Below, piece after piece: positions 1 to 64,000 of a stretch of 64,000 nucleotides of DNA. The notes beneath the pieces were generated by a model, which was given only the letters and a program-made list of their open reading frames with translations, made no database searches and was not told the DNA's origin. Location: positions 62,001-126,000 of the forward strand of contig JAOARW010000015.1 in assembly GCA_025210475.1 (NCBI GenBank), read 5' to 3'. The first letter of the stretch is position 1, and each line of letters opens with the position of its first letter. This DNA is from Carboxylicivirga sp. GTDB lineage: Bacteria; Bacteroidota; Bacteroidia; Bacteroidales; Marinilabiliaceae. Both the position numbers and the translations under genes were made by a program.

Positions 1-1
1 A

Positions 2-3000
2 AGTATAACGGGTGGAGAAATAATATTTGATAATACGGGAGTCGGTCTTCAAAATTATTTGTTGGATTCAACTGTTCCTTTAAATGATTTAACCATTAAT
101 GGAAGTAGTAATAATGCAACCGTTAAACTTTTATTAAGTCCATTGACACTCAATGGTGATTTGAAACTTTCGAATACCCACAGTATTTTGGATGTCAATT
201 CCACTTATAATATTCCGGTAATACTTAAAGGGGACTTTAATAATTCGGGTAATTATTCGTACCATAAAAACACAACCACTTTTAGTGGAGGATCACAGGC
301 TATTACAGGTTCAACGGCTCCTGGTTTTTACAATTTGGTTATCAATCCAGTTACAAGCTTAACCATTAATAATACAGTAACTGTAAATAATGATCTGTTA
401 TTGAGCAACGGAACATTAGCTGTAGGAGCCAATACTGTAAATGTTAAGGGTAATGTGGTCAACAATGCAACTTATACATCTACTGGTAATGGATTGGTAC
501 TTAATGGACTTGCGCAGCAAGAGGTTTCAGGAACGGGTACTTTTGGTCGTATAGAGCTGAATAATACCAATGGAGCCAATGCCTTAAGTAACCTGACGGT
601 TGAAGGAGAATTGGCTTTGACGAAAGGGGTTTTCAATATTGGAGCACATCTTTTGGCTTTAGGTGAATCCAGTGATATTTCCGGTACTTTTGGAACATCT
701 AACATGATTACTACCAATGGAGTGTATAGTAGTAAAGGGATCCAAAAGACTATACCAGCAGGAGCTTCAATATTTACTTTCCCTATTGGGGTGGCTGGAA
801 AATATACCCCGGCAAAGTTAACAACTACGGCAAATGACAATAGCGCATCTGTTCGTATTAATACTGTTAATGATAAACACCCTGCAAATATCGATGCTGC
901 AAATATTTTGGATTACTTCTGGGAAGTTCAAAGTATTGGTTTGAATAATTACGGAGGAAATCTTCAGTTAACTTATCTTGATGAGGATATTAATGGTGAT
1001 GACAATAATTACTATGCAACACGATTATTGGTTCCGGGGACAAGCTGGAGTAAGAAGAATACCGTTACTGCCGGAACAAATACTATTAATTTCTCCTTAA
1101 CAGAAGACAACATCAGTGGTGAGTATACGGCCGGTAACGAAAATGCTTTCCCCAATAACGTTCCTCAGTACACAAGTAAAAATGATGGGGTTTGGTCAGA
1201 TGCCTCCAACTGGGAACAAACCGCAGGAGATGTATATGCACTAACTGGTGGGCCTAATGGTTTTATCGTAGTGGTTGATGACGTTGTAACGATTGATCAG
1301 AATTATGCTCAATCATATAAAACAACTATTGCAGCGGGAGGTAAATTAAAAATTGATGACACATCTTATGGACATAACCTTGGAGAGGTTTCTGGTTCAG
1401 GTACTTTATATATGGAGAGTGGTCAATTGCCCGAAGCCAAGTTCGATAACTTTTTAGGTTGTGGACACAGTGCGACACTTGAATATGGCGGCGACTCAGA
1501 TTATTCAATTATTGCCGATTTATATAATGAGGCTGCTAATTTGATCTTCTCTGGAACGGGAAAAAGAGTATTACCGAATAAAAATCTGACAATATGTAAC
1601 CAGTTGGTAATTAGAGGGGCAGAGCTTGATAATAGTGTTAATAATAAAAAGCTGATAATTAAGGGAAGTTTTACCCGGGAGTCCGGTAGTTTTATAAGTG
1701 GTACAGGTAGTACTGCAACTGTAACATTCAATGGTTCTGTTGAACAAAATGTAGGCGGATTCACTGGCGTAAATGCCAGATTAAATAACCTGGAGGTCAA
1801 TAATAGCAATGGATTGACTTTGTCAGATGATGTTGAAGTAGGTGGCAAATTAATCTTGACCAATGGATTAATTAATACTACCGATGCTAATTCATTAACA
1901 ATTACTAACACAGCAACTGATTGTGTAACACCTGCTTCTGGTTCTGATAATTCTTATGTAAATGGGCCATTAAGTAAAATGATAAATCAAGGTGATTCAT
2001 TCCGTTTTCCTGTTGGAATCGATGGCATGTCAGGTGCAAAGATTGTAATATCAGCGGTTCGACCAAATACCAAACTTTGGACAGTTAACTATAAAAGGCC
2101 TAATGACACTGCTTCTGATTTTAGCTTTCCGCTTACAGCAATTAATAGTCACGAGTTGTGGCAGGTTTCAACACCTGGTGGTGGTGAAGCAAAAGTTCAA
2201 TTAGCGTGGGATGCAGATAGTGATATTACGCCTTTAATGACGGAACATGGTTTATCCGATATTCGTGTGGTTCAGTATGATGGGGCTGAGTGGCAAGAGA
2301 TAGCATCTGTTGCGAATGGAACAAACACCAGTGGATTTGTTATTTCAGATAGTAGGATCGTCATTCCTGCAGCTGGTTTGAATGTGACAACAGCAACTGT
2401 AAATACTAATAAACCAAAAGTTAGATTTAATCCTGACGCAACCATTTGTGGATTGACATCTGGTATAAAAGTAGAAATCTCATCAACTGTACCAACTTCA
2501 GCTAGTTATGAGTTGCATTATTCGATTAATGGTGTAGCGCAAACACCGGTGACAGTAACCAGTTTCCCTTATCAACTGGCAACGGCATCAATAGGTGTTT
2601 ACCAGTTAACAGGATTTAAATACGATAATAAAGTTCGAGCAGGGGTTGTTGATCCTGCAAGTATTGAGGTATTTGCCGAACCGACTGCTGCCAATGCAGG
2701 TGCTGATCAAATTCTTCAGGGAAAAACACAGGCCACTTTGGATGCCAATAATGCAGTTGTTGGAGTTGGACAGTGGCATATTGTTAGTGGAACAGGTGGA
2801 TCATTTGTAGATCCGAACATTAGAAATACTGTGTTTAATGGTACAACCGGAACAACTTATGTGTTAAGCTGGATTATTGCGAATGGCGATTGTGAGTCGG
2901 TGGATGAGGTAACAATTGGCTTTCCTTTAGTAACTTCGCATACCTGGTTAGGACATACAAATGAATGGAATGTTGTAAGTAACTGGGAGCATGGTATTTT

Positions 3001-4534
3001 ACCGGATGCCTCAACAGATGTAATAATAAATGCTGTTGTTGCACCAAATGTAGATCCTGTTGTAACGGAATTAATATCCGTTGAAATCAAAAACCTTACT
3101 GTAAATGCTGGAGCTTCTTTGACTTTATTGCCGGGCTCGCAATTGAAAATCAATGGTGATCTAAGCACGAATGGAAATAATTTGATTATTGAAAATACAA
3201 ATAAGAAGCCAGCTTCATTAATTACTAATGGATCAGTGAGTGGTAACGTAACCATGAAATGGACATTTGATAATCTGAACTGGTGGTTTATTGGTCATGG
3301 GGTTTCTGATCCTAAAATGGCTGCATACGAAGCTCTTCGTCCGGCCAATGATTACGCGATGTACGACTATCTGAATAATGGGTCATGGTATAAGGCATCG
3401 GCAAATGCGACTAGCTTCAAATTAGAAGATCAAAATGAGTTAAAAGGTTATCTGTTTAAGGTTAAGAATACAGGAGCGGAAGTGGTTCATCTTGGAGAGC
3501 TTAATAATGATCCGGTTTATACCAGGTCACTACTTGATGAATGGCAGATTATAGCCAATCCTTATCCTTCACATTATCAATTACCTTCGGATCCTGCCGG
3601 GACCGGTGATTTTGCAAATACAGAAGGAACAGTTTATGTAACAAAGTCAACCCGTAATTCCGATAAAGTTTTTGAAACCTTTAATACTAATTCAACATTG
3701 AGTTCACCAGAGGATTTTACTGGTATTTTGGCACCATCTCAGGCATTTTATGTGAAAACAAGCACCGGAAAAGCCGGATCTGATATTACCATGCGTGCTT
3801 CTAACCGTATTGTTGATGGAACAAAAACATCCTTGAAATCGGGCAAGAAGAAAAACGTTAATGTATTCAGGGTTCATCTAACCAACGAATCAGGCGCAAG
3901 TGATGAAGCTGTTATAGCTCTGCGTGAGAATGGACAGAAGGGATTTACACGCATGGACTCTGAGCAGCGTTTCAATACAAATGGACTCTCTTATATTTAT
4001 TCCATGGTTGAAGGAAATCAGTCAGTAATAAATGTGTTACCAGAATTAAATGAGGATTTTGTTCAGGAGCTTGGTATAAAAGCTAAGTCGGGGCAGCACG
4101 AAATATCTGTTACAGGCCTTAATTCCTTAACACATGAATATGAATTAATTTTGGAAGATAAGTTATTGGGCGTTTCGCATAAATTGGACGGTATAACATC
4201 ATACACCTTTAATAGTGATGCCGGAACGTTTGATGAGCGTTTTGTCTTGCATCTGAATGAGCCTAAAACTGATGTTCCAACCGGTGTGGATGGTGTGGAT
4301 GTAAAATCAAGCGTAAGTATATTGGTTGAAGGTGATTCTCGCTTGTTGGTTAATTGTAAATGGAATGAATCAGATAAGAAAGTATATGTATATTCTGTTT
4401 CCGGTGTCAAAGTGTTGGATGAAGCGTTTAAAGGTGAAAGCTTTTCAGAAGACTTAAATGTGAAGCCAGGTATTTATATCGTGAAAATACAAGGCACGCA
4501 GCAGACATACGAAAAGAAGATACTTATTAAATAA
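2..4534 (+). CDS. Giant T9SS-secreted beta-helix surface protein, 5' end outside window
   Basis: The frame is open from base 2, so the start lies before the window; the TTG at 59 is not the true start. About 1,510 residues are visible. The N-terminal two thirds are Asn/Thr/Gly-rich rungs (GNL, NNG, TFNG, LNGSxxQ types), typical of secreted beta-helix adhesins. A W-x5-NW block near base 1,195 marks a module boundary. From base 3,248 comes a module of 428 residues shared with the two genes downstream, closing with a type A T9SS sorting domain (GIYIVKIQG then a basic LIK end). This predicts Sec export, crossing of the outer membrane by T9SS, and surface attachment or release. Residues encoded at roughly 720-1,700 resemble the part of the third giant encoded near 27,800-28,750 block by block (SGKYTP-like, GHxLGEV), so these two are the closest paralogues. 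The ligand is unknown. Confidence 0.9.
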   Translation, partial: SITGGEIIFDNTGVGLQNYLLDSTVPLNDLTINGSSNNATVKLLLSPLTLNGDLKLSNTHSILDVNSTYNIPVILKGDFNNSGNYSYHKNTTTFSGGSQAITGSTAPGFYNLVINPVTSLTINNTVTVNNDLLLSNGTLAVGANTVNVKGNVVNNATYTSTGNGLVLNGLAQQEVSGTGTFGRIELNNTNGANALSNLTVEGELALTKGVFNIGAHLLALGESSDISGTFGTSNMITTNGVYSSKGIQKTIPAGASIFTFPIGVAGKYTPAKLTTTANDNSASVRINTVNDKHPANIDAANILDYFWEVQSIGLNNYGGNLQLTYLDEDINGDDNNYYATRLLVPGTSWSKKNTVTAGTNTINFSLTEDNISGEYTAGNENAFPNNVPQYTSKNDGVWSDASNWEQTAGDVYALTGGPNGFIVVVDDVVTIDQNYAQSYKTTIAAGGKLKIDDTSYGHNLGEVSGSGTLYMESGQLPEAKFDNFLGCGHSATLEYGGDSDYSIIADLYNEAANLIFSGTGKRVLPNKNLTICNQLVIRGAELDNSVNNKKLIIKGSFTRESGSFISGTGSTATVTFNGSVEQNVGGFTGVNARLNNLEVNNSNGLTLSDDVEVGGKLILTNGLINTTDANSLTITNTATDCVTPASGSDNSYVNGPLSKMINQGDSFRFPVGIDGMSGAKIVISAVRPNTKLWTVNYKRPNDTASDFSFPLTAINSHELWQVSTPGGGEAKVQLAWDADSDITPLMTEHGLSDIRVVQYDGAEWQEIASVANGTNTSGFVISDSRIVIPAAGLNVTTATVNTNKPKVRFNPDATICGLTSGIKVEISSTVPTSASYELHYSINGVAQTPVTVTSFPYQLATASIGVYQLTGFKYDNKVRAGVVDPASIEVFAEPTAANAGADQILQGKTQATLDANNAVVGVGQWHIVSGTGGSFVDPNIRNTVFNGTTGTTYVLSWIIANGDCESVDEVTIGFPLVTSHTWLGHTNEWNVVSNWEHGILPDASTDVIINAVVAPNVDPVVTELISVEIKNLTVNAGASLTLLPGSQLKINGDLSTNGNNLIIENTNKKPASLITNGSVSGNVTMKWTFDNLNWWFIGHGVSDPKMAAYEALRPANDYAMYDYLNNGSWYKASANATSFKLEDQNELKGYLFKVKNTGAEVVHLGELNNDPVYTRSLLDEWQIIANPYPSHYQLPSDPAGTGDFANTEGTVYVTKSTRNSDKVFETFNTNSTLSSPEDFTGILAPSQAFYVKTSTGKAGSDITMRASNRIVDGTKTSLKSGKKKNVNVFRVHLTNESGASDEAVIALRENGQKGFTRMDSEQRFNTNGLSYIYSMVEGNQSVINVLPELNEDFVQELGIKAKSGQHEISVTGLNSLTHEYELILEDKLLGVSHKLDGITSYTFNSDAGTFDERFVLHLNEPKTDVPTGVDGVDVKSSVSILVEGDSRLLVNCKWNESDKKVYVYSVSGVKVLDEAFKGESFSEDLNVKPGIYIVKIQGTQQTYEKKILIK
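3248..4534 (+). repeat. Shared C-terminal module, copy 1 of 3
   Basis: Coding repeat of 428 residues plus stop. It starts at a WTxDNLxWWFIGH motif and runs through NDYAMYDY, GYLFKVK, STRNSDKxFxTFNT, LAPSQAFY and RMDSEQRF to the T9SS sorting domain. The same order and nearly the same length occur at 19,352-20,644 and 29,854-31,140. Nucleotide identity is only partial, so the duplications are not recent. Confidence 0.85.
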
Positions 4535-4552
4535 TCGTTATATGAAATCAGG

Positions 4553-4582
4553 AAACGCCCGGCTTTTAAGTCGGGCGTTTTT
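4553..4582 (+). terminator. Rho-independent terminator
   Basis: A 9-bp stem AAACGCCCG / CGGGCGTTT (4553-4561 with 4572-4580) with a 10-base loop and a T-run lies 18 bases after the stop of the first giant gene. The terminator after the second giant gene has exactly the same stem. Confidence 0.85.
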
Positions 4583-4801
4583 CGTATATAATTATTCTAC
4601 TTTAAGACGTAAATTGAACAATTGAATGTTGGATAAAAATAGTCTAATGGACTTTATTCAAGGTTTTTAAAGGTTCTTGTTGTACTTTTAGAACTTTATT
4701 AATTTGGCAGCGTACAAGCGGGATAAGGGGAAATTTTGTATGCTCTTTTATTAGTTATAAATACCTGATATTTATTGGTGTAACATTCAATTAATATTGA
4801 T

Positions 4802-7800
4802 ATGATGCAATTAAGAAGTTTAGTTGTCTCCAAATTGGGGGCTGGTATTGTATTGTCTTTTATTTTATCAATCAGTGCTTTTACGCAGAATACGGGTGAC
4901 TACCGTACCGTTTTAACCGGAGCAATTAACTGGTCCAATATCGCTACATGGGAAACCTATAATGGCAGTGCCTGGGAGGCAGCAACCGAGTACCCGGGAC
5001 AATCAGCCGGGGCAGCTGATGTATTGATCCAAAATGGCGCTCAGCTTACTCTGGATTTGACTCCAGCTAACAACATCGGAAGTTTAACCTTTGCCGATGG
5101 AACCAATCAGAATACGGTTGTGTCCTTTGGCAATTATTCGTTGAATGTAACTGGTGCTGTTACATTAGGTGATCCCAGTGCTGATGCTGGCGATCAGTGG
5201 TTAAACATCGATGATGGAGCGCTTGTTTGTGCCTCTGTTGAGTTAAAAAACACCAATACTAATAATCAGGATACCGAGCTGACTGCAAATAATGGAACCA
5301 TTGATGTTGCAGGTGATTTAATAATGTACCATGGTAGTCGAAACCGGGTTCGGATAACAGGAACCGCACAACTGAACATTGGCGGACGTTTCGAAAATGG
5401 TTCTTTTACAAGGGGTTTTTCAACGGTTCATCTGAGTAGTGCATCCGACATTACCTTATGGAATCATACGTATCACAATTTGCAGATTAGTGGAGCTGGT
5501 GTAAAAACCTTACGCAATAATACAGATATCAGAGGTGCAAGTTTTGTATTGGATACGAAGCTTGATTTAAACAATTACTATTTACGTTTACGAAACTCTG
5601 TTACTTTATCAACGAATGTTGGGTATAGCTCCAACGCTATGTTTGATTTGGCCAATGGTGGATACATTTATCGAGACTCCAATGAGGCTTCGGATATCCA
5701 AACCATTTTTCCGGTAGGAACAGGTAGCGATTACACACCTTTTGAGATTAGTTCCATCAACGATGTTACCGGAACCATCTATATCCGTTTATACGACGAT
5801 CGCCCACCTTTTATTGGGGGAGCAGACAATGCCATTACACGTAATTGGTATATTACTACCTCAGGCTTTAATATAAGCGATGTAACGGCAAATTTTACTT
5901 ATGCTGAAAGTGATGTTCAGTTACCCATTAATGAATCAAATTTGACCTCTTCAGGGCGTTTTGACGGATCAGCCTGGCAAGTCAACGAATCTGGTGTTTC
6001 GCATAATCATGGAACCAATCAAATTATCCTCACGAATGCCAATGCATTGGCCGGTTACTGGATCTTAGGTGAAGATTCAGGTTGCTTTGATACATTGCCA
6101 GCTGGTAAGTTTACTGTCCGCAGCGGAAACTGGGATAGTGCTTCAACCTGGAATGGAGGAGTTATTCCTGCCACTGACGGCAGTGAAGATGTAACAATTT
6201 TTCATGCCGTTTCAACATCAAACACAACCACATCGGTACACATTAATAGTTTAAATATTGAGGCTGATGCTTCACTTAATCTGCGAAGAATTGCCTTAAC
6301 GGTGGATAATGATGTTACCGTAACGGGAGCTTTGCGAGATTCCGATCCGGCAGGACCGGCGTTTAACGTTTTGGGCAACCTGAATATTCAAACCGGTGCC
6401 ACTTTCGACATGGAATATAGTGAAGTAAGCATTGATGGAAATATGGTGTTGAATGGAAGCGTAAACGATACGCGTACCAATGGCTTTTTAAATGTTGTCG
6501 GCAACCTGCTTGTGAATGCAGGTGCTTCCATGGATTTACAAAACGGAAGCAATACCATTGGAGGCATAACAACAGTAGATGGTACTTTAAGCGATATGGA
6601 TGGTGATGGGAACACCACCTTTACAGGTTTGCTTACCATTAATGCCGGTGGGTCTTTTACTTCCAATAATTATGATTTTGACTTTTTAAATGGTCTGGAA
6701 AATAACGGAACGTTTACCAATACTTCAAGTTATATTCTGGATCATGATTTGACTGTTTCAGGAACCAGTGAGCTGCAATTTACAGATGATCTATACATTG
6801 CTGATAATGTTACTTTAACCAATCAGAATACAGGAGGTATTACCATTGGCGATCAATTGGATGGTCAAGGGGCAAATGCCACTTTAATTAATAGTGGATT
6901 AATCAATTACAACGATAATGATCGGGTTCCTATGCTGACAGGTAATCTTGATTGCTCATCCAATCCAAACACTTTTGTTTATAATCGAACAAGTCGTCAG
7001 TATATCAAAGCTATTAGTTATTATAATCTGACATTGTCAGATGACCTTGACGGCAGTAATCCCAATGATGATAAAGTACTGCAAGGCGCAACGACTGTTC
7101 TCAACAACCTGACAACAACGGGTTTTGTTGATGTGGAATGTAATGGGCACGATTTAACATTATCGGGTGTAATCAATCATACATCGGCAGGAGCTTTTAC
7201 CACAGGAAGCAATACTGTTACCTATAATGGAACGGTCGATCAGGCGATGGCCAGTATCACTTATGGAGGTAACCTGCTAATTGATGGAGCAGGTACCAAG
7301 TCTTTGCAGAGCGATGCTACTCTGGCTGGTACTTTAACAGTTCAGGGAACGGCTACAATGTCCTTAAACGGAAATACGCTTACCACTACCGATAATATTG
7401 TAACAAGCAATGGAGCAACTTTAGAAATCGATGAAAATGCCACACTGGAATTGGGCGATGCAGCCACTTTAACCAACAATGGTACACTTCGGGTTGTTGG
7501 ATCATCTGGCAATGCAGCCACCATTACCACATCAGGAAGCGGTGGATATCGAATTCATCAATCCGATGCAGCAGCTCAATTTCATGCTTTATATGCTGTA
7601 TTTGATGCAACTGGAGGAATTACGATTAGTGATGGAACAGTGGATGGAACCAATAACTTTAGTCACTCTTCATTTACCAATGGTACGGGGCAGGAATATT
7701 TGCAATTAAGCAATCTGGAGCCGGTAGGAGGATTATCAAGTGTTCAGAATGCCATATTTGAGACAGGTCCAAGCTATAATGTTTCCCGAACAAACGGAAC

Positions 7801-10800
7801 ATCAACGCTTGATTTTTCGCAGGCAACAGGAGCTTTGGCTGGTGAGAATTTTGATAATGACAGTGGTAATCCGGGTACTTTAATTGAATGGAGTGACCCG
7901 ACAAATGTATTCTATTCAACAGGCAATGTTCCGGCCGGATTAACATCTAGCTGGGCAAGGAATAAGGATGGATCAGGAGGCAATCCATCCGATCTGACTG
8001 ATGGTGTGGCGATGCTGATTGTTCAGGATGGCCATACGGTTACTTTGGATAACAATGGAGACATTAATGTGCGAAAGCTAACCATTGGCGAGGGAGGTAG
8101 TAATGCTTACTTTGTAATTGGAGCTGATGCAAGCCCTCGAAATTTAACGATACAGGAGTTGCTGGATGTCAATGCGATGGGAGAGATATCAGTAGGCTCT
8201 AATGCTTCGCATAATTTACATCTTTATGGTAATTTAATTAACGATGGAGTGGTTAATTTGCAGGCTTCATTTACGGCTGTTGCCAATACCCATCTGTATG
8301 GAAATATGGAAATAAGTGGTTCAGTAACGCCTATATTTAATGATGTGGTGTTTGAGGCCGGATCAACTGTTTTAAGTAATCTATCCATGGATGTTAACCG
8401 CCATATTTATCTGGAGGCAGGTGCTGTATTTAATGATGGAGGTAATGCACACACCATTGAATTTAACTGGATTAATAATGGTGGAACGTATAACGCAACA
8501 GGTGATTTAATATTTGACGGAGGTACACCGGTTATTACAGCAACCGGCACATCAACTAGCTTTAATAATTTAAGTTTTACAGGAGGAGGCTTAGCAGCTA
8601 TCTCCGAAAGTATCGATGTAAACGGCGATTTTACAGTAACTAATTCTACACGCGTATCAGTTGCTGATAAAACAGTAAACATTAGTGGTAATTATTCAAT
8701 AGCGGCCGGCTGTGAGTATATTCAGAATACCAATACAACCAACTTCAACGGATCCGGTGTTCAATCCCTCGATTTTTCAGGGACCACTGCATTCTATAAT
8801 GTTGGATTTTCCAACGGAGGAGCTTCATCGAAAAACATAAATGGTAACTTGATGGCAGGTGGTAATTTAACCATCAGCGCGGGAGCAACGGTTAGCGGCG
8901 CAGGTAATCATACCATCGGTAGGTATCTACGATTAGATGGAACATGTAATTTCTCAGGTTCCATAACAATGAATGGTACCAACGTTTATATTGAAACATC
9001 CAACCCTTCACCCGCAACTGTTAATTTGGGTACTTGTCAGCTTATTGTCGACGGTAGAGTTTTTACCCGACATACCACAGGTGGCAGTATTGCTAACTTT
9101 GTCATGAACAATGATGTAAATATCCAAAGCGGATATTTAGTTCTGAATAATAATACAACATTTGCCGGACAGACAGGGAACACTTTAACTCTTGAATCGG
9201 GAACATCACTTTATGTTCGCGGGCCAGATAACTTCCCAGGGGGATTTGGAACTTATAATTTTGACGCCGCCGCATGGGTACGTTACGATGCGTCATTTGA
9301 TCAAACCGTTCGGGGTGGTTTCACATACGGCCAGCTATTGGTTGGTAACACAGGAAGAAAAACTGTTGACGGAGCAATTGAAGTAACAGGCATATTAGAT
9401 GTTAGGGATGGTGCCATTTTTGATTTGGCTACTTTCTCACACATTTTCTCCGGTTCGAATCTTCGAAGTGAGGGATCAACGCGTGGTATTATTGAGGGTA
9501 CCAACTCAGCTTTTACAATGGTAGCCGATGCCAATCAAACCATTGAAGAAACCGGAACCAATGGATACTATCAGTTTGGTGATTTAATTTTATCATTGAA
9601 TGGAGCCACACAAACCCGCACTAAAAACATCGATAACGGAACAGATCTTCGCATCAGTGGCAATTTAACCATTGAGAATGTGGGAGGTACTGATGCCATC
9701 CAGCACATTGTTAATATGCGATCGAACAACATTGGCGGACCGGCGAATGATCTTAGTATCGGAGCTTATTGCGAGGTGCAAACATCAAATGCCAATTTTG
9801 GTACCAGCGTAATTAATAGCTTTGCCGGTACGAAGGCAGCCAATGTTAATAGTACCATTTATTACAGTTTAAACGGAGCACAGCAAATTGCGAGTGGTTT
9901 GACTTATGGTAACATTGAGCTCAATGGGGGTGATAAAACAGCAGAAGGCAACCTGATGGTTTTGGGTAACTTCAGACGAGTGAGTGGAACGCCTGTTTTT
10001 TACGATGCTGGTGGTACTCACACCATCCATGGTAACTGGAATATGGCCAGTGCAGCTTATTATACAAGTGCATCGGCAACAGGTACAATTGTATTCGATG
10101 GCGTCAATCAGGATATTGATGGGGTGAATTTTAACAATCTGACAATTTCAAATACGGGTTCGGCAAATATTTTTAGAGACATTACTGTATTCAACGATTT
10201 AACCATCGACGACGGTAGTACACTTAACATGGCTGCTGAAAATTTAACTATTGGAGGTAATTTATTGGTGCAGCCAACAGGGGTATATACACAAACAAGC
10301 GGACGCACAACCTTTAATGGAATCGGAGCTCAAACCGTAACTTCCAATGCCGGCAGTAATCTTGGGTATTTATCCATTAATAAAACAGGAGCGCCAACTC
10401 AAACAGTGACCGTTCTGTCGGAGCTTCATGTTGACCAAAATGTTGATATATTAACCAATGCAGGAGTGTTAGATATTACCGGTCAGTCAGTGTATTTTGG
10501 TAACAACCTGGAAGTTTATGAGAACCTTTCGGCTGATAACTTTATCACAAGCGGAAGTACGGTTTATTTCAATGGTAGTGCTTCGCAAACCATTCGTAAT
10601 CGTCATGCAAATAATCTATCCTTTCAGAATGTTGAATTCTCGGGAGCCGATAAAATATTTACCAGCAGCAACCCAGCTCCGGATCGTCCGGCCTCAGTAC
10701 TTTGTGATGTAGCTGGTGATTTTACGATTAACAGTGCCGTGGTAAATGGTAATTCGTTCGATTTTTATGTTTTGGGTAACTGGAATAATTCGGGAACTTT

Positions 10801-13800
10801 TCAGCATGGTAATAGTCGAACCGTTTATTTCAATGCTTCGGCCGATCAAACAATTAGTTCATCTTCTTTTGGTAATGTGGTTTTTGAAGGTAGTCAGAAT
10901 AAAACACTTACCGGAGCCATTACTGTTAGTAATCACTTAACCATTGATGGTACAGCTAATCTTAATGCTGATGGCAATAACATCACTGTTGGTCATGACT
11001 GGAACAACCAAAACAGTGGTACATTCACCCACGGCGGTGCCAAGGTGATTTTTAACTCAAGCAGTGAAGCTGATATCCGGACAGGAAACACAGGAGGTTT
11101 GCCAGCTGGAAAAGCATTTTATGCTATTGATTTTAATAAGGCTAACAGAGCCAATCTGCAAGGTGACTTGTTTGTTACAAATGATCTGACTATTAATACC
11201 AGTGAACTTCGAACAAACACTTTTGATGTGCAGGTTGGAGGTGATTTTATTAATGGAGGAAACTATAATGTTAATAACACTGCCAGTACATTAACGCTTA
11301 ATGGAACAAGTGGAAATACCTATTCATTTGTGCCAAACGACGCTACGTTCAGAGAGTTAGTTATTAATGCCAATGGTGCCACTTACAACTTAGGAAGTGA
11401 TTTCGCTATTACCAGCGTTGATATGAACCTGATGGCCGGTACTTTAAACCTGAATGAAAATACCATACGCTTGCTAAATGGTGGCAGGGCTATTAATATT
11501 AATGGCGGTACTTTAAACGTTAATGCCGGATCAAGCATTCAGTTTACCGACAACCAGAGTGTAAATCTTAACTCAGGTGTATTACAATTAGTTGGTGAAG
11601 CAGGCAAACCTGTTACGCTCCTTAATACACATACCAATGCCAATCGATTATTTACGCTGAATGCTTCAGGCGGAATAATGCATGCATTGCATTATCAAAT
11701 ACAGAAGGGTATAATCAATGTTTCGGGAGCCGCAACAATTGATGCTGTTAATAACCTGAGTAATGGAACATTTACCAATGGTTATACCTCATCACCATAC
11801 TTAACTTTGGATACCGATTTTGCTGACTTCGCCGTAACTGATCTGATCTTTAACTCCGGAGCACAGAATAATGTTTATCGTCCAACAGGACGAAGTGGAG
11901 TTGTTAATATACAGGATGCTTCCGGTGGCATGGCAGGTGAATTGTTTGAAAATGATACCGATAACCTTGTAAACTGGACCTTCCCATCTGGCTTTTTCTG
12001 GGATGGCGGCGGTGATGGTACCTCATGGAATGATGCCATTAACTGGGATGGAAATACCATTCCGGGTTCGACCAATATTATTTATCTGAATCATGATAAA
12101 TTGGCCTCAAGCTACAACATTACCATTTCTGGAACAGACGCGGCTTGTCGTCGATTGAACATGGATACACAAGGAGGTAACCCGATTTCAGTAAGCGTAG
12201 GAAGTGCACGCACGCTGGATGTTGAAGAACACATCAGTATCGCAAGCAACACCACATTAAGTCAGGCCGATAATACAGCACTGATAAAGCTTGGACAAAA
12301 CTGGACAAACCTCGGGACTTATAATCATGGAAACTCAACACTGACTTTTGATGCCAATGGAGGTAATTACATTATTGCCACCGGAGGTACAGGAGCTGGT
12401 AAAGAGTTTTATAACCTGGTATTTAACGCACCATCATCGACTTATACATTAGATGCACCGATGTCGATTGCAAACAATCTGACTATTACCGATGGTACAC
12501 TCGACCTGGTATCACCCAATAACGATCTGGACATTGGTGGTAACTGGCTACTTGATCAGGCCAGTGGAGGGGTATTTATTCCTTCAACAGCGGATGTAAC
12601 GTTTGATGGAGCGGCTCAGTCAATAACCAATGGTACATTTTATAATGTCAATATTGCCGGAACAGGTACAAAAACTTTAAACTCAAACATTGCCATTGAT
12701 AATAACCTGTTGATAAGCAGCGGTACAACATTAAACGGGCAGGAAAATAGCCTTTACGTTCGTGGTCACTGGACCAATAATGGCGGATCATTTACGCAAA
12801 CAGGTTTGGGCTCAGTAATTTTTGATCGAACAGGCGGTAATCAACAAATCGATAATGGCTCGGCTGCCACAACATTTAATAATATCTCATTTTATAACAG
12901 TGGTTCTAAAACTTTGTATAATGATGTAGATGTTAATGGTAACGTATTAATTAATGCAGGTAGTGGTTTGGTTAACCTTAGAACTTTTGCCTTGAATGGA
13001 GTAGGTGGAGCCAATGAGCTAACGAATAACGCGATTCTACAAATTGAAGGGACTTCAAACTTCCCAACAGGATTTGAGACTTTAAATATTGCAACCGCTG
13101 GAGAGGTGCGTTATTACGCCGATGGTCCTCAGAATGTGTTTGCTACAACCTATAATCATCTTCGAATGCGCAGTTTAAACGATGGTGTTTCATCCACCAA
13201 AACGGCATTGGGTAATTTGGTGATTAATGGTAACCTGTTATTGGATGGCACTTTAAGGGAAGCTATTTTAGATATGTCAACGAATGATGCCAACATAACT
13301 TTGACCGGCGCACTGAGTGTCACAAGTAATAGTGGCATAACATGGGGAACAGGTAATGCAACCATGGAGCATGTTGGAGGTGATTGGAATATTGATCCTG
13401 ATATCACAGGCTTTAACCATTTAATATTAAGTGGTAGTGGCGATAAAGCATTAGGTGGCGATTTGCATCTAACTGGTGATTTAACGGTTCGAAGCAATGT
13501 GGATCTGGAATTATACAATGCTAATAATCGAACGCAATTTAGATTGTTAACAGGTGAAGCTGCAAGTACCTTTACCATGGAAATTGCCGCTCGAACCCTG
13601 GATGCCCGACCATCTGCAGCTTACGATGCGGTTAGAGGAGGTGTAACTGTGCCGGAAGGCTTTGGTAACTATATTTTTAATGAAGGAAGTAGTTATTTCC
13701 TTTATAGTCCGGATGCGGTTTCACAAACACTGTTTACCGGCATTAATTATGGTAACCTTAATTTTAGGGGAACTAAAGATGTAACTTCTGATGGAGTAGC

Positions 13801-16800
13801 CGATTTGACCGTGAAGGGCGACTGGGACATCAATGTTTCAACTTATTACGATGGAGGAAAAGATAGCTACATTGCTGGTGCCAACATTTATCTGACAAGA
13901 TATGTACCATCATCCAATGCTCGCTTAGTTGTTCTGAATGGTTTGCGCGATCAGCGTATCAGCGATGATATTGATAATAATTTGGATGCGCCAGGAATAA
14001 CCAGCAGTGGTACCGGTACAAAAACAATTGGTGATGGCAACGACATAATCACAGTTGATGGCGATTTTGTAGTTGATGCAGGTGTTACTGCAAGTTGTAG
14101 TCGAAACATGACATTTAATGGTAGCAATTGGAATAATAATGGAATCTATACTCAAACGGGAGGTTCATTAACTTTTGCCGGAATTAGTGATCAAAGTATT
14201 AATTCGGGGGCAGCCAATGTGGATAACTATTTCAGAAATGTGTATTTCAGCAATGCATCAACCAAAACCTTTATTTCAAATGGAGCTGACATTAATGGCG
14301 TATTGACAATTAATGCAGGAACGGTTGATTTGGGTAGTTTATCACATGCCGTTTCGGGTACGATTACCAATAATACTGGTGGTATTTTAACGAGTGCCAA
14401 TGCCAATATCGAGCTGGATGGAGCTAACCAAAGTGTTAATACTCCTGCATTTGCTATCAATAATTTAATAAGCAATGGAAGTGGAACCAAGTATTTGTTC
14501 TCGGATTGGACCATCAATGGCGATTTATTAATCAACGCCGGAACAACCTTAAATACCCGTTCGAACAGTACTGATTATGATATTTACATTAAAGGTAACT
14601 GGACCAACAACGGTACATTTACAGATAACAGTGCGAAGGTGACATTTAATGGTAGTCGGGTAATTACAACCATTACAAGTGGAGGGAGTAATTTCTATAA
14701 TGTTGAGTTTGCTCCTACAGCTGCTGTTCAGTACCAGCTGTTGAGCCCGGCAACACGCTTTGCCAATGTGATGACCATAGGTGCCAATGCTGATTTAGAC
14801 TTGAATAATCAAACACTATATCTGGGGCGTAACTGGGCAGCCGAACGCACCCATACTGTGAATGGAACACTCACTATTGATGAAGATGCTTTCTTAATGG
14901 TGAATAACCTGCCTCAATCAATCATTAATATTGAAAATGGTGGATTACTAAATATCATTGGTACTGGCGCTGCTAATGTGGCAACCCTATCGAGCGAAAC
15001 AACCGACAACCGTGATAAGACATTGATCAATGTCCGTTCGGGAGCTACATTGGCGGCTCGTTATTACCTGATTGAGTATATCGCCGATGCAGGTATTAAT
15101 ATGGAAATGGGCTCAATCCTTCATCCAACCAATAACTTTTCTGACGGTACCTGGTTAGGCATGAGAAATATTCAGGATGCCCGTTATTTAATTATGGAGG
15201 CGGATTATACAGGCGGAACTATCTCAAATGTAGCCTTTAATTACAATGCAGGTGTACCATCAGCAGGTCGCCACTACAATGTACAAAGGATAAATGCAAC
15301 GGTTGGTAATCCAATAACATTTGATAACGTAAGTGGGGCCATTGGTAGTTTCCGTTTCGAAGAAGACGAACTGGCAGCTTCTGATACCAACGGTCGATTA
15401 CTGTGGCCGGCCATTACCGAAACATATTGGACAGGGGCTGTTGATGTGGATTGGCATGTCGATGGCAACTGGGACAATGGTGTTCCAAATACAAATATCG
15501 ATGCGATTATTCCGGATGTAAGTGGAACAACTGGTAATAACCCGTTCATTTTAAATAATTCGGCAGAATGTAAGAGTTTGATCATTACCGATGGTCGATT
15601 ACGAATGGAGAATGATCATGACCTGACAACAAGTGCGGATGTATCAATCTCAGATGGATTATTGTTTGTTAATTCTACCGGTTCCGAAATAAATGTAGGA
15701 GGCGATTGGTTAATTGGGACGCATGGTAACTTTACCCATGGTGGAGGAACCATTAATTTTATATCAGGAAATGGTTCGGTTTCAATTAGTCCGGGAGATT
15801 CAGAGTTTAACAACATTACCTTTAACAATGCTGTAACTGTATTTGATATTTCGGCATCAAGCATGACCGCGGATGGTAATGTGTTGATACAGAATGGTAC
15901 GGTATCGCCATCAAGTAATAATTACCGATTCGACTTTAAGGGCGATTATCAGATAACAGGAGGAAACTATAATACATCTGTAAATGGTACCATTGCACTT
16001 TGTGCTGATGGCAATCAGGTAATTACAGATGCCATATTTGATAACCTGGAAGTTTCGGGGACTGGTAACAAGCAATTTAATGGAGCTGTAACAGTCAATG
16101 GAAATACCAGTGTATTATCCACATTAAGTGCGCAGGCTGCCTCGCTTATCGATTTTAAAGGTGATATGACCATTGATGCAGCAGCTACATTTAACGATGG
16201 TAATGAAAGCCACACTTTTAATGGAACAAACTGGTATGGTAACGGAACATATCAGGGTAACGGAACAGTAACTTTTAATCGCAGTAATGGCGATCAGAAC
16301 TTGTATAGTGGAAGTTTTAATAATTTGGTTATTGATTGCTCGGGAAGAGTCTTTAACCTGATGGGTGATGCAAATGTATCAGGGGATCTGACTATTAAAT
16401 CGGGCATTAACAGAGCCGATTTAAAAACTAACACCATCACCAGTAATGGCAGTGGAGACCTGATTATCGAAACGACCGTTAATACTTACGTATACGGAGC
16501 AGATAATTTCCCGAAATCATTTGCAAACTATAACATTGATGCCGGTTCAACGACCTATTATTATGGATCTTCGGATCAAACGATTGCCGGAGTAAGCTAT
16601 GGACACCTTCGACTGAACAATGCCAATACCAAAACATTGGGCGGAAATACTGAGGTTAAAGGGCATTTATACTTTAATACATCAACCTTGGATGCCAGTA
16701 CAAATAACTATCAGCTATCCGTTGGTCGTCATTGGTACAATAACAGCACAACTCCGGGACATTTTATTTGTCGCAATGGTGAGGTGATTTTTAATGGATC

Positions 16801-19800
16801 TGTCAATCAGAACATTTATGTAGGCGGTTCCAATACCAATGATTTTTACAATCTAACGGTTAATTCATCGGCGAATGTTCAGGCTTCAAATAACCTTTCA
16901 AATGACTTTGTTGTTCGGAACAATCTGACTGCTACCAACGGTTCGTTTGATGCCGAAGGCAGAACGATTTATGTAGGTGGTGATTTAATGGCCAATGCAG
17001 GCGGACGTTTTGCCAATAATACAGGTACTTACTACCTGAATAAAACTTCGGGTAATGCCAATATTGGCGTGAATGGTTCTTCACTGTTAAATATGACCAT
17101 TAATGGAGGCACGACCTATACGGTTCAGGACGAAGTGAACATGATCGGTAGTTTCAACTTGGTTTCGGGGACATTCAATGGGAATGGTAACACCATTAAT
17201 ATTGGAAATGGTAGTAGCGACGTAATCAATATTGATGGAACATACATTGTTGGAGCCGGCGGTATTTTAGGTATTGGAAATGGGGCATCATTGAATGTAA
17301 GTACCAGCGGTCGTATAGAAGTGGTGGGCAGTACTTCTGCCATTGCAACAGTGTCTAATAATTCTTCTGGCGGACGATATAATTTTACTGTTGAAGGTGA
17401 AATTGCCGCAGAGTATTATCTGTTCGAATACATGGCTAATACAGGTATTTACTTAATGCCAACCTCAACCATTGATGCAACAAATCACTTTAGTAATGGT
17501 ACATTCTCCAACGGAACAAACTCGGGCCAGCTTTTCCGTGTTGAAAATACGCAGAGCTTTACCGAAGGAGGAGGTAATCGCATTGAAAATATCTCATTCC
17601 CAAATAACCCGGGAGGAAGTGCAGCAAACGTGGCCAAATACACGGCAGCTTCCGGTACGCTGGAATTTTATAATTCAACTGGCGTGTTTGCAGGTGAGAA
17701 CTTCGATAATGATCCGGGCAATTTCATTAACTGGACCGGTCCGGTTCAATTAACCTGGAATGGATCGGTAAGTACAGATTGGAATACCGCAAACAACTGG
17801 ACAGCCAGTTCCGGTGGACCAATTGTACCAACATCAGCCAATAATGTAATTATTGCCAATGCAACTAATCAGCCTGTACTAACGGTCACTGGTCAGCAAA
17901 CGGGTAGTTTAACCATTAATTCGGGTTCTGAAATAAGAATTAGTACACCGGCCGATGCAGCGGCAATTGATTTGGATGTCAATGGTGATATTCAGATAGA
18001 TGGTACATTACGAACCTTATCGACCGATGATTATATTACCGTTGAAGGAAACTGGACACGAGGAACAACAGGTGTTGTTTTGTTAAACGGAAACGTAAGC
18101 TTCGATGGTGTTGGAGGAGCTAAGATAATTAATAACAGGGGTACAGCTTTCCATAGTTTAAGCATAGCCGGTACGGCGCAGTATCAAATGGGAAGCAGCA
18201 CCATCATAAACAATGATGTAGTGATTAATCCGGGTGCTACCTTTAATCTTTCTTCATCCAATTACACATTAACTGTTAATGGCAACTGGACCAATAATGG
18301 TACTTTAATATCACAACAAAGAAAGGTTGTATTTGCCGGAACAAGTGGACCTTTAACCATTCATGCTGGTAGTTCCGGTTTTTATAATGTGGATATCAAT
18401 GCTCCGGGCGTGACCTATCATCTGACTTCAGATATGGGAGTATCTGAAATACTAAACATTCAGGCTGGTACGGTTGATTTAGGAACCAATGCTTTACAGA
18501 TTGGTAACGGATCGGGCAATGACGAAATCAACATCTACGGCATGCTGAAAGTGAATGAGGGAGCTACGCTTGATATGGCTAACAATGCCAGTTTAATCGT
18601 AAACAGTGGAGGTGAGATCGAGCTACTGGGTACCGATGCATCAAATCTGGCTACTTTAACCAGTACATCAACCGGACGTTATTCGTTTGATGTGAGCTCA
18701 GGAGCTTCGATTAAGGCTCGATTCTACCAGGTGGATTATACCGATGCAGATGGTTTGTACATGCATCCGGGTGCTAATATTGATGTAACCAACAATCTGT
18801 CATATGGTACTTTCTCCAATGGAGCAGCAGGTGGTAGTTACATGACTTTACTGCACGAGATGGGCGCTACTGAAACTGTAAGTAACCTGGTGTTTAATGC
18901 AGGTCCGGCCTATTGTGTTAAGCGAACATCTGGAACGACTGTATTTGAGTTTGAAGATGCCAGTGGTGATTTGGGTAATTATTTATTTGAAAAGGATGAT
19001 GAAGTAACGCCATCACCATCGTCAGGGTTATTGCGCTGGCCTTTTGTTAATCTTTACACCTGGGAAGGTGATATTAGTAACGACTGGTTTGATGCCCGTA
19101 ACTGGTACAATGATGTAATGCCAGATGCCGGTTCAACGGTAACAATTCCGGCCGATGGAACAGTTGTTATTGATAATTCTTCAACGGTCGAGATTCATGG
19201 TTTTGATATTACAGCTGGTGGTACTATTACGGTTGAACCTGGTGGGCAATTAACCACCAATGGGGATGTAAATACAGCTGACGGATTTATTATCCAAAAC
19301 ACCAACATTAGTCCGGCTTCTTATATCAGCAGAGGAAATGTTAACGGTAATGTCAACGTTGAATGGACCTACGATAATCTAAGATGGTGGTTTATTGGGC
19401 ATGGAATATCGAATCCGCAAATGAGTAGTTACGAGAATATACGTGTTCCGCAGGGTAACGACTATGCAATGTATGATTATCTTGACAATGGAAGCTATGA
19501 TAAGTTATCGTCTAAACCAGGTTCTGTAAATCTGGCTGCCGAAAATGAGTTGAAAGGTTACTTGTTTAAAGTAAAAGATTCTGGTGCTAAAGTAACTCAT
19601 GTGGGTACAATCAATACCGATGCAGTTTATAGTCGACCTTTACAAACCGAATGGCAAATTATGGCTAATCCTTATCCTTCCTACTATCAATTAACCGAGG
19701 AATCAGGAGCAGGAGCTGATTTTGCCAATACCACTGGTTCGGTTTATGTAACGCAGTCAACTCGAAATTCAGATAAAGTATTCCATACCTTTAATACTAT

Positions 19801-20644
19801 TAGTGGTATCGGATCGCCAAACACATTTAATGGCATTTTGGCGCCTTCACAGGCCTTCTATGTTAAAACAGATGATGGCAAAGCTGGAACAGATGTTTAT
19901 ATGCGTGCGGATAAACGAATTCACGATGTTGCCAGATCATCGCTGAAATCAACAAAATCAGCAGAGTCGAATGTATTAAGGGTGCAATTAAACAATGAGC
20001 ATAACTTAAGCGATGAAGCAGTAATTGCTTTGAGAATCAATGGAGACAATGGATTTTCACGAATGGATTCGGAGCAGCGTTTTTATAACAATGACGTATC
20101 TTATATTTACTCCGTAATTGATGAAAATAAAGCGGTGATTAACGTATTGCCAAGCGAGATTGATGGTCTGTCACAAGCCATTGGTATCAGAGCTAAAAAT
20201 GGAAATCACACCTTTAAAATATCTGGCATGAAGAGTTTATCAGATACGTATGATATTGTTCTGGAAGATAAAGTTGAAGGCATGTATGTTTCAATGGAGA
20301 ATAATGTGGAGTATGAATTTACCAGTGAAGAAGGAACATTTGATGATCGCTTTGTACTTCACTTTACTAAAGCATCTGTTTCAACCGGTATTGGTGATAA
20401 CAATCAATCGGCTGTTGAAAACATACGGGTTTATGTTGAAGATCAGAACACACTTAAGATTAATTGCGAATGGAGTGTACAGGAAAAAACGGTTTCTGTA
20501 TTTACCTTGTCAGGAGCCAAAATAATGAGCGAGGAATTTGAAGGTGAACAATATGATCACGAGCTGAATATTAAATCAGGTGTTTACATTATTAATGTTA
20601 CAGCAAAGGATCGTTCATATAAACAAAAAGTATTAATCAAATAG
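4802..20644 (+). CDS. Giant (5,280-residue) T9SS-secreted multi-module beta-helix protein
   Basis: Starts ATG ATG; either codon could serve. A signal peptide covers about residues 1-29 (hydrophobic stretch then SAFTQ). The body is hundreds of short rungs of the kind NGNWTNNGTFT / TFNG / QxI / FYNLxI / KTL, expected to form long parallel beta-helices. W-x-NW blocks near residues 25, 435, 2,400, 3,540, 4,320 and 4,755, with a related block near 1,035, divide it into super-modules. Five of these end in a recognisable cap (YxxEY/ATNxFSxGTF ... GEnFDND or FEEDE ... W). The last 430 residues form the module shared with the neighbouring giants and end in a type A T9SS sorting domain (STGIG linker, GVYIINV, VLIK). 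Likely a cell-surface adhesin or matrix fibre. No catalytic domain was recognised. The frame is intact over 15.8 kb, so it is under selection. Confidence 0.92.
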   Translation: MMQLRSLVVSKLGAGIVLSFILSISAFTQNTGDYRTVLTGAINWSNIATWETYNGSAWEAATEYPGQSAGAADVLIQNGAQLTLDLTPANNIGSLTFADGTNQNTVVSFGNYSLNVTGAVTLGDPSADAGDQWLNIDDGALVCASVELKNTNTNNQDTELTANNGTIDVAGDLIMYHGSRNRVRITGTAQLNIGGRFENGSFTRGFSTVHLSSASDITLWNHTYHNLQISGAGVKTLRNNTDIRGASFVLDTKLDLNNYYLRLRNSVTLSTNVGYSSNAMFDLANGGYIYRDSNEASDIQTIFPVGTGSDYTPFEISSINDVTGTIYIRLYDDRPPFIGGADNAITRNWYITTSGFNISDVTANFTYAESDVQLPINESNLTSSGRFDGSAWQVNESGVSHNHGTNQIILTNANALAGYWILGEDSGCFDTLPAGKFTVRSGNWDSASTWNGGVIPATDGSEDVTIFHAVSTSNTTTSVHINSLNIEADASLNLRRIALTVDNDVTVTGALRDSDPAGPAFNVLGNLNIQTGATFDMEYSEVSIDGNMVLNGSVNDTRTNGFLNVVGNLLVNAGASMDLQNGSNTIGGITTVDGTLSDMDGDGNTTFTGLLTINAGGSFTSNNYDFDFLNGLENNGTFTNTSSYILDHDLTVSGTSELQFTDDLYIADNVTLTNQNTGGITIGDQLDGQGANATLINSGLINYNDNDRVPMLTGNLDCSSNPNTFVYNRTSRQYIKAISYYNLTLSDDLDGSNPNDDKVLQGATTVLNNLTTTGFVDVECNGHDLTLSGVINHTSAGAFTTGSNTVTYNGTVDQAMASITYGGNLLIDGAGTKSLQSDATLAGTLTVQGTATMSLNGNTLTTTDNIVTSNGATLEIDENATLELGDAATLTNNGTLRVVGSSGNAATITTSGSGGYRIHQSDAAAQFHALYAVFDATGGITISDGTVDGTNNFSHSSFTNGTGQEYLQLSNLEPVGGLSSVQNAIFETGPSYNVSRTNGTSTLDFSQATGALAGENFDNDSGNPGTLIEWSDPTNVFYSTGNVPAGLTSSWARNKDGSGGNPSDLTDGVAMLIVQDGHTVTLDNNGDINVRKLTIGEGGSNAYFVIGADASPRNLTIQELLDVNAMGEISVGSNASHNLHLYGNLINDGVVNLQASFTAVANTHLYGNMEISGSVTPIFNDVVFEAGSTVLSNLSMDVNRHIYLEAGAVFNDGGNAHTIEFNWINNGGTYNATGDLIFDGGTPVITATGTSTSFNNLSFTGGGLAAISESIDVNGDFTVTNSTRVSVADKTVNISGNYSIAAGCEYIQNTNTTNFNGSGVQSLDFSGTTAFYNVGFSNGGASSKNINGNLMAGGNLTISAGATVSGAGNHTIGRYLRLDGTCNFSGSITMNGTNVYIETSNPSPATVNLGTCQLIVDGRVFTRHTTGGSIANFVMNNDVNIQSGYLVLNNNTTFAGQTGNTLTLESGTSLYVRGPDNFPGGFGTYNFDAAAWVRYDASFDQTVRGGFTYGQLLVGNTGRKTVDGAIEVTGILDVRDGAIFDLATFSHIFSGSNLRSEGSTRGIIEGTNSAFTMVADANQTIEETGTNGYYQFGDLILSLNGATQTRTKNIDNGTDLRISGNLTIENVGGTDAIQHIVNMRSNNIGGPANDLSIGAYCEVQTSNANFGTSVINSFAGTKAANVNSTIYYSLNGAQQIASGLTYGNIELNGGDKTAEGNLMVLGNFRRVSGTPVFYDAGGTHTIHGNWNMASAAYYTSASATGTIVFDGVNQDIDGVNFNNLTISNTGSANIFRDITVFNDLTIDDGSTLNMAAENLTIGGNLLVQPTGVYTQTSGRTTFNGIGAQTVTSNAGSNLGYLSINKTGAPTQTVTVLSELHVDQNVDILTNAGVLDITGQSVYFGNNLEVYENLSADNFITSGSTVYFNGSASQTIRNRHANNLSFQNVEFSGADKIFTSSNPAPDRPASVLCDVAGDFTINSAVVNGNSFDFYVLGNWNNSGTFQHGNSRTVYFNASADQTISSSSFGNVVFEGSQNKTLTGAITVSNHLTIDGTANLNADGNNITVGHDWNNQNSGTFTHGGAKVIFNSSSEADIRTGNTGGLPAGKAFYAIDFNKANRANLQGDLFVTNDLTINTSELRTNTFDVQVGGDFINGGNYNVNNTASTLTLNGTSGNTYSFVPNDATFRELVINANGATYNLGSDFAITSVDMNLMAGTLNLNENTIRLLNGGRAININGGTLNVNAGSSIQFTDNQSVNLNSGVLQLVGEAGKPVTLLNTHTNANRLFTLNASGGIMHALHYQIQKGIINVSGAATIDAVNNLSNGTFTNGYTSSPYLTLDTDFADFAVTDLIFNSGAQNNVYRPTGRSGVVNIQDASGGMAGELFENDTDNLVNWTFPSGFFWDGGGDGTSWNDAINWDGNTIPGSTNIIYLNHDKLASSYNITISGTDAACRRLNMDTQGGNPISVSVGSARTLDVEEHISIASNTTLSQADNTALIKLGQNWTNLGTYNHGNSTLTFDANGGNYIIATGGTGAGKEFYNLVFNAPSSTYTLDAPMSIANNLTITDGTLDLVSPNNDLDIGGNWLLDQASGGVFIPSTADVTFDGAAQSITNGTFYNVNIAGTGTKTLNSNIAIDNNLLISSGTTLNGQENSLYVRGHWTNNGGSFTQTGLGSVIFDRTGGNQQIDNGSAATTFNNISFYNSGSKTLYNDVDVNGNVLINAGSGLVNLRTFALNGVGGANELTNNAILQIEGTSNFPTGFETLNIATAGEVRYYADGPQNVFATTYNHLRMRSLNDGVSSTKTALGNLVINGNLLLDGTLREAILDMSTNDANITLTGALSVTSNSGITWGTGNATMEHVGGDWNIDPDITGFNHLILSGSGDKALGGDLHLTGDLTVRSNVDLELYNANNRTQFRLLTGEAASTFTMEIAARTLDARPSAAYDAVRGGVTVPEGFGNYIFNEGSSYFLYSPDAVSQTLFTGINYGNLNFRGTKDVTSDGVADLTVKGDWDINVSTYYDGGKDSYIAGANIYLTRYVPSSNARLVVLNGLRDQRISDDIDNNLDAPGITSSGTGTKTIGDGNDIITVDGDFVVDAGVTASCSRNMTFNGSNWNNNGIYTQTGGSLTFAGISDQSINSGAANVDNYFRNVYFSNASTKTFISNGADINGVLTINAGTVDLGSLSHAVSGTITNNTGGILTSANANIELDGANQSVNTPAFAINNLISNGSGTKYLFSDWTINGDLLINAGTTLNTRSNSTDYDIYIKGNWTNNGTFTDNSAKVTFNGSRVITTITSGGSNFYNVEFAPTAAVQYQLLSPATRFANVMTIGANADLDLNNQTLYLGRNWAAERTHTVNGTLTIDEDAFLMVNNLPQSIINIENGGLLNIIGTGAANVATLSSETTDNRDKTLINVRSGATLAARYYLIEYIADAGINMEMGSILHPTNNFSDGTWLGMRNIQDARYLIMEADYTGGTISNVAFNYNAGVPSAGRHYNVQRINATVGNPITFDNVSGAIGSFRFEEDELAASDTNGRLLWPAITETYWTGAVDVDWHVDGNWDNGVPNTNIDAIIPDVSGTTGNNPFILNNSAECKSLIITDGRLRMENDHDLTTSADVSISDGLLFVNSTGSEINVGGDWLIGTHGNFTHGGGTINFISGNGSVSISPGDSEFNNITFNNAVTVFDISASSMTADGNVLIQNGTVSPSSNNYRFDFKGDYQITGGNYNTSVNGTIALCADGNQVITDAIFDNLEVSGTGNKQFNGAVTVNGNTSVLSTLSAQAASLIDFKGDMTIDAAATFNDGNESHTFNGTNWYGNGTYQGNGTVTFNRSNGDQNLYSGSFNNLVIDCSGRVFNLMGDANVSGDLTIKSGINRADLKTNTITSNGSGDLIIETTVNTYVYGADNFPKSFANYNIDAGSTTYYYGSSDQTIAGVSYGHLRLNNANTKTLGGNTEVKGHLYFNTSTLDASTNNYQLSVGRHWYNNSTTPGHFICRNGEVIFNGSVNQNIYVGGSNTNDFYNLTVNSSANVQASNNLSNDFVVRNNLTATNGSFDAEGRTIYVGGDLMANAGGRFANNTGTYYLNKTSGNANIGVNGSSLLNMTINGGTTYTVQDEVNMIGSFNLVSGTFNGNGNTINIGNGSSDVINIDGTYIVGAGGILGIGNGASLNVSTSGRIEVVGSTSAIATVSNNSSGGRYNFTVEGEIAAEYYLFEYMANTGIYLMPTSTIDATNHFSNGTFSNGTNSGQLFRVENTQSFTEGGGNRIENISFPNNPGGSAANVAKYTAASGTLEFYNSTGVFAGENFDNDPGNFINWTGPVQLTWNGSVSTDWNTANNWTASSGGPIVPTSANNVIIANATNQPVLTVTGQQTGSLTINSGSEIRISTPADAAAIDLDVNGDIQIDGTLRTLSTDDYITVEGNWTRGTTGVVLLNGNVSFDGVGGAKIINNRGTAFHSLSIAGTAQYQMGSSTIINNDVVINPGATFNLSSSNYTLTVNGNWTNNGTLISQQRKVVFAGTSGPLTIHAGSSGFYNVDINAPGVTYHLTSDMGVSEILNIQAGTVDLGTNALQIGNGSGNDEINIYGMLKVNEGATLDMANNASLIVNSGGEIELLGTDASNLATLTSTSTGRYSFDVSSGASIKARFYQVDYTDADGLYMHPGANIDVTNNLSYGTFSNGAAGGSYMTLLHEMGATETVSNLVFNAGPAYCVKRTSGTTVFEFEDASGDLGNYLFEKDDEVTPSPSSGLLRWPFVNLYTWEGDISNDWFDARNWYNDVMPDAGSTVTIPADGTVVIDNSSTVEIHGFDITAGGTITVEPGGQLTTNGDVNTADGFIIQNTNISPASYISRGNVNGNVNVEWTYDNLRWWFIGHGISNPQMSSYENIRVPQGNDYAMYDYLDNGSYDKLSSKPGSVNLAAENELKGYLFKVKDSGAKVTHVGTINTDAVYSRPLQTEWQIMANPYPSYYQLTEESGAGADFANTTGSVYVTQSTRNSDKVFHTFNTISGIGSPNTFNGILAPSQAFYVKTDDGKAGTDVYMRADKRIHDVARSSLKSTKSAESNVLRVQLNNEHNLSDEAVIALRINGDNGFSRMDSEQRFYNNDVSYIYSVIDENKAVINVLPSEIDGLSQAIGIRAKNGNHTFKISGMKSLSDTYDIVLEDKVEGMYVSMENNVEYEFTSEEGTFDDRFVLHFTKASVSTGIGDNNQSAVENIRVYVEDQNTLKINCEWSVQEKTVSVFTLSGAKIMSEEFEGEQYDHELNIKSGVYIINVTAKDRSYKQKVLIK
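19352..20644 (+). repeat. Shared C-terminal module, copy 2 of 3
   Basis: 430 residues plus stop, collinear with copies 1 and 3: WTYDNLRWWFIGHG, NDYAMYDY, ELKGYLFKVK, STRNSDKVFHTFNT, ILAPSQAFYVKT, SRMDSEQRF, then the T9SS sorting domain. Confidence 0.85.
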
Positions 20645-20666
20645 AGTAGTAATTGTGATTACGCAT

Positions 20667-20697
20667 AAACGCCCGGCAGTTAATGTCGGGCGTTTGT
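20667..20697 (+). terminator. Terminator shared by convergent genes
   Basis: Stem AAACGCCCG / CGGGCGTTT (20667-20675 with 20687-20695), identical in its paired bases to the hairpin after the first giant gene. It sits between the stop of the second giant gene and the stop of the minus-strand receiver gene. A- and T-rich flanks on both sides let it work in both directions. Confidence 0.8.
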
Positions 20698-21057
20698 TTA
20701 TTTTATAGGTAAAACCTTTATGGCATCTTTAAATTCTTCGAGAATGATTGGTTTCTTTAAAAATGCTTTGGCGCCATAATATTCACAGGCACTTACTGTT
20801 TCGTCATTCGAATCGCCGGAAACAATAACCACTGGAATATCCATCCATTCTTCATCCAGGTCTTCGAGAATCGAAAAACCATCTTTATTAGGCATGTGTA
20901 AATCCAGGAGAATTAAGTCGGGTTGTTCTGCAATAATCTTTTGCCATCCCTCAACACCATCGTGAGCTTCCGATACTTCAATGTCGTAGTTTTTAAGCAT
21001 GCTCTTTAGTATTAACCGACTATCAGCAGCATCATCTACAATTAAAACTTTTTTCAT
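20698..21057 (-). CDS. Single-domain (CheY-like) response regulator
   Basis: 119 residues, entirely one receiver domain with no output domain. The acidic pocket is D9/D10, the phospho-acceptor is D52 (LLDLHMP), the switch Ser is S80 (VIVSGDS), and the conserved Lys is K102 in the KKP motif. These are all the residues needed for phosphorylation by a histidine kinase and a conformational switch. No kinase is adjacent; the gene lies antisense between two giant adhesin genes. Stand-alone receivers act through protein contacts, for example in phosphorelays or by controlling motility or secretion. A role in controlling the adhesin cluster is only an inference from position. Confidence 0.93.
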   Translation of the reverse strand: MKKVLIVDDAADSRLILKSMLKNYDIEVSEAHDGVEGWQKIIAEQPDLILLDLHMPNKDGFSILEDLDEEWMDIPVVIVSGDSNDETVSACEYYGAKAFLKKPIILEEFKDAIKVLPIK

Positions 21058-21468
21058 GAATGCATTATTTGGGTGTTATAATCTATCGATTTATAAGATA
21101 AGCCATTTATTTCATTAATGCTTGTGTATTAGTTATCTGTATAAAAGTTTTATCTGTTGAAATTGTAAGTTGATGTATTAATTCAATCCGTTGGTCAGGC
21201 CTGATATAAAATTGATCAATTTTCCAGTGTAATTGGGTAGCAATGGCCATTTCAAAATCATTAATCCTCAAAAAAGCGTTATTAGTCAAAAACAATTAAC
21301 GATGCAATCTTGTCGTAAGTACAACATAAATAGGGGGATTACAATGTGAAAGTGAGGATTTTTGGTAACTCTAATACCATAAAATCGTATTTAGAATAAT
21401 CGAATAGTATAGTTTTGTGTTTCCTTACACATTAAGTATTAGATGATTTAAGATAAAAATTCAAAGAT
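21058..21468. other. Intergenic region between divergent receiver and third giant gene
   Basis: This 411-bp AT-rich region must hold promoters for both directions. A TAnnTTTG box for the rightward gene is at 21,410. A minus-strand open frame at 21,107-21,295 (62 codons from TTG, 47 from an internal ATG) has ordinary protein-like composition but no recognisable family or ribosome site. I do not call it a gene, though it could be a small leader ORF of the receiver gene 50 bp below it. Confidence 0.5.
21410..21417 (+). promoter_or_regulatory. Candidate Bacteroidota -7 box of third giant gene
   Basis: TAGTTTTG matches the TAnnTTTG consensus of the Bacteroidota primary sigma factor. It would place transcription start near 21,424 and leave a leader of about 45 bases. 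The -33 element is weak. Confidence 0.5.
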
Positions 21469-24400
21469 ATGAAGCAATTACATTTTAGATTTTTATTTGT
21501 AGTTATTGTTTTATTTTCATTTAGTTATAATTTATTTGCCCAGGCCGGTCCAGGTGGGGTTGGAAATGTTGATGGAAGTGACGGTCAACCACGAACCGTG
21601 TTGTGGATTGATGCAAGTTCATTAGGATTAACAAATGGAGCAGCAGTTGAAACATGGACTGATAAATCTGGTAATGGATATGATGTTATCCAATCTACAT
21701 TGGCCAATCGGCCTCAATATGTACTTTCACATGCTTCTATAAATAATCAACCATTGGTTGAGTTTAATGGAACCAATCAGTTTATGTGGCTACCAACAGA
21801 ATTAACCACTAACGAGAATGGAATTGTGGGTGATGATTTTGCTTGTATCATGGTGGCTGGTCGATCAACTACTTCTACGGAATGGTTTATGGGAGGAAAT
21901 GCTGATGGTCCAAGTAGTGGTAATTTACATATTGGTTGGCGTGATGGTGATACATTCGCTTTTGGATTCTGGGGCAACGATGTAAATGGAGAACCAAGTC
22001 CTACACCTGCAGCTAATACGCTTCAGATTACACACATGGATTTGAACCGTACCGTTAATCCGGCACGTCATTTATTTATGAATGGTTCATTGGTTAATAC
22101 AAGGAATTCCAATAGTACTCTTAGCGGGTGGCAATCGCCAACCCTTGGGCGACGCAGTGGAAGTGTCTATGGGGATTTACTTATTGCTGAAATGATTTTT
22201 TACAAAGGTACATTAACCAATGTTCAACGCGTGATTATTGATAACTACCTGGCAGAAAAATATAATTTGAGCATTTCAAATGACATGTACTCCAATTCGG
22301 CTTTTCAAACCGATTTAAGAGGAGTTGGTCAGATCAATGGTGATCTGTTAAGTGTTAATTCAAGTCTTGGTTTTTATATTCGTGAAGATGGTAGTGTCGA
22401 GAATGGTGATTTCATCATGTTCGGCCATAATGGTAGTGCTAATACAGAATCAACTTCCGATTTACCCGCAGGTGTGGAAGAGCGCTGGTCGAAAGAGTGG
22501 TATGTTGATAAAACCGGTAATCTGGATGCGAAGATAATCTTCGATTTGCCGGAAGGCATTTCAGGCTTCTATCCTTCTGAAATTAGCAATTATACACTAC
22601 TTTACCGTGCTGGCACCACTGGTAACTATACAGAAGTAACAGCAACGGTTGCTTATGGCGATAATGATCAGGTTGAGTTCTCCGTTTTAAATGCTAACCT
22701 TTCTGATGGTTATTATACCTTGGGTACAAAAAGTGCTGCAGATAGCCCGGTTATTGGAAAAGAAGGTGTTGTATGGTATACATTGGCTTCCGGAGATTGG
22801 ACCGATTCGGATATCTGGACACTTGATCCGTCAGGTGCTCTGCCGAATAACCCAGGAGGGGCATATCCAAATTTATTATCAGATAAAGTAGTTGTTAAAA
22901 ATGGTAAGACTGTAACCGTTAACCAGAATAACTTAAACTGCAAAAGCCTTACAGTAGAGGGGCGATTGGATATTGGAACAACCACAGGTCATAGTTTCGA
23001 TGAAATTAAAGGAAACGGACGAATTATACTGGCGGGGGATAATTTCCCATCTGGTGATGCGTCGCATTTTATTTCAAAAGGTCTGGGTGAAGGTACAGTT
23101 GTATTCGAAGGAGCCGACTATGAAATAAACACAGCTCTTGAGTTTTATGATGTTGAAGTAGCTTTAAATGCATCGGCCAATAAAGTTACATTTCTAAAAG
23201 ATTTTGATGTTAATGGTAATCTGACAGTTAAAACAGGAGGTATCCAGATTAATAATAATAGTTCAACCACTATTTTAACATTTACCATTGATGGTGATAT
23301 TGTTGTACAAGCTAATGGTTCACTAACAGTAGGAAGCGGGAATACAAAAGGTTCTTATTCTATTCCGGGTTCTATGCCTGCAGTGGGACAGTACCACAAT
23401 ATTTTTCACCAGCTGATTGTTGGAGGTAGCTTTACAAACCATGGTACGGTGCGTTTAACCAATCAAAATGCACCTGTATACAATCAATTTACATCGACTG
23501 GTGCAGCAACCTTAAGATTCACTGGAAGCGCAGATGAAACATTCTATTGTTATAACACGACTGATTTATACAACTTGGTGATTGAGAAAGGAACTGACCG
23601 AACTTATGTGTTGGAGCTTTATTCCGACAATGATGCCTATTTCAGGTTATTCGGACCGAATAATTACGGTCGTTCGGGTTCTTCTCCATTTACAAATGCT
23701 AACCCAGAGGTACGCAAAGCTTTATGGATTTATAAAGGTACCTTAAAACTGACAGGTAGTGTGTACATTCCAACATTATCAGAAGGAGCTGCAGGAGGCG
23801 GTAATGGAGATTACGCCATCGGATTTGATGCCAAAATGTGGATAGCCGGATCAAGTGTCAAAGTACATACTTCTGCTACAAATGCTAATGATATACCTGG
23901 TTTTACTTCATCAGATACACATACCGCAGTGGGTGTGAGTTCAAGTGGTAGTCATAGTGCTTTATCTCTCTATGGTGAGTTCGAAATCGATAATGGATAC
24001 TTTGATACGGATAATAGTTATGGATTTGTTTTTTGGGATTCTGCCAATCCAACAGCCAAAATTAATGGCGGTACGCTTAATGTAACCAAACTATACCAGG
24101 TGGGGTCAGGTACTGCAACCTATATTCAAACCGGAGGATATCTTACTAAAAATGGGGGCGATCATTTTGATTTGAGTAATGCTGAGTCTGTATTTCAAAT
24201 GTCAGGAGGTACCATCGAAGTGCAAAATGGTAATTGTTTGATTGGTTCCAAAGAAGGAAATTATAATGTTACTGGTGGTACAATTAAGATTAAACAAAAT
24301 GGCGGGTCAACACCTATCTTAAATACTACAGTGCCACTATACAACCTCGAAGTAGAGAGCCTGAATGATATTGCAGGTTTAACACTAGACTTGCAAAGTG

Positions 24401-27400
24401 AATTAACAGTACTAAATGATCTTTCTTTGATAACACCAGATGTAACTGGAAATACAGTTGATGGTTTTCTTATTTTCCTCCATAACGGAAATGATGTAAG
24501 TATTGGTCGTAATTTTAGGATAGAGCGTGGAGCACGTTATGAGTGGGACTTTAATTCTGGTAATTCATGGCCAGGTGGTTGGACTCAGAATACGACAACT
24601 TTTAATGGAACAGAAGATGGAACGTTATATTTTACATGGCATGATGATCCGACTAAAGGTCAGGAGCAAAACTTCTGGAATTTAGTACTTAATAAGCCAT
24701 CTGGTAAAAAACTAACACTGTTGAGTAATACGGCAGTAAAAACAATGACAGGTGTTAATAATCGTCTAATTAAAACACATGGTGAGCTGAGAGTGGAATC
24801 CGGAACTTTTGACCAGGGAGAGCATTCTATTAGAGCCTATGGTAATATTGTTAATAAAGATGTTTTAACTGTATATGAGCATGGTGTAACTGGTAATGAG
24901 GCAAACATAAAATTACGTCCTGGTAATTACTCCATCGAAACAACTGATAATGCCGAATTCGGATTAGTTAAGTGTAACCCGGGAAATGGTTCTGTTTTAA
25001 GCTTTACTTCAGATGTTTATATCAAAAGACTAAATTATCACAACGGTCGATTAGATCTTAATGCAAACAACTTAAAGCTTGATTACCTATACAATAATGC
25101 CAGTGATGATACATTTGTTGCTGGTAATGGTAGTGTACAACAAATGTTTATAACCGATGGCAATTCATCAGATGGAGGTTTATCTCTGAAAGTTTATGAA
25201 AATCGAAGATATACTTTCCCAATAGGAGTAAGTGGAAAATATACACCTGTTGAGGTTACGGTCAGTGGATTTGTTGATGAAGGATACTTAACGATAAATC
25301 CAGTTGATGGAGAACTGAAAACCACAAATTTGAATGGTAATGATTTATTAAGCTATTACTGGCGAGTTAATCATGAAGGGTTTACTTCACTACCAAATGT
25401 AATATACAATCTGACATATGATGAAGATGATGTGATTAATGGAGGTGGTGGTAATAATGCTGATAATAATTACTACCCGGGTAGAGTTTTAGGTGAAAAT
25501 CCATATACCCGTTCATACATTAACGACAGAGGAAGAGTTGATGATTCAAATAACATCATCACCTACGATAATGGAAGTGGTTCAGGATTACAATTGGTGA
25601 GTGCTAATTATACAGCTGGTCGTAATAATCGTTTTAATGGTACAGTAGCTCAGTTTCATTCAAATGGTTCATACGTGAACTGGAATTCAAGGAGTACATG
25701 GGTTGAGAATCAGGTACCAACAGAAGGTAGCGTTGTACATATACGAAATGGTAACAGAATATGGGGAAATAGTATTCCAGATTCACCAGCCGAAGTAATT
25801 TTTGAGCATGACTATATTGCAAATCCAGTGGCAACACAAGAGAATGTAGCACGATTGCAGTTTAATACGGCAGGTACTTTTAATCTTGGTAAAGTGTCAG
25901 GTACAGGTATGATTTCTCTTAGGAATTCAGTTAATCCAACGGTTAATGGTGATTGGGGTGAATTTGCTGATAACCCGGATGCCATCGTTATGTATTGGAA
26001 TGGGAATACAACCTTAACGAATATAATGCAACCTGCTCCTTCATTAATGATTGAAGGTTCCAATGTAACGATTGATCAGGATATTGTATTGAATGCAGAT
26101 TTGATTTTGACGGGTAATACAAATCTGACATTGAATCAGAACGTACATGTTAAACGTAACTTATATGTAGGTGCTTGGACAGGTGGTAATTTGATTTTCC
26201 CGGGATCAAATCCAGCAATAACAGTCACAGTTGATGGAGATATTGATTTTACATATATTAATGAGAGTGGTGATCGTGATATTCAGGTTGCGGATTCAGG
26301 CACACCAGTAACTCATAAACTAATTGTGAAGGGTGATATAAACCAAGGAAGTAATAATAACTTCTCAATTGATTTGTATAATGGTATAGGAAGGCCAAAT
26401 GTTGATTTAGAAATACAGGGAGAGTCAAACAATAATTACTCTCGCACTTCTACCTCAGTGCTTGAATTGTACCGAATCATAATGAATAAAGGTACTGTGG
26501 CGGATAATACTTTTACATTCTCAAATAGTTTTAATTTGAATGGAGCAACAGCTGGGGTGGGGATTGATAAAGCAATAGAATTACAAAATGGTACGCTTGT
26601 ACTTGACGATTCAGCAATTGATATTAACCTAACAACCGGGGATGATAACTTCTCTATTACATCTACTACAGCTTTAGAAGTAAAACAAGGAACCGTTAAA
26701 GCTTCCGGTAATTCAGGAATTAATCTGGATGGTTTGTTAAAAGTATCAGGTGGAACTGTAGATATGTCTGGTGGAAATAACCCAATTATATACAGTGCCT
26801 CGGGTAATGCGCAAATCAATGTCTCTTCTGGTACTTTAACTGTTGGATCTCAAATAAGGCGATCAACATCAACCGATGATGGTTCATTAAAGTATTACCA
26901 ATCTGGTGGTAGCGTGGTAGTGGGTGAAACATCGGCACCAGTAGGTAGCAGAGGAGTCTTTGAAATCAGAGGTGCAGGAAGTCATTTCGAACATACAGGA
27001 GGTACGCTTCAGATTGCAAATGGACAAACATCAGCTACAATAGCTTCGGTTTATCTGACGCCTGAAACCTATAATATTGCAGACGGGACAAATCTTACAT
27101 TTGATCCGGTGCTAACCTCAGGTATAAATGAGATAGGTATTTATTCGCAAATACCACTAAAGAATGTGACACTGGCAAATGATGCCTTACTTAATGTTAA
27201 ACTTTGGACGGTACCTCTAAATATCGAACAAAATTTATTAATTGATGCTAATTCCACATTTAATGCAAATGGTCAGGATTTAAATATAGGTGGTAATTTT
27301 ACATTAAATTCGTCAGGTTCATTTACCCATGGAAACAATAAAACAACGTTCACCGGTAATATTGATCAGGACATTAATGGAACACCTACTTTCTATGATT

Positions 27401-30400
27401 TAGAAAAGAATGGCACTTCTGAGTTGGAAATAAATAATGAAATAAATGTTACCAATCAGCTTTTCTTTAACGCCGGTACTTTTGCCGATAATGGAAATAA
27501 CCTGAATGTTCAGGGGTATGCTCATTTTGCAGGTACGCATAATTATGGTGGCAGTGGTAAAGGCTTGGTATTAAATGGTTCTGCTAAGCAGGAGCTATCA
27601 GGTGGAGGAACACTGGGCATGCTGACCATTAATAACCCTTCGGGAATTGATGTGCCACTTGGTAATGAGTTCACAATTACACAAAAGCTTCGTCTCGAAT
27701 CAGGAGTTTTTAACATCGACAAAAACTTGTTAGTGTTAAATGAGAACTGTATTGTAGAACATGGTACGGAGGATTTCTCTGAAACCAATATGATTCAGAA
27801 TAATATTTCATTTACCGATAATGGAGTTCGAAAGATATTCCCACAGGTAACAAGTGGTGCATATAGCTTTGTATATCCTATGGGATCGGCAGGAAAGTAC
27901 ACTCCAGTATCGGTTAACTTAACCGCGAATGCTAACAATACGGGTTCACTAACTGTTAAGCCGGCTAATGAATATCACCCAAGTGTGACTGATCCGAATA
28001 ATGTACTTAATTACCACTGGGAATTGAAAGCGATTAGATTAACAGGGTTTAGTGGTGAAATTCGTATGAAGTTTGATCCGGATGATGCTAAAGTGACAGG
28101 TGGTAATTCCATTGATGATTATATTACTGCACGACTTTTAGCAGATGGTACGGGTGACTGGAATAAATTTTCGGGAGCTGGTGTGATCGATAATACAACT
28201 AAAGAGTTAGTTTTTGATTTTGCAGTTACCGATGATAGTGGTATTAGTGGTGCTTACACAGCGGGTATTGATGCCGCTATACCTGATCAGGTACCAGGCT
28301 ATATTACAATTTCGAATGGCGATTGGACAAACAATGCCATTTGGGATACTTATCCAAGCGCAGGTGGAACAGTTCCGGCTGGTGGTCCAAGGGGGTCAAT
28401 TGTATACATTGCCCATGAGGTGGATGTGCCAAATAATTTCTTGTCGGTATACAAGACTAACATTAACCCAACAGGAACTTTAAGCCTTGGATCTACTTTT
28501 GGTCATCGTTTAGGTGAAGTTAAAGGAGAAGGTTTACTAAAAATGGAAGATCGCGGTAGTTTACCGGCAGGTGTATATGACAATTTCTTCTCTCTTAGTG
28601 GAGGAACACTTGAATTTGCGGGTACTACCAATTATGATTTCTTAAGTGATATAAATCAACTAAACAATTTGGTATTGAGTGGTACCGGTGATCGACGTTT
28701 CCCTAACCTGGATTTAACTATTCTGGGAGATCTTACAATTGATGGAGCTAATGCCATTAATGAGCACGATCGCATTCTTTATACAAAGGGCGATATTGAT
28801 TTTAAGGCAGGTACTTACGATGCGGGTACAGGTGCTTCAAATGTTGTATTAAATGGAACAGCATTACAATACATTAAAGGAGCAACTGAGTTCAATGGAA
28901 CCAACGATTTCTATAATCTAACCATCAATAATGCCGCAGGTGTGGAAATTGAGACCGGGGTAGAAATCAGTAATGTTCTGGCATTAACCAATGGTATTGT
29001 ATTTAATATCAATGATAAGTCATTTACCGTTGATAATGCAAGTAATTCATCTGTAACAGGTGGAGGTGCAAGTTCATATGTTCAGGGACCTTTGACTAAA
29101 CTGGTAAATAATGGTGATAGCTTTAGCTTCCCAATTGGAGATGCTGATCGCTTGGGAGATGTCATAATTAGTAATACCAACACTTCCGGTGCTGATTATT
29201 GGATTGCCGAATATTTTAATAACAATCCTGCCAATGAAGGTAAAAATCCAAGCAGCATGGCGGGCGATGTGAAATTTGTAAGTCATAACGAGTACTGGCG
29301 AATTAAAGGAGCTGTTTCAGCTGAGGCAGAAGTAACACTTAGGTGGGATAATTTGAGTGGCGTAACGCCTGATGATGATTTCAGAGTTGTTGAATGGAGA
29401 TCGACTTCCAATTGGAACGAAGTAGCCATTGCAACGCCATCGGGTAACAACAGCGCAGGGACTGTTAAAACAGCTTCTCGAATAAGTTATAATGAGTTCG
29501 CTGCAGATGGTAATTTCTTTACATTTGGTTCTGTTTTAATTCCTGCCTTTACGTGGCAAGGAACTGGCCCGGATGGTAACTGGTTTAATACAGCCAACTG
29601 GGTAGATGGAGTTGTGCCATCGGCCGGTACAGACATTACACTGAATACAGCCGGGCATGCACCGTTTATTCCCGATCAGGCAATTGTTGCTCAGGTTAAT
29701 AATTTAACCATTAATCACAACTTGGGATTAACCATGCAACCAGGTTCTCAGTTAACCGTAAATGGTGTATTAAATACGAATGATCGATTATTTGTAGAAA
29801 ACACAAATGCCAAGCCAGCTTCATTAATAACTAATGGAACAGTTAATGGAACAGTTTCTGTTAAGTGGACTTACGATAATTTACGATGGTGGTTTATCGG
29901 TCATGCCATAAGTAATGCAGCTATGAGCAGTTACGAGGCCCTTCGTCCGGCCAATGATTATGCCATGTATGATTATCAGAATGGTGGAAGTTATTACAAA
30001 GTATCAGATAATGCAGGAACTTATAATCTGGCTAGCCAAAATAAGCTGCAAGGCTACTTATTTAAAGTAAAAGATACCGGTGCCGAAGTAACACAGGTTG
30101 GTACTTTAAACGATGACAATGAATATAGTCGTGTGTTACTGGATGAATGGCAGATTATCGCTAATCCTTATGCTTCGTATTATAAGTTACCTAAAGATAA
30201 CAGGGCTGGCTCTGATTTTGAACACACAACAGGTACGGTCTATGTTACTGTATCAACACGAAATAGTGACAAGACTTTTGAAACGTTCAATACAATCTCT
30301 GGTCTGGCTTCTCCTGAAACATTTACTAATGGTATCATTGCCCCTTCACAAGCCTTCTATTTAAAAACGGAACCAGGGCATGAAGGTGAATCGGTATTTA

Positions 30401-31140
30401 TGCGTAAAGGAAATCGTATTCACGATGTGAATAAAGTTAGCCTGAAGTCAACTAAGAATAAAGAAAACGATGTATTACGTGTGAAATTAAATAACGGAAC
30501 ATTGGTTGACGAAGCTGTTATTGCACTTCGCGAAGATGGACAAATGGCTTTTACACGTATGGATTCTGAACAACGCTTTATGAGTGGAAACGACTATTCT
30601 TACATCTATTCAATGATTGATGATAATAAAGCAGTAATCAATGTTGTTCCTGCTGATATGAAAGATAGAGCGGTTAAGCTTGGGGTTAAAACAAAGGCCG
30701 GTGAGCATACCATTCATATCGAAGGTTTCAATACTTTAAGTGAAGATTATAAAATTGAACTGGAAGATATGATCAAAGGTTCAATCGTACAATTGGATGC
30801 CAATTCAAGCTATACTTATACAGCCGAAGAGGAAGAGTCGAATGATCGTTTCATTCTGCACTTTAGTAAAACGGATGTTTCAACCGGTATTGGTGATGGA
30901 ACTGAAGAGACAGAAGAGCAGGCTAGGGTTTATGTTCAGAATAAGTCAACTTTAGTTGTCAATTGCGATTGGATGGGAGTTAAGCAAGTGATGCTTTATA
31001 CTTTGGATGGTCGCCTAGTTGATACAATTGAATTTAAAGCTGATACCTTCACCAAAGATTTAAATCTTAAATCAGGTATCTATGTAGTGAAGCTAGTGGG
31101 TGAAAGTAAACAGTTTGAACAAAAAGTATATGTGAACTAA
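21469..31140 (+). CDS. Giant (3,223-residue) T9SS-secreted protein with N-terminal LamG-like domain
   Basis: The signal peptide (residues 1-25, ends LFAQ) is followed by a jelly-roll/LamG-like concanavalin fold at about residues 40-270. Its motifs are VLWIDASS, TWTDKSGNGYD, QPLVEFNGTNQ and YLAEKYNL, typical of surface carbohydrate- or ligand-binding modules. Then come beta-helix rungs with W-x-W module starts near residues 435, 1,400 and 2,285. The block near residues 2,090-2,450 resembles the first giant gene. The last 428 residues are the shared module with a type A T9SS sorting domain (STGIG, GIYVVKLVG, basic end). Export by Sec then T9SS to the cell surface is predicted. The N-terminal domain, absent from the visible parts of the other two, suggests different ligand specificity. 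Ordinary codon use and an intact frame indicate a functional gene. Confidence 0.92.
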   Translation: MKQLHFRFLFVVIVLFSFSYNLFAQAGPGGVGNVDGSDGQPRTVLWIDASSLGLTNGAAVETWTDKSGNGYDVIQSTLANRPQYVLSHASINNQPLVEFNGTNQFMWLPTELTTNENGIVGDDFACIMVAGRSTTSTEWFMGGNADGPSSGNLHIGWRDGDTFAFGFWGNDVNGEPSPTPAANTLQITHMDLNRTVNPARHLFMNGSLVNTRNSNSTLSGWQSPTLGRRSGSVYGDLLIAEMIFYKGTLTNVQRVIIDNYLAEKYNLSISNDMYSNSAFQTDLRGVGQINGDLLSVNSSLGFYIREDGSVENGDFIMFGHNGSANTESTSDLPAGVEERWSKEWYVDKTGNLDAKIIFDLPEGISGFYPSEISNYTLLYRAGTTGNYTEVTATVAYGDNDQVEFSVLNANLSDGYYTLGTKSAADSPVIGKEGVVWYTLASGDWTDSDIWTLDPSGALPNNPGGAYPNLLSDKVVVKNGKTVTVNQNNLNCKSLTVEGRLDIGTTTGHSFDEIKGNGRIILAGDNFPSGDASHFISKGLGEGTVVFEGADYEINTALEFYDVEVALNASANKVTFLKDFDVNGNLTVKTGGIQINNNSSTTILTFTIDGDIVVQANGSLTVGSGNTKGSYSIPGSMPAVGQYHNIFHQLIVGGSFTNHGTVRLTNQNAPVYNQFTSTGAATLRFTGSADETFYCYNTTDLYNLVIEKGTDRTYVLELYSDNDAYFRLFGPNNYGRSGSSPFTNANPEVRKALWIYKGTLKLTGSVYIPTLSEGAAGGGNGDYAIGFDAKMWIAGSSVKVHTSATNANDIPGFTSSDTHTAVGVSSSGSHSALSLYGEFEIDNGYFDTDNSYGFVFWDSANPTAKINGGTLNVTKLYQVGSGTATYIQTGGYLTKNGGDHFDLSNAESVFQMSGGTIEVQNGNCLIGSKEGNYNVTGGTIKIKQNGGSTPILNTTVPLYNLEVESLNDIAGLTLDLQSELTVLNDLSLITPDVTGNTVDGFLIFLHNGNDVSIGRNFRIERGARYEWDFNSGNSWPGGWTQNTTTFNGTEDGTLYFTWHDDPTKGQEQNFWNLVLNKPSGKKLTLLSNTAVKTMTGVNNRLIKTHGELRVESGTFDQGEHSIRAYGNIVNKDVLTVYEHGVTGNEANIKLRPGNYSIETTDNAEFGLVKCNPGNGSVLSFTSDVYIKRLNYHNGRLDLNANNLKLDYLYNNASDDTFVAGNGSVQQMFITDGNSSDGGLSLKVYENRRYTFPIGVSGKYTPVEVTVSGFVDEGYLTINPVDGELKTTNLNGNDLLSYYWRVNHEGFTSLPNVIYNLTYDEDDVINGGGGNNADNNYYPGRVLGENPYTRSYINDRGRVDDSNNIITYDNGSGSGLQLVSANYTAGRNNRFNGTVAQFHSNGSYVNWNSRSTWVENQVPTEGSVVHIRNGNRIWGNSIPDSPAEVIFEHDYIANPVATQENVARLQFNTAGTFNLGKVSGTGMISLRNSVNPTVNGDWGEFADNPDAIVMYWNGNTTLTNIMQPAPSLMIEGSNVTIDQDIVLNADLILTGNTNLTLNQNVHVKRNLYVGAWTGGNLIFPGSNPAITVTVDGDIDFTYINESGDRDIQVADSGTPVTHKLIVKGDINQGSNNNFSIDLYNGIGRPNVDLEIQGESNNNYSRTSTSVLELYRIIMNKGTVADNTFTFSNSFNLNGATAGVGIDKAIELQNGTLVLDDSAIDINLTTGDDNFSITSTTALEVKQGTVKASGNSGINLDGLLKVSGGTVDMSGGNNPIIYSASGNAQINVSSGTLTVGSQIRRSTSTDDGSLKYYQSGGSVVVGETSAPVGSRGVFEIRGAGSHFEHTGGTLQIANGQTSATIASVYLTPETYNIADGTNLTFDPVLTSGINEIGIYSQIPLKNVTLANDALLNVKLWTVPLNIEQNLLIDANSTFNANGQDLNIGGNFTLNSSGSFTHGNNKTTFTGNIDQDINGTPTFYDLEKNGTSELEINNEINVTNQLFFNAGTFADNGNNLNVQGYAHFAGTHNYGGSGKGLVLNGSAKQELSGGGTLGMLTINNPSGIDVPLGNEFTITQKLRLESGVFNIDKNLLVLNENCIVEHGTEDFSETNMIQNNISFTDNGVRKIFPQVTSGAYSFVYPMGSAGKYTPVSVNLTANANNTGSLTVKPANEYHPSVTDPNNVLNYHWELKAIRLTGFSGEIRMKFDPDDAKVTGGNSIDDYITARLLADGTGDWNKFSGAGVIDNTTKELVFDFAVTDDSGISGAYTAGIDAAIPDQVPGYITISNGDWTNNAIWDTYPSAGGTVPAGGPRGSIVYIAHEVDVPNNFLSVYKTNINPTGTLSLGSTFGHRLGEVKGEGLLKMEDRGSLPAGVYDNFFSLSGGTLEFAGTTNYDFLSDINQLNNLVLSGTGDRRFPNLDLTILGDLTIDGANAINEHDRILYTKGDIDFKAGTYDAGTGASNVVLNGTALQYIKGATEFNGTNDFYNLTINNAAGVEIETGVEISNVLALTNGIVFNINDKSFTVDNASNSSVTGGGASSYVQGPLTKLVNNGDSFSFPIGDADRLGDVIISNTNTSGADYWIAEYFNNNPANEGKNPSSMAGDVKFVSHNEYWRIKGAVSAEAEVTLRWDNLSGVTPDDDFRVVEWRSTSNWNEVAIATPSGNNSAGTVKTASRISYNEFAADGNFFTFGSVLIPAFTWQGTGPDGNWFNTANWVDGVVPSAGTDITLNTAGHAPFIPDQAIVAQVNNLTINHNLGLTMQPGSQLTVNGVLNTNDRLFVENTNAKPASLITNGTVNGTVSVKWTYDNLRWWFIGHAISNAAMSSYEALRPANDYAMYDYQNGGSYYKVSDNAGTYNLASQNKLQGYLFKVKDTGAEVTQVGTLNDDNEYSRVLLDEWQIIANPYASYYKLPKDNRAGSDFEHTTGTVYVTVSTRNSDKTFETFNTISGLASPETFTNGIIAPSQAFYLKTEPGHEGESVFMRKGNRIHDVNKVSLKSTKNKENDVLRVKLNNGTLVDEAVIALREDGQMAFTRMDSEQRFMSGNDYSYIYSMIDDNKAVINVVPADMKDRAVKLGVKTKAGEHTIHIEGFNTLSEDYKIELEDMIKGSIVQLDANSSYTYTAEEEESNDRFILHFSKTDVSTGIGDGTEETEEQARVYVQNKSTLVVNCDWMGVKQVMLYTLDGRLVDTIEFKADTFTKDLNLKSGIYVVKLVGESKQFEQKVYVN
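29854..31140 (+). repeat. Shared C-terminal module, copy 3 of 3
   Basis: 428 residues plus stop, collinear with copies 1 and 2: WTYDNLRWWFIGHA, NDYAMYDY, LQGYLFKVK, STRNSDKTFETFNT, IIAPSQAFYLKT, TRMDSEQRF, then the T9SS sorting domain. Confidence 0.85.
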
Positions 31141-31160
31141 ATTAGATAAGAGTATAATCG

Positions 31161-31192
31161 AAGCCGGGTGTTTAATTGCATCCGGCTTTTTT
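31161..31192 (+). terminator. Rho-independent terminator
   Basis: A 10-bp stem AAGCCGGGTG / CATCCGGCTT with one G-U pair, an 8-base loop and a T-run, 20 bases after the stop of the third giant gene. It is unlike the hairpins of the other two giants. Confidence 0.85.
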
Positions 31193-31274
31193 ATTACTCG
31201 TGGTTACTCATTGTTGAACCCTCAAAAGTATTAATAAACAGGGTTCTATTAGTCTGAGTATTTACTCATTAATT

Positions 31275-31721
31275 CTATCTTTTCTGCTTAAAAAAATCCT
31301 GTATGATTTGTTGGCATTCATCCTTCATAATGCCCGATACTATTTCTGTTTTAGGATGCAATAAAGAAGGTTGACAACGGGCAAAACCCCTTTTCTCATC
31401 AACAGTGCCATATACTACTCGCTTAACTTGCGACCAGTTAAGAGCTCCGGCACACATCACGCATGGTTCTAAAGTGACGTACAATGTGCACTCATTCAAA
31501 TATTTTCCTCCTAAAAACTCAGCTGCAGAAGTAATAGCCAGCATTTCAGCATGAGCAGTTACATCATTGAGCGTTTCCGTAAGGTTGTGTGCTTTTGCAA
31601 TTACCTGATTGTTACAAACAACTACTGCACCAACCGGTACCTCATTTTTTTCACGGGCCTTTTGTGCTTCCACAAAGGCTTGTTTCATATAATATTGATC
31701 AGAAAAATTTATTTCACTCAT
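31275..31721 (-). CDS. tadA: tRNA-specific adenosine deaminase (A34 to inosine)
   Basis: 148 residues, the usual length for TadA. The zinc/catalytic signature of the cytidine deaminase superfamily is complete: H57-A-E59 (proton shuttle Glu) and P-C87-V-M-C90. The AGALNWSQVKRVVYG stretch is typical of TadA. It deaminates the wobble adenosine of tRNA-Arg(ACG), widening codon reading in the cytoplasm. Some close relatives act on free guanine or other nucleobases, and the sequence alone does not fully exclude this. It is divergent from aspS, about 280 bp from that gene's start, and is a single-gene unit on the minus strand. Confidence 0.9.
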   Translation of the reverse strand: MSEINFSDQYYMKQAFVEAQKAREKNEVPVGAVVVCNNQVIAKAHNLTETLNDVTAHAEMLAITSAAEFLGGKYLNECTLYVTLEPCVMCAGALNWSQVKRVVYGTVDEKRGFARCQPSLLHPKTEIVSGIMKDECQQIIQDFFKQKR

Positions 31722-31966
31722 GGTGTTGTTGATTTATGCTCAGTGCGCTGTGGATGTTTCATAGTTTATCAGTGCGAATTTATTAGCTATAATTTTTACC
31801 CCGTTCTTTCGTCATAGCTTCTCTTTCTGTAGTCTAAAATAGTGACAAAAATCATGTATTAAATGGGTAACAATAAAAAACTATTGCCTAATGTACTCAA
31901 CTGCTTTTTTGTATCCTTTTTCTTACTATTTTCGCAAAGATAATTTTAAACGTCAATATCGTTGCA

Positions 31967-31985
31967 TACATTTGCCAATTGGCAA
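31967..31985 (+). promoter_or_regulatory. aspS promoter -7 box overlapped by a 14-bp palindrome
   Basis: TACATTTG (31,967-31,974) fits TAnnTTTG, with a TTTT stretch 19 bases upstream. It predicts transcription start near 31,981, about 24 bases before the ATG at 32,005. The perfect palindrome TTGCCAATTGGCAA (31,972-31,985) overlaps the box and start point. A wider pair, TCGTTGC (31,959) with GCAACGA (31,982), flanks it. Confidence 0.55.
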
Positions 31986-32004
31986 CGATAAATATGTAAT
32001 TACA

Positions 32005-33762
32005 ATGTATAGGACACATACGTGCGGAGAATTAAGAGTTGAGCACATTAATCAGTCGGTAACCCTTAGTGGCTGGGTGCAAAAGGTGAGAAACCTTGGA
32101 GGAATGACCTTTATCGATTTGAGAGACAGATATGGGATTACCCAATTAGTTTTTAATGAGGAAACGCATAAAGAACTTTGTGAACAAACGTCTGAACTTG
32201 GTCGCGAATATGTGATCCAGGTAAAAGGTCAGGTTGCCGAGCGAAGCAATAAAAACAGCAAGATTCCTACTGGTGATATTGAAATTTTAGTGGAAGGTTT
32301 AACCGTCCTGAATTCATCAGAACTGCCTCCTTTTACCATCGAAGATGAAACGGATGGTGGTGATGAATTACGAATGAAGTATCGCTACCTTGATTTGCGT
32401 CGTAATCCTGTTCGTGAGAACCTGGTGTTGCGTCATAAAATTGCATTTGAGGTACGTAACTACCTGAATAAAGAGGCGTTTATTGAAACAGAAACCCCTG
32501 TTTTGATAAAGTCGACACCTGAAGGAGCAAGGGATTTTATTGTGCCATCGCGTATGAACGAAGGCGAGTTTTATGCCTTGCCACAGTCGCCACAGGTATT
32601 TAAGCAGTTGCTTATGGTGAGTGGTTTCGATCGCTACTTCCAGATTGTAAAGTGTTTCCGCGATGAGGATTTACGTGCCGACCGTCAGCCGGAATTTACA
32701 CAGATTGACTGTGAAATGTCTTTCGTTGAGCAGGAAGATATCCTGAATACTTTTGAAGGAATGACCAAGCATTTGTTTAAGGTTATTAAGAATGTGGACA
32801 TTGATTATACATTCCCACGCTTGTCTTATGCTGATGCAATGAAATATTACGGATCTGATAAGCCGGATACTCGTTTTGAAATGAAGTTTGTTGAGTTGAC
32901 CGATGCTGTTAAAGGATCGGAATTCAAACTTTTTAACGAGGCTGAATATGTAGGTGGTATTTGTGCCGATGGTTGTGCCAGCTACACGCGTAAGCAATTG
33001 GATAAACTTACTGATTTTGTGAAGAAACCTCAGATTGGTGCCGGTGGTTTAATCTACATCAAATTCAATGCTGATGGAACTACTAAATCGTCAGTTGATA
33101 AATTCTTTACGCCAGATCAATTAAAAGAAATTGGTACTCAATTTAATGCTAAAGAAGGTGATCTAGTTTTAATTTTAGCAGGAGCATTAAATAAGACATT
33201 AAATGCACTTTGTGAGCTTCGTCTGGAGATGGGTGAGCAAATGGGCTTGCGTGACAAGAATAAGTTTTCACCATTGTGGGTTGTTGATTTTCCATTGTTG
33301 GAGTGGGATGAGGATTCAAAACGTTTCCACGCCATGCACCACCCATTTACATCGCCAAAAGCTGAAGATATGGATAAGCTGGAAAGTGCGCCGGGTGACG
33401 TACGTGCCAATGCTTATGATTTGGTGATTAACGGTGTAGAAATAGGTGGAGGTTCAGTTCGTATCTTCAACGATGAGTTACAACAGAAAATGTTCAAACT
33501 GCTTGGCTTTACTGAAGAAGAAGCAGAGAACCAGTTCGGTTTCTTAATGAATGCATTTAAATATGGTGCGCCTCCTCATGGTGGTGTAGCATTCGGTTTC
33601 GATCGTTTGGTTTCTTTATTTGCAGGTTTGGATTCAATTCGCGACGTGATTGCATTCCCGAAAAATAATTCTGGACGTGATGTGATGATTGATTCACCAT
33701 CGCCGGTAGCGAAAGATCAGTTGGATGAGCTTTCGATTGCTTTAAATATGAAAGAGAACTAG
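32005..33762 (+). CDS. aspS: Aspartyl-tRNA synthetase
   Basis: 585 residues from ATG 32,005, the usual bacterial AspRS length. The open frame extends to an ATG at 31,891, but the extra 38 residues do not look like AspRS, and the predicted transcription start falls after that codon. Order of parts: N-terminal OB-fold anticodon-binding domain ([11 protein letters not shown]..., [18 protein letters not shown]), class II catalytic core with ALPQSPQ flipping loop, motif 2 ([18 protein letters not shown]), the bacterial GAD insertion domain, and motif 3 ([11 protein letters not shown]). It charges tRNA-Asp in the cytoplasm. A strong terminator follows, so it is a single-gene unit. Confidence 0.97.
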
Positions 33763-33792
33763 TATTGGAATACTGATTCTAGTCAAAATATT

Positions 33793-33823
33793 AAAGGGGT
33801 ATCTGTTTCAGATACCCCTTTTT
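33793..33823 (+). terminator. Rho-independent terminator of aspS
   Basis: A 13-bp perfect stem AAAGGGGTATCTG with loop TTT (33,806-33,808) and its complement, running into a T-run, 30 bases after the aspS stop. Confidence 0.92.
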
Positions 33824-33945
33824 CGTATCCGAAGGTGAAGGGATTATTCTTCTTAGTTCATTTAGAAAGAAATGTGGTTAGCTGTTTCTGAGAGATCTCC
33901 ATTAATTTCTGCGAAAAGCTCGTTTTCTACTAAATAAAAAACGCC

Positions 33946-33973
33946 TATATTTGTGCATCTAACCGGTTTAGTA
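33946..33973 (+). promoter_or_regulatory. LacI-gene promoter with overlapping operator
   Basis: The -7 box TATATTTG (33,946-33,953) matches TAnnTTTG. Directly downstream, over the expected start of transcription, lies an operator-like palindrome centred on CCGG (AACCGGTT within CTAACCGGTTTAG, 33,959-33,971). LacI-family operators commonly have this central CG-rich palindrome, so autoregulation is likely. The sequence GGTTTAGTAAAAGTT recurs with one change before the kinase gene. Confidence 0.6.
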
Positions 33974-33981
33974 AAAGTTTA

Positions 33982-34965
33982 GTGAAGCCATCGTTAAAAA
34001 TCATAGCAGATAAGTCAGGTGTTTCTAAAACCACTGTTTCCTTCGTTCTAAATGGTCGGGGAGATGAGAAGAATATCAGTGCTGAAACGCAGCAGCGTGT
34101 TCTTGAAACTGCAAAAATGCTGGATTATGTGCCGAATCATCTGGCACGTAGTTTAAGTATGGGGCGTTCCTTTACCATTGGGTTTATTGTACCGGATATT
34201 TCCAATCCTTTTTTTGGGAAGATTGCCCGACTGGTGGAGCATTTTGCAGAAAAGCGCGGTTATTCCGTAATGGTGGCCAGCACCGACGAACGTCCGGATA
34301 AGGAAAAGAAAATACTGGAAACCTTCATCAACCGTCAGATAGATGGAATCATCATTGCTCCGGTTACAGATTTGAGTGATGTTGCTTTAAAACAAATTCC
34401 ATTGGTGTGTTTCGATCGTATCTATTCAAGGCAAGCGGAAACCGGTGTGGCGATTAATAATAAAGAAACAGCCCAACAGCTAACGCAGAGTCTCGTGAAT
34501 AAGGGGCATCAGCGAATAAGTCTGGTGGCATTAAGCTCTCAATTACCCAATATACAGGAACGAATTACAGGTTATAAAAAAGCTTTGGTTCAGAATGGGA
34601 TTGACATTGTTGAGCGATTAATTGTTGAGGTGGATGAGCACAATAAGAAAGCAAGTACCCGAAAAGTGATTAAGGAATTATTGGACGAGGTAAATGCTCC
34701 GACGGGCTATTTGTTTTTAAATAATGTATTGGCAGCTGAGGCCATTTGGACGGTTAATAAATACCATGCAAACAAAATCAATGGCCTTCATTTTGCATCA
34801 TTTGATAACCTTGATTTGTTTGATTATGCACTACCTAAGGTGATCTCAGCACTTCAGCCCGGCGAGGATATTGCACGGAATTGTGTGGATTTATTGTGCT
34901 ATCAGATCGATGAAAATAAAACGAAAGAAGGCTTTTGCCTTTCGACTAAAATAATTGAACGATAA
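33982..34965 (+). CDS. LacI-family transcriptional regulator of mannose/mannoside genes
   Basis: 327 residues from a GTG start, chosen because KPSLKIIADKSGVSKTTVSFVLNG is the standard beginning of this family. The helix-turn-helix and hinge helix (NHLARSLSMGRS) occupy about residues 3-60. A periplasmic-binding-protein-like sugar sensor domain fills the rest (TIGFIVPDISNPFF, DGIIIAPVT, CFDRI). Such proteins usually repress until a sugar or sugar phosphate binds. The gene is followed after 38 bp by a ROK kinase and then manA, and matching operators precede both regulator and kinase. It most likely controls this mannose-6-phosphate branch. The exact effector is not visible in the sequence. Confidence 0.92.
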   Translation: MKPSLKIIADKSGVSKTTVSFVLNGRGDEKNISAETQQRVLETAKMLDYVPNHLARSLSMGRSFTIGFIVPDISNPFFGKIARLVEHFAEKRGYSVMVASTDERPDKEKKILETFINRQIDGIIIAPVTDLSDVALKQIPLVCFDRIYSRQAETGVAINNKETAQQLTQSLVNKGHQRISLVALSSQLPNIQERITGYKKALVQNGIDIVERLIVEVDEHNKKASTRKVIKELLDEVNAPTGYLFLNNVLAAEAIWTVNKYHANKINGLHFASFDNLDLFDYALPKVISALQPGEDIARNCVDLLCYQIDENKTKEGFCLSTKIIER

Positions 34966-34978
34966 AAATTTTAACTAA

Positions 34979-34998
34979 TTACTAAATCGGTTTACTAA
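34979..34998 (+). promoter_or_regulatory. Second LacI operator, before the ROK kinase
   Basis: A palindrome centred at 34,988/34,989 (ACTAAATC / GGTTTACT); 8 of the 10 inner positions pair. It shares GGTTTA-S-TAAAAGTT with the operator before the regulator gene. It ends about 6 bases before the kinase ATG, so a bound repressor could block a local promoter or transcript elongation. Confidence 0.55.
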
Positions 34999-35003
34999 AA
35001 GTT

Positions 35004-36089
35004 ATGAGTAGCATTTATAATGATAACAGAACAGTTTTAACGCTTGATGCAGGTGGTACTAACTTCGTGTTTAATGCCATGCAAGGCGGTAAAAGTTTAA
35101 TCGAACCAATTAAGAAACCAGCAAATGGTGATAATCTGGATTTGTGTTTACAAACCATGATTGATGGTTTTAAGGCGGTGATAGAAAAGCTGGAGCAGAA
35201 GCCAGTGGCTATCAGTTTTGCTTTTCCTGGTCCGGCTGATTATCCCAATGGTATCATTGGTGATCTTGGCAATTTGCCTGCTTTCAGAGGTGGGGTGGCA
35301 TTGGGTCCTATGTTGGAACATCATTTCAATATTCCCGTTTTTATTCAGAATGATGGTGATTTGTATGCTTATGGCGAGGCTTTGGGTGGTATTTTACCAG
35401 AGATCAATAATGAGTTGGAAAAACGCGAATCAAGCAAGCGCTATAAAAATATTATTGGCTTAACATTAGGTACAGGATTTGGAGCCGGTTTAGTTCATAA
35501 TAACAAATTAATTGCCGGCGATAACAGCATCGTGGCCGAAGTATGGAACATCAGTAATTCTATTTCGCCAGAGCGCAATGCCGAAGAAGGCGTGAGCACA
35601 CGTGCCATCATCAACGTGTATAATGAGTTATCAGGAAATACCGAGGCCCTAATGCCGAAGGATGTGTTCGATATTGCATCTGGTACTAAAGAAGGTGATA
35701 AAGAAGCTGCCTTAAATGCTTTTGCTGTATTTGGTAGGCACATCGGTGATTCGGTTGCCAACCTGATTAATCTGTTTGATGGAATTGTAGTGATTGGCGG
35801 TGGTTTAACAGGTGCCAGCAAGTTTTATATGCCAGCTGTAATGGAAGTGCTTAAAGGCAAATTTGGTAACGGTCAGGATCGATTGGTACAAAAAGTTTAT
35901 TGTCTGGATAATGCTGATGAACAGGAGGCCTTTTTCAATACAAACAGTCATCCGATTAAGGTGCCATTTACGGATAAAACAGTTGATTATTCACCTGAAC
36001 AGAAGATTGCCATTGCTACCAGTAGATTGGATGCCAGCGATGCAATTGCCATTGGAGCCTATGCCTATGCATTAAACCAGTTGGGATAA
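35004..36089 (+). CDS. ROK-family sugar kinase, probably mannokinase or glucokinase
   Basis: 361 residues, longer than many ROK kinases (about 300). The ATP/phosphate-1 motif LTLDAGGTNFVFNA is near residue 13, the FPGP sugar-site motif near 74, QNDGDLYAYGEA near 118 with the likely catalytic Asp, and LGTGFGAGLV near 155. GGG-LTGASKFY at about 254 is part of the adenosine site. The cysteine-rich zinc-binding CxCGxxGC signature of classical ROK proteins is absent; AEVWNISNSI stands near that place. It phosphorylates a hexose at C6 in the cytoplasm. Its place between a LacI regulator and mannose-6-phosphate isomerase, with a beta-mannosidase nearby, favours mannose as substrate. Fructose or glucose are possible. 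Confidence 0.85.
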   Translation: MSSIYNDNRTVLTLDAGGTNFVFNAMQGGKSLIEPIKKPANGDNLDLCLQTMIDGFKAVIEKLEQKPVAISFAFPGPADYPNGIIGDLGNLPAFRGGVALGPMLEHHFNIPVFIQNDGDLYAYGEALGGILPEINNELEKRESSKRYKNIIGLTLGTGFGAGLVHNNKLIAGDNSIVAEVWNISNSISPERNAEEGVSTRAIINVYNELSGNTEALMPKDVFDIASGTKEGDKEAALNAFAVFGRHIGDSVANLINLFDGIVVIGGGLTGASKFYMPAVMEVLKGKFGNGQDRLVQKVYCLDNADEQEAFFNTNSHPIKVPFTDKTVDYSPEQKIAIATSRLDASDAIAIGAYAYALNQLG

Positions 36090-36109
36090 TTGGGTGTTTT
36101 CTACTTAAA

Positions 36110-36145
36110 AACCTGAGTTCAGTTTAAATTTATAGAACTCAGGTT
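36110..36145 (+). promoter_or_regulatory. Long hairpin between kinase and manA
   Basis: AACCTGAGTTC (36,110-36,120) pairs perfectly with GAACTCAGGTT (36,135-36,145) around a 14-base loop. No T-run follows, so it is not a standard terminator. It may stabilise or process the mRNA between the two genes. Confidence 0.5.
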
Positions 36146-36192
36146 AAAACGAATCAATAAATATTCAATAAAACGAATTAACACAATAAGTA

Positions 36193-37164
36193 ATGTTGTA
36201 TCCATTGAAGTTTAATCCCATCCTGAAAGAGATGATCTGGGGTGGTAAAAAGATTCCTCAAAAACTCAATGTTGAGGTGGGTGATGATGTAAAGATCGGC
36301 GAGAACTTTGCTGTATCGGGTTTGAAAAATGATTTATCGGTGGTCAGTAATGGTGATTTAGCTGGTAAGCACATGATGGAGCTGATTGAGACCTATAAAG
36401 GAGATTTGTTGGGTGAGAAAGTTTATAATCAGTTTGGGACTAAATTTCCTTTGTTGATTAAATACATTGATGCCAACGATGATTTATCCATACAGGTACA
36501 CCCAGATGATGAACTGGCGAAGGTAAAGCACGATTCGTTTGGTAAAACGGAAATGTGGTATGTGATCGATACGGAAAAAGATGCCTCTTTGATTTCTGGT
36601 TTTACGAAGAAAACAAATGCAGAAGAGTTTGAGAAGTACCATTCATCTGGTGATTTGATGCAGTTAATGGCCAAGCATGCGACCAACGAAGGCGATACTT
36701 TTTTTATTCCTGCTGGTAAGGTTCATTCCATTGGCAGTGGCAACCTGATTGCAGAAATTCAGCAGACATCGGATATCACTTACCGTATTTATGACTTCGA
36801 TCGTCGTGATAAGTTTGGTAATCCACGTGAACTGCACCATGAATTGGCAATGGATGCCATGAATTTCGCGGATGATGAGGCCGGAAAAGTAGCTTATGAA
36901 GCGAAGCTTAACGAATCGGTAAATATGGCTGCATGCCAGTATTTTACTGCCAATATGCTAATGGTGGATGGTGAATTGCAAAAAGACTACAGCCAGTTGG
37001 ATTCATTCGTAATTTTGATGAATGTAGGTGGAAGCTGTGAGCTAAAAGCCAATGGCATTAGTATTGAGTTGAACGAGATGGAAGCAAGTTTAATTCCAGC
37101 TACAATTGGTGAAGTTGAGTTAAAAGCTGATGGTGAAGCCAAATTATTAGAAGTTTACATCTAA
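36193..37164 (+). CDS. manA: Mannose-6-phosphate isomerase, class I
   Basis: 323 residues, the short single-cupin-pair form common in Bacteroidota and Firmicutes. Zinc ligands are all present: Q101 and H103 (SIQVHPDD), E120 (KTEMWY) and H178 (PAGKVHSIG). The EIQQTSDITYRIYDFDR stretch is a family hallmark. It interconverts mannose-6-phosphate and fructose-6-phosphate, feeding mannose into glycolysis or, in reverse, supplying GDP-mannose synthesis. It lies 103 bp after the ROK kinase, with a hairpin but no clear terminator between, so co-transcription is likely. It converges with the aquaporin gene. Confidence 0.95.
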   Translation: MLYPLKFNPILKEMIWGGKKIPQKLNVEVGDDVKIGENFAVSGLKNDLSVVSNGDLAGKHMMELIETYKGDLLGEKVYNQFGTKFPLLIKYIDANDDLSIQVHPDDELAKVKHDSFGKTEMWYVIDTEKDASLISGFTKKTNAEEFEKYHSSGDLMQLMAKHATNEGDTFFIPAGKVHSIGSGNLIAEIQQTSDITYRIYDFDRRDKFGNPRELHHELAMDAMNFADDEAGKVAYEAKLNESVNMAACQYFTANMLMVDGELQKDYSQLDSFVILMNVGGSCELKANGISIELNEMEASLIPATIGEVELKADGEAKLLEVYI

Positions 37165-37189
37165 GGATAAAAATTAGTCTGTAATAATG

Positions 37190-37228
37190 AAAGGTGCCCA
37201 AAAATCAAACGATATTGGACACCTTTTT
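37190..37228 (+). terminator. Terminator between manA and convergent aqpZ
   Basis: AAAGGTG (37,190-37,196) pairs with CACCTTT (37,220-37,226). Inside it CCA pairs with TGG across small bulges, and a T-run follows. Flanking A and T runs allow use in both directions. Confidence 0.7.
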
Positions 37229-37265
37229 ATGTATTAACCCGATTCAAATTTCGGAGCTCAGATTA

Positions 37266-37952
37266 TTATTCTTCGTTTGGCGATAGGTATTTGTATACGA
37301 TGCCTGCGAGGATGGCACCAACAATAGGGGCTACCCAGAATAGCCATAACTGACCGATTGCCCAATCTCCTGCAAATAGAGCCTGTGAAGTGCTTCGGGC
37401 CGGATTCACCGAGGTGTTAGTGACAGGAATGCTAATCAGGTGGATAAGGGTTAGGGCCAAACCAATGGCTAAGCCAGCAAAGCCAACCGGAGCTTTAGAG
37501 TGAGTAGCTCCCAGTATTACTATTAAAAACATAAAGGTCATAACAAGCTCACATACCAATGCTGCAACCAAACTATAGCCACCCGGAGAATGCTCACCAT
37601 ATCCGTTAGCAGCAAAACCACCCAGTTCAAAACCAGACTTTCCGCTCGCAATCAGGTAGAGAATAAAAGCACCGGCTGTGGCACCTAATACTTGTGCAAT
37701 AATGTATGGAAGGATATCTTTTGCCGGGAAGCGTCCGCCTGCCCATAGCCCCAAAGTAACGGCCGGATTAAGGTGACAGCCGGAAATGTGACCAATGGCA
37801 TATGCCATGGTAACCACGGTTAATCCAAAGGCAATTGAAACGCCGGCAAAACCAATCCCCAATTCGGGATAGGCTGCAGCTAATACGGCACTTCCACAGC
37901 CACCCAATACGAGCCACCACGTGCCAAAAAATTCTGCTACTAATTTCTTCAT
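37266..37952 (-). CDS. aqpZ: Aquaporin Z-like water channel
   Basis: 228 residues with six transmembrane segments and two half-helices carrying the NPA motifs (N62-P-A and N183-P-A-R186). The selectivity-filter residues read as F42, H171, T180 and R186, the narrow water-selective type of AqpZ rather than the wider glycerol type of GlpF. The length and the opening [20 protein letters not shown] also match AqpZ. It allows rapid osmotic water flow across the inner membrane. It is transcribed away from the beta-mannosidase terminator, so it is probably its own unit. Proximity to the mannose genes need not mean shared function. Confidence 0.95.
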
Positions 37953-38041
37953 AATTTAAGTACTTGATTAATAAAGAGAAGTAATTTAAGGTGTTATTCT
38001 TTAATAATCCACTTAGTTATGGTAAAGAAAGTATAGGCAAC

Positions 38042-38082
38042 AAAAAAACGGCTCCCGTTACACCGTAACGGGAGCCGTTTTT
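38042..38082 (-). terminator. Very strong terminator of beta-mannosidase gene
   Basis: An 18-bp perfect stem (38,044-38,061 with 38,065-38,082) with a 3-base loop, core ACGGCTCCCGTTAC. On the minus strand it ends in a run of seven T, 24 bases after the beta-mannosidase stop and before the aquaporin gene. Confidence 0.92.
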
Positions 38083-38105
38083 GTATTATATCAGTTATTA
38101 AATAA

Positions 38106-40682
38106 TTAATAAGTATCCTGAAGTGTTCTGATTAATAGATTATTCTTAAAGTTTTCGATTTTTGCATCTGTTTCAAATACAATGGTTTTGCTGGTACCCG
38201 GCAGTAAATCAAAATAATTGTCAGAGAACCAACCATCAACTTCGTCGAAACTGAAATAAACATTCTTAGCCAACTTATCAGTTTTAACTGTAATCTGATA
38301 GCCTTTCTCAACCTTGGTGACAGAAGAGCTTACCTTTGGTTGAGGTAGTGTTAAATCTTTTGCCTCTTTAAAGTAAGAAGTTGTTTCATATACTAATTTG
38401 TCATCGGCATATAACTTTGTTGATAATACTGCTTTAGATGCATCAATGTTATTAAGCACCTTTTTCAGACCTTGTTTAAAAATCACTGTTGATGTGTTCG
38501 CTTTAATGCTTACATCAGCATTGTGTTCCCAAAGAATACTGCCTTCAAAATCGAGTATGGCAAGCTCAAGTTTACCTTTTTTGTCGTCAAATTTGTCTGA
38601 AACACTATAAATAAGCAGGTCGCTTGTTTTGGTATCGGGAACTGCAATTAACGGCGCATAGGCTTTTCTGGTAAAGTATTGTAAAGCTTTCCAATTACCG
38701 AAGTAGTCAATGCTTGACCACGAAGCAACAGGCCAAACATCGTTTAGCTGCCAATACAAGCTACCCATAGTAGTCGGCATGTTAATGCGATGTCCTTCAA
38801 TTCCGGTTCGGATACCTTCGGCCTGTAATAATAAACCAACGTAAAGGAATGATTCAAAATCTTTAGGATTACGGTAATAGTTATCCATGTATCGTTTGAT
38901 GGTTGGATTACCAATAAACGAGCGCTGGTGCGATTTCATTACTTCCGAATTAATATCATAATCTTCCGGAATGCTATACTTCTTAACGGTTTTAAGCTCG
39001 GGGAATGACTGAAATCCATATTCGCTAACAAAACGAGCTGCTCCATCATGATAAGTAATAAAAGGAACATCCTGGAACCAAATACGCCAATCGTGCTCAT
39101 CACCATCAATTTTACTGGTTCGTATGGTATCGCCAGCTTGCGGACTGGAAGCCCAATATTGTTTGGCAGGATCGTGTAATTTCACGGCACTAGGCAATAC
39201 ATCCAGGAAGATATCTTTATAGGCTTGCCACATGGCTGCAGCTCCTTCTGGTTGTTTCTTTTCATTATCTTCTTTCCAGCCCCAACCAAACCAGGCTCCT
39301 AAAATTTCGTTATTACCACACCAAAGGGCGATACTTGGGTGATTTCTTAAACGACGAACATTGTATTCCGCCTCTTCGCGAACACTTTCTAAAAACTCGG
39401 GATGACCAGGGTACATGTTACAGGCAAACATAAAATCCTGCCAAACCAAAATACCGTATTGATCACATAGGTCGTAAAAGATTTCTTTCTCATAAATACC
39501 GCCTCCCCATACACGCAGCATGTTAAAATGGCAATCGGCAGCCGATTTAATGATGTGTTCATATTTTTCAGGAGATACTCTGTCGAGAAAAACATCATTA
39601 GGTATGTAGTTGGCACCTTTCATAAACACAGGCTTTCCATTTAGTTTAAAGTAAAAGGAGCGACCAACTTCATCATCTTCCCGCACCAATTCTATGGTTC
39701 TTAAGCCAAGTGTATGTTCATATGTTTCGGAACCGGCATTGGAATTTAATTGCCCTTTTACTTTGTAAAGATGAGCATCACCCAACCCATTGCTCCACCA
39801 GCGCTGAGGATTTTCAATACTGAAATCAACCTTATAAGTGTGATTTCCGGTTTTAAGTTGCACCTTTTTATCGGCAACTTGCTGTCCGTCGATGCTAATT
39901 GTTAAGCTAGCTTCTTCATCTTTAGTGGCCTCGATTTCAAATACCGAAGTTAATTGAGCTACCTGATCATTAAGCGTATTTTGCTGCGTGTGAATGTTTT
40001 TAATTTGTGCGCTATTCCAGGCTTTAAGAGTTATTGGTTCCCAAATTCCGGACGTAACCAAACGTGGTCCCCAATCCCAGCCAAATTGATAAGGAGCCTT
40101 CCGAACATGGGGACTTACCCATTTTTCACCAGGAACCTTTCCTATTTTGGCCAGATCGTTAGGTGATGATTGTACCACATAAGGGTAGTTGTCGTATATA
40201 TCCAAGCCTACTTTAATTGGCGAATGAAAATAAATGCGTAAACTATTCTCGCCTTCTTTCAACAAGTCTTTGCTGTCGGTGGTCCAGCCTCTGAACATGT
40301 TATCAGCCTTAAGTATTAATTTTTCGTTCAGATATACATCGGCATAGGTGTCGAGTCCGGCAAAATTCAATTCTATTTTGTCTTTGCTTAAAAGTGCCTG
40401 GTCGATGGTAAAAGAGGTTTTGTAAACCCAATCTTTTTTATCGATCCATTGTAAATCATGTTCGTTCAGTCTGTAAAAAGGATCTTTAATTAGATCATGG
40501 GCCAATAAATCGGTATGTACGCATCCGGGAACAGTAGCTGTGCGCCAATCATCCTTGTCAGCTTCACTAAATTGCCAACCTGTATCGATGGCCATTGTTG
40601 TTGCAGACTCTTTTGTGTTTTGCAGACCGCAGGATAACAGTCCCAGAAGGGCAAAAAGAGATAAAGTGTTGAATAGTTTCAT
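38106..40682 (-). CDS. GH2 beta-mannosidase, predicted lipoprotein
   Basis: 858 residues. The N-terminus is a lipoprotein signal peptide with lipobox L-L-S-C18, so the enzyme is predicted to be lipid-anchored in the envelope. The order is GH2 sugar-binding domain (about 35-210), immunoglobulin-like domain, TIM barrel (about 340-650) and C-terminal beta domains. The acid/base is E459 in CGNNEILG, and the nucleophile is E554 in SEYGFQS. GWDWGPRLVTSGIW and WGGGIYE are typical of beta-mannosidases rather than beta-galactosidases. It removes terminal beta-mannose from mannan or N-glycan-type oligosaccharides, yielding mannose for the kinase and isomerase nearby. No LacI operator of the kinase type was seen upstream, so control may be separate. 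Confidence 0.93.
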   Translation of the reverse strand: MKLFNTLSLFALLGLLSCGLQNTKESATTMAIDTGWQFSEADKDDWRTATVPGCVHTDLLAHDLIKDPFYRLNEHDLQWIDKKDWVYKTSFTIDQALLSKDKIELNFAGLDTYADVYLNEKLILKADNMFRGWTTDSKDLLKEGENSLRIYFHSPIKVGLDIYDNYPYVVQSSPNDLAKIGKVPGEKWVSPHVRKAPYQFGWDWGPRLVTSGIWEPITLKAWNSAQIKNIHTQQNTLNDQVAQLTSVFEIEATKDEEASLTISIDGQQVADKKVQLKTGNHTYKVDFSIENPQRWWSNGLGDAHLYKVKGQLNSNAGSETYEHTLGLRTIELVREDDEVGRSFYFKLNGKPVFMKGANYIPNDVFLDRVSPEKYEHIIKSAADCHFNMLRVWGGGIYEKEIFYDLCDQYGILVWQDFMFACNMYPGHPEFLESVREEAEYNVRRLRNHPSIALWCGNNEILGAWFGWGWKEDNEKKQPEGAAAMWQAYKDIFLDVLPSAVKLHDPAKQYWASSPQAGDTIRTSKIDGDEHDWRIWFQDVPFITYHDGAARFVSEYGFQSFPELKTVKKYSIPEDYDINSEVMKSHQRSFIGNPTIKRYMDNYYRNPKDFESFLYVGLLLQAEGIRTGIEGHRINMPTTMGSLYWQLNDVWPVASWSSIDYFGNWKALQYFTRKAYAPLIAVPDTKTSDLLIYSVSDKFDDKKGKLELAILDFEGSILWEHNADVSIKANTSTVIFKQGLKKVLNNIDASKAVLSTKLYADDKLVYETTSYFKEAKDLTLPQPKVSSSVTKVEKGYQITVKTDKLAKNVYFSFDEVDGWFSDNYFDLLPGTSKTIVFETDAKIENFKNNLLIRTLQDTY

Positions 40683-40990
40683 ATTTTATAATGTTTGTTT
40701 TTTCGTTATTGAAGTTTCAATATTATTATTCCTGTAATAAGTTTTAAAAACACATTTTAGCGCATGTAAAACTAATACGAGCTTTTATAATCCAAAGGTG
40801 TCAATTGTTTAAAAATATAAACAATATTTCGGATCGGAACATGTAAAGTAGTTGTCAACTGCCTTATTAACTGTTTTTACAGTGAAATATCGCAGTTGAT
40901 TAATTACACGCATTACAAAATTGATCAACAGGATAAATATATTTACATGTCCTATCTTTAGAAAATTATTGGTTTAAATCAATAAAATTC
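40683..40990. other. Divergent intergenic region with inverted repeat at 40,804
   Basis: This part of the 482-bp gap between the minus-strand beta-mannosidase and the plus-strand AraC-type gene has no ORF. ATTGTTTA-N6-TAAACAAT (40,804-40,825) is a perfect 8-bp inverted repeat, about 120 bp from the beta-mannosidase start, and may be a regulator site. A weak minus-strand box (complement of CCAAAGGTG, 40,792) lies next to it. A degenerate TATCTTTA at 40,953 could be the -7 box for the plus-strand transcript. Confidence 0.4.
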
Positions 40991-41124
40991 CCAGAGGTTT
41001 GCCTCTGGAGCAACTTTTTCTCCCCGGAATTTCAGGGGACCTGACCGATTTATTGGCCTGAGGGGTTAATAAAGAACACTTTAAGAGTTATCTTTATTAA
41101 TAGGCGAAACGACCCTGAGAATTC
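40991..41124 (+). ncRNA. Candidate structured RNA leader of AraC-type gene
   Basis: Non-coding and dense in complementary segments. Hairpin 1 is CCAGAGG-TTTG-CCTCTGG (40,991-41,008). A closing stem pairs GAATTTCAGGG (41,027-41,037) with CCCTGAGAATTC (41,113-41,124), leaving one or two bulged bases. Inside lie a small CCGA/TTGG hairpin and a perfect 10-bp stem TTAATAAAGA (41,066) with TCTTTATTAA (41,091). A conserved-looking single strand GGCGAAACGA joins them. The region ends 40 bases before the AraC-type start. I recognise no known riboswitch class. It could also be an independent small RNA. Confidence 0.45.
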
Positions 41125-41164
41125 AATCTGATAACTATGAAGTTGAATTTAAACACATAAATAA

Positions 41165-42256
41165 ATGGTGATAAAACTAATCGAGGTTCTCATATTTGCA
41201 TCACTTTTGATGCTTTCTTTTTTGTTGATTACAAATCCTCAGGGGATTAATAAAAAGGCGAACAGGTGGTTTGGTGTTTTTATTCTTCAATGGAGTAGCT
41301 ATTGGCTTGAGGAATATTTAATGAATATCGCAGGTATTCAGATTGATGTTGATGGCTTCTTAATTTTGAATTTAGTGCAGTTTTTAACCCCCGTCGCCTT
41401 CTTTATCTGCATTTTATATTTTACCGAGCCTGCCTATAGGTTTCGGGCAAAAGATTTTAAATATCTGATTGTACCTTTTTTATATTTACTTGTTGTGATT
41501 GCTAACAGATATACTGACAGGGATTTGTATAGTGCTCAATTATTATTGGTATTGGTACATGCTTTGTTTTACTCGGGATATTCGTTGATTAAAATCCGAA
41601 GACACAAGCAAAATATTCAGAAATATAGCTCTTCGATACGCGAAATTAACTTGAATTGGCTCGAATATATTATTATAGCTACGATTGGTATTACGGCTTG
41701 TATAAGCGTTTTTAATATAGTTTTTTATGAGTTACCACTGAATTTATTTATGAATATCACCATGCTGATAGTGATTTATTTTATAGCCTATAATGCATTA
41801 AAGCAGAGTGAAATTTTTCCGCAAGAAGTTCAGGAAGCAAAAAGTGAAATTCAAATGATCAGTGAAGGTGCAGATGATGAACCCAAACGGCAGTTGTTAA
41901 CAGATGATCAGGTAAAAGCAACCATGGAACGTTTAGAGGAGCTAATGGCAGATAAAGAGTTGTATTTAAACAGTGATCTTAATCTCATAAAATTATCTGA
42001 TCTTTTGGAGGTAACTCCACACCATCTTTCGTTTGTAATTAACAAAGGTTTTAATGTGAACTTTTTTATGTACGTAAATAAGTTTCGGGTCGAAAAGGCC
42101 AAGCAGATGTTGGCTGACAATAACAATAATAATTTGTCAATATTGGGTATTGCTTTTGAATCGGGCTTTAGTTCAAAAACTTCATTTAATACAACTTTTA
42201 AAAGGATAACCGGTCAAACACCTTCTGAATTCAAAAAAGGAAGTTCGAATTTATAA
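41165..42256 (+). CDS. Membrane-anchored AraC-family regulator
   Basis: 363 residues. The first half has about six or seven hydrophobic helices (ending near residue 205: MNITMLIVIYFIAYNAL). A linker follows, then a C-terminal AraC/XylS double helix-turn-helix at about residues 260-360 (SDLLEVTPHHLSFVINKGF, GIAFESGFSSKTSFNTTFKRITGQTPSEF). This layout is common in Bacteroidota, where a membrane sensor is joined directly to a DNA-binding domain acting at the inner membrane. The signal is unknown. The structured leader before it suggests post-transcriptional control. The outer membrane receptor gene 133 bp downstream is the likeliest target or partner. Confidence 0.9.
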   Translation: MVIKLIEVLIFASLLMLSFLLITNPQGINKKANRWFGVFILQWSSYWLEEYLMNIAGIQIDVDGFLILNLVQFLTPVAFFICILYFTEPAYRFRAKDFKYLIVPFLYLLVVIANRYTDRDLYSAQLLLVLVHALFYSGYSLIKIRRHKQNIQKYSSSIREINLNWLEYIIIATIGITACISVFNIVFYELPLNLFMNITMLIVIYFIAYNALKQSEIFPQEVQEAKSEIQMISEGADDEPKRQLLTDDQVKATMERLEELMADKELYLNSDLNLIKLSDLLEVTPHHLSFVINKGFNVNFFMYVNKFRVEKAKQMLADNNNNNLSILGIAFESGFSSKTSFNTTFKRITGQTPSEFKKGSSNL

Positions 42257-42389
42257 ATATCGAACCTACTTCAAGTAAATCCAATAAAATCAGCTATTTT
42301 AGGATATGTTCTTTTTTATAAACCGGAACATTATAACGCCCCATCGTATCTATTTTTGCTCACAGAATTAATTATTTGATGAGCGAAGT

Positions 42390-44741
42390 ATGGTAAAGTT
42401 TAAAACGATTTCAATATTGGTATTATTGCTGTTTTTTGTTGGCATTGTAAAGCTAATTGGGCAAAATACGGTACAGACAATTAAGGGACGTATTGTTGAT
42501 GCAGACTCGGAAATCAGTATCCCGGGTGTTAATGTTGTTATTTTAGGAACGAGCCCACAGATGGGAACGATTACCGATATGCAGGGGTATTTTCTTCTTG
42601 AAGAAGTTCCCGTTGGACGATATAATATTCAAGTCAGTTTTATGGGCTATGAGCCAGCTGTATTATCCGAAGTGTTGTTAGGCTCGGGAAAAGAAGTGGT
42701 GCTCAATGTGGCACTTAAGGAAAAATACGAGCAGCTGAATGAAGTTGTGGTAAAACCTCAGCATCGTAAGGATAAAGCGCAGAATAATATGGCCATCTTG
42801 TCTGCACGGTCTTTTACGGTTGAAGAAGCCGGCCGTTTCGCCGGAGGCTGGAATGATCCATCGAGATTGGCTGGTTCTTTTGCTGGTGTTACCATGGCCG
42901 AAGGAGTTAATGATAACGCCATTGTGGTTCGTGGTAATTCACCTAAAGGATTGCTTTGGCGGCTGGAGGGAATTGAAATACCGGCACCTAATCATTTGAA
43001 TGGCATTAATAATGGAGGTGGTATAGAAACGGTCTTTAGTGTTAATATGTTGGATAACTCTGACTTTTTTACGGGTGCATTTCCTGCCGAATACGGAAAT
43101 GCCATGTCAGGCGTGTTTGATATGAAGCTGAGAAATGGTAATAACGACAGACGCGAATCAGCTATTCAAATAGGGAGCCAGGGAATTGATATTGGCTCTG
43201 AAGGTCCTTTTAAGCAGGGTGGCGAGTCTTCTTACTTATTTAATTACCGTTATTCAACCATGGGGCTGGTCGGACAAATTGCTGATTTGGATGTGGGATT
43301 ACCAAACTATCAGGATTTAAGTTTTAAACTGTATTTGCCAACAGCTAAAGTAGGAGTGTTCTCGGTATGGGGAATTGGAGGAAAGAGCAATGTGGCTTTT
43401 GAACCGGATGAAAACCCAGACGAATGGGAAAATTCATGGGATAATAATGAGTATGACACCGGTTCTGAGATAGCTGCGGCAGGTATTAATCATCGTCTCA
43501 ATCTTGGTCAGAAGAGTTATTGGTTTTCATCGTTGGCAGGTGCTTACGATGGATTTACTAATGTGAGCGATCAATTGCAACGCGATGGAACCATAATTCC
43601 TATAGCTGATCATCGTGAGAAAAATTACCGCTTAATTCTAAGTTCCTACCTCAATCATAAATTTGGTAATCGTCATACCAATCGCACTGGAATTTCGTAT
43701 ACGAACTTAACTTTTGATTTAGACATACAGGGAAATCCAAACCCAGGTGCTGAAGACGGATTGGTTAGAATTGCTGACCCAAAAGATCGCTCCTACATGG
43801 TGCAAACTTTTACCCAAAGTAAGATCAGGATTACTCCAACTTTTGATGTTAATGCCGGGCTTAATTTGAATTATTATGCATTGAATGAAGAATTTATTCC
43901 AGAACCCAGACTTGGTTTAAGTTGGCGCTTTGTTCCGAAACACTCTTTTAGTCTGGCATATGGAAAACACAGCCGTTTGGAGCCATTGCGTTTTTATTTG
44001 TCGCAAGATGATGCTGGGCAATACCTAAATCCTGATCTGAGGGTTACCAAGGCCCATCATTTTGTGTTTTCATATAACTGGCGAATTTCTGAAAATGTTA
44101 ATCTAAAGTTGGAACCTTACTACCAACGATTGTTTGATGTGCCTGTGTTACCTGGTTCATCAGAATCATTGATTAATTACCAATGGGATATGTACTTTGA
44201 AGAGGCTCTGGTTAACGAAGGAACAGGAACAAACATAGGTTTGGATTTGACTTTGGAGCGTTATATGAAAAATGGTTACTATTATATGATCACTGCTTCA
44301 TTTTTTGATTCGAAGTATAAAGGAGGAGATAATATAGAACGCAATACTTCATATAATCGAAATATGGTGATCAATTTGCTAGGAGGAAAAGAGTGGAAAG
44401 TGAGAGAAAACAACCTATTGAGCATTAATGGAAAGGTGGCATTGATGGGCGGCAATCGTTTTACACCGCCAAATCAGGAATTATCAAAGCAATCAGAGAT
44501 GGTTATTTTGGATGAGTCAAAAGCTTTTGACTGGCAGGAAGATAATAAGTTGTTTGTCGATGTAGCCGTCAACTATCGTATTAACAGAAGCAGTGTTTCA
44601 CATATTCTGATACTTCAGGGCAAAAATGCACTGATGACTGAAGAGATGTTTGGTTGGGCATATGATTTCAAAAAGGAAAAAGTAGTATCACACGGTATGA
44701 CTATGGTCTATCCGTTTTTTAGTTACAGGCTTGAATTTTAA
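42390..44741 (+). CDS. TonB-dependent receptor-like outer membrane protein
   Basis: 783 residues. A signal peptide (about 1-25) is followed by a CarboxypepD-regulatory-like Ig domain (TIKGRIVDADSEISIPGVNVV, about 30-110), a plug domain (SRLAGSFAGVTM, NAIVVRGNSPKGLLWRLEGIEI, about 140-245) and a beta-barrel ending in FFSYRLEF with the terminal Phe used for outer membrane insertion. It is predicted to import or bind a ligand with TonB energy. No SusD-type partner lies next to it, so it is not a classic polysaccharide utilisation pair. It follows the membrane AraC-type regulator in the same direction, with no obvious terminator between. The substrate cannot be read from the sequence. Confidence 0.88.
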   Translation: MVKFKTISILVLLLFFVGIVKLIGQNTVQTIKGRIVDADSEISIPGVNVVILGTSPQMGTITDMQGYFLLEEVPVGRYNIQVSFMGYEPAVLSEVLLGSGKEVVLNVALKEKYEQLNEVVVKPQHRKDKAQNNMAILSARSFTVEEAGRFAGGWNDPSRLAGSFAGVTMAEGVNDNAIVVRGNSPKGLLWRLEGIEIPAPNHLNGINNGGGIETVFSVNMLDNSDFFTGAFPAEYGNAMSGVFDMKLRNGNNDRRESAIQIGSQGIDIGSEGPFKQGGESSYLFNYRYSTMGLVGQIADLDVGLPNYQDLSFKLYLPTAKVGVFSVWGIGGKSNVAFEPDENPDEWENSWDNNEYDTGSEIAAAGINHRLNLGQKSYWFSSLAGAYDGFTNVSDQLQRDGTIIPIADHREKNYRLILSSYLNHKFGNRHTNRTGISYTNLTFDLDIQGNPNPGAEDGLVRIADPKDRSYMVQTFTQSKIRITPTFDVNAGLNLNYYALNEEFIPEPRLGLSWRFVPKHSFSLAYGKHSRLEPLRFYLSQDDAGQYLNPDLRVTKAHHFVFSYNWRISENVNLKLEPYYQRLFDVPVLPGSSESLINYQWDMYFEEALVNEGTGTNIGLDLTLERYMKNGYYYMITASFFDSKYKGGDNIERNTSYNRNMVINLLGGKEWKVRENNLLSINGKVALMGGNRFTPPNQELSKQSEMVILDESKAFDWQEDNKLFVDVAVNYRINRSSVSHILILQGKNALMTEEMFGWAYDFKKEKVVSHGMTMVYPFFSYRLEF

Positions 44742-44780
44742 ATCAACAAATGATAGGGAATGGAAGATAATTAGCAAAGA

Positions 44781-45896
44781 CTATGATTTAGTACTATTAA
44801 AAGAAAAAATAACCGATCTTTTAATTTTATAACTCGCAAGCTTGATAAATTTATCCATTCTCACTTTAAGTGATTTAGAAATTAGTGGCTCATAAAATGT
44901 AGCTAGTATATAGGACAATAAGATAATGGTAATTGTAGTCGCTAATACAATCACATATTTATTGAAATAGGCTTCCAGATTATTAAAGATGATAAATCCA
45001 ATATTCTGATGTAATAGATATAAAGGATAGGTTAACAATCCAAGTTTTGCGAATCTCGACAAGTTGATAATATTTAACTTTCCAAGTGAAATCAGCAAAA
45101 TTAAAAGGTATGATAGCGTTATAACACTAACTACAATTATTGGCGAAAAGGTAGTATTATATTTCATTCCCATATCTGGCAATTTAGAAACAGCATGGTA
45201 CAATGAAATAATGTAGGAGACAGATAATAATAGAACGTATCTGACTGAGAGCTTACTCTTGTATATCTGATAAAAAACCATTCCGGCAATAAAGTACGAA
45301 CTCCAGCTAAATATCAGGTAAGTGTTTAGAGTTCTTATTATTGAATATCTATTAAGTGGGATGTAAAGTAATGTAAGTATTAACCAAATATATATGAAAT
45401 AGTCCAGTTTAATCGTTTTGATCTTATTTACGATTAAGCAGGTACCTATTATAAAGATGTAAAACTTCATTTCCACAAATAGACTCCAATATACACCATC
45501 TATGTTTTCAACTCCCATATAGTTTTGAAACATTGTTAAGTTCCATAGGAATTGGTCAAAATAATTATGAAAATTTGGCGCCCCCAGCATCAATGTGATT
45601 ATAAAGGTCATTGAAACTGAGATCCAATAAATCGGATATAGTCGCGATATCCTTGATATGGCAAACTTAGAAATTGAGCCGTGCGAGATTGATAGGGAAA
45701 TAACAAAGCCACTAATTATAAAGAATAGATCGACACCTAAATATCCGTATTTGAAAATTTGGCCAATGTTGTGAAAACTTAAATTTGTCATACTGTCAGC
45801 TGCATAACCTCGAAAGAAATAGTGATAAAGTACAACACTTAAAGCAGCTAGAAACCTTAACAAATCTATTTGATAGATTCGATTACCTTTTACCAT
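44781..45896 (-). CDS. Acyltransferase-3 family membrane O-acyltransferase
   Basis: 371 residues with about ten hydrophobic segments. The N-terminal signature IDLLRFLAALSVVLYHYFF carries the family's conserved Arg and His, and YLGVDLFFIISGFVIS is the second hallmark. Members transfer acetyl or other acyl groups across the inner membrane onto surface polysaccharides, lipopolysaccharide, peptidoglycan or exported glycans. It is more AT-rich than its neighbours, with AT-rich non-coding DNA on its 5' side, which suggests later acquisition. It converges with the receptor gene with only 39 bp between. The substrate is unknown. Confidence 0.93.
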   Translation of the reverse strand: MVKGNRIYQIDLLRFLAALSVVLYHYFFRGYAADSMTNLSFHNIGQIFKYGYLGVDLFFIISGFVISLSISHGSISKFAISRISRLYPIYWISVSMTFIITLMLGAPNFHNYFDQFLWNLTMFQNYMGVENIDGVYWSLFVEMKFYIFIIGTCLIVNKIKTIKLDYFIYIWLILTLLYIPLNRYSIIRTLNTYLIFSWSSYFIAGMVFYQIYKSKLSVRYVLLLSVSYIISLYHAVSKLPDMGMKYNTTFSPIIVVSVITLSYLLILLISLGKLNIINLSRFAKLGLLTYPLYLLHQNIGFIIFNNLEAYFNKYVIVLATTITIILLSYILATFYEPLISKSLKVRMDKFIKLASYKIKRSVIFSFNSTKS

Positions 45897-46568
45897 AATG
45901 TTTTGAAAAGAAGCAAATTATGAGAAAGATTATTGATTGTCAAGTAAAGAATGAAAATTATTAATGAGTTGGTTTGTGTGACTTACTTCTTTAGCGTATG
46001 TAGAGTGTTCTTGTATTATTGGGTAGTTGTAGGTTACTATCTATAATATATTTAATAAGTATAGAAGCTTATTGTTTAAAGGGCTTCAGCAAGAATTTTA
46101 ATACGATCCATGAATTATTTGAACAAAATCTTATTCTCTGATGAGGAGAGCTGATTATAATCAATAATTGCTAACCAAACATAGGTGTATATAAGCAGAT
46201 CATTTAATCACTCTATTTATAGCATTTGAAGAATCTATATTTCTTGTTCTTGATGAGTGTTGGAAAGCAAATCGGAAAAGAACATCAAAATGGTGACGTT
46301 CCTTTATAAGGATTTTTGTGTTGACGTCATTTAAATCTATCACGGAATAGCTGAATATGGTCATGTTTTTAACAAAACAATGTCGTCGGAAGCTGTGCTT
46401 AAGTTAAAGAAAATGAGCTTTGAGAACAATAGTAGAGTTTAAATAAAGAAAAATTTCTACTTTTAATATGGAAATAATTCTGTAATTTATAATTGAAAAT
46501 GAAAGTGTTGCTGTGTTTATTTTTAATAATTATAAATAGCAGGAGTTTGTCAAAATTGTAATGTAGAG
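45897..46568. other. AT-rich non-coding region with possible gene remnant
   Basis: About 670 bp with no sound ORF or RNA gene. At 46,284-46,442 one plus-strand frame reads as a plausible protein tail interrupted by a stop at 46,332 (FLYKDFCVDVI, stop, then IYHGIAEYGHVFNKTMSSEA and on to a stop at 46,440). This may be the end of a decayed gene; I cannot name its family. With the neighbouring AT-rich acyltransferase gene it looks like a small variable patch. Confidence 0.35.
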
Positions 46569-46601
46569 TTTGCAAATATTTCCAATAAGCTTTTAGATTT
46601 G
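46569..46601 (+). promoter_or_regulatory. Promoter of the AAA_14-type ATPase gene
   Basis: TTTG (46,569-46,572), 21 bases, then TAGATTTG (46,594-46,601). This is the best match in the window to the full Bacteroidota -33/-7 consensus TTTG-N19-21-TAnnTTTG. It predicts a short leader of about 12 bases before the ATG at 46,620. Confidence 0.65.
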
Positions 46602-46619
46602 TAGGTATAATTTAAAAGA

Positions 46620-47795
46620 ATGCAATCATTTTTTGAAACACATCGCTATCTGTTAGAGCACCTTGGCAACCCTGTACGCCGCGAATTAATGAATGAAATT
46701 AATTGGGAGCACAGGTTAATTGGAATTAAAGGTGCAAGAGGAGTTGGCAAAACAACATTCCTGCTCGATTTTGCTAAATCGCTGTTTGGCTATAATAAAA
46801 GTTGCTTATACGTAAACTTAAACAATCTATATTTTACTGAGCGATCAATTATCTCATTTGCCGATGAGTTTCGAAAAAAAGGTGGTAAAACTCTAATTCT
46901 GGATCAGGTATACAAATATCCGGATTGGTCGAAAGAGTTGCGCTATTGTTACGATAATTTTCAGGACTTAAAAATTGTATTCAGTGGTTCGGCCGTGATG
47001 CGGTTAGTTGATCAGAACCCGGACCTGAAAGATTGTGTAGCCGTATATCGTTTGGATGGATTCTCATTTCGTGAGAGTCTGAACCTGACTACTAAAAATA
47101 AGTTTGAAACTTATACACTTGATGAGATATTAAACAATCATCAGGAGATAAGCCGAGAAATCACATCGAAAGTTCGACCACTGGCTTATTTTAATGATTA
47201 TCTGGAACATGGTTATTATCCATTTTTTCTGGAGAAGCGCAATTATTTAGAAAATGTGGTAAAAAATATCAACCTGATCTTAGAGATTGATATATCGTAC
47301 CTCGAGCAAATAGAATTGAAGTATTTGCCCAAATTGCGTAAATTACTCTACTCTATTGCAAAAACGGCTCCGTTGCAACCCAATGTGAGTCGCTTGAGCC
47401 AGGAGATTGAAACATCGAGGGCTACAGTGATGAACTATCTGAATTACCTCAAGAACGGACGTTTGATTAATATGCTGTACGAGGATAGTGAATCCACCAA
47501 AAAACCATCGAGAATATATATCCAAAATCCTAATGTATACTATTCGTTGATGCATGGCGAGGTTAGTCAGGTAAATATGAATAAAACATTCTTCTTGAAT
47601 CAATTGGCTTATCGACATCAGGTTAATGTGTCAAAAGTGAGTGATTTCAAGGTGAATAACGAGTTGGAGTTTCATATTGGAGATGATAAATCCAACAAAA
47701 AAACATTGGGAGAAAACGAATACCTGGCGCACTACATGCTGGAGGTGGGTGAAGGAAATCAAATACCATTATGGCTGTTTGGTTTCTTGTATTAA
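46620..47795 (+). CDS. AAA_14/DUF4143-type ATP-binding protein
   Basis: 391 residues. The Walker A motif is G38-ARGVGKTT46. The Walker B stretch is TLILD95-Q96-VYKYPDW, where this family usually has a Glu after the Asp; Gln here may slow or abolish hydrolysis. IVFSGSAVMRL resembles the sensor 1 region. The C-terminal half contains a winged-helix-like stretch (SRLSQEIETSRATVMNYLNYLKNGRLI, about 260-285), as in AAA_14/DUF4143 proteins. These are widespread in Bacteroidota and archaea, and their biochemical role is poorly known. It has its own good promoter and stands only 58 bp before nifJ without a terminator, so both may share a transcript. A link to pyruvate oxidoreductase is only suggested by position. 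Confidence 0.85.
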   Translation: MQSFFETHRYLLEHLGNPVRRELMNEINWEHRLIGIKGARGVGKTTFLLDFAKSLFGYNKSCLYVNLNNLYFTERSIISFADEFRKKGGKTLILDQVYKYPDWSKELRYCYDNFQDLKIVFSGSAVMRLVDQNPDLKDCVAVYRLDGFSFRESLNLTTKNKFETYTLDEILNNHQEISREITSKVRPLAYFNDYLEHGYYPFFLEKRNYLENVVKNINLILEIDISYLEQIELKYLPKLRKLLYSIAKTAPLQPNVSRLSQEIETSRATVMNYLNYLKNGRLINMLYEDSESTKKPSRIYIQNPNVYYSLMHGEVSQVNMNKTFFLNQLAYRHQVNVSKVSDFKVNNELEFHIGDDKSNKKTLGENEYLAHYMLEVGEGNQIPLWLFGFLY

Positions 47796-47835
47796 GAATT
47801 TTATTTGAAACATTATAATTAAAATAACCAATTAA

Positions 47836-51393
<3,558 letters not shown>

Positions 51394-51415
51394 TCAACTC
51401 TGATTAGATATAATG

Positions 51416-51447
51416 AAAGCCGTTTCCTTTGGGGAGCGGCTTTTTTT
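51416..51447 (+). terminator. Rho-independent terminator of nifJ
   Basis: A stem of about 12 bp (AAAGCCGTTTCC with GGGGAGCGGCTTT, including G-U pairs) with a 4-base loop, then seven T, 22 bases after the nifJ stop. Confidence 0.88.
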
Positions 51448-51885
51448 GACTTCGTTTGTCAACAAAAGTAGATTACTTAAAGAGTATATCTCAAAAGCTT
51501 AAAATACATTTCGATAGGCTTTATTGTTCACTTAATCAGGCTGATATGTGTTTTGGGAGCATTTGTAACTACTCAGGTTATGTATTTGCCTGTAGTGTAT
51601 TGAAAGTTAAGATGTTTTTAACTTCTAACTAAGTTCGAAAAGCTTCTTGCACTAAGGCGCAAAAATCAGATATTAAAACTTTGAACATTTAGCATTTTTA
51701 ATCTTGACGTACTAAGCGTGAAACTGATTGGTACAATTAACCTTGTTTTTAACTCATTCGAGTACATGAGCAATTACATGCAAACTTTATTTCTCGCATG
51801 TAATTATATAGTTTATTTCTATAGGTCTGAAATACAAAAACAGCCCATTTCCCCACGTGCCAAAAAGCTAAAACTATAAATATTG
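51448..51885. other. Intergenic region upstream of lctP with degenerate repeat
   Basis: About 440 bp without an ORF. Two imperfect copies of a short unit lie at 51,647 (CTTGCACTAAGGCGCAAAAA) and 51,703 (CTTGACGTACTAAGCGTGAA). They resemble the short intergenic 'ctaaggcgcaaa' repeats that I recall being scattered through many Bacteroidota genomes. No promoter or RNA gene is evident. Confidence 0.35.
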
Positions 51886-51921
51886 ATGAGCCAAATGACA
51901 CAGATGTGCCATATGGCTCAT
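51886..51921 (+). promoter_or_regulatory. Paired palindromic site, candidate enhancer for lctP promoter
   Basis: Two related 14-bp half-palindromic boxes, GAGCCAAATGACAC (51,888-51,901) and GTGCCATATGGCTC (51,906-51,919), fit GWGCCAWATGRCWC, with centres 18 bp apart. Together they form a 36-bp imperfect palindrome. They lie about 135-155 bp above the candidate -24/-12 promoter, the usual range for sigma-54 activator sites. A T-run follows, so a terminator is the alternative reading, but no gene ends in the 490 bp before it. Confidence 0.5.
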
Positions 51922-52034
51922 TTTTCCATATTGTTATTAATGAGATGGGATTTAGTTTTTCATATCAATAAGATGCTGTGGTTCAGGTGGGTGTGTTGGT
52001 TTTGATTTGGTGATACAATAGGTTCAGATAAGTA

Positions 52035-52049
52035 TGGCATTGGACTTGA
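52035..52049 (+). promoter_or_regulatory. Candidate sigma-54 (-24/-12) promoter of the lactate operon
   Basis: TGGCAT-N5-TTGA has the exact spacing of the sigma-54 consensus TGGCAY-N5-TTGC; only the last -12 base differs. It would start transcription near 52,061, giving a 40-base leader before lctP. A sigma-54 activator gene lies at the end of this region. Confidence 0.5.
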
Positions 52050-52100
52050 CTATGGAGGAGGCATAAATCCGAATCAGTTGTCTAACTAAAACAAATCATT

Positions 52101-53756
52101 ATGAATGCGATCCTTGCTTTTGTACCGATATTACTCACCATTGTTTTGATGGCAGGTTTTAACTGGGGAGCTAAAAAAGCTTTGCCACTTTCCTGGATAT
52201 TGGCAGTGCTGATTGCACTGTTCTATTGGAAAATCGACCTGTTAAATGTGACTGCTTACTCTTTCTTTGGGGTGTTAAAGGCGCTTGATATTCTGATTAT
52301 CATTTTTGGCGCCATTTTAATTCTTAATACGCTAAAAATTTCAGGAGCCATGGCTGCCATAAATAATGGTTTTCAGGGAATCACTCGTGATAGAAGGGTG
52401 CAAGCCATTATCATTGGTTATATGTTTGGTGCTTTTATCGAAGGAGCAGCCGGATTTGGAACACCTGCTGCCCTGGCAGGTCCTTTATTGGTAGGCTTGG
52501 GATTTCCGCCTTTGGCAGCCGCCATTGTAGCTTTGATATTCAATAGTGTTCCGGTGGCATTTGGAGCAGTTGGAACGCCGGTTTTCGGTGCCATGAGCAC
52601 CTTATCCACCAATTTATCGGATGTTGGTGCCGATCCAACATTGTTTCAAACGGTATTAACCAAATGGATTGCTTTACCAAATGCTTTAGCAGGTACTCTA
52701 TTGCCACTGATTGGCATTATGATTATGACCCGCATATTTGGTAAGAAAAAATCAATAATGCCTGCATTGGAGGTAGCTCCTTTTGCCATTTTTGCCGGTT
52801 TATCTTTTATGATACCCTATACATTAATAGCAGTGGCTTTTGGACCTGAGTTGCCAAGTTTGGTAGGTGCCTTTGTGGGATTGGGCATTGTGGTTTTTGC
52901 TGCTAAAAAAGGATTCTTAGTGCCCAAGAATACCTGGGATTTTCCAGAAAAATCGATGTGGAGTAAACACTGGATGTCAAACACTGATACCGGGCAAATT
53001 GTAGAATCAAAAATGCCTTTGTTTAAGGCTTGGGCGCCCTATTTTCTGATCGCAATTATCTTAGTGATTACACGTATTCCTGCTTTTGGTTTAAAAGGAA
53101 TATTGGCCGCTCAGCAAATTACTATTAATAACCTGTTTGGTATCGAGTCGTTAGATTATTCATTAAAGTGGGCTTACCTGCCTGGTACCATTCCATTTAT
53201 TCTGGTAGCCATTTTGAGTGCATTTTATTATAAAATGAAGGCTAAACAAGTGAAACGTGCCTGGAAGCTTACTTTTAATCAGATCAAAGGAGCTGCAATT
53301 GCCCTGTTTAGTGGTGTGGCTCTGGTACAAATAATGCTTAATTCTGGAGCCAATGGTGCTGGTTTCGAAAGTATGCTAACAGAAATGGCGCGTGCTACTG
53401 CAGATCTTTCAGGAAGAGCCTATCCGGTATTTGCTCCCATCATAGGTATTTTGGGCGCTTTTATGTCGGGTTCGGCAACCGTATCCAATATACTTTTCGC
53501 CTCTTTTCAGTTCGAGACAGCCACTCTGTTGGGTTTACCGCAAATATTAATTGTTGCCATGCAAGGCATTGGTGCAGGTGTTGGCAATATGATATGTGTT
53601 AACAATGTTGTGGCTGTTTCGGCGACGGTAGGCTGTATCGGTTCGGGGGGCTTTATCATTCGAACGAATGCTAAGCCGGTTCTTATCTATTATTTGATCA
53701 TATTGATTGCTTTGGGCGCATTCATTTTTTCAGGATTTAATCCATTGTCATTATAA
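52101..53756 (+). CDS. lctP: L-lactate/glycolate permease (LctP family)
   Basis: 551 residues with about 12-14 transmembrane segments across the whole length. Family hallmarks include [32 protein letters not shown] near residue 114, [14 protein letters not shown], and the C-terminal [19 protein letters not shown] and [24 protein letters not shown]. It imports lactate (often also glycolate) with protons through the inner membrane. The dehydrogenase starts only 12 bp after its stop, which indicates one operon. A candidate sigma-54 promoter stands upstream. Which lactate isomer is carried is not visible, but the partner enzyme suggests D-lactate is used. Confidence 0.96.
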
Positions 53757-53768
53757 AATTTTTGAATC

Positions 53769-56700
53769 ATGTTAACGGGGGAATATAAATCATTATACCA
53801 ATCACTGTCGGGGGTGATTGATACAAAGCGAATGTATCACGATACCTTGCATACATTAGCTTTTGGTACAGATGCCAGCTTTTACCGCTTAATTCCGAAG
53901 TTGGTTATAAAGGCTAAAAATGTGGATGAGGTGATTGCGATAATACAGGAAACCTCCCGGAGAAATATAGCTGTTACCTATCGGGCAGGAGGAACCAGTT
54001 TGTCAGGACAGGCCATCTCAGATTCGGTATTGGTGATTGCCGGTGAGCATTGGAAAGGGTACGAGATATTGGATGGAGGTGAGCGTATTCGTTTGCAGCC
54101 CGGTATTGTTGGATCAAGAGCCAACACGGTTTTGGCATCTTATGGTCGAAAGATAGGACCCGATCCGGCTTCCATCAATGCTGCCATGATTGGAGGAATA
54201 GCTGCCAATAATGCCAGTGGTATGTGTTGCGGTACGTCTGAAAACTCGTATAAAACAGTAGACAGCATGAAGATTGTTTTTCGGGATGGCTGTTTATTGG
54301 ATACGGGCGATGAAGCAAGCCGAAAGCAATTTTTGCAAAGCCATGCTCAGCTTATCGATGATGTAAATAACCTGGTTGAGGCCGTAAATGCGAATGAACC
54401 GCTTACGCAACGGATTAAGGATAAGTTCAAAATGAAAAATACAACAGGCTACAGTTTAAATGCCTTTGTTGATTTTAAAGATCCGTTTGAGGTAATTGAA
54501 CACATCATGATTGGTTCAGAAGGAACGCTTGGTTTTATTGCCGAGATAACCTACAAAACCGTTGTGGAGCATGCTCATAAAGCCAGTTCGCTGATGATTT
54601 TTCCTGATATCGAAAAAGCATGTAATGCTGTGTCGATGCTGAAAAATACACCGGTAGCTGCAGTAGAGCTAATTGATCGGGCTGGTCTTCGCTCGGTGGA
54701 AGATCAGGATGGCGTACCAGCATATCTAAAAACGTTGTCGAAAGATGCCAGTGCTATTTTGGTAGAAACCCGGGCATCGGATAACGATTCCCTGACTGCT
54801 CAGATAGATATCATTCTGGATACGATTAAAGAAATTCCATCCGAATTACCGCTGACCTTTACTTCTATTCCGGCACAGTTTAATGCTTTATGGAAAATAC
54901 GAAAGGGATTATTTCCTTCGGTTGGCGCCATTCGTAAAACCGGAACCACTGTTATTATTGAAGATGTTACTTTTCCGGTACCGCAATTGGCCTCGGCCAC
55001 ATTGGATTTGCAAGCTTTATTCCGGAAATACGAATACAGCGAGGCCGTAATTTTTGGACATGCACTGGAAGGTAATCTGCATTTTGTTTTTACCCAGGAT
55101 ATGGGAGATCCAATGGAAGTGAAACGATACGATGCTTTTATGCAGGATTTGGTGAATTTGGTGGTTGATAAATACGATGGAGCATTAAAAGCTGAACACG
55201 GAACCGGTCGTAACATGGCTCCTTTTGTTGAAAAGGAATGGGGAAGTGAAGCTTATGAACTGATGAAGAAGATCAAAGCCATCTTCGATCCCGGGTATTT
55301 ACTTAATCCGGGAGTGATCTTAAATAATGATCCAGAATCGCATTTGAATAATCTAAAGCCTTTACCACCCGCCTTTGAAAAGGTGGATAAATGTATTGAA
55401 TGTGGTTTTTGTGAGCCTACATGTGTAGCCAATGAATTAACGCTATCTCCACGTCAGAGAATTGCAACATATCGCGAAATCAGTCGATTAAAAGCCAGTG
55501 GAGAAAAGCCTCATGAAGCGGCTGCTTTGGTAAATGCTTTTCAATATGCAGGTGATGAAACATGTGCAACCGATGGTTTATGCGCCTTAAGCTGTCCGGT
55601 AAATATCGATACGGGTAAGCTAATTAAAGAGTTAAGGTTTAATAAGCATACGCCAAAACAAAATAAGATTGCCACCTGGTTGGCACAACATATGGACTTG
55701 GTAACGCGGATTTTACGAAAAGTACTGTGTATGCTCAATGTGGTTCATACCATATTAGGTAGCCGAACCATGTCGGCCATATCCAAATGCATGTATAAGT
55801 TTTCGGGTAAAAAAATACCCTTGTGGAATAAGTACATGCCCAAAGCTTCTAAGAAAATTTATATACCTGAAATTAATCCGGATAATCCGCGTAAAGTGGT
55901 GTATTTTCCATCCTGTATTAATCGTTCCATGGGGCCTTCAAAGGATCAGAGTAAAGAACAGTTGACATCTGTATTTGAAAGGTTGATCCTAAAAGCTGGG
56001 TATGAGATTATTTATCCTTTTAAGATGAATAGCTTATGCTGCGGAATGTCGTACTCGAGTAAAGGATTTAAAGAACAAGGCCTGATGAAATCTCAGGAAT
56101 TGGAAGAGGCCTTGCAACAGGCAAGTATAAATGGGAAATACCCTGTTGTTTGTGATATGAGTCCGTGTTTGTATACCATGAAGGAAAACATGCAGGATCG
56201 CCTTAAATTATATGAACCTGTAGAATTTATTCTCAAGTATTTAAAAGATTACCTGGAATTTGAGCCTATTGACAAAACGGTATCGGTGTTTGCCGTGTGC
56301 AGTATGAAAAAGATGGGAATGGACGCAAAACTGGTTGAATTAGCCGAAATGTGTGCGACCAAAGTGGTTAAACCCGATACCAATTGTTGTGGCTTTGCCG
56401 GAGATCGTGGATTTTCATATCCGGAGCTTAATAAACACGGATTGCGAAATTTGAAAATTCAGTTGCCACATGAAGTACAAAAAGGTTATTCAACTTCAAG
56501 AACCTGCGAAATAGGATTATCCAAGAATAGTGGAGTCAGTCACGAATCGATTGTTTACTTGGTGGATAAGGTGACGAAGCCCTTACAATCCTATGCCAGC
56601 AAAGTACTAATTACAATTGCTGCGCTAGTAATATCATGTTTGGGTATGAATCCTTTAAAGGCACAGGATAAGCCAACAGTGAAGCTGAGTGGATTTGTAT

Positions 56701-57830
56701 CCAGTGAAGCTATTTTTGATAGCCGTAAGGTGGTTTCGGCTCGGGATGGAGATGTGATTTTATATCCTGCACCTAAAAGCATCGACGATAATGGTGTTGA
56801 TATAAATGAAAAGGGCGATTTTTCATTTCTAAGTATTCATAGTCGTTTGCGAGCCAAAGCCGGAGGTGTGAATTTATGGGGAGGAAAGTTGAGTGGGCTA
56901 ATTGAATTTGATTTTGTCGGATCAACCAATGCCTATATTGGTTTGGTAAGAATGCGACATGCCATGGTGCAGCTCGACTATAGCAAAACAAGTATTTTGT
57001 TTGGTCAATATTGGCATCCCATGTTTGTTACCGGTTGTTTTCCTGCTATTTCATCGTGGGGAGCATCAGCACCAATCTCTGTGCTAGCCCGAAATCCGCA
57101 AATTAGGATTAGCCATCAGTTATCAGATAAATTCAGAGCATCTGTTGCAGCTGTATCACAATTCGATTTTAAATCTTCGGGGCCCGATGGAGTTAGCAAT
57201 GTTTATCTCCGACAGTCATCAATGCCCGAATTGGATGTGCACTTTGAATATGGAAGCAAAGGGAAAAGCCTTATTGGATTTGTTGCCGGTACTAAGAAAA
57301 TTGTTCCACGACAACTCAATTCATTAGGCAATTATGTGGATGAAAGTATTCGAAGTTATCATGCTCTGGCTTATACAACTTTGAAATTTAAACCTGTTCA
57401 TGTTAAGTTGCAGGCCATCTATGCCGAAAATGGTTCTGATATGTTATTACTGGGTGGTTATGGAGTGAGTCATATCGACTCGCCAACTGAAAAATACACC
57501 TATACACCATTAAGTACGTTAAATTATTGGGGCGAAATTGTTACCCAGGGTTCCAAAGTAAAGTTTGGTTTGTTTGCCGGTTGGGCAAAGCAACTTGGTA
57601 GTAAAGATACAATAGCCGATGGTAATGCAGTCTTTGCCCGCGGTAGTAATCTGGATTATGTGGCACGTATTGCACCGCGCATAATACTTGGTAACAAAGC
57701 GGTGAAGGTGATGTTTGAGCTAAATCAAACCTTTGCGGCGTATGGAGTAGCCGATGAAAAATATAAAATTTCGAATGCAGAGACAGTCGGTAATACAAGG
57801 CTGCAATTGCATGTGATGTATAGTTTCTAG
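53769..57830 (+). CDS. D-lactate dehydrogenase (FAD/Fe-S) fused to an outer membrane porin-like barrel
   Basis: 1,353 residues in one frame. Residues 1 to about 935 form a complete Dld-II-type enzyme. The FAD-binding PP loop is TYRAGGTSLSGQ near 70, with FAD-oxidase C domain to about 520, a first Fe-S motif C542/C545/C548/C552, and a second at C599/C605/C609. Two CCG domains follow (C757-C758 and C873-C874). Such enzymes oxidise D-lactate to pyruvate and pass electrons to the quinone pool at the inner membrane. The family normally ends near VYLVDKVTK. Here the frame continues into a signal-peptide-like segment (about 935-965) and a 388-residue beta-rich part ending MYSF, like an outer membrane barrel. 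The two parts belong in different compartments. Either a stop was lost, internal start or cleavage separates them, or there is a sequence error. Confidence 0.88.
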   Translation: MLTGEYKSLYQSLSGVIDTKRMYHDTLHTLAFGTDASFYRLIPKLVIKAKNVDEVIAIIQETSRRNIAVTYRAGGTSLSGQAISDSVLVIAGEHWKGYEILDGGERIRLQPGIVGSRANTVLASYGRKIGPDPASINAAMIGGIAANNASGMCCGTSENSYKTVDSMKIVFRDGCLLDTGDEASRKQFLQSHAQLIDDVNNLVEAVNANEPLTQRIKDKFKMKNTTGYSLNAFVDFKDPFEVIEHIMIGSEGTLGFIAEITYKTVVEHAHKASSLMIFPDIEKACNAVSMLKNTPVAAVELIDRAGLRSVEDQDGVPAYLKTLSKDASAILVETRASDNDSLTAQIDIILDTIKEIPSELPLTFTSIPAQFNALWKIRKGLFPSVGAIRKTGTTVIIEDVTFPVPQLASATLDLQALFRKYEYSEAVIFGHALEGNLHFVFTQDMGDPMEVKRYDAFMQDLVNLVVDKYDGALKAEHGTGRNMAPFVEKEWGSEAYELMKKIKAIFDPGYLLNPGVILNNDPESHLNNLKPLPPAFEKVDKCIECGFCEPTCVANELTLSPRQRIATYREISRLKASGEKPHEAAALVNAFQYAGDETCATDGLCALSCPVNIDTGKLIKELRFNKHTPKQNKIATWLAQHMDLVTRILRKVLCMLNVVHTILGSRTMSAISKCMYKFSGKKIPLWNKYMPKASKKIYIPEINPDNPRKVVYFPSCINRSMGPSKDQSKEQLTSVFERLILKAGYEIIYPFKMNSLCCGMSYSSKGFKEQGLMKSQELEEALQQASINGKYPVVCDMSPCLYTMKENMQDRLKLYEPVEFILKYLKDYLEFEPIDKTVSVFAVCSMKKMGMDAKLVELAEMCATKVVKPDTNCCGFAGDRGFSYPELNKHGLRNLKIQLPHEVQKGYSTSRTCEIGLSKNSGVSHESIVYLVDKVTKPLQSYASKVLITIAALVISCLGMNPLKAQDKPTVKLSGFVSSEAIFDSRKVVSARDGDVILYPAPKSIDDNGVDINEKGDFSFLSIHSRLRAKAGGVNLWGGKLSGLIEFDFVGSTNAYIGLVRMRHAMVQLDYSKTSILFGQYWHPMFVTGCFPAISSWGASAPISVLARNPQIRISHQLSDKFRASVAAVSQFDFKSSGPDGVSNVYLRQSSMPELDVHFEYGSKGKSLIGFVAGTKKIVPRQLNSLGNYVDESIRSYHALAYTTLKFKPVHVKLQAIYAENGSDMLLLGGYGVSHIDSPTEKYTYTPLSTLNYWGEIVTQGSKVKFGLFAGWAKQLGSKDTIADGNAVFARGSNLDYVARIAPRIILGNKAVKVMFELNQTFAAYGVADEKYKISNAETVGNTRLQLHVMYSF
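56571..56666 (+). other. Internal signal peptide and possible internal start inside the fusion
   Basis: From the in-frame GTG at 56,571 (residue 935) the protein reads VTKPLQSYASK, a hydrophobic core VLITIAALVISCLGM, then NPLKA-QD. This is a complete n/h/c signal peptide with an A-Q cleavage site near residue 965. In-frame GTG codons at 56,562 and 56,571, preceded by GGTGG, could start the porin independently. Otherwise signal peptidase cleavage would leave the dehydrogenase with a C-terminal membrane tail. Confidence 0.65.
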
Positions 57831-57846
57831 TTTTCGGGATAAATTC

Positions 57847-57935
57847 AGGAGAGTTTTCATTTTATTAACTACATAGGGTTAGGTAGTTTCCCGGCGGTTG
57901 TTTGGCAACCGAACAAAATGAGAACTCTCCTTTTT
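57847..57935 (+). ncRNA. Three-way-junction RNA ending in a T-run (elaborate terminator or regulatory RNA)
   Basis: AGGAGAGTTTTCATTTT (57,847) pairs over 17 bp, with one G-U, with AAAATGAGAACTCTCCT (57,915-57,931), and five T follow. Inside this stem sit two more hairpins: AACTAC/GTAGTT (57,867-57,888) and CGGTTG-TTTGG-CAACCG (57,895-57,911). Loop 2 contains GGG, and the joining strand contains TCCC, so a pseudoknot is possible. It starts 17 bases after the operon's last stop. It surely can terminate transcription, and its complexity exceeds a normal terminator. Confidence 0.6.
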
Positions 57936-58252
57936 CTTAAACCCGGATATGTATTAGACCTTCGTAATGAGGATTAATAATGCAAAATCACAGGGGGTTA
58001 TGGAGATGAATCATTACATCGCTATGGTGAAAAGAGATAAATTATAGAAACGTTTTGTGATGAAGCTGTTTCATTACGTAATCGATTTTCAATTGCATAT
58101 TGCAGGTTAAATCATCAGTTATTAGTGACTTTAAAATTATCAATGATCTGATTAATAAAAAATTATGATTATATTGTGTGTTGAGTTCAGGGGTTTTTAC
58201 AGAAATTTTGATGTGAAAGAACAGATGCTTACATACTAATGTCATAAAGGAG
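57936..58252. other. Intergenic region before the sensor kinase
   Basis: About 317 bp with no ORF. A hairpin GTGATGAA-N4/5-TTCATTAC lies near 58,058-58,078 and could be a regulator site. No clear TAnnTTTG or -24/-12 promoter was seen. The kinase ATG is preceded by AAAGGAG, unusually close to the start codon. Confidence 0.35.
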
Positions 58253-60661
58253 ATGGTATTATTCAAAAAACGATTCATATTAGTCTGTTTGCAATTATTA
58301 TTGATTGCACCTTCAATATTTGCTCAACCCAATACCATCAAGAAGATATTGGTTTTACATTCTTATCATCAGGGGCTGGAATGGACCGATAATGTCACCT
58401 ATGGAATCAAGCAGGCATTTGAGGATTATGATGAGGAAATAGAATTGTATTTTGAGTATCTGGATTCAAAGCGCTATCCCGATACCCTTCATTTTAGCTT
58501 GATTCAGAATTACCTGAGACACCGCGAAGTTCAAACACGATTCGACCTGATTATTTCGGTCGATGATGATGCTTTAAGGTTTTTGATTCAAAACAGGCAG
58601 GAATTATATAGGGATATACCGGTTGTGTTTTGTGGGGTGAATAATGGCATTCATTCTGCCAGGCATGATTCATTGATTACCGGAATTAAAGAACGGCCGG
58701 ATTTTTTAGCGACGCTCAATCTAATGCATCAATTACATCCGAAAGTTGATGATGTTTATGTGGTTAACGATGTTAGAACAACAACAGCACAGTTAAATCG
58801 TAGTATATTAGATTCTCTTCAGAGTAAGCAGCCGTTTAACTTACATTATATCGACGATGTTAGTTTGGAGCAATTAGCTGATCATATTCAAAAGCTTCCA
58901 TCAAATTCTCTTATTTTCCTGTTGACTTTCAATAAGGATAACAAAAAACAGTTCATTTCTTTTAAGGAAGAAGTACGCTTGGTTGCTAAAAATGCTAAGG
59001 TACCTATCTATTCCAACTGGAGTTTCTTTCTAAATCGTGGTATTGTTGGTGGCTATCTCTTAAGTGGTGAGAGACATGGTAATCGTGCAGCTCAAATTGC
59101 CATAAGAGTGCTACAAGGTGAGCATCCACAAGATATAGGAATCAAATCAAGCAGCGAAGGTGAGTTTCAGTTTGATTATAATCAACTTAAAAAATACAAT
59201 ATTGATCGGAAACAACTGCCCGAGTCAAGTGTGATCATTAATAAGCCAATTGATTCTTATGTGTTTGATAAAACGCAAATAGCCATTATCATTGGAGTGT
59301 TTTTAATTAGTTCCTTGGTAATTATTGTTTTATCCCGATCCATTAAAAAGCGGATCAAAGCAGAAAAAGAACTGTTAGTAAAGCAGGAGTACCTGGCGAT
59401 TGCTTTTGAGCAGCAGCGCCTGATGGCTGAGATTGTGACCTATCTGAATTCCACCAATGATTTCACCTTGGTAATTGATAAGGTGTTGAATGCCATTGCT
59501 AAAACCACCAATATCGGTAAGGTAAGTGTTTACAGTTTTACCAATGATGAGATGATTGGTCATATTATTGGTTCGCACACATCTGATCAAAACAGCAGCA
59601 TAATTGAACTGGAGCGTAAGAATGTTTTTAAGATTAAGAAGATTATTGATCGAATATTGAATAATGAAACAATTATTAGTGCCGATTTATCGGAGTTTAC
59701 CAAAGACGAACAAGAGTTTTACGTATCCAGGGGGGTTAAGTCAGTATTGTTAATTCCGATAAAAGTAACAGATAAGATTATTGGTGTAGCAGGATTTGCT
59801 TATCCGGATCATCATAAATGGGATGATGATGAACTAAGGTTACTAAATACTTTGGTGCGAATGATTGCAAATGCCTGGGAGCGGAATTTTCAGATGAATC
59901 AATTTCTGGATATGGAAAAGCAGCATGCAGAAGCCATCCGCGTCATGGAACAAACTTCTCGTTTAGCATCGATTGGCGTTATTACAGGCGGCATTACCCA
60001 TGAAATTAATCAGCCGCTTAATGCCATTCGAATTACAACGGATACCATGTTGCGAAAAGCCAAGAAGACAAACGGTGATTTGGCTGCCTATATGGTTCGT
60101 AAGCTAAATGCTATTGCCGAAGGAACAAGCCGAATTGATGGTATCGTTAAGAATATGCGGAATTATTGGGTTAATCCGGTGCCCGATGCCGAAGAAAAAG
60201 AAGAAATTGACTTGAATGATGTATTGGCAGATGCATTGAAATTATTAAAACGTCAGATCAGAAATCATGGCATCCACTTAAAAGTGAAACAAGCCATCGG
60301 TAACCTGAACCTGAAAGGCAACAAAATTCAATTGGAGCAGATTGTTATTAATTTGGTGGTTAATGCTATACAGTCGCTTAATGAAGTGGAGCGGGAAGAG
60401 AAGCGCATATTAATCAGAACACATAAACGTAAGACTGGCATTCAATTAACGGTGGAAGATAATGGAAAAGGCATTGAGGATGCTGTGGGTGATCAGTTGT
60501 TCGATCCGTTTTACAGTACTAAAAAAAAGCGGGGTGGTTCAGGACTTGGCTTGGCCATTGTTCGCACCTTTGTTTTAAAGATGAATGGTTCTATTCGATT
60601 TGAGAATATTGAAGGAGAAGGGGTGCGCTTTATTATTGTTTTTAAAAATCCTGAATCATGA
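58253..60661 (+). CDS. Periplasmic-sensing hybrid-domain histidine kinase (ABC_sub_bind-GAF-HisKA-HATPase)
   Basis: 802 residues. A signal peptide (1-24, ends IFAQ) is followed by a periplasmic domain like ABC-transporter substrate-binding proteins of the PF04392 type (KKILVLHSYHQGLEWTDNV, about 30-320). Then come one transmembrane helix (343-362), a GAF-like domain (about 400-540), a HisKA domain with phospho-accepting H583 (ITGGITHEINQPLNAIR), and an HATPase domain with N box (VINLVVNAIQ), G1 (DNGKGIED), F (FDPFYSTKK) and G2 (GSGLGLAI). It should sense a small molecule in the periplasm and phosphorylate the regulator encoded by the next gene, whose start overlaps its stop by 4 bp. Position after the lactate genes suggests lactate or another organic acid as signal, but this is inference. 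Confidence 0.92.
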   Translation: MVLFKKRFILVCLQLLLIAPSIFAQPNTIKKILVLHSYHQGLEWTDNVTYGIKQAFEDYDEEIELYFEYLDSKRYPDTLHFSLIQNYLRHREVQTRFDLIISVDDDALRFLIQNRQELYRDIPVVFCGVNNGIHSARHDSLITGIKERPDFLATLNLMHQLHPKVDDVYVVNDVRTTTAQLNRSILDSLQSKQPFNLHYIDDVSLEQLADHIQKLPSNSLIFLLTFNKDNKKQFISFKEEVRLVAKNAKVPIYSNWSFFLNRGIVGGYLLSGERHGNRAAQIAIRVLQGEHPQDIGIKSSSEGEFQFDYNQLKKYNIDRKQLPESSVIINKPIDSYVFDKTQIAIIIGVFLISSLVIIVLSRSIKKRIKAEKELLVKQEYLAIAFEQQRLMAEIVTYLNSTNDFTLVIDKVLNAIAKTTNIGKVSVYSFTNDEMIGHIIGSHTSDQNSSIIELERKNVFKIKKIIDRILNNETIISADLSEFTKDEQEFYVSRGVKSVLLIPIKVTDKIIGVAGFAYPDHHKWDDDELRLLNTLVRMIANAWERNFQMNQFLDMEKQHAEAIRVMEQTSRLASIGVITGGITHEINQPLNAIRITTDTMLRKAKKTNGDLAAYMVRKLNAIAEGTSRIDGIVKNMRNYWVNPVPDAEEKEEIDLNDVLADALKLLKRQIRNHGIHLKVKQAIGNLNLKGNKIQLEQIVINLVVNAIQSLNEVEREEKRILIRTHKRKTGIQLTVEDNGKGIEDAVGDQLFDPFYSTKKKRGGSGLGLAIVRTFVLKMNGSIRFENIEGEGVRFIIVFKNPES

Positions 60662-62124
60662 AAATACTCGTTGTTGAAGATGATTTACTAAGTCGGGAAG
60701 CCATTGTCGAATTTTTATCCGATGAGATGGAGCATGAAATCGTATCGGCCGAAGATGCCAATCGTGCTCTGGAACTTTTGAGTGAGAACCGTTTCCAGTT
60801 AATAGTGTCTGATATAAAAATGCCGGGTATTAGCGGGATAGAACTGCTTAAACGGGTGAAGGAAAATTACAAGGCAACGGAAGTAATATTGATGACAGGA
60901 TTTTCAGAAATCAATAACTCAATAGAAGCTTTGCGTTGGGGGGCTGCCGATTATTTGCTAAAGCCGGTTAACATCGAAGAATTAGCACATGCCATTGATC
61001 GTATTCAGGATAAGCTTGAGCTGATTTCGGAGAATACTGAACTAAAAGCCTCGGTTGAAGAGATGGGGTCTCAGGTCGATCTGTCTGAAAAGAAGCTACA
61101 GGCCTTACAAAGTACCATGAGAACCATTCAGCAAAGTGGAGAACTGGCTGTTTTCTCGAACCATATGCGGCAGGTTGTTGATTTATCAATGAAATTTCAT
61201 AATAGCCGGGATGTCCCGGTTCTCATCCAGGGAGAAACAGGTACGGGCAAGGAAATGATTGCCCGACTGATTCATTATGGTGATAACGAGAATTTGCAAG
61301 AGCCTTTTATCCCTGTAAATTGTGCGGCCTTATCGCCACAATTATTCGAGAGTGAATTGTTTGGTTATGAACAAGGTGCTTTTACCGGAGCCAATGTTAA
61401 AGGAAGAATTGGTAAGATGGAACTGGCGCAGGGTGGAACCTTGTTTTTAGATGAAATAGGCGAATTACAGCCAGAGATGCAGGCAAAACTGTTGCGTGTG
61501 TTACAACAAAAAGAATTCTACCGCGTTGGGGGTGATAAACTGATTAAGCTGGATGTGCGTTTCGTTTTCGCAACCAATAGGAACTTAAAGCAAATGATCC
61601 AGGATCAGGCCTTTCGCTCCGATTTATACTACCGAATGGAAAGTGGCCTGATTCACTTAAAACCATTAAGAGAGAAAACGGAAGAAATTGTGCCTTTGGC
61701 GCAGTATTTTATGGAGCAATTTACCCGGAATCGGCAGAAAGCATTTCGCTTTATAAGCAAGCCGGCTCAGTCGATTTTGGAAAAGCATCCCTGGCCGGGA
61801 AATGTTCGTGAGTTGGAGAATGCCATTGAAAGGATTGTTTTATTATTCGACGAAACAGAAATCCAGCCAAAGCATTTAACTCATTTGTATAACGATGATG
61901 ATCAATTGCACCCTGAAAAAACGGCCAATGCAAACTACTTTGTACCCGGGGAATTGGTTCTTCCGCCAGAGGCCTTTTCACTGGAGCAGTTAGAGTTGGA
62001 GATCATTGATAAAACCATGACACGCTTTAATGGTTCGAAAACTAAAACGGCTGATTATTTAGGAATCACTCGCTTTGCTCTTCGCAGTCGACTGAGGAAA
62101 CTGGAGGAGCGAAACAGTTCTTAA
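60658..62124 (+). CDS. NtrC-family sigma-54 response regulator
   Basis: 488 residues. A receiver domain (1-120) has acidic pocket E7/D8/D9, phospho-acceptor D52 (VSDIKMP) and K in LLKPV. The AAA+ domain (about 165-390) has Walker A GETGTGKE at 192-199, the sigma-54 contact loop GAFTGA at 240-245, Walker B GGTLFLDEIGEL and sensor ATNRNLKQ. The C-terminal Fis-type helix-turn-helix (GSKTKTADYLGITRFALRSRLRKLEE) binds enhancer DNA. On phosphorylation it hydrolyses ATP to open sigma-54 promoter complexes. It overlaps the kinase gene by ATGA, so the two form a two-component pair. The candidate -24/-12 promoter and paired palindrome upstream of lctP are the obvious targets within this window. Confidence 0.96.
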   Translation: MKILVVEDDLLSREAIVEFLSDEMEHEIVSAEDANRALELLSENRFQLIVSDIKMPGISGIELLKRVKENYKATEVILMTGFSEINNSIEALRWGAADYLLKPVNIEELAHAIDRIQDKLELISENTELKASVEEMGSQVDLSEKKLQALQSTMRTIQQSGELAVFSNHMRQVVDLSMKFHNSRDVPVLIQGETGTGKEMIARLIHYGDNENLQEPFIPVNCAALSPQLFESELFGYEQGAFTGANVKGRIGKMELAQGGTLFLDEIGELQPEMQAKLLRVLQQKEFYRVGGDKLIKLDVRFVFATNRNLKQMIQDQAFRSDLYYRMESGLIHLKPLREKTEEIVPLAQYFMEQFTRNRQKAFRFISKPAQSILEKHPWPGNVRELENAIERIVLLFDETEIQPKHLTHLYNDDDQLHPEKTANANYFVPGELVLPPEAFSLEQLELEIIDKTMTRFNGSKTKTADYLGITRFALRSRLRKLEERNSS

Positions 62125-62313
62125 GCATTTGCTATCTAAAAATTAAAATTCCCGTTATTCTGGACAAGCTGTGTATCTTGATACTCACATCTTGATATTT
62201 GATACTTTTCTGGCTAATCCAGATTAGATTTGTTCGTTAGTTTTTTATGTGAATCAAGAGTTAAAGTCTTCGTTCAAATGCTTGTAAGATAGATTATTTA
62301 ATTGTGCATATTC

Positions 62314-62412
62314 ACCCCTGTAAATCCCCTATTATAGAGGAAAATTAGTGTTGTTTTACAAGATGCAAATCAACACTATTCAAGTCTCCCTTAGGAGGGA
62401 GATTTAGAGGGT
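62314..62412. repeat. MITE-like palindromic intergenic element
   Basis: A 99-bp imperfect inverted repeat. The ends ACCCCTGTAAATC and GATTTAGAGGGT are complementary, and the centre has perfect 7-bp arms AGTGTTG (62,347) and CAACACT (62,371). Internal small palindromes CCCCTATTATAGAGG and CTCCCTTAGGAGGGAG sit on either arm. It resembles 'AAATCCCCTAAAGGGG'-type intergenic repeats that I recall from many Bacteroidota; only one copy is in this window. Confidence 0.5.
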
Positions 62413-62573
62413 AAATTAACTAACCAATAATATTTCAACCCTTGATTCACATTAATATCTTATTTAAAATGTTGATTCGAATTTTTTGCTAATTGATATT
62501 GCGACTTTGGTGCATTTATTCAATGGAAATTTAGTATTGTACCATCACCTTAATCTTCTTTAATATAAATGAT

Positions 62574-62581
62574 TACTTTTG
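62574..62581 (+). promoter_or_regulatory. -7 box of the LytTR regulator gene
   Basis: TACTTTTG matches TAnnTTTG exactly. It predicts transcription start near 62,588, about 21 bases before the ATG at 62,609. The -33 element is degenerate. Confidence 0.55.
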
Positions 62582-62608
62582 CATCCGCTTAAACAACTAT
62601 AGGGGATT

Positions 62609-63370
62609 ATGGAAGTCATTATAATTGAGGATGAGCAACTCCTTGCCGAAGAATTGCAAAGGGAGTTGTTACTTGTCGATGCATCTATTCGTGTGGTTAA
62701 ACACCTCACAAATGTTGCTGACAGCATCGAGTGGTTACAAAGTAATAAGTGCGATTTAATTTTTTCGGATATTGAATTAACCGATGGATTGTCGTTCTCA
62801 ATTTTTAAGAAGCTGGATATTTCCATCCCGGTTGTATTTATCACAGCTTATAATAAGTATGCCATTAAGGCTTTTGAGACCAATAGTATTGGTTATATTT
62901 TAAAGCCTTTTGAATCGGATGATTTGAAAAAGGCAATTGACAAGTACAAAAAGTTTAAGGTTGATGATTTATTGATCCGAAAGCTGCTGGATCAATTATC
63001 GGTTAACGAAGAGCCGGCAAATACTTCACCCTATTTAAATCGTTTGGCATTAACCCTGGGAAATATTCAAAAACCGGTTTCGGTGGAAGAGATAGTTTAC
63101 TTTATGGCCGACGACAGGTACTTATTTGCTATTACCCGCGAGGGAAAAAAATATTACTACGATGCAACTCTGGCTCAATTGGAAACCGAATTAAATCCTG
63201 CGCAATTTTTCAGAGCCAATCGTCGCTATTTCATCAACAAAAACTTTGTTAACGAAATAAAGACCATAAGCCGTAGTCGCCTGGAGATCAAAATGACAGA
63301 AGAAACCGACGAAAAGATAATTGTAAGTTATTCCCGAAGTAAGGAGTTTAAAGATTGGATAATCAGCTGA
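62609..63370 (+). CDS. LytTR-family response regulator
   Basis: 253 residues. The receiver domain (1-120) has acidic residues E7/D8/E9, phospho-acceptor D54 (IFSDIELTDG) and K in LKPFE. The C-terminal LytTR DNA-binding domain (about 150-250) shows EIVYFMADDRYLFAITREGKKYY and FFRANRRYFINKNFV, the typical ten-strand fold that binds direct repeats. Such regulators in Bacteroidota pair with membrane sensor proteins encoded next door. Here the next gene starts inside the stop codon (TGATG), so they are translationally coupled. Targets are unknown. Confidence 0.94.
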   Translation: MEVIIIEDEQLLAEELQRELLLVDASIRVVKHLTNVADSIEWLQSNKCDLIFSDIELTDGLSFSIFKKLDISIPVVFITAYNKYAIKAFETNSIGYILKPFESDDLKKAIDKYKKFKVDDLLIRKLLDQLSVNEEPANTSPYLNRLALTLGNIQKPVSVEEIVYFMADDRYLFAITREGKKYYYDATLAQLETELNPAQFFRANRRYFINKNFVNEIKTISRSRLEIKMTEETDEKIIVSYSRSKEFKDWIIS

Positions 63371-64000
63371 TGAGGAGAGTGATATTTAAACGTTGGCACC
63401 TGATGGCCATGATTGTGTTGGTAATGATTTTTGCCATTGGTACTTATTGGATCAAGCAACGAGTGCAATACCAAACAAATTTATTAAGTAAGTCGATTAT
63501 CCACGGAAGTACCCTCGGATACCAAAAGTTTTTGGATAATTATTTCGATAATTACGATCAGATAATTAGTCAGGTAGCTTATGTCTACGATAAAATTGAT
63601 ATTAACACGGGGCAAAAACAATCCATACTAAGGGCATTGCTCGAAAGTGATAGTACATTAGTGGCGATAGGCATCTTGGATAATGGTCGTTATTTGGAAA
63701 GTGTTGTAAGAGATTTGAAAGATAGTATTCCTGATTTTGAGTCGATTCTTAAGCAGCCGAATGAAAAGGTTAATGCGAAAGTTTTTTCAGAAAGATTCTT
63801 ATTTGTGGGTAATTCAGGTTCCAATAAATCTTACGGAATTTTGATTGACTTACAAAGCCTGCATAAGCAATTTATCTGGGGTAATATTTACACTTCTGTT
63901 TACCAGGTGGTCATCAACCAGCATGAGCAGTGTATTTATCATCCGGATATCAACAGGGTTGGTAAAACCTATGCATTGCCAAAGCGCTTGCTGGATAATG
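63370..64000 (+). CDS. Membrane sensor protein (probable histidine kinase), 3' end outside window
   Basis: Starts at ATG 63,370, sharing one base with the LytTR stop, and stays open to the last base (210 codons). It begins MRRVIFKRWHLMAMIV with a transmembrane helix at about residues 11-27. An extracytoplasmic region follows that looks like a Cache-type sensor (QCIYHPDINRVGKTYALP near residues 188-205, compare the HPD-x-G motif of dCache domains). The catalytic part lies beyond the window. The coupling to a LytTR regulator implies a histidine kinase of that system. Another effector, such as a phosphatase, cannot be excluded. Confidence 0.75.
   Translation, partial: MRRVIFKRWHLMAMIVLVMIFAIGTYWIKQRVQYQTNLLSKSIIHGSTLGYQKFLDNYFDNYDQIISQVAYVYDKIDINTGQKQSILRALLESDSTLVAIGILDNGRYLESVVRDLKDSIPDFESILKQPNEKVNAKVFSERFLFVGNSGSNKSYGILIDLQSLHKQFIWGNIYTSVYQVVINQHEQCIYHPDINRVGKTYALPKRLLDN

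Follow-up and report, generated by a model that had tools for sequence, protein, structure and literature searches.

In Bradyrhizobium, fbcH encodes a cytochrome b/c1 polyprotein in which one gene yields two proteins through a signal peptidase cut at an internal signal, and the two products form one complex that stays in the inner membrane. In Cyc2 and Cyc572, a small heme-binding part is exported together with the barrel. Dld-II D-lactate dehydrogenases have, to our knowledge, no porin part. Cyc2 and Cyc572 are termed fused cytochrome-porins in an excerpt of one source (PMC10654088), and an excerpt of another presents HP1222 of H. pylori, a Dld-II D-lactate dehydrogenase, as an FAD enzyme with a C-terminal 4Fe-4S-binding domain and places lctP in the same pathway (PMC4117512). 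A full-text search of open-licence PMC papers returned no internal-signal or dehydrogenase-porin fusion in titles or the starts of abstracts. Here, we analysed a window of 64,000 nt from Carboxylicivirga sp. (GCA_025210475.1, contig JAOARW010000015.1, positions 62,001-126,000 of the forward strand), in which one conserved gene encodes a dehydrogenase-like enzyme followed by a predicted outer-membrane porin, and is probably processed as a polyprotein at a signal-like segment.

The fused frame and its neighbourhood

The dehydrogenase-signal-porin frame was confirmed as real. Positions 53769-57830 (+) formed a single ORF of 1,353 codons (1353 aa) that translated without interruption and aligned with eight other fusions. 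Searching proteins of 744-2367 aa returned 10 matches, nine of which, the window's included, were dehydrogenase-porin fusions. No stop was found in any of the five fusions read from DNA, comprising the window's own (WIN), L034 and L005 in clade A, and L138 and L139 (ORFs of 1367 aa each) in clade B. A preliminary description of this DNA had claimed one uninterrupted frame, with the dehydrogenase ending at about residue 935; the frame was borne out by these fusions, and both that boundary and its barrel coordinates were correct.

Residues 1-936 (53769-56576, +) combined FAD_binding_4, FAD-oxidase_C and C-terminal 4Fe-4S dicluster and CCG domains in one chain, which is the domain make-up of a Dld-II-type enzyme. 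Nine NCBIfam models matched the dehydrogenase, each below its own cut-off, and no Dld-II model was among these nine. The Fe-S and CCG cysteines were invariant across a nine-row alignment of the fusions, and the enzyme likely oxidises lactate inside the cell. Residues 966-1353 (56664-57827, +) encoded a predicted beta-barrel with a C-terminal Phe, modelled with high confidence from a first strand at residue 970. Its best structural match in both Foldseek and VIA-align was 6eus_A, giving it the DcaP fold. Compared with the DcaP porins of Acinetobacter (6eus; excerpt of PMC12338516), the barrel was 19% identical in the aligned part (phmmer to 6eus_A, E 0.012). It had no match to the Pfam DcaP model PF19577, which a related symporter fusion (P0013) passed at 27.9 against a cut-off of 27; because the window barrel did not reach this cut-off, we class it as DcaP-like and not as DcaP.

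A lactate permease (LctP; 52101-53756, +), matched by its profile above cut-off, lay 12 bases upstream of the fusion ORF, and a permease also preceded the dehydrogenase in L034, L037, L138 and L139. In Balneicella, LctP, porin, dehydrogenase and a LutB-like protein (below cut-off) were grouped together. Downstream of the fusion were a sensor histidine kinase (ABC_sub_bind, GAF, HATPase; 58253-60661, +), with counterparts in the same four relatives as judged by N-terminal sequence and position, and a sigma-54-type response regulator (60658-62124, +), with counterparts in L034 and L037; the stretches of L138 and L139 examined did not contain one. The sigma-54 promoter pattern, allowing up to two mismatches, gave 42 matches; 100 shuffles averaged 32, five of them reached 42, and the pattern was set aside. 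No TANNTTTG promoter-like site was found on the + strand of 53600-56700, where about 2 would be expected at the window's 0.6/kb.

Conservation and history of the join

The same frame was present in independent assemblies, namely Prolixibacteraceae bacterium JC049 and contigs of 593 kb and 2.6 Mb (all DNA), and in Carboxylicivirga sp. RSCT41 as a protein record. Among WIN, L034 and L005, pS was 0.74-0.82 and pN only 0.07-0.13 over the barrel and the main part of the dehydrogenase, which argues for purifying selection on the frame and on each half; since synonymous sites were saturated among the three, the fused frame must be old. Linker and signal residues changed fast (pN 0.23-0.43), as is usual for signal peptides.

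The preliminary description had named a relative with a dehydrogenase stop and a separate porin start as a finding that would count against the fusion. Such a relative exists: in L037 the dehydrogenase stops eight residues past YLVDQVT and the two genes overlap as ATGA, but L037 was nested among fused sequences on trees, beside one of their two clades. Fusion therefore happened on two occasions, or on one occasion followed by a single return to separate genes. A topology with one origin of the fusion and L037 branching outside the fusions was rejected at p-AU 0.007, a value to be read in light of long branches (P0010, L038, L042, L096) and of groups named after seeing a tree. We postulate that the join would stem from a small indel in the stop-start overlap of two operon neighbours.

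As L037 is unfused, fusion is not required, and the arrangement may be tolerated drift, in which the product is cut and works with no benefit over two genes. We regard this as plausible, if somewhat short of an even chance. The fusion can be absent, with two changes on the trees, its distribution is patchy, and this porin family is fused to different neighbours; the survival of the fusion in two clades whose synonymous sites are saturated points the other way. Drift concerns why the fusion exists and not how it works, and is compatible with processing as a polyprotein.

The internal signal and its predicted cleavage

Between the two halves lay a linker with a positively charged n-region (residues 937-945; 56577-56603, +), a hydrophobic core (residues 946-960; 56604-56648, +; 15-residue mean hydropathy 2.63) and a c-region with a predicted signal peptidase I site, NPLKA/Q (cut 965/966; 56649-56666, +). 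The signal was called from hydropathy, charge and motif. In all 11 fused dehydrogenase rows the junction was the most hydrophobic stretch relative to all preceding sequence, with 15-residue means of 1.91-2.73 versus 1.24-1.87 before it (L005 lacking its first 137 residues), and the 12 residues preceding it carried a charge of +2 to +6. All 11 also showed the Bacteroidetes Q-rule motif of charged n-region, hydrophobic core and small residue plus Q (A/Q in 10 rows, G/Q in P0009), although Q is no independent test in this hydropathy table because the cut site was located by [AG]Q[DE]. Independently of that placement, Q966 and K968 were the sole invariant residues between T936 and G975 in the nine-row alignment. 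In Bacteroidetes, Q typically follows the cut directly, as in a mean of 71% of the substrates predicted for signal peptidase I (PMC5837995). At position -3 the window's fusion has Leu, and Ala occurs there in L034 and L005 alone, showing that classical AxA is not strictly kept. Separate relatives (L037, L042 and others) had an ordinary N-terminal signal at the equivalent place, taking the first ATG as the start for 29 porins, which was clearly too far upstream for some (L031, L045). By eye, the fusion DNAs contained no slippery heptamer common to all. We predict that the signal-like stretch 937-965 ends in a signal peptidase I site cut after Ala965.

In such a polyprotein, translation would yield the dehydrogenase first, Sec would then read the internal segment as a signal of N-in/C-out orientation, and a signal peptidase I cut after Ala965 would release the porin to the outer membrane. 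The dehydrogenase would stay cytoplasmic, anchored in the inner membrane by a C-terminal hydrophobic tail of roughly 20 residues, a position from which it could pass electrons to the quinone pool. A precursor cut at its internal signal, the first possibility raised in the preliminary description and the one behind its title, is the reading favoured by comparison, with cleavage itself a prediction from sequence.

Alternatively, translation of the porin might begin mostly at an internal codon (GTG 56562 or 56571), with the read-through chain a by-product, which we consider unlikely. The GTG codon of V932 (56562-56564, +) was kept in all three clade A DNAs and would give a usable signal peptide (MDKVTKP...LKA); three of 63 invariant Val positions were GTG in all three clade A rows, a chance of about 5% at one named site. 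P0009 likewise kept an internal Met with a charged start (MKSRSALK), and extra internal starts are possible in these cases. However, the V932 codon was GTC in L138 and L139 and GTA in L037, and the five fusions read from DNA had no start codon in common ahead of the hydrophobic core, which speaks against a general mechanism of internal initiation; the internal GTG at 56562 put forward earlier may serve clade A but is not general. No Shine-Dalgarno-like stretch was seen by eye before GTG 56562, and many Bacteroidota use none. Moreover, with no dehydrogenase stop, every dehydrogenase chain still continues into the porin.

It is very improbable that the chain is made but left uncut with one half non-functional, given the selection on both halves, the invariant cysteines and the high-confidence barrel model; with the first strand about 5 residues after the predicted cut, an uncut chain could hardly span both an inner-membrane helix and an outer-membrane barrel. 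An artefact of sequencing or assembly, or a stop codon lost recently in this strain alone, also listed in the preliminary description and matched by the unfused arrangement of L037, is refuted by the presence of this frame in independent assemblies and the saturated synonymous sites.

Related fusions and comparison with known systems

The same porin family was also fused to a chemoreceptor (MCP; P0010-P0012), a sodium:solute symporter (SSF; P0013, P0014) and an MFS permease (P0016, junction judged by eye), in each case through an internal signal-like stretch at the C-terminus of the inner protein. Claims of fusion rest only on directly translated ORFs, and among these three types the DNA check covers P0010. 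The long frames in G955 and G896 were discarded, because direct translation resolved each of them into two ORFs that merely share a frame. Unfused chemoreceptor and symporter counterparts adjoined this porin in other genomes, and the two symporter fusions had no Q at the script-placed cut site. With P0010 as query, no further chemoreceptor-porin fusion was found among 61 relatives of G505, and none of 1666 plasmid records covered 80% of P0010, the five matches listed aligning to the chemoreceptor part only. We tentatively propose a recurring polyprotein class, possible though somewhat doubtful on present sequences, in which signal peptidase would cut a DcaP-like porin from an inner protein that acts on the same substrate class as sensor, importer or oxidising enzyme, giving pore and partner 1:1 and leaving the partner with a membrane anchor. 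Where fusions had a source name it described the N-terminal part only, and porins may lie hidden within proteins named dehydrogenases, chemoreceptors or symporters.

If the polyprotein reading is true, a single gene would supply both ends of a route that crosses the cell envelope, from uptake to use. The fusion offers a way to test if a Sec signal still works behind a long, folded enzyme of the cytoplasm, if signal peptidase acts as a bacterial polyprotein protease beyond the cytochrome b/c1 case, and if operon order and ATGA overlaps feed such joins.

Like fbcH, the window gene would give two proteins from one ORF, split at a predicted internal signal; unlike those of fbcH, its products would reach different compartments, one an enzyme on the cytoplasmic side, the other a pore in the outer membrane. 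In contrast to Dld-II enzymes as we know them, the chain has a porin part, and its lactate substrate and stereospecificity are putative. The MCP-, SSF- and MFS-porin fusions share its porin family and internal signal-like join, with unrelated N-terminal partners. Whereas Cyc2 and Cyc572 have only a small heme-binding part, the window has a flavo-iron-sulfur enzyme of ~936 residues before the internal signal, and its halves would therefore not end in one place. As far as the excerpted sources describe them, the window gene resembles Cyc2/Cyc572 in joining a redox domain and a porin barrel in one chain (PMC10654088), and HP1222 in being an FAD enzyme with a C-terminal 4Fe-4S domain and lctP in the pathway (PMC4117512).

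Occurrence and reality of the fusion

In a genome contig scan, the fusion of a Dld-II-like dehydrogenase to a DcaP-like porin (53769-57830, + strand, 1,353 residues) was also borne by Prolixibacteraceae bacterium JC049 (L034, 82%), and a second match came from a Bacteroidales MAG (L035) whose contig begins within the fusion gene and which is the same sequence as L005 from the whole-genome search. A barrel-query search restricted to proteins of 744-2367 aa (6,680 candidates) returned 10 matches, comprising nine dehydrogenase-porin fusions and one chemoreceptor-porin fusion (P0010). Among the barrel-search records, P0001 is the window's own protein, P0002 belongs to Carboxylicivirga sp. RSCT41, and P0004 and P0005 correspond to L005 and L034; genomes G501 and G505 carry the fusion as 1,367-aa ORFs. 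The single frame given in the preliminary description was borne out by further protein records and by the absence of a stop in all five fusions read from DNA (the window, L034, L005 and the clade-B loci L138 and L139), and the junction in related genomes was fused in several and represented by separate adjoining genes in others (L037, L096, G888). Junction length was identical in all six clade-A proteins (the window, P0002-P0006), and clade-B fusions measured 1365-1370 aa, with a linker about 11-13 residues longer. That the interior enzyme runs in frame into a predicted outer-membrane porin is real and conserved; sequence error or recent stop loss had also been considered.

Its distribution is patchy. 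The window's family (71 genomes) had a stop-free junction in two cases, the window's own genome and G013; an order-level sample of 393 (E 1e-40) that excludes G013 had one solely in the window's own genome. JC049's family (140 genomes) held three fused genomes (G458, which is JC049, G501 and G505) and one with an adjoining unfused pair (G459, locus L037).

The junction and the route to the porin

In the fusions, the dehydrogenase part terminates at the motif YLVD.V, as in unfused relatives. Beyond it lie charged residues and then a hydrophobic core; the predicted cut site after the core was located by the pattern [AG]Q[DE], so that Q is built into the tally, and reads A|Q in 10 of the 11 fused rows and G|Q in P0009. 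Independently of that search, only Q966 and K968 were invariant between T936 and G975 in a nine-row alignment. Bacteroidetes as a rule have Gln as the first residue past the signal peptidase I cut, at a mean of 71% across species (PMC5837995). What speaks against the cut motif is position -3, a Leu in the window and variable in other fusions. Among the window, L034 and L005, synonymous differences were saturated across the barrel and the main part of the dehydrogenase (0.74-0.82 per site), as expected of an old frame, and pN there was 0.07-0.13; across the 29 linker/signal codons pN was 0.23-0.43.

As the first strand of the barrel model begins about five residues past the predicted cut (A965|Q966), its geometry suggests that an outer-membrane barrel would require either cutting or a separate start. 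Most simply, the fusion is read as one chain, dehydrogenase then porin, which signal peptidase would cut as a polyprotein, and cutting is probably the main route to the porin. Production mainly from an internal start such as GTG 56562 (the V932 codon), as raised in the preliminary description, is unlikely. This GTG is kept in all three clade-A DNAs, but the position reads GTC in L138 and L139 and GTA in the unfused relative L037; retention within clade A is itself weak evidence, since three of 63 invariant valines are GTG in all three rows and the codon is shared at 270 of 933 invariant residues. In P0009 a Met with KSR after it may serve as a start. In L138 and L139 an ATG borders the hydrophobic core and is not followed by any charged residue. 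None of the start codons ahead of the core is common to all five DNA-read fusions. Whatever internal initiation contributes, any ribosome making the dehydrogenase finds no stop ahead of the porin.

Unfused relatives and gene context

In L037, the dehydrogenase ends in ...VDQVTEPRKNERK and its TGA overlaps the porin ATG (ATGA), the porin having its own signal peptide (MKSKAYILIVVSALFMMLPSLVKAQ). L037 grouped with clade B in trees of the dehydrogenase (34 rows, support 92/86) and the porin (47 rows, 100/96) and was nested in the fused group, which together with L037 received 100/100 in the dehydrogenase tree; monophyly of the fused rows without L037 was rejected (p-AU 0.007). Either the overlapping pair therefore fused twice or one fusion later split, and the trees favour neither. 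In more distant pairs, the two genes adjoin but are separate, by 38 bases in L096 and by 36 bases in G888, preceded in the latter by an ORF judged permease-like by eye. G459 also carries a second, unfused dehydrogenase copy (L140 4369-7203, 68%); the surrounding 12 kb gave no porin match.

An LctP permease (TIGR00795, above cut-off) lies 12 bases upstream of the fusion, and a sensor kinase, then a sigma-54-type regulator, downstream; L034, L037, L138 and L139 keep permease, dehydrogenase(-porin) and kinase in this order. Balneicella halophila groups LctP, a separate porin (55% identical), a LutB-like protein (407 bits to TIGR00273, whose cut-off is 445) and a dehydrogenase. Given this neighbour, the conserved order and the Balneicella cluster, the substrate is likely lactate or a like hydroxy acid, of either stereochemistry. 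In Acinetobacter, growth on di- and tricarboxylic acids needs DcaP porins (PMC12338516). The dehydrogenase homologue of B. halophila DSM 28579 (L042 6001-8821), close to LctP, the separate porin and Lut-like genes, is split over three frames that overlap slightly (query residues 1-128, 121-770 and 761-938), reflecting either a pseudogene or sequence errors. Elsewhere in the window, two giant ORFs (4802-20644 and 21469-31140; 5,280 and 3,223 aa), each hydrophobic in its N-terminal stretches, perhaps encode surface proteins.

Other partners of the same porin

The porin was also joined to chemoreceptors (P0010-P0012), sodium:solute symporters (P0013, P0014) and an MFS protein (P0016), the latter two types known from protein records only. 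P0010 was verified in DNA as a single ORF in G904 (L180 4221-7013), where the source name covers the chemoreceptor alone. Four unrelated partners imply at least four separate joins, and the porin tree placed the other-partner fusions apart from the dehydrogenase fusions (symporter pair weakly supported, 61/29). In two phylum-wide samples scoring at most two candidates per genome, one of 395 genomes had a chemoreceptor-porin fusion (E 1e-100) and none of 395 a symporter-porin fusion (E 1e-80). The former occurred in G904 alone among 77 genomes of its family (E 1e-60), and in none of 61 relatives of G505.

Chemoreceptors and symporters also occur as separate genes directly upstream of this porin. 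In the window's own genome, a Cache-type chemoreceptor precedes a separate DcaP-like porin by 104 bases (L003 5-2721), a type of pair that corresponds, in unfused form, to the chemoreceptor-porin fusions. Genus mates (L082-L087, L090, L093) resemble it by C-terminal sequences, the domain scan covering L003 only. A chemoreceptor assigned by sequence match lies 63 bases upstream in G896, and symporters precede separate porins in L052 (4-base overlap), L055 and L047. Further upstream neighbours, from a domain scan of 10 proteins, were a TPR-like protein, a nucleoside transporter and a GAF/PAS sensor (4-base overlap); at many porin loci a near upstream ORF was absent. Nine separate DcaP-like porins (L104, L107, L108, L111, L112, L117, L119, L120, L122) adjoin upstream proteins of 252-265 aa at 2-47 bases, L120 overlapping by 4 bases; these proteins share a similar C-terminus (RNFIQKMFP-like), and of two scanned, that of L104 matched TPR weakly and that of L120 matched nothing in Pfam.

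The dehydrogenase case is one of several in which this porin is joined to an inner protein, and a fused gene may or may not outdo two genes in benefit. Cytochrome b/c1 is a precedent for a polyprotein cut by signal peptidase; relative to it, the partners and the predicted delivery of the products to different compartments look new as far as the literature searched goes.
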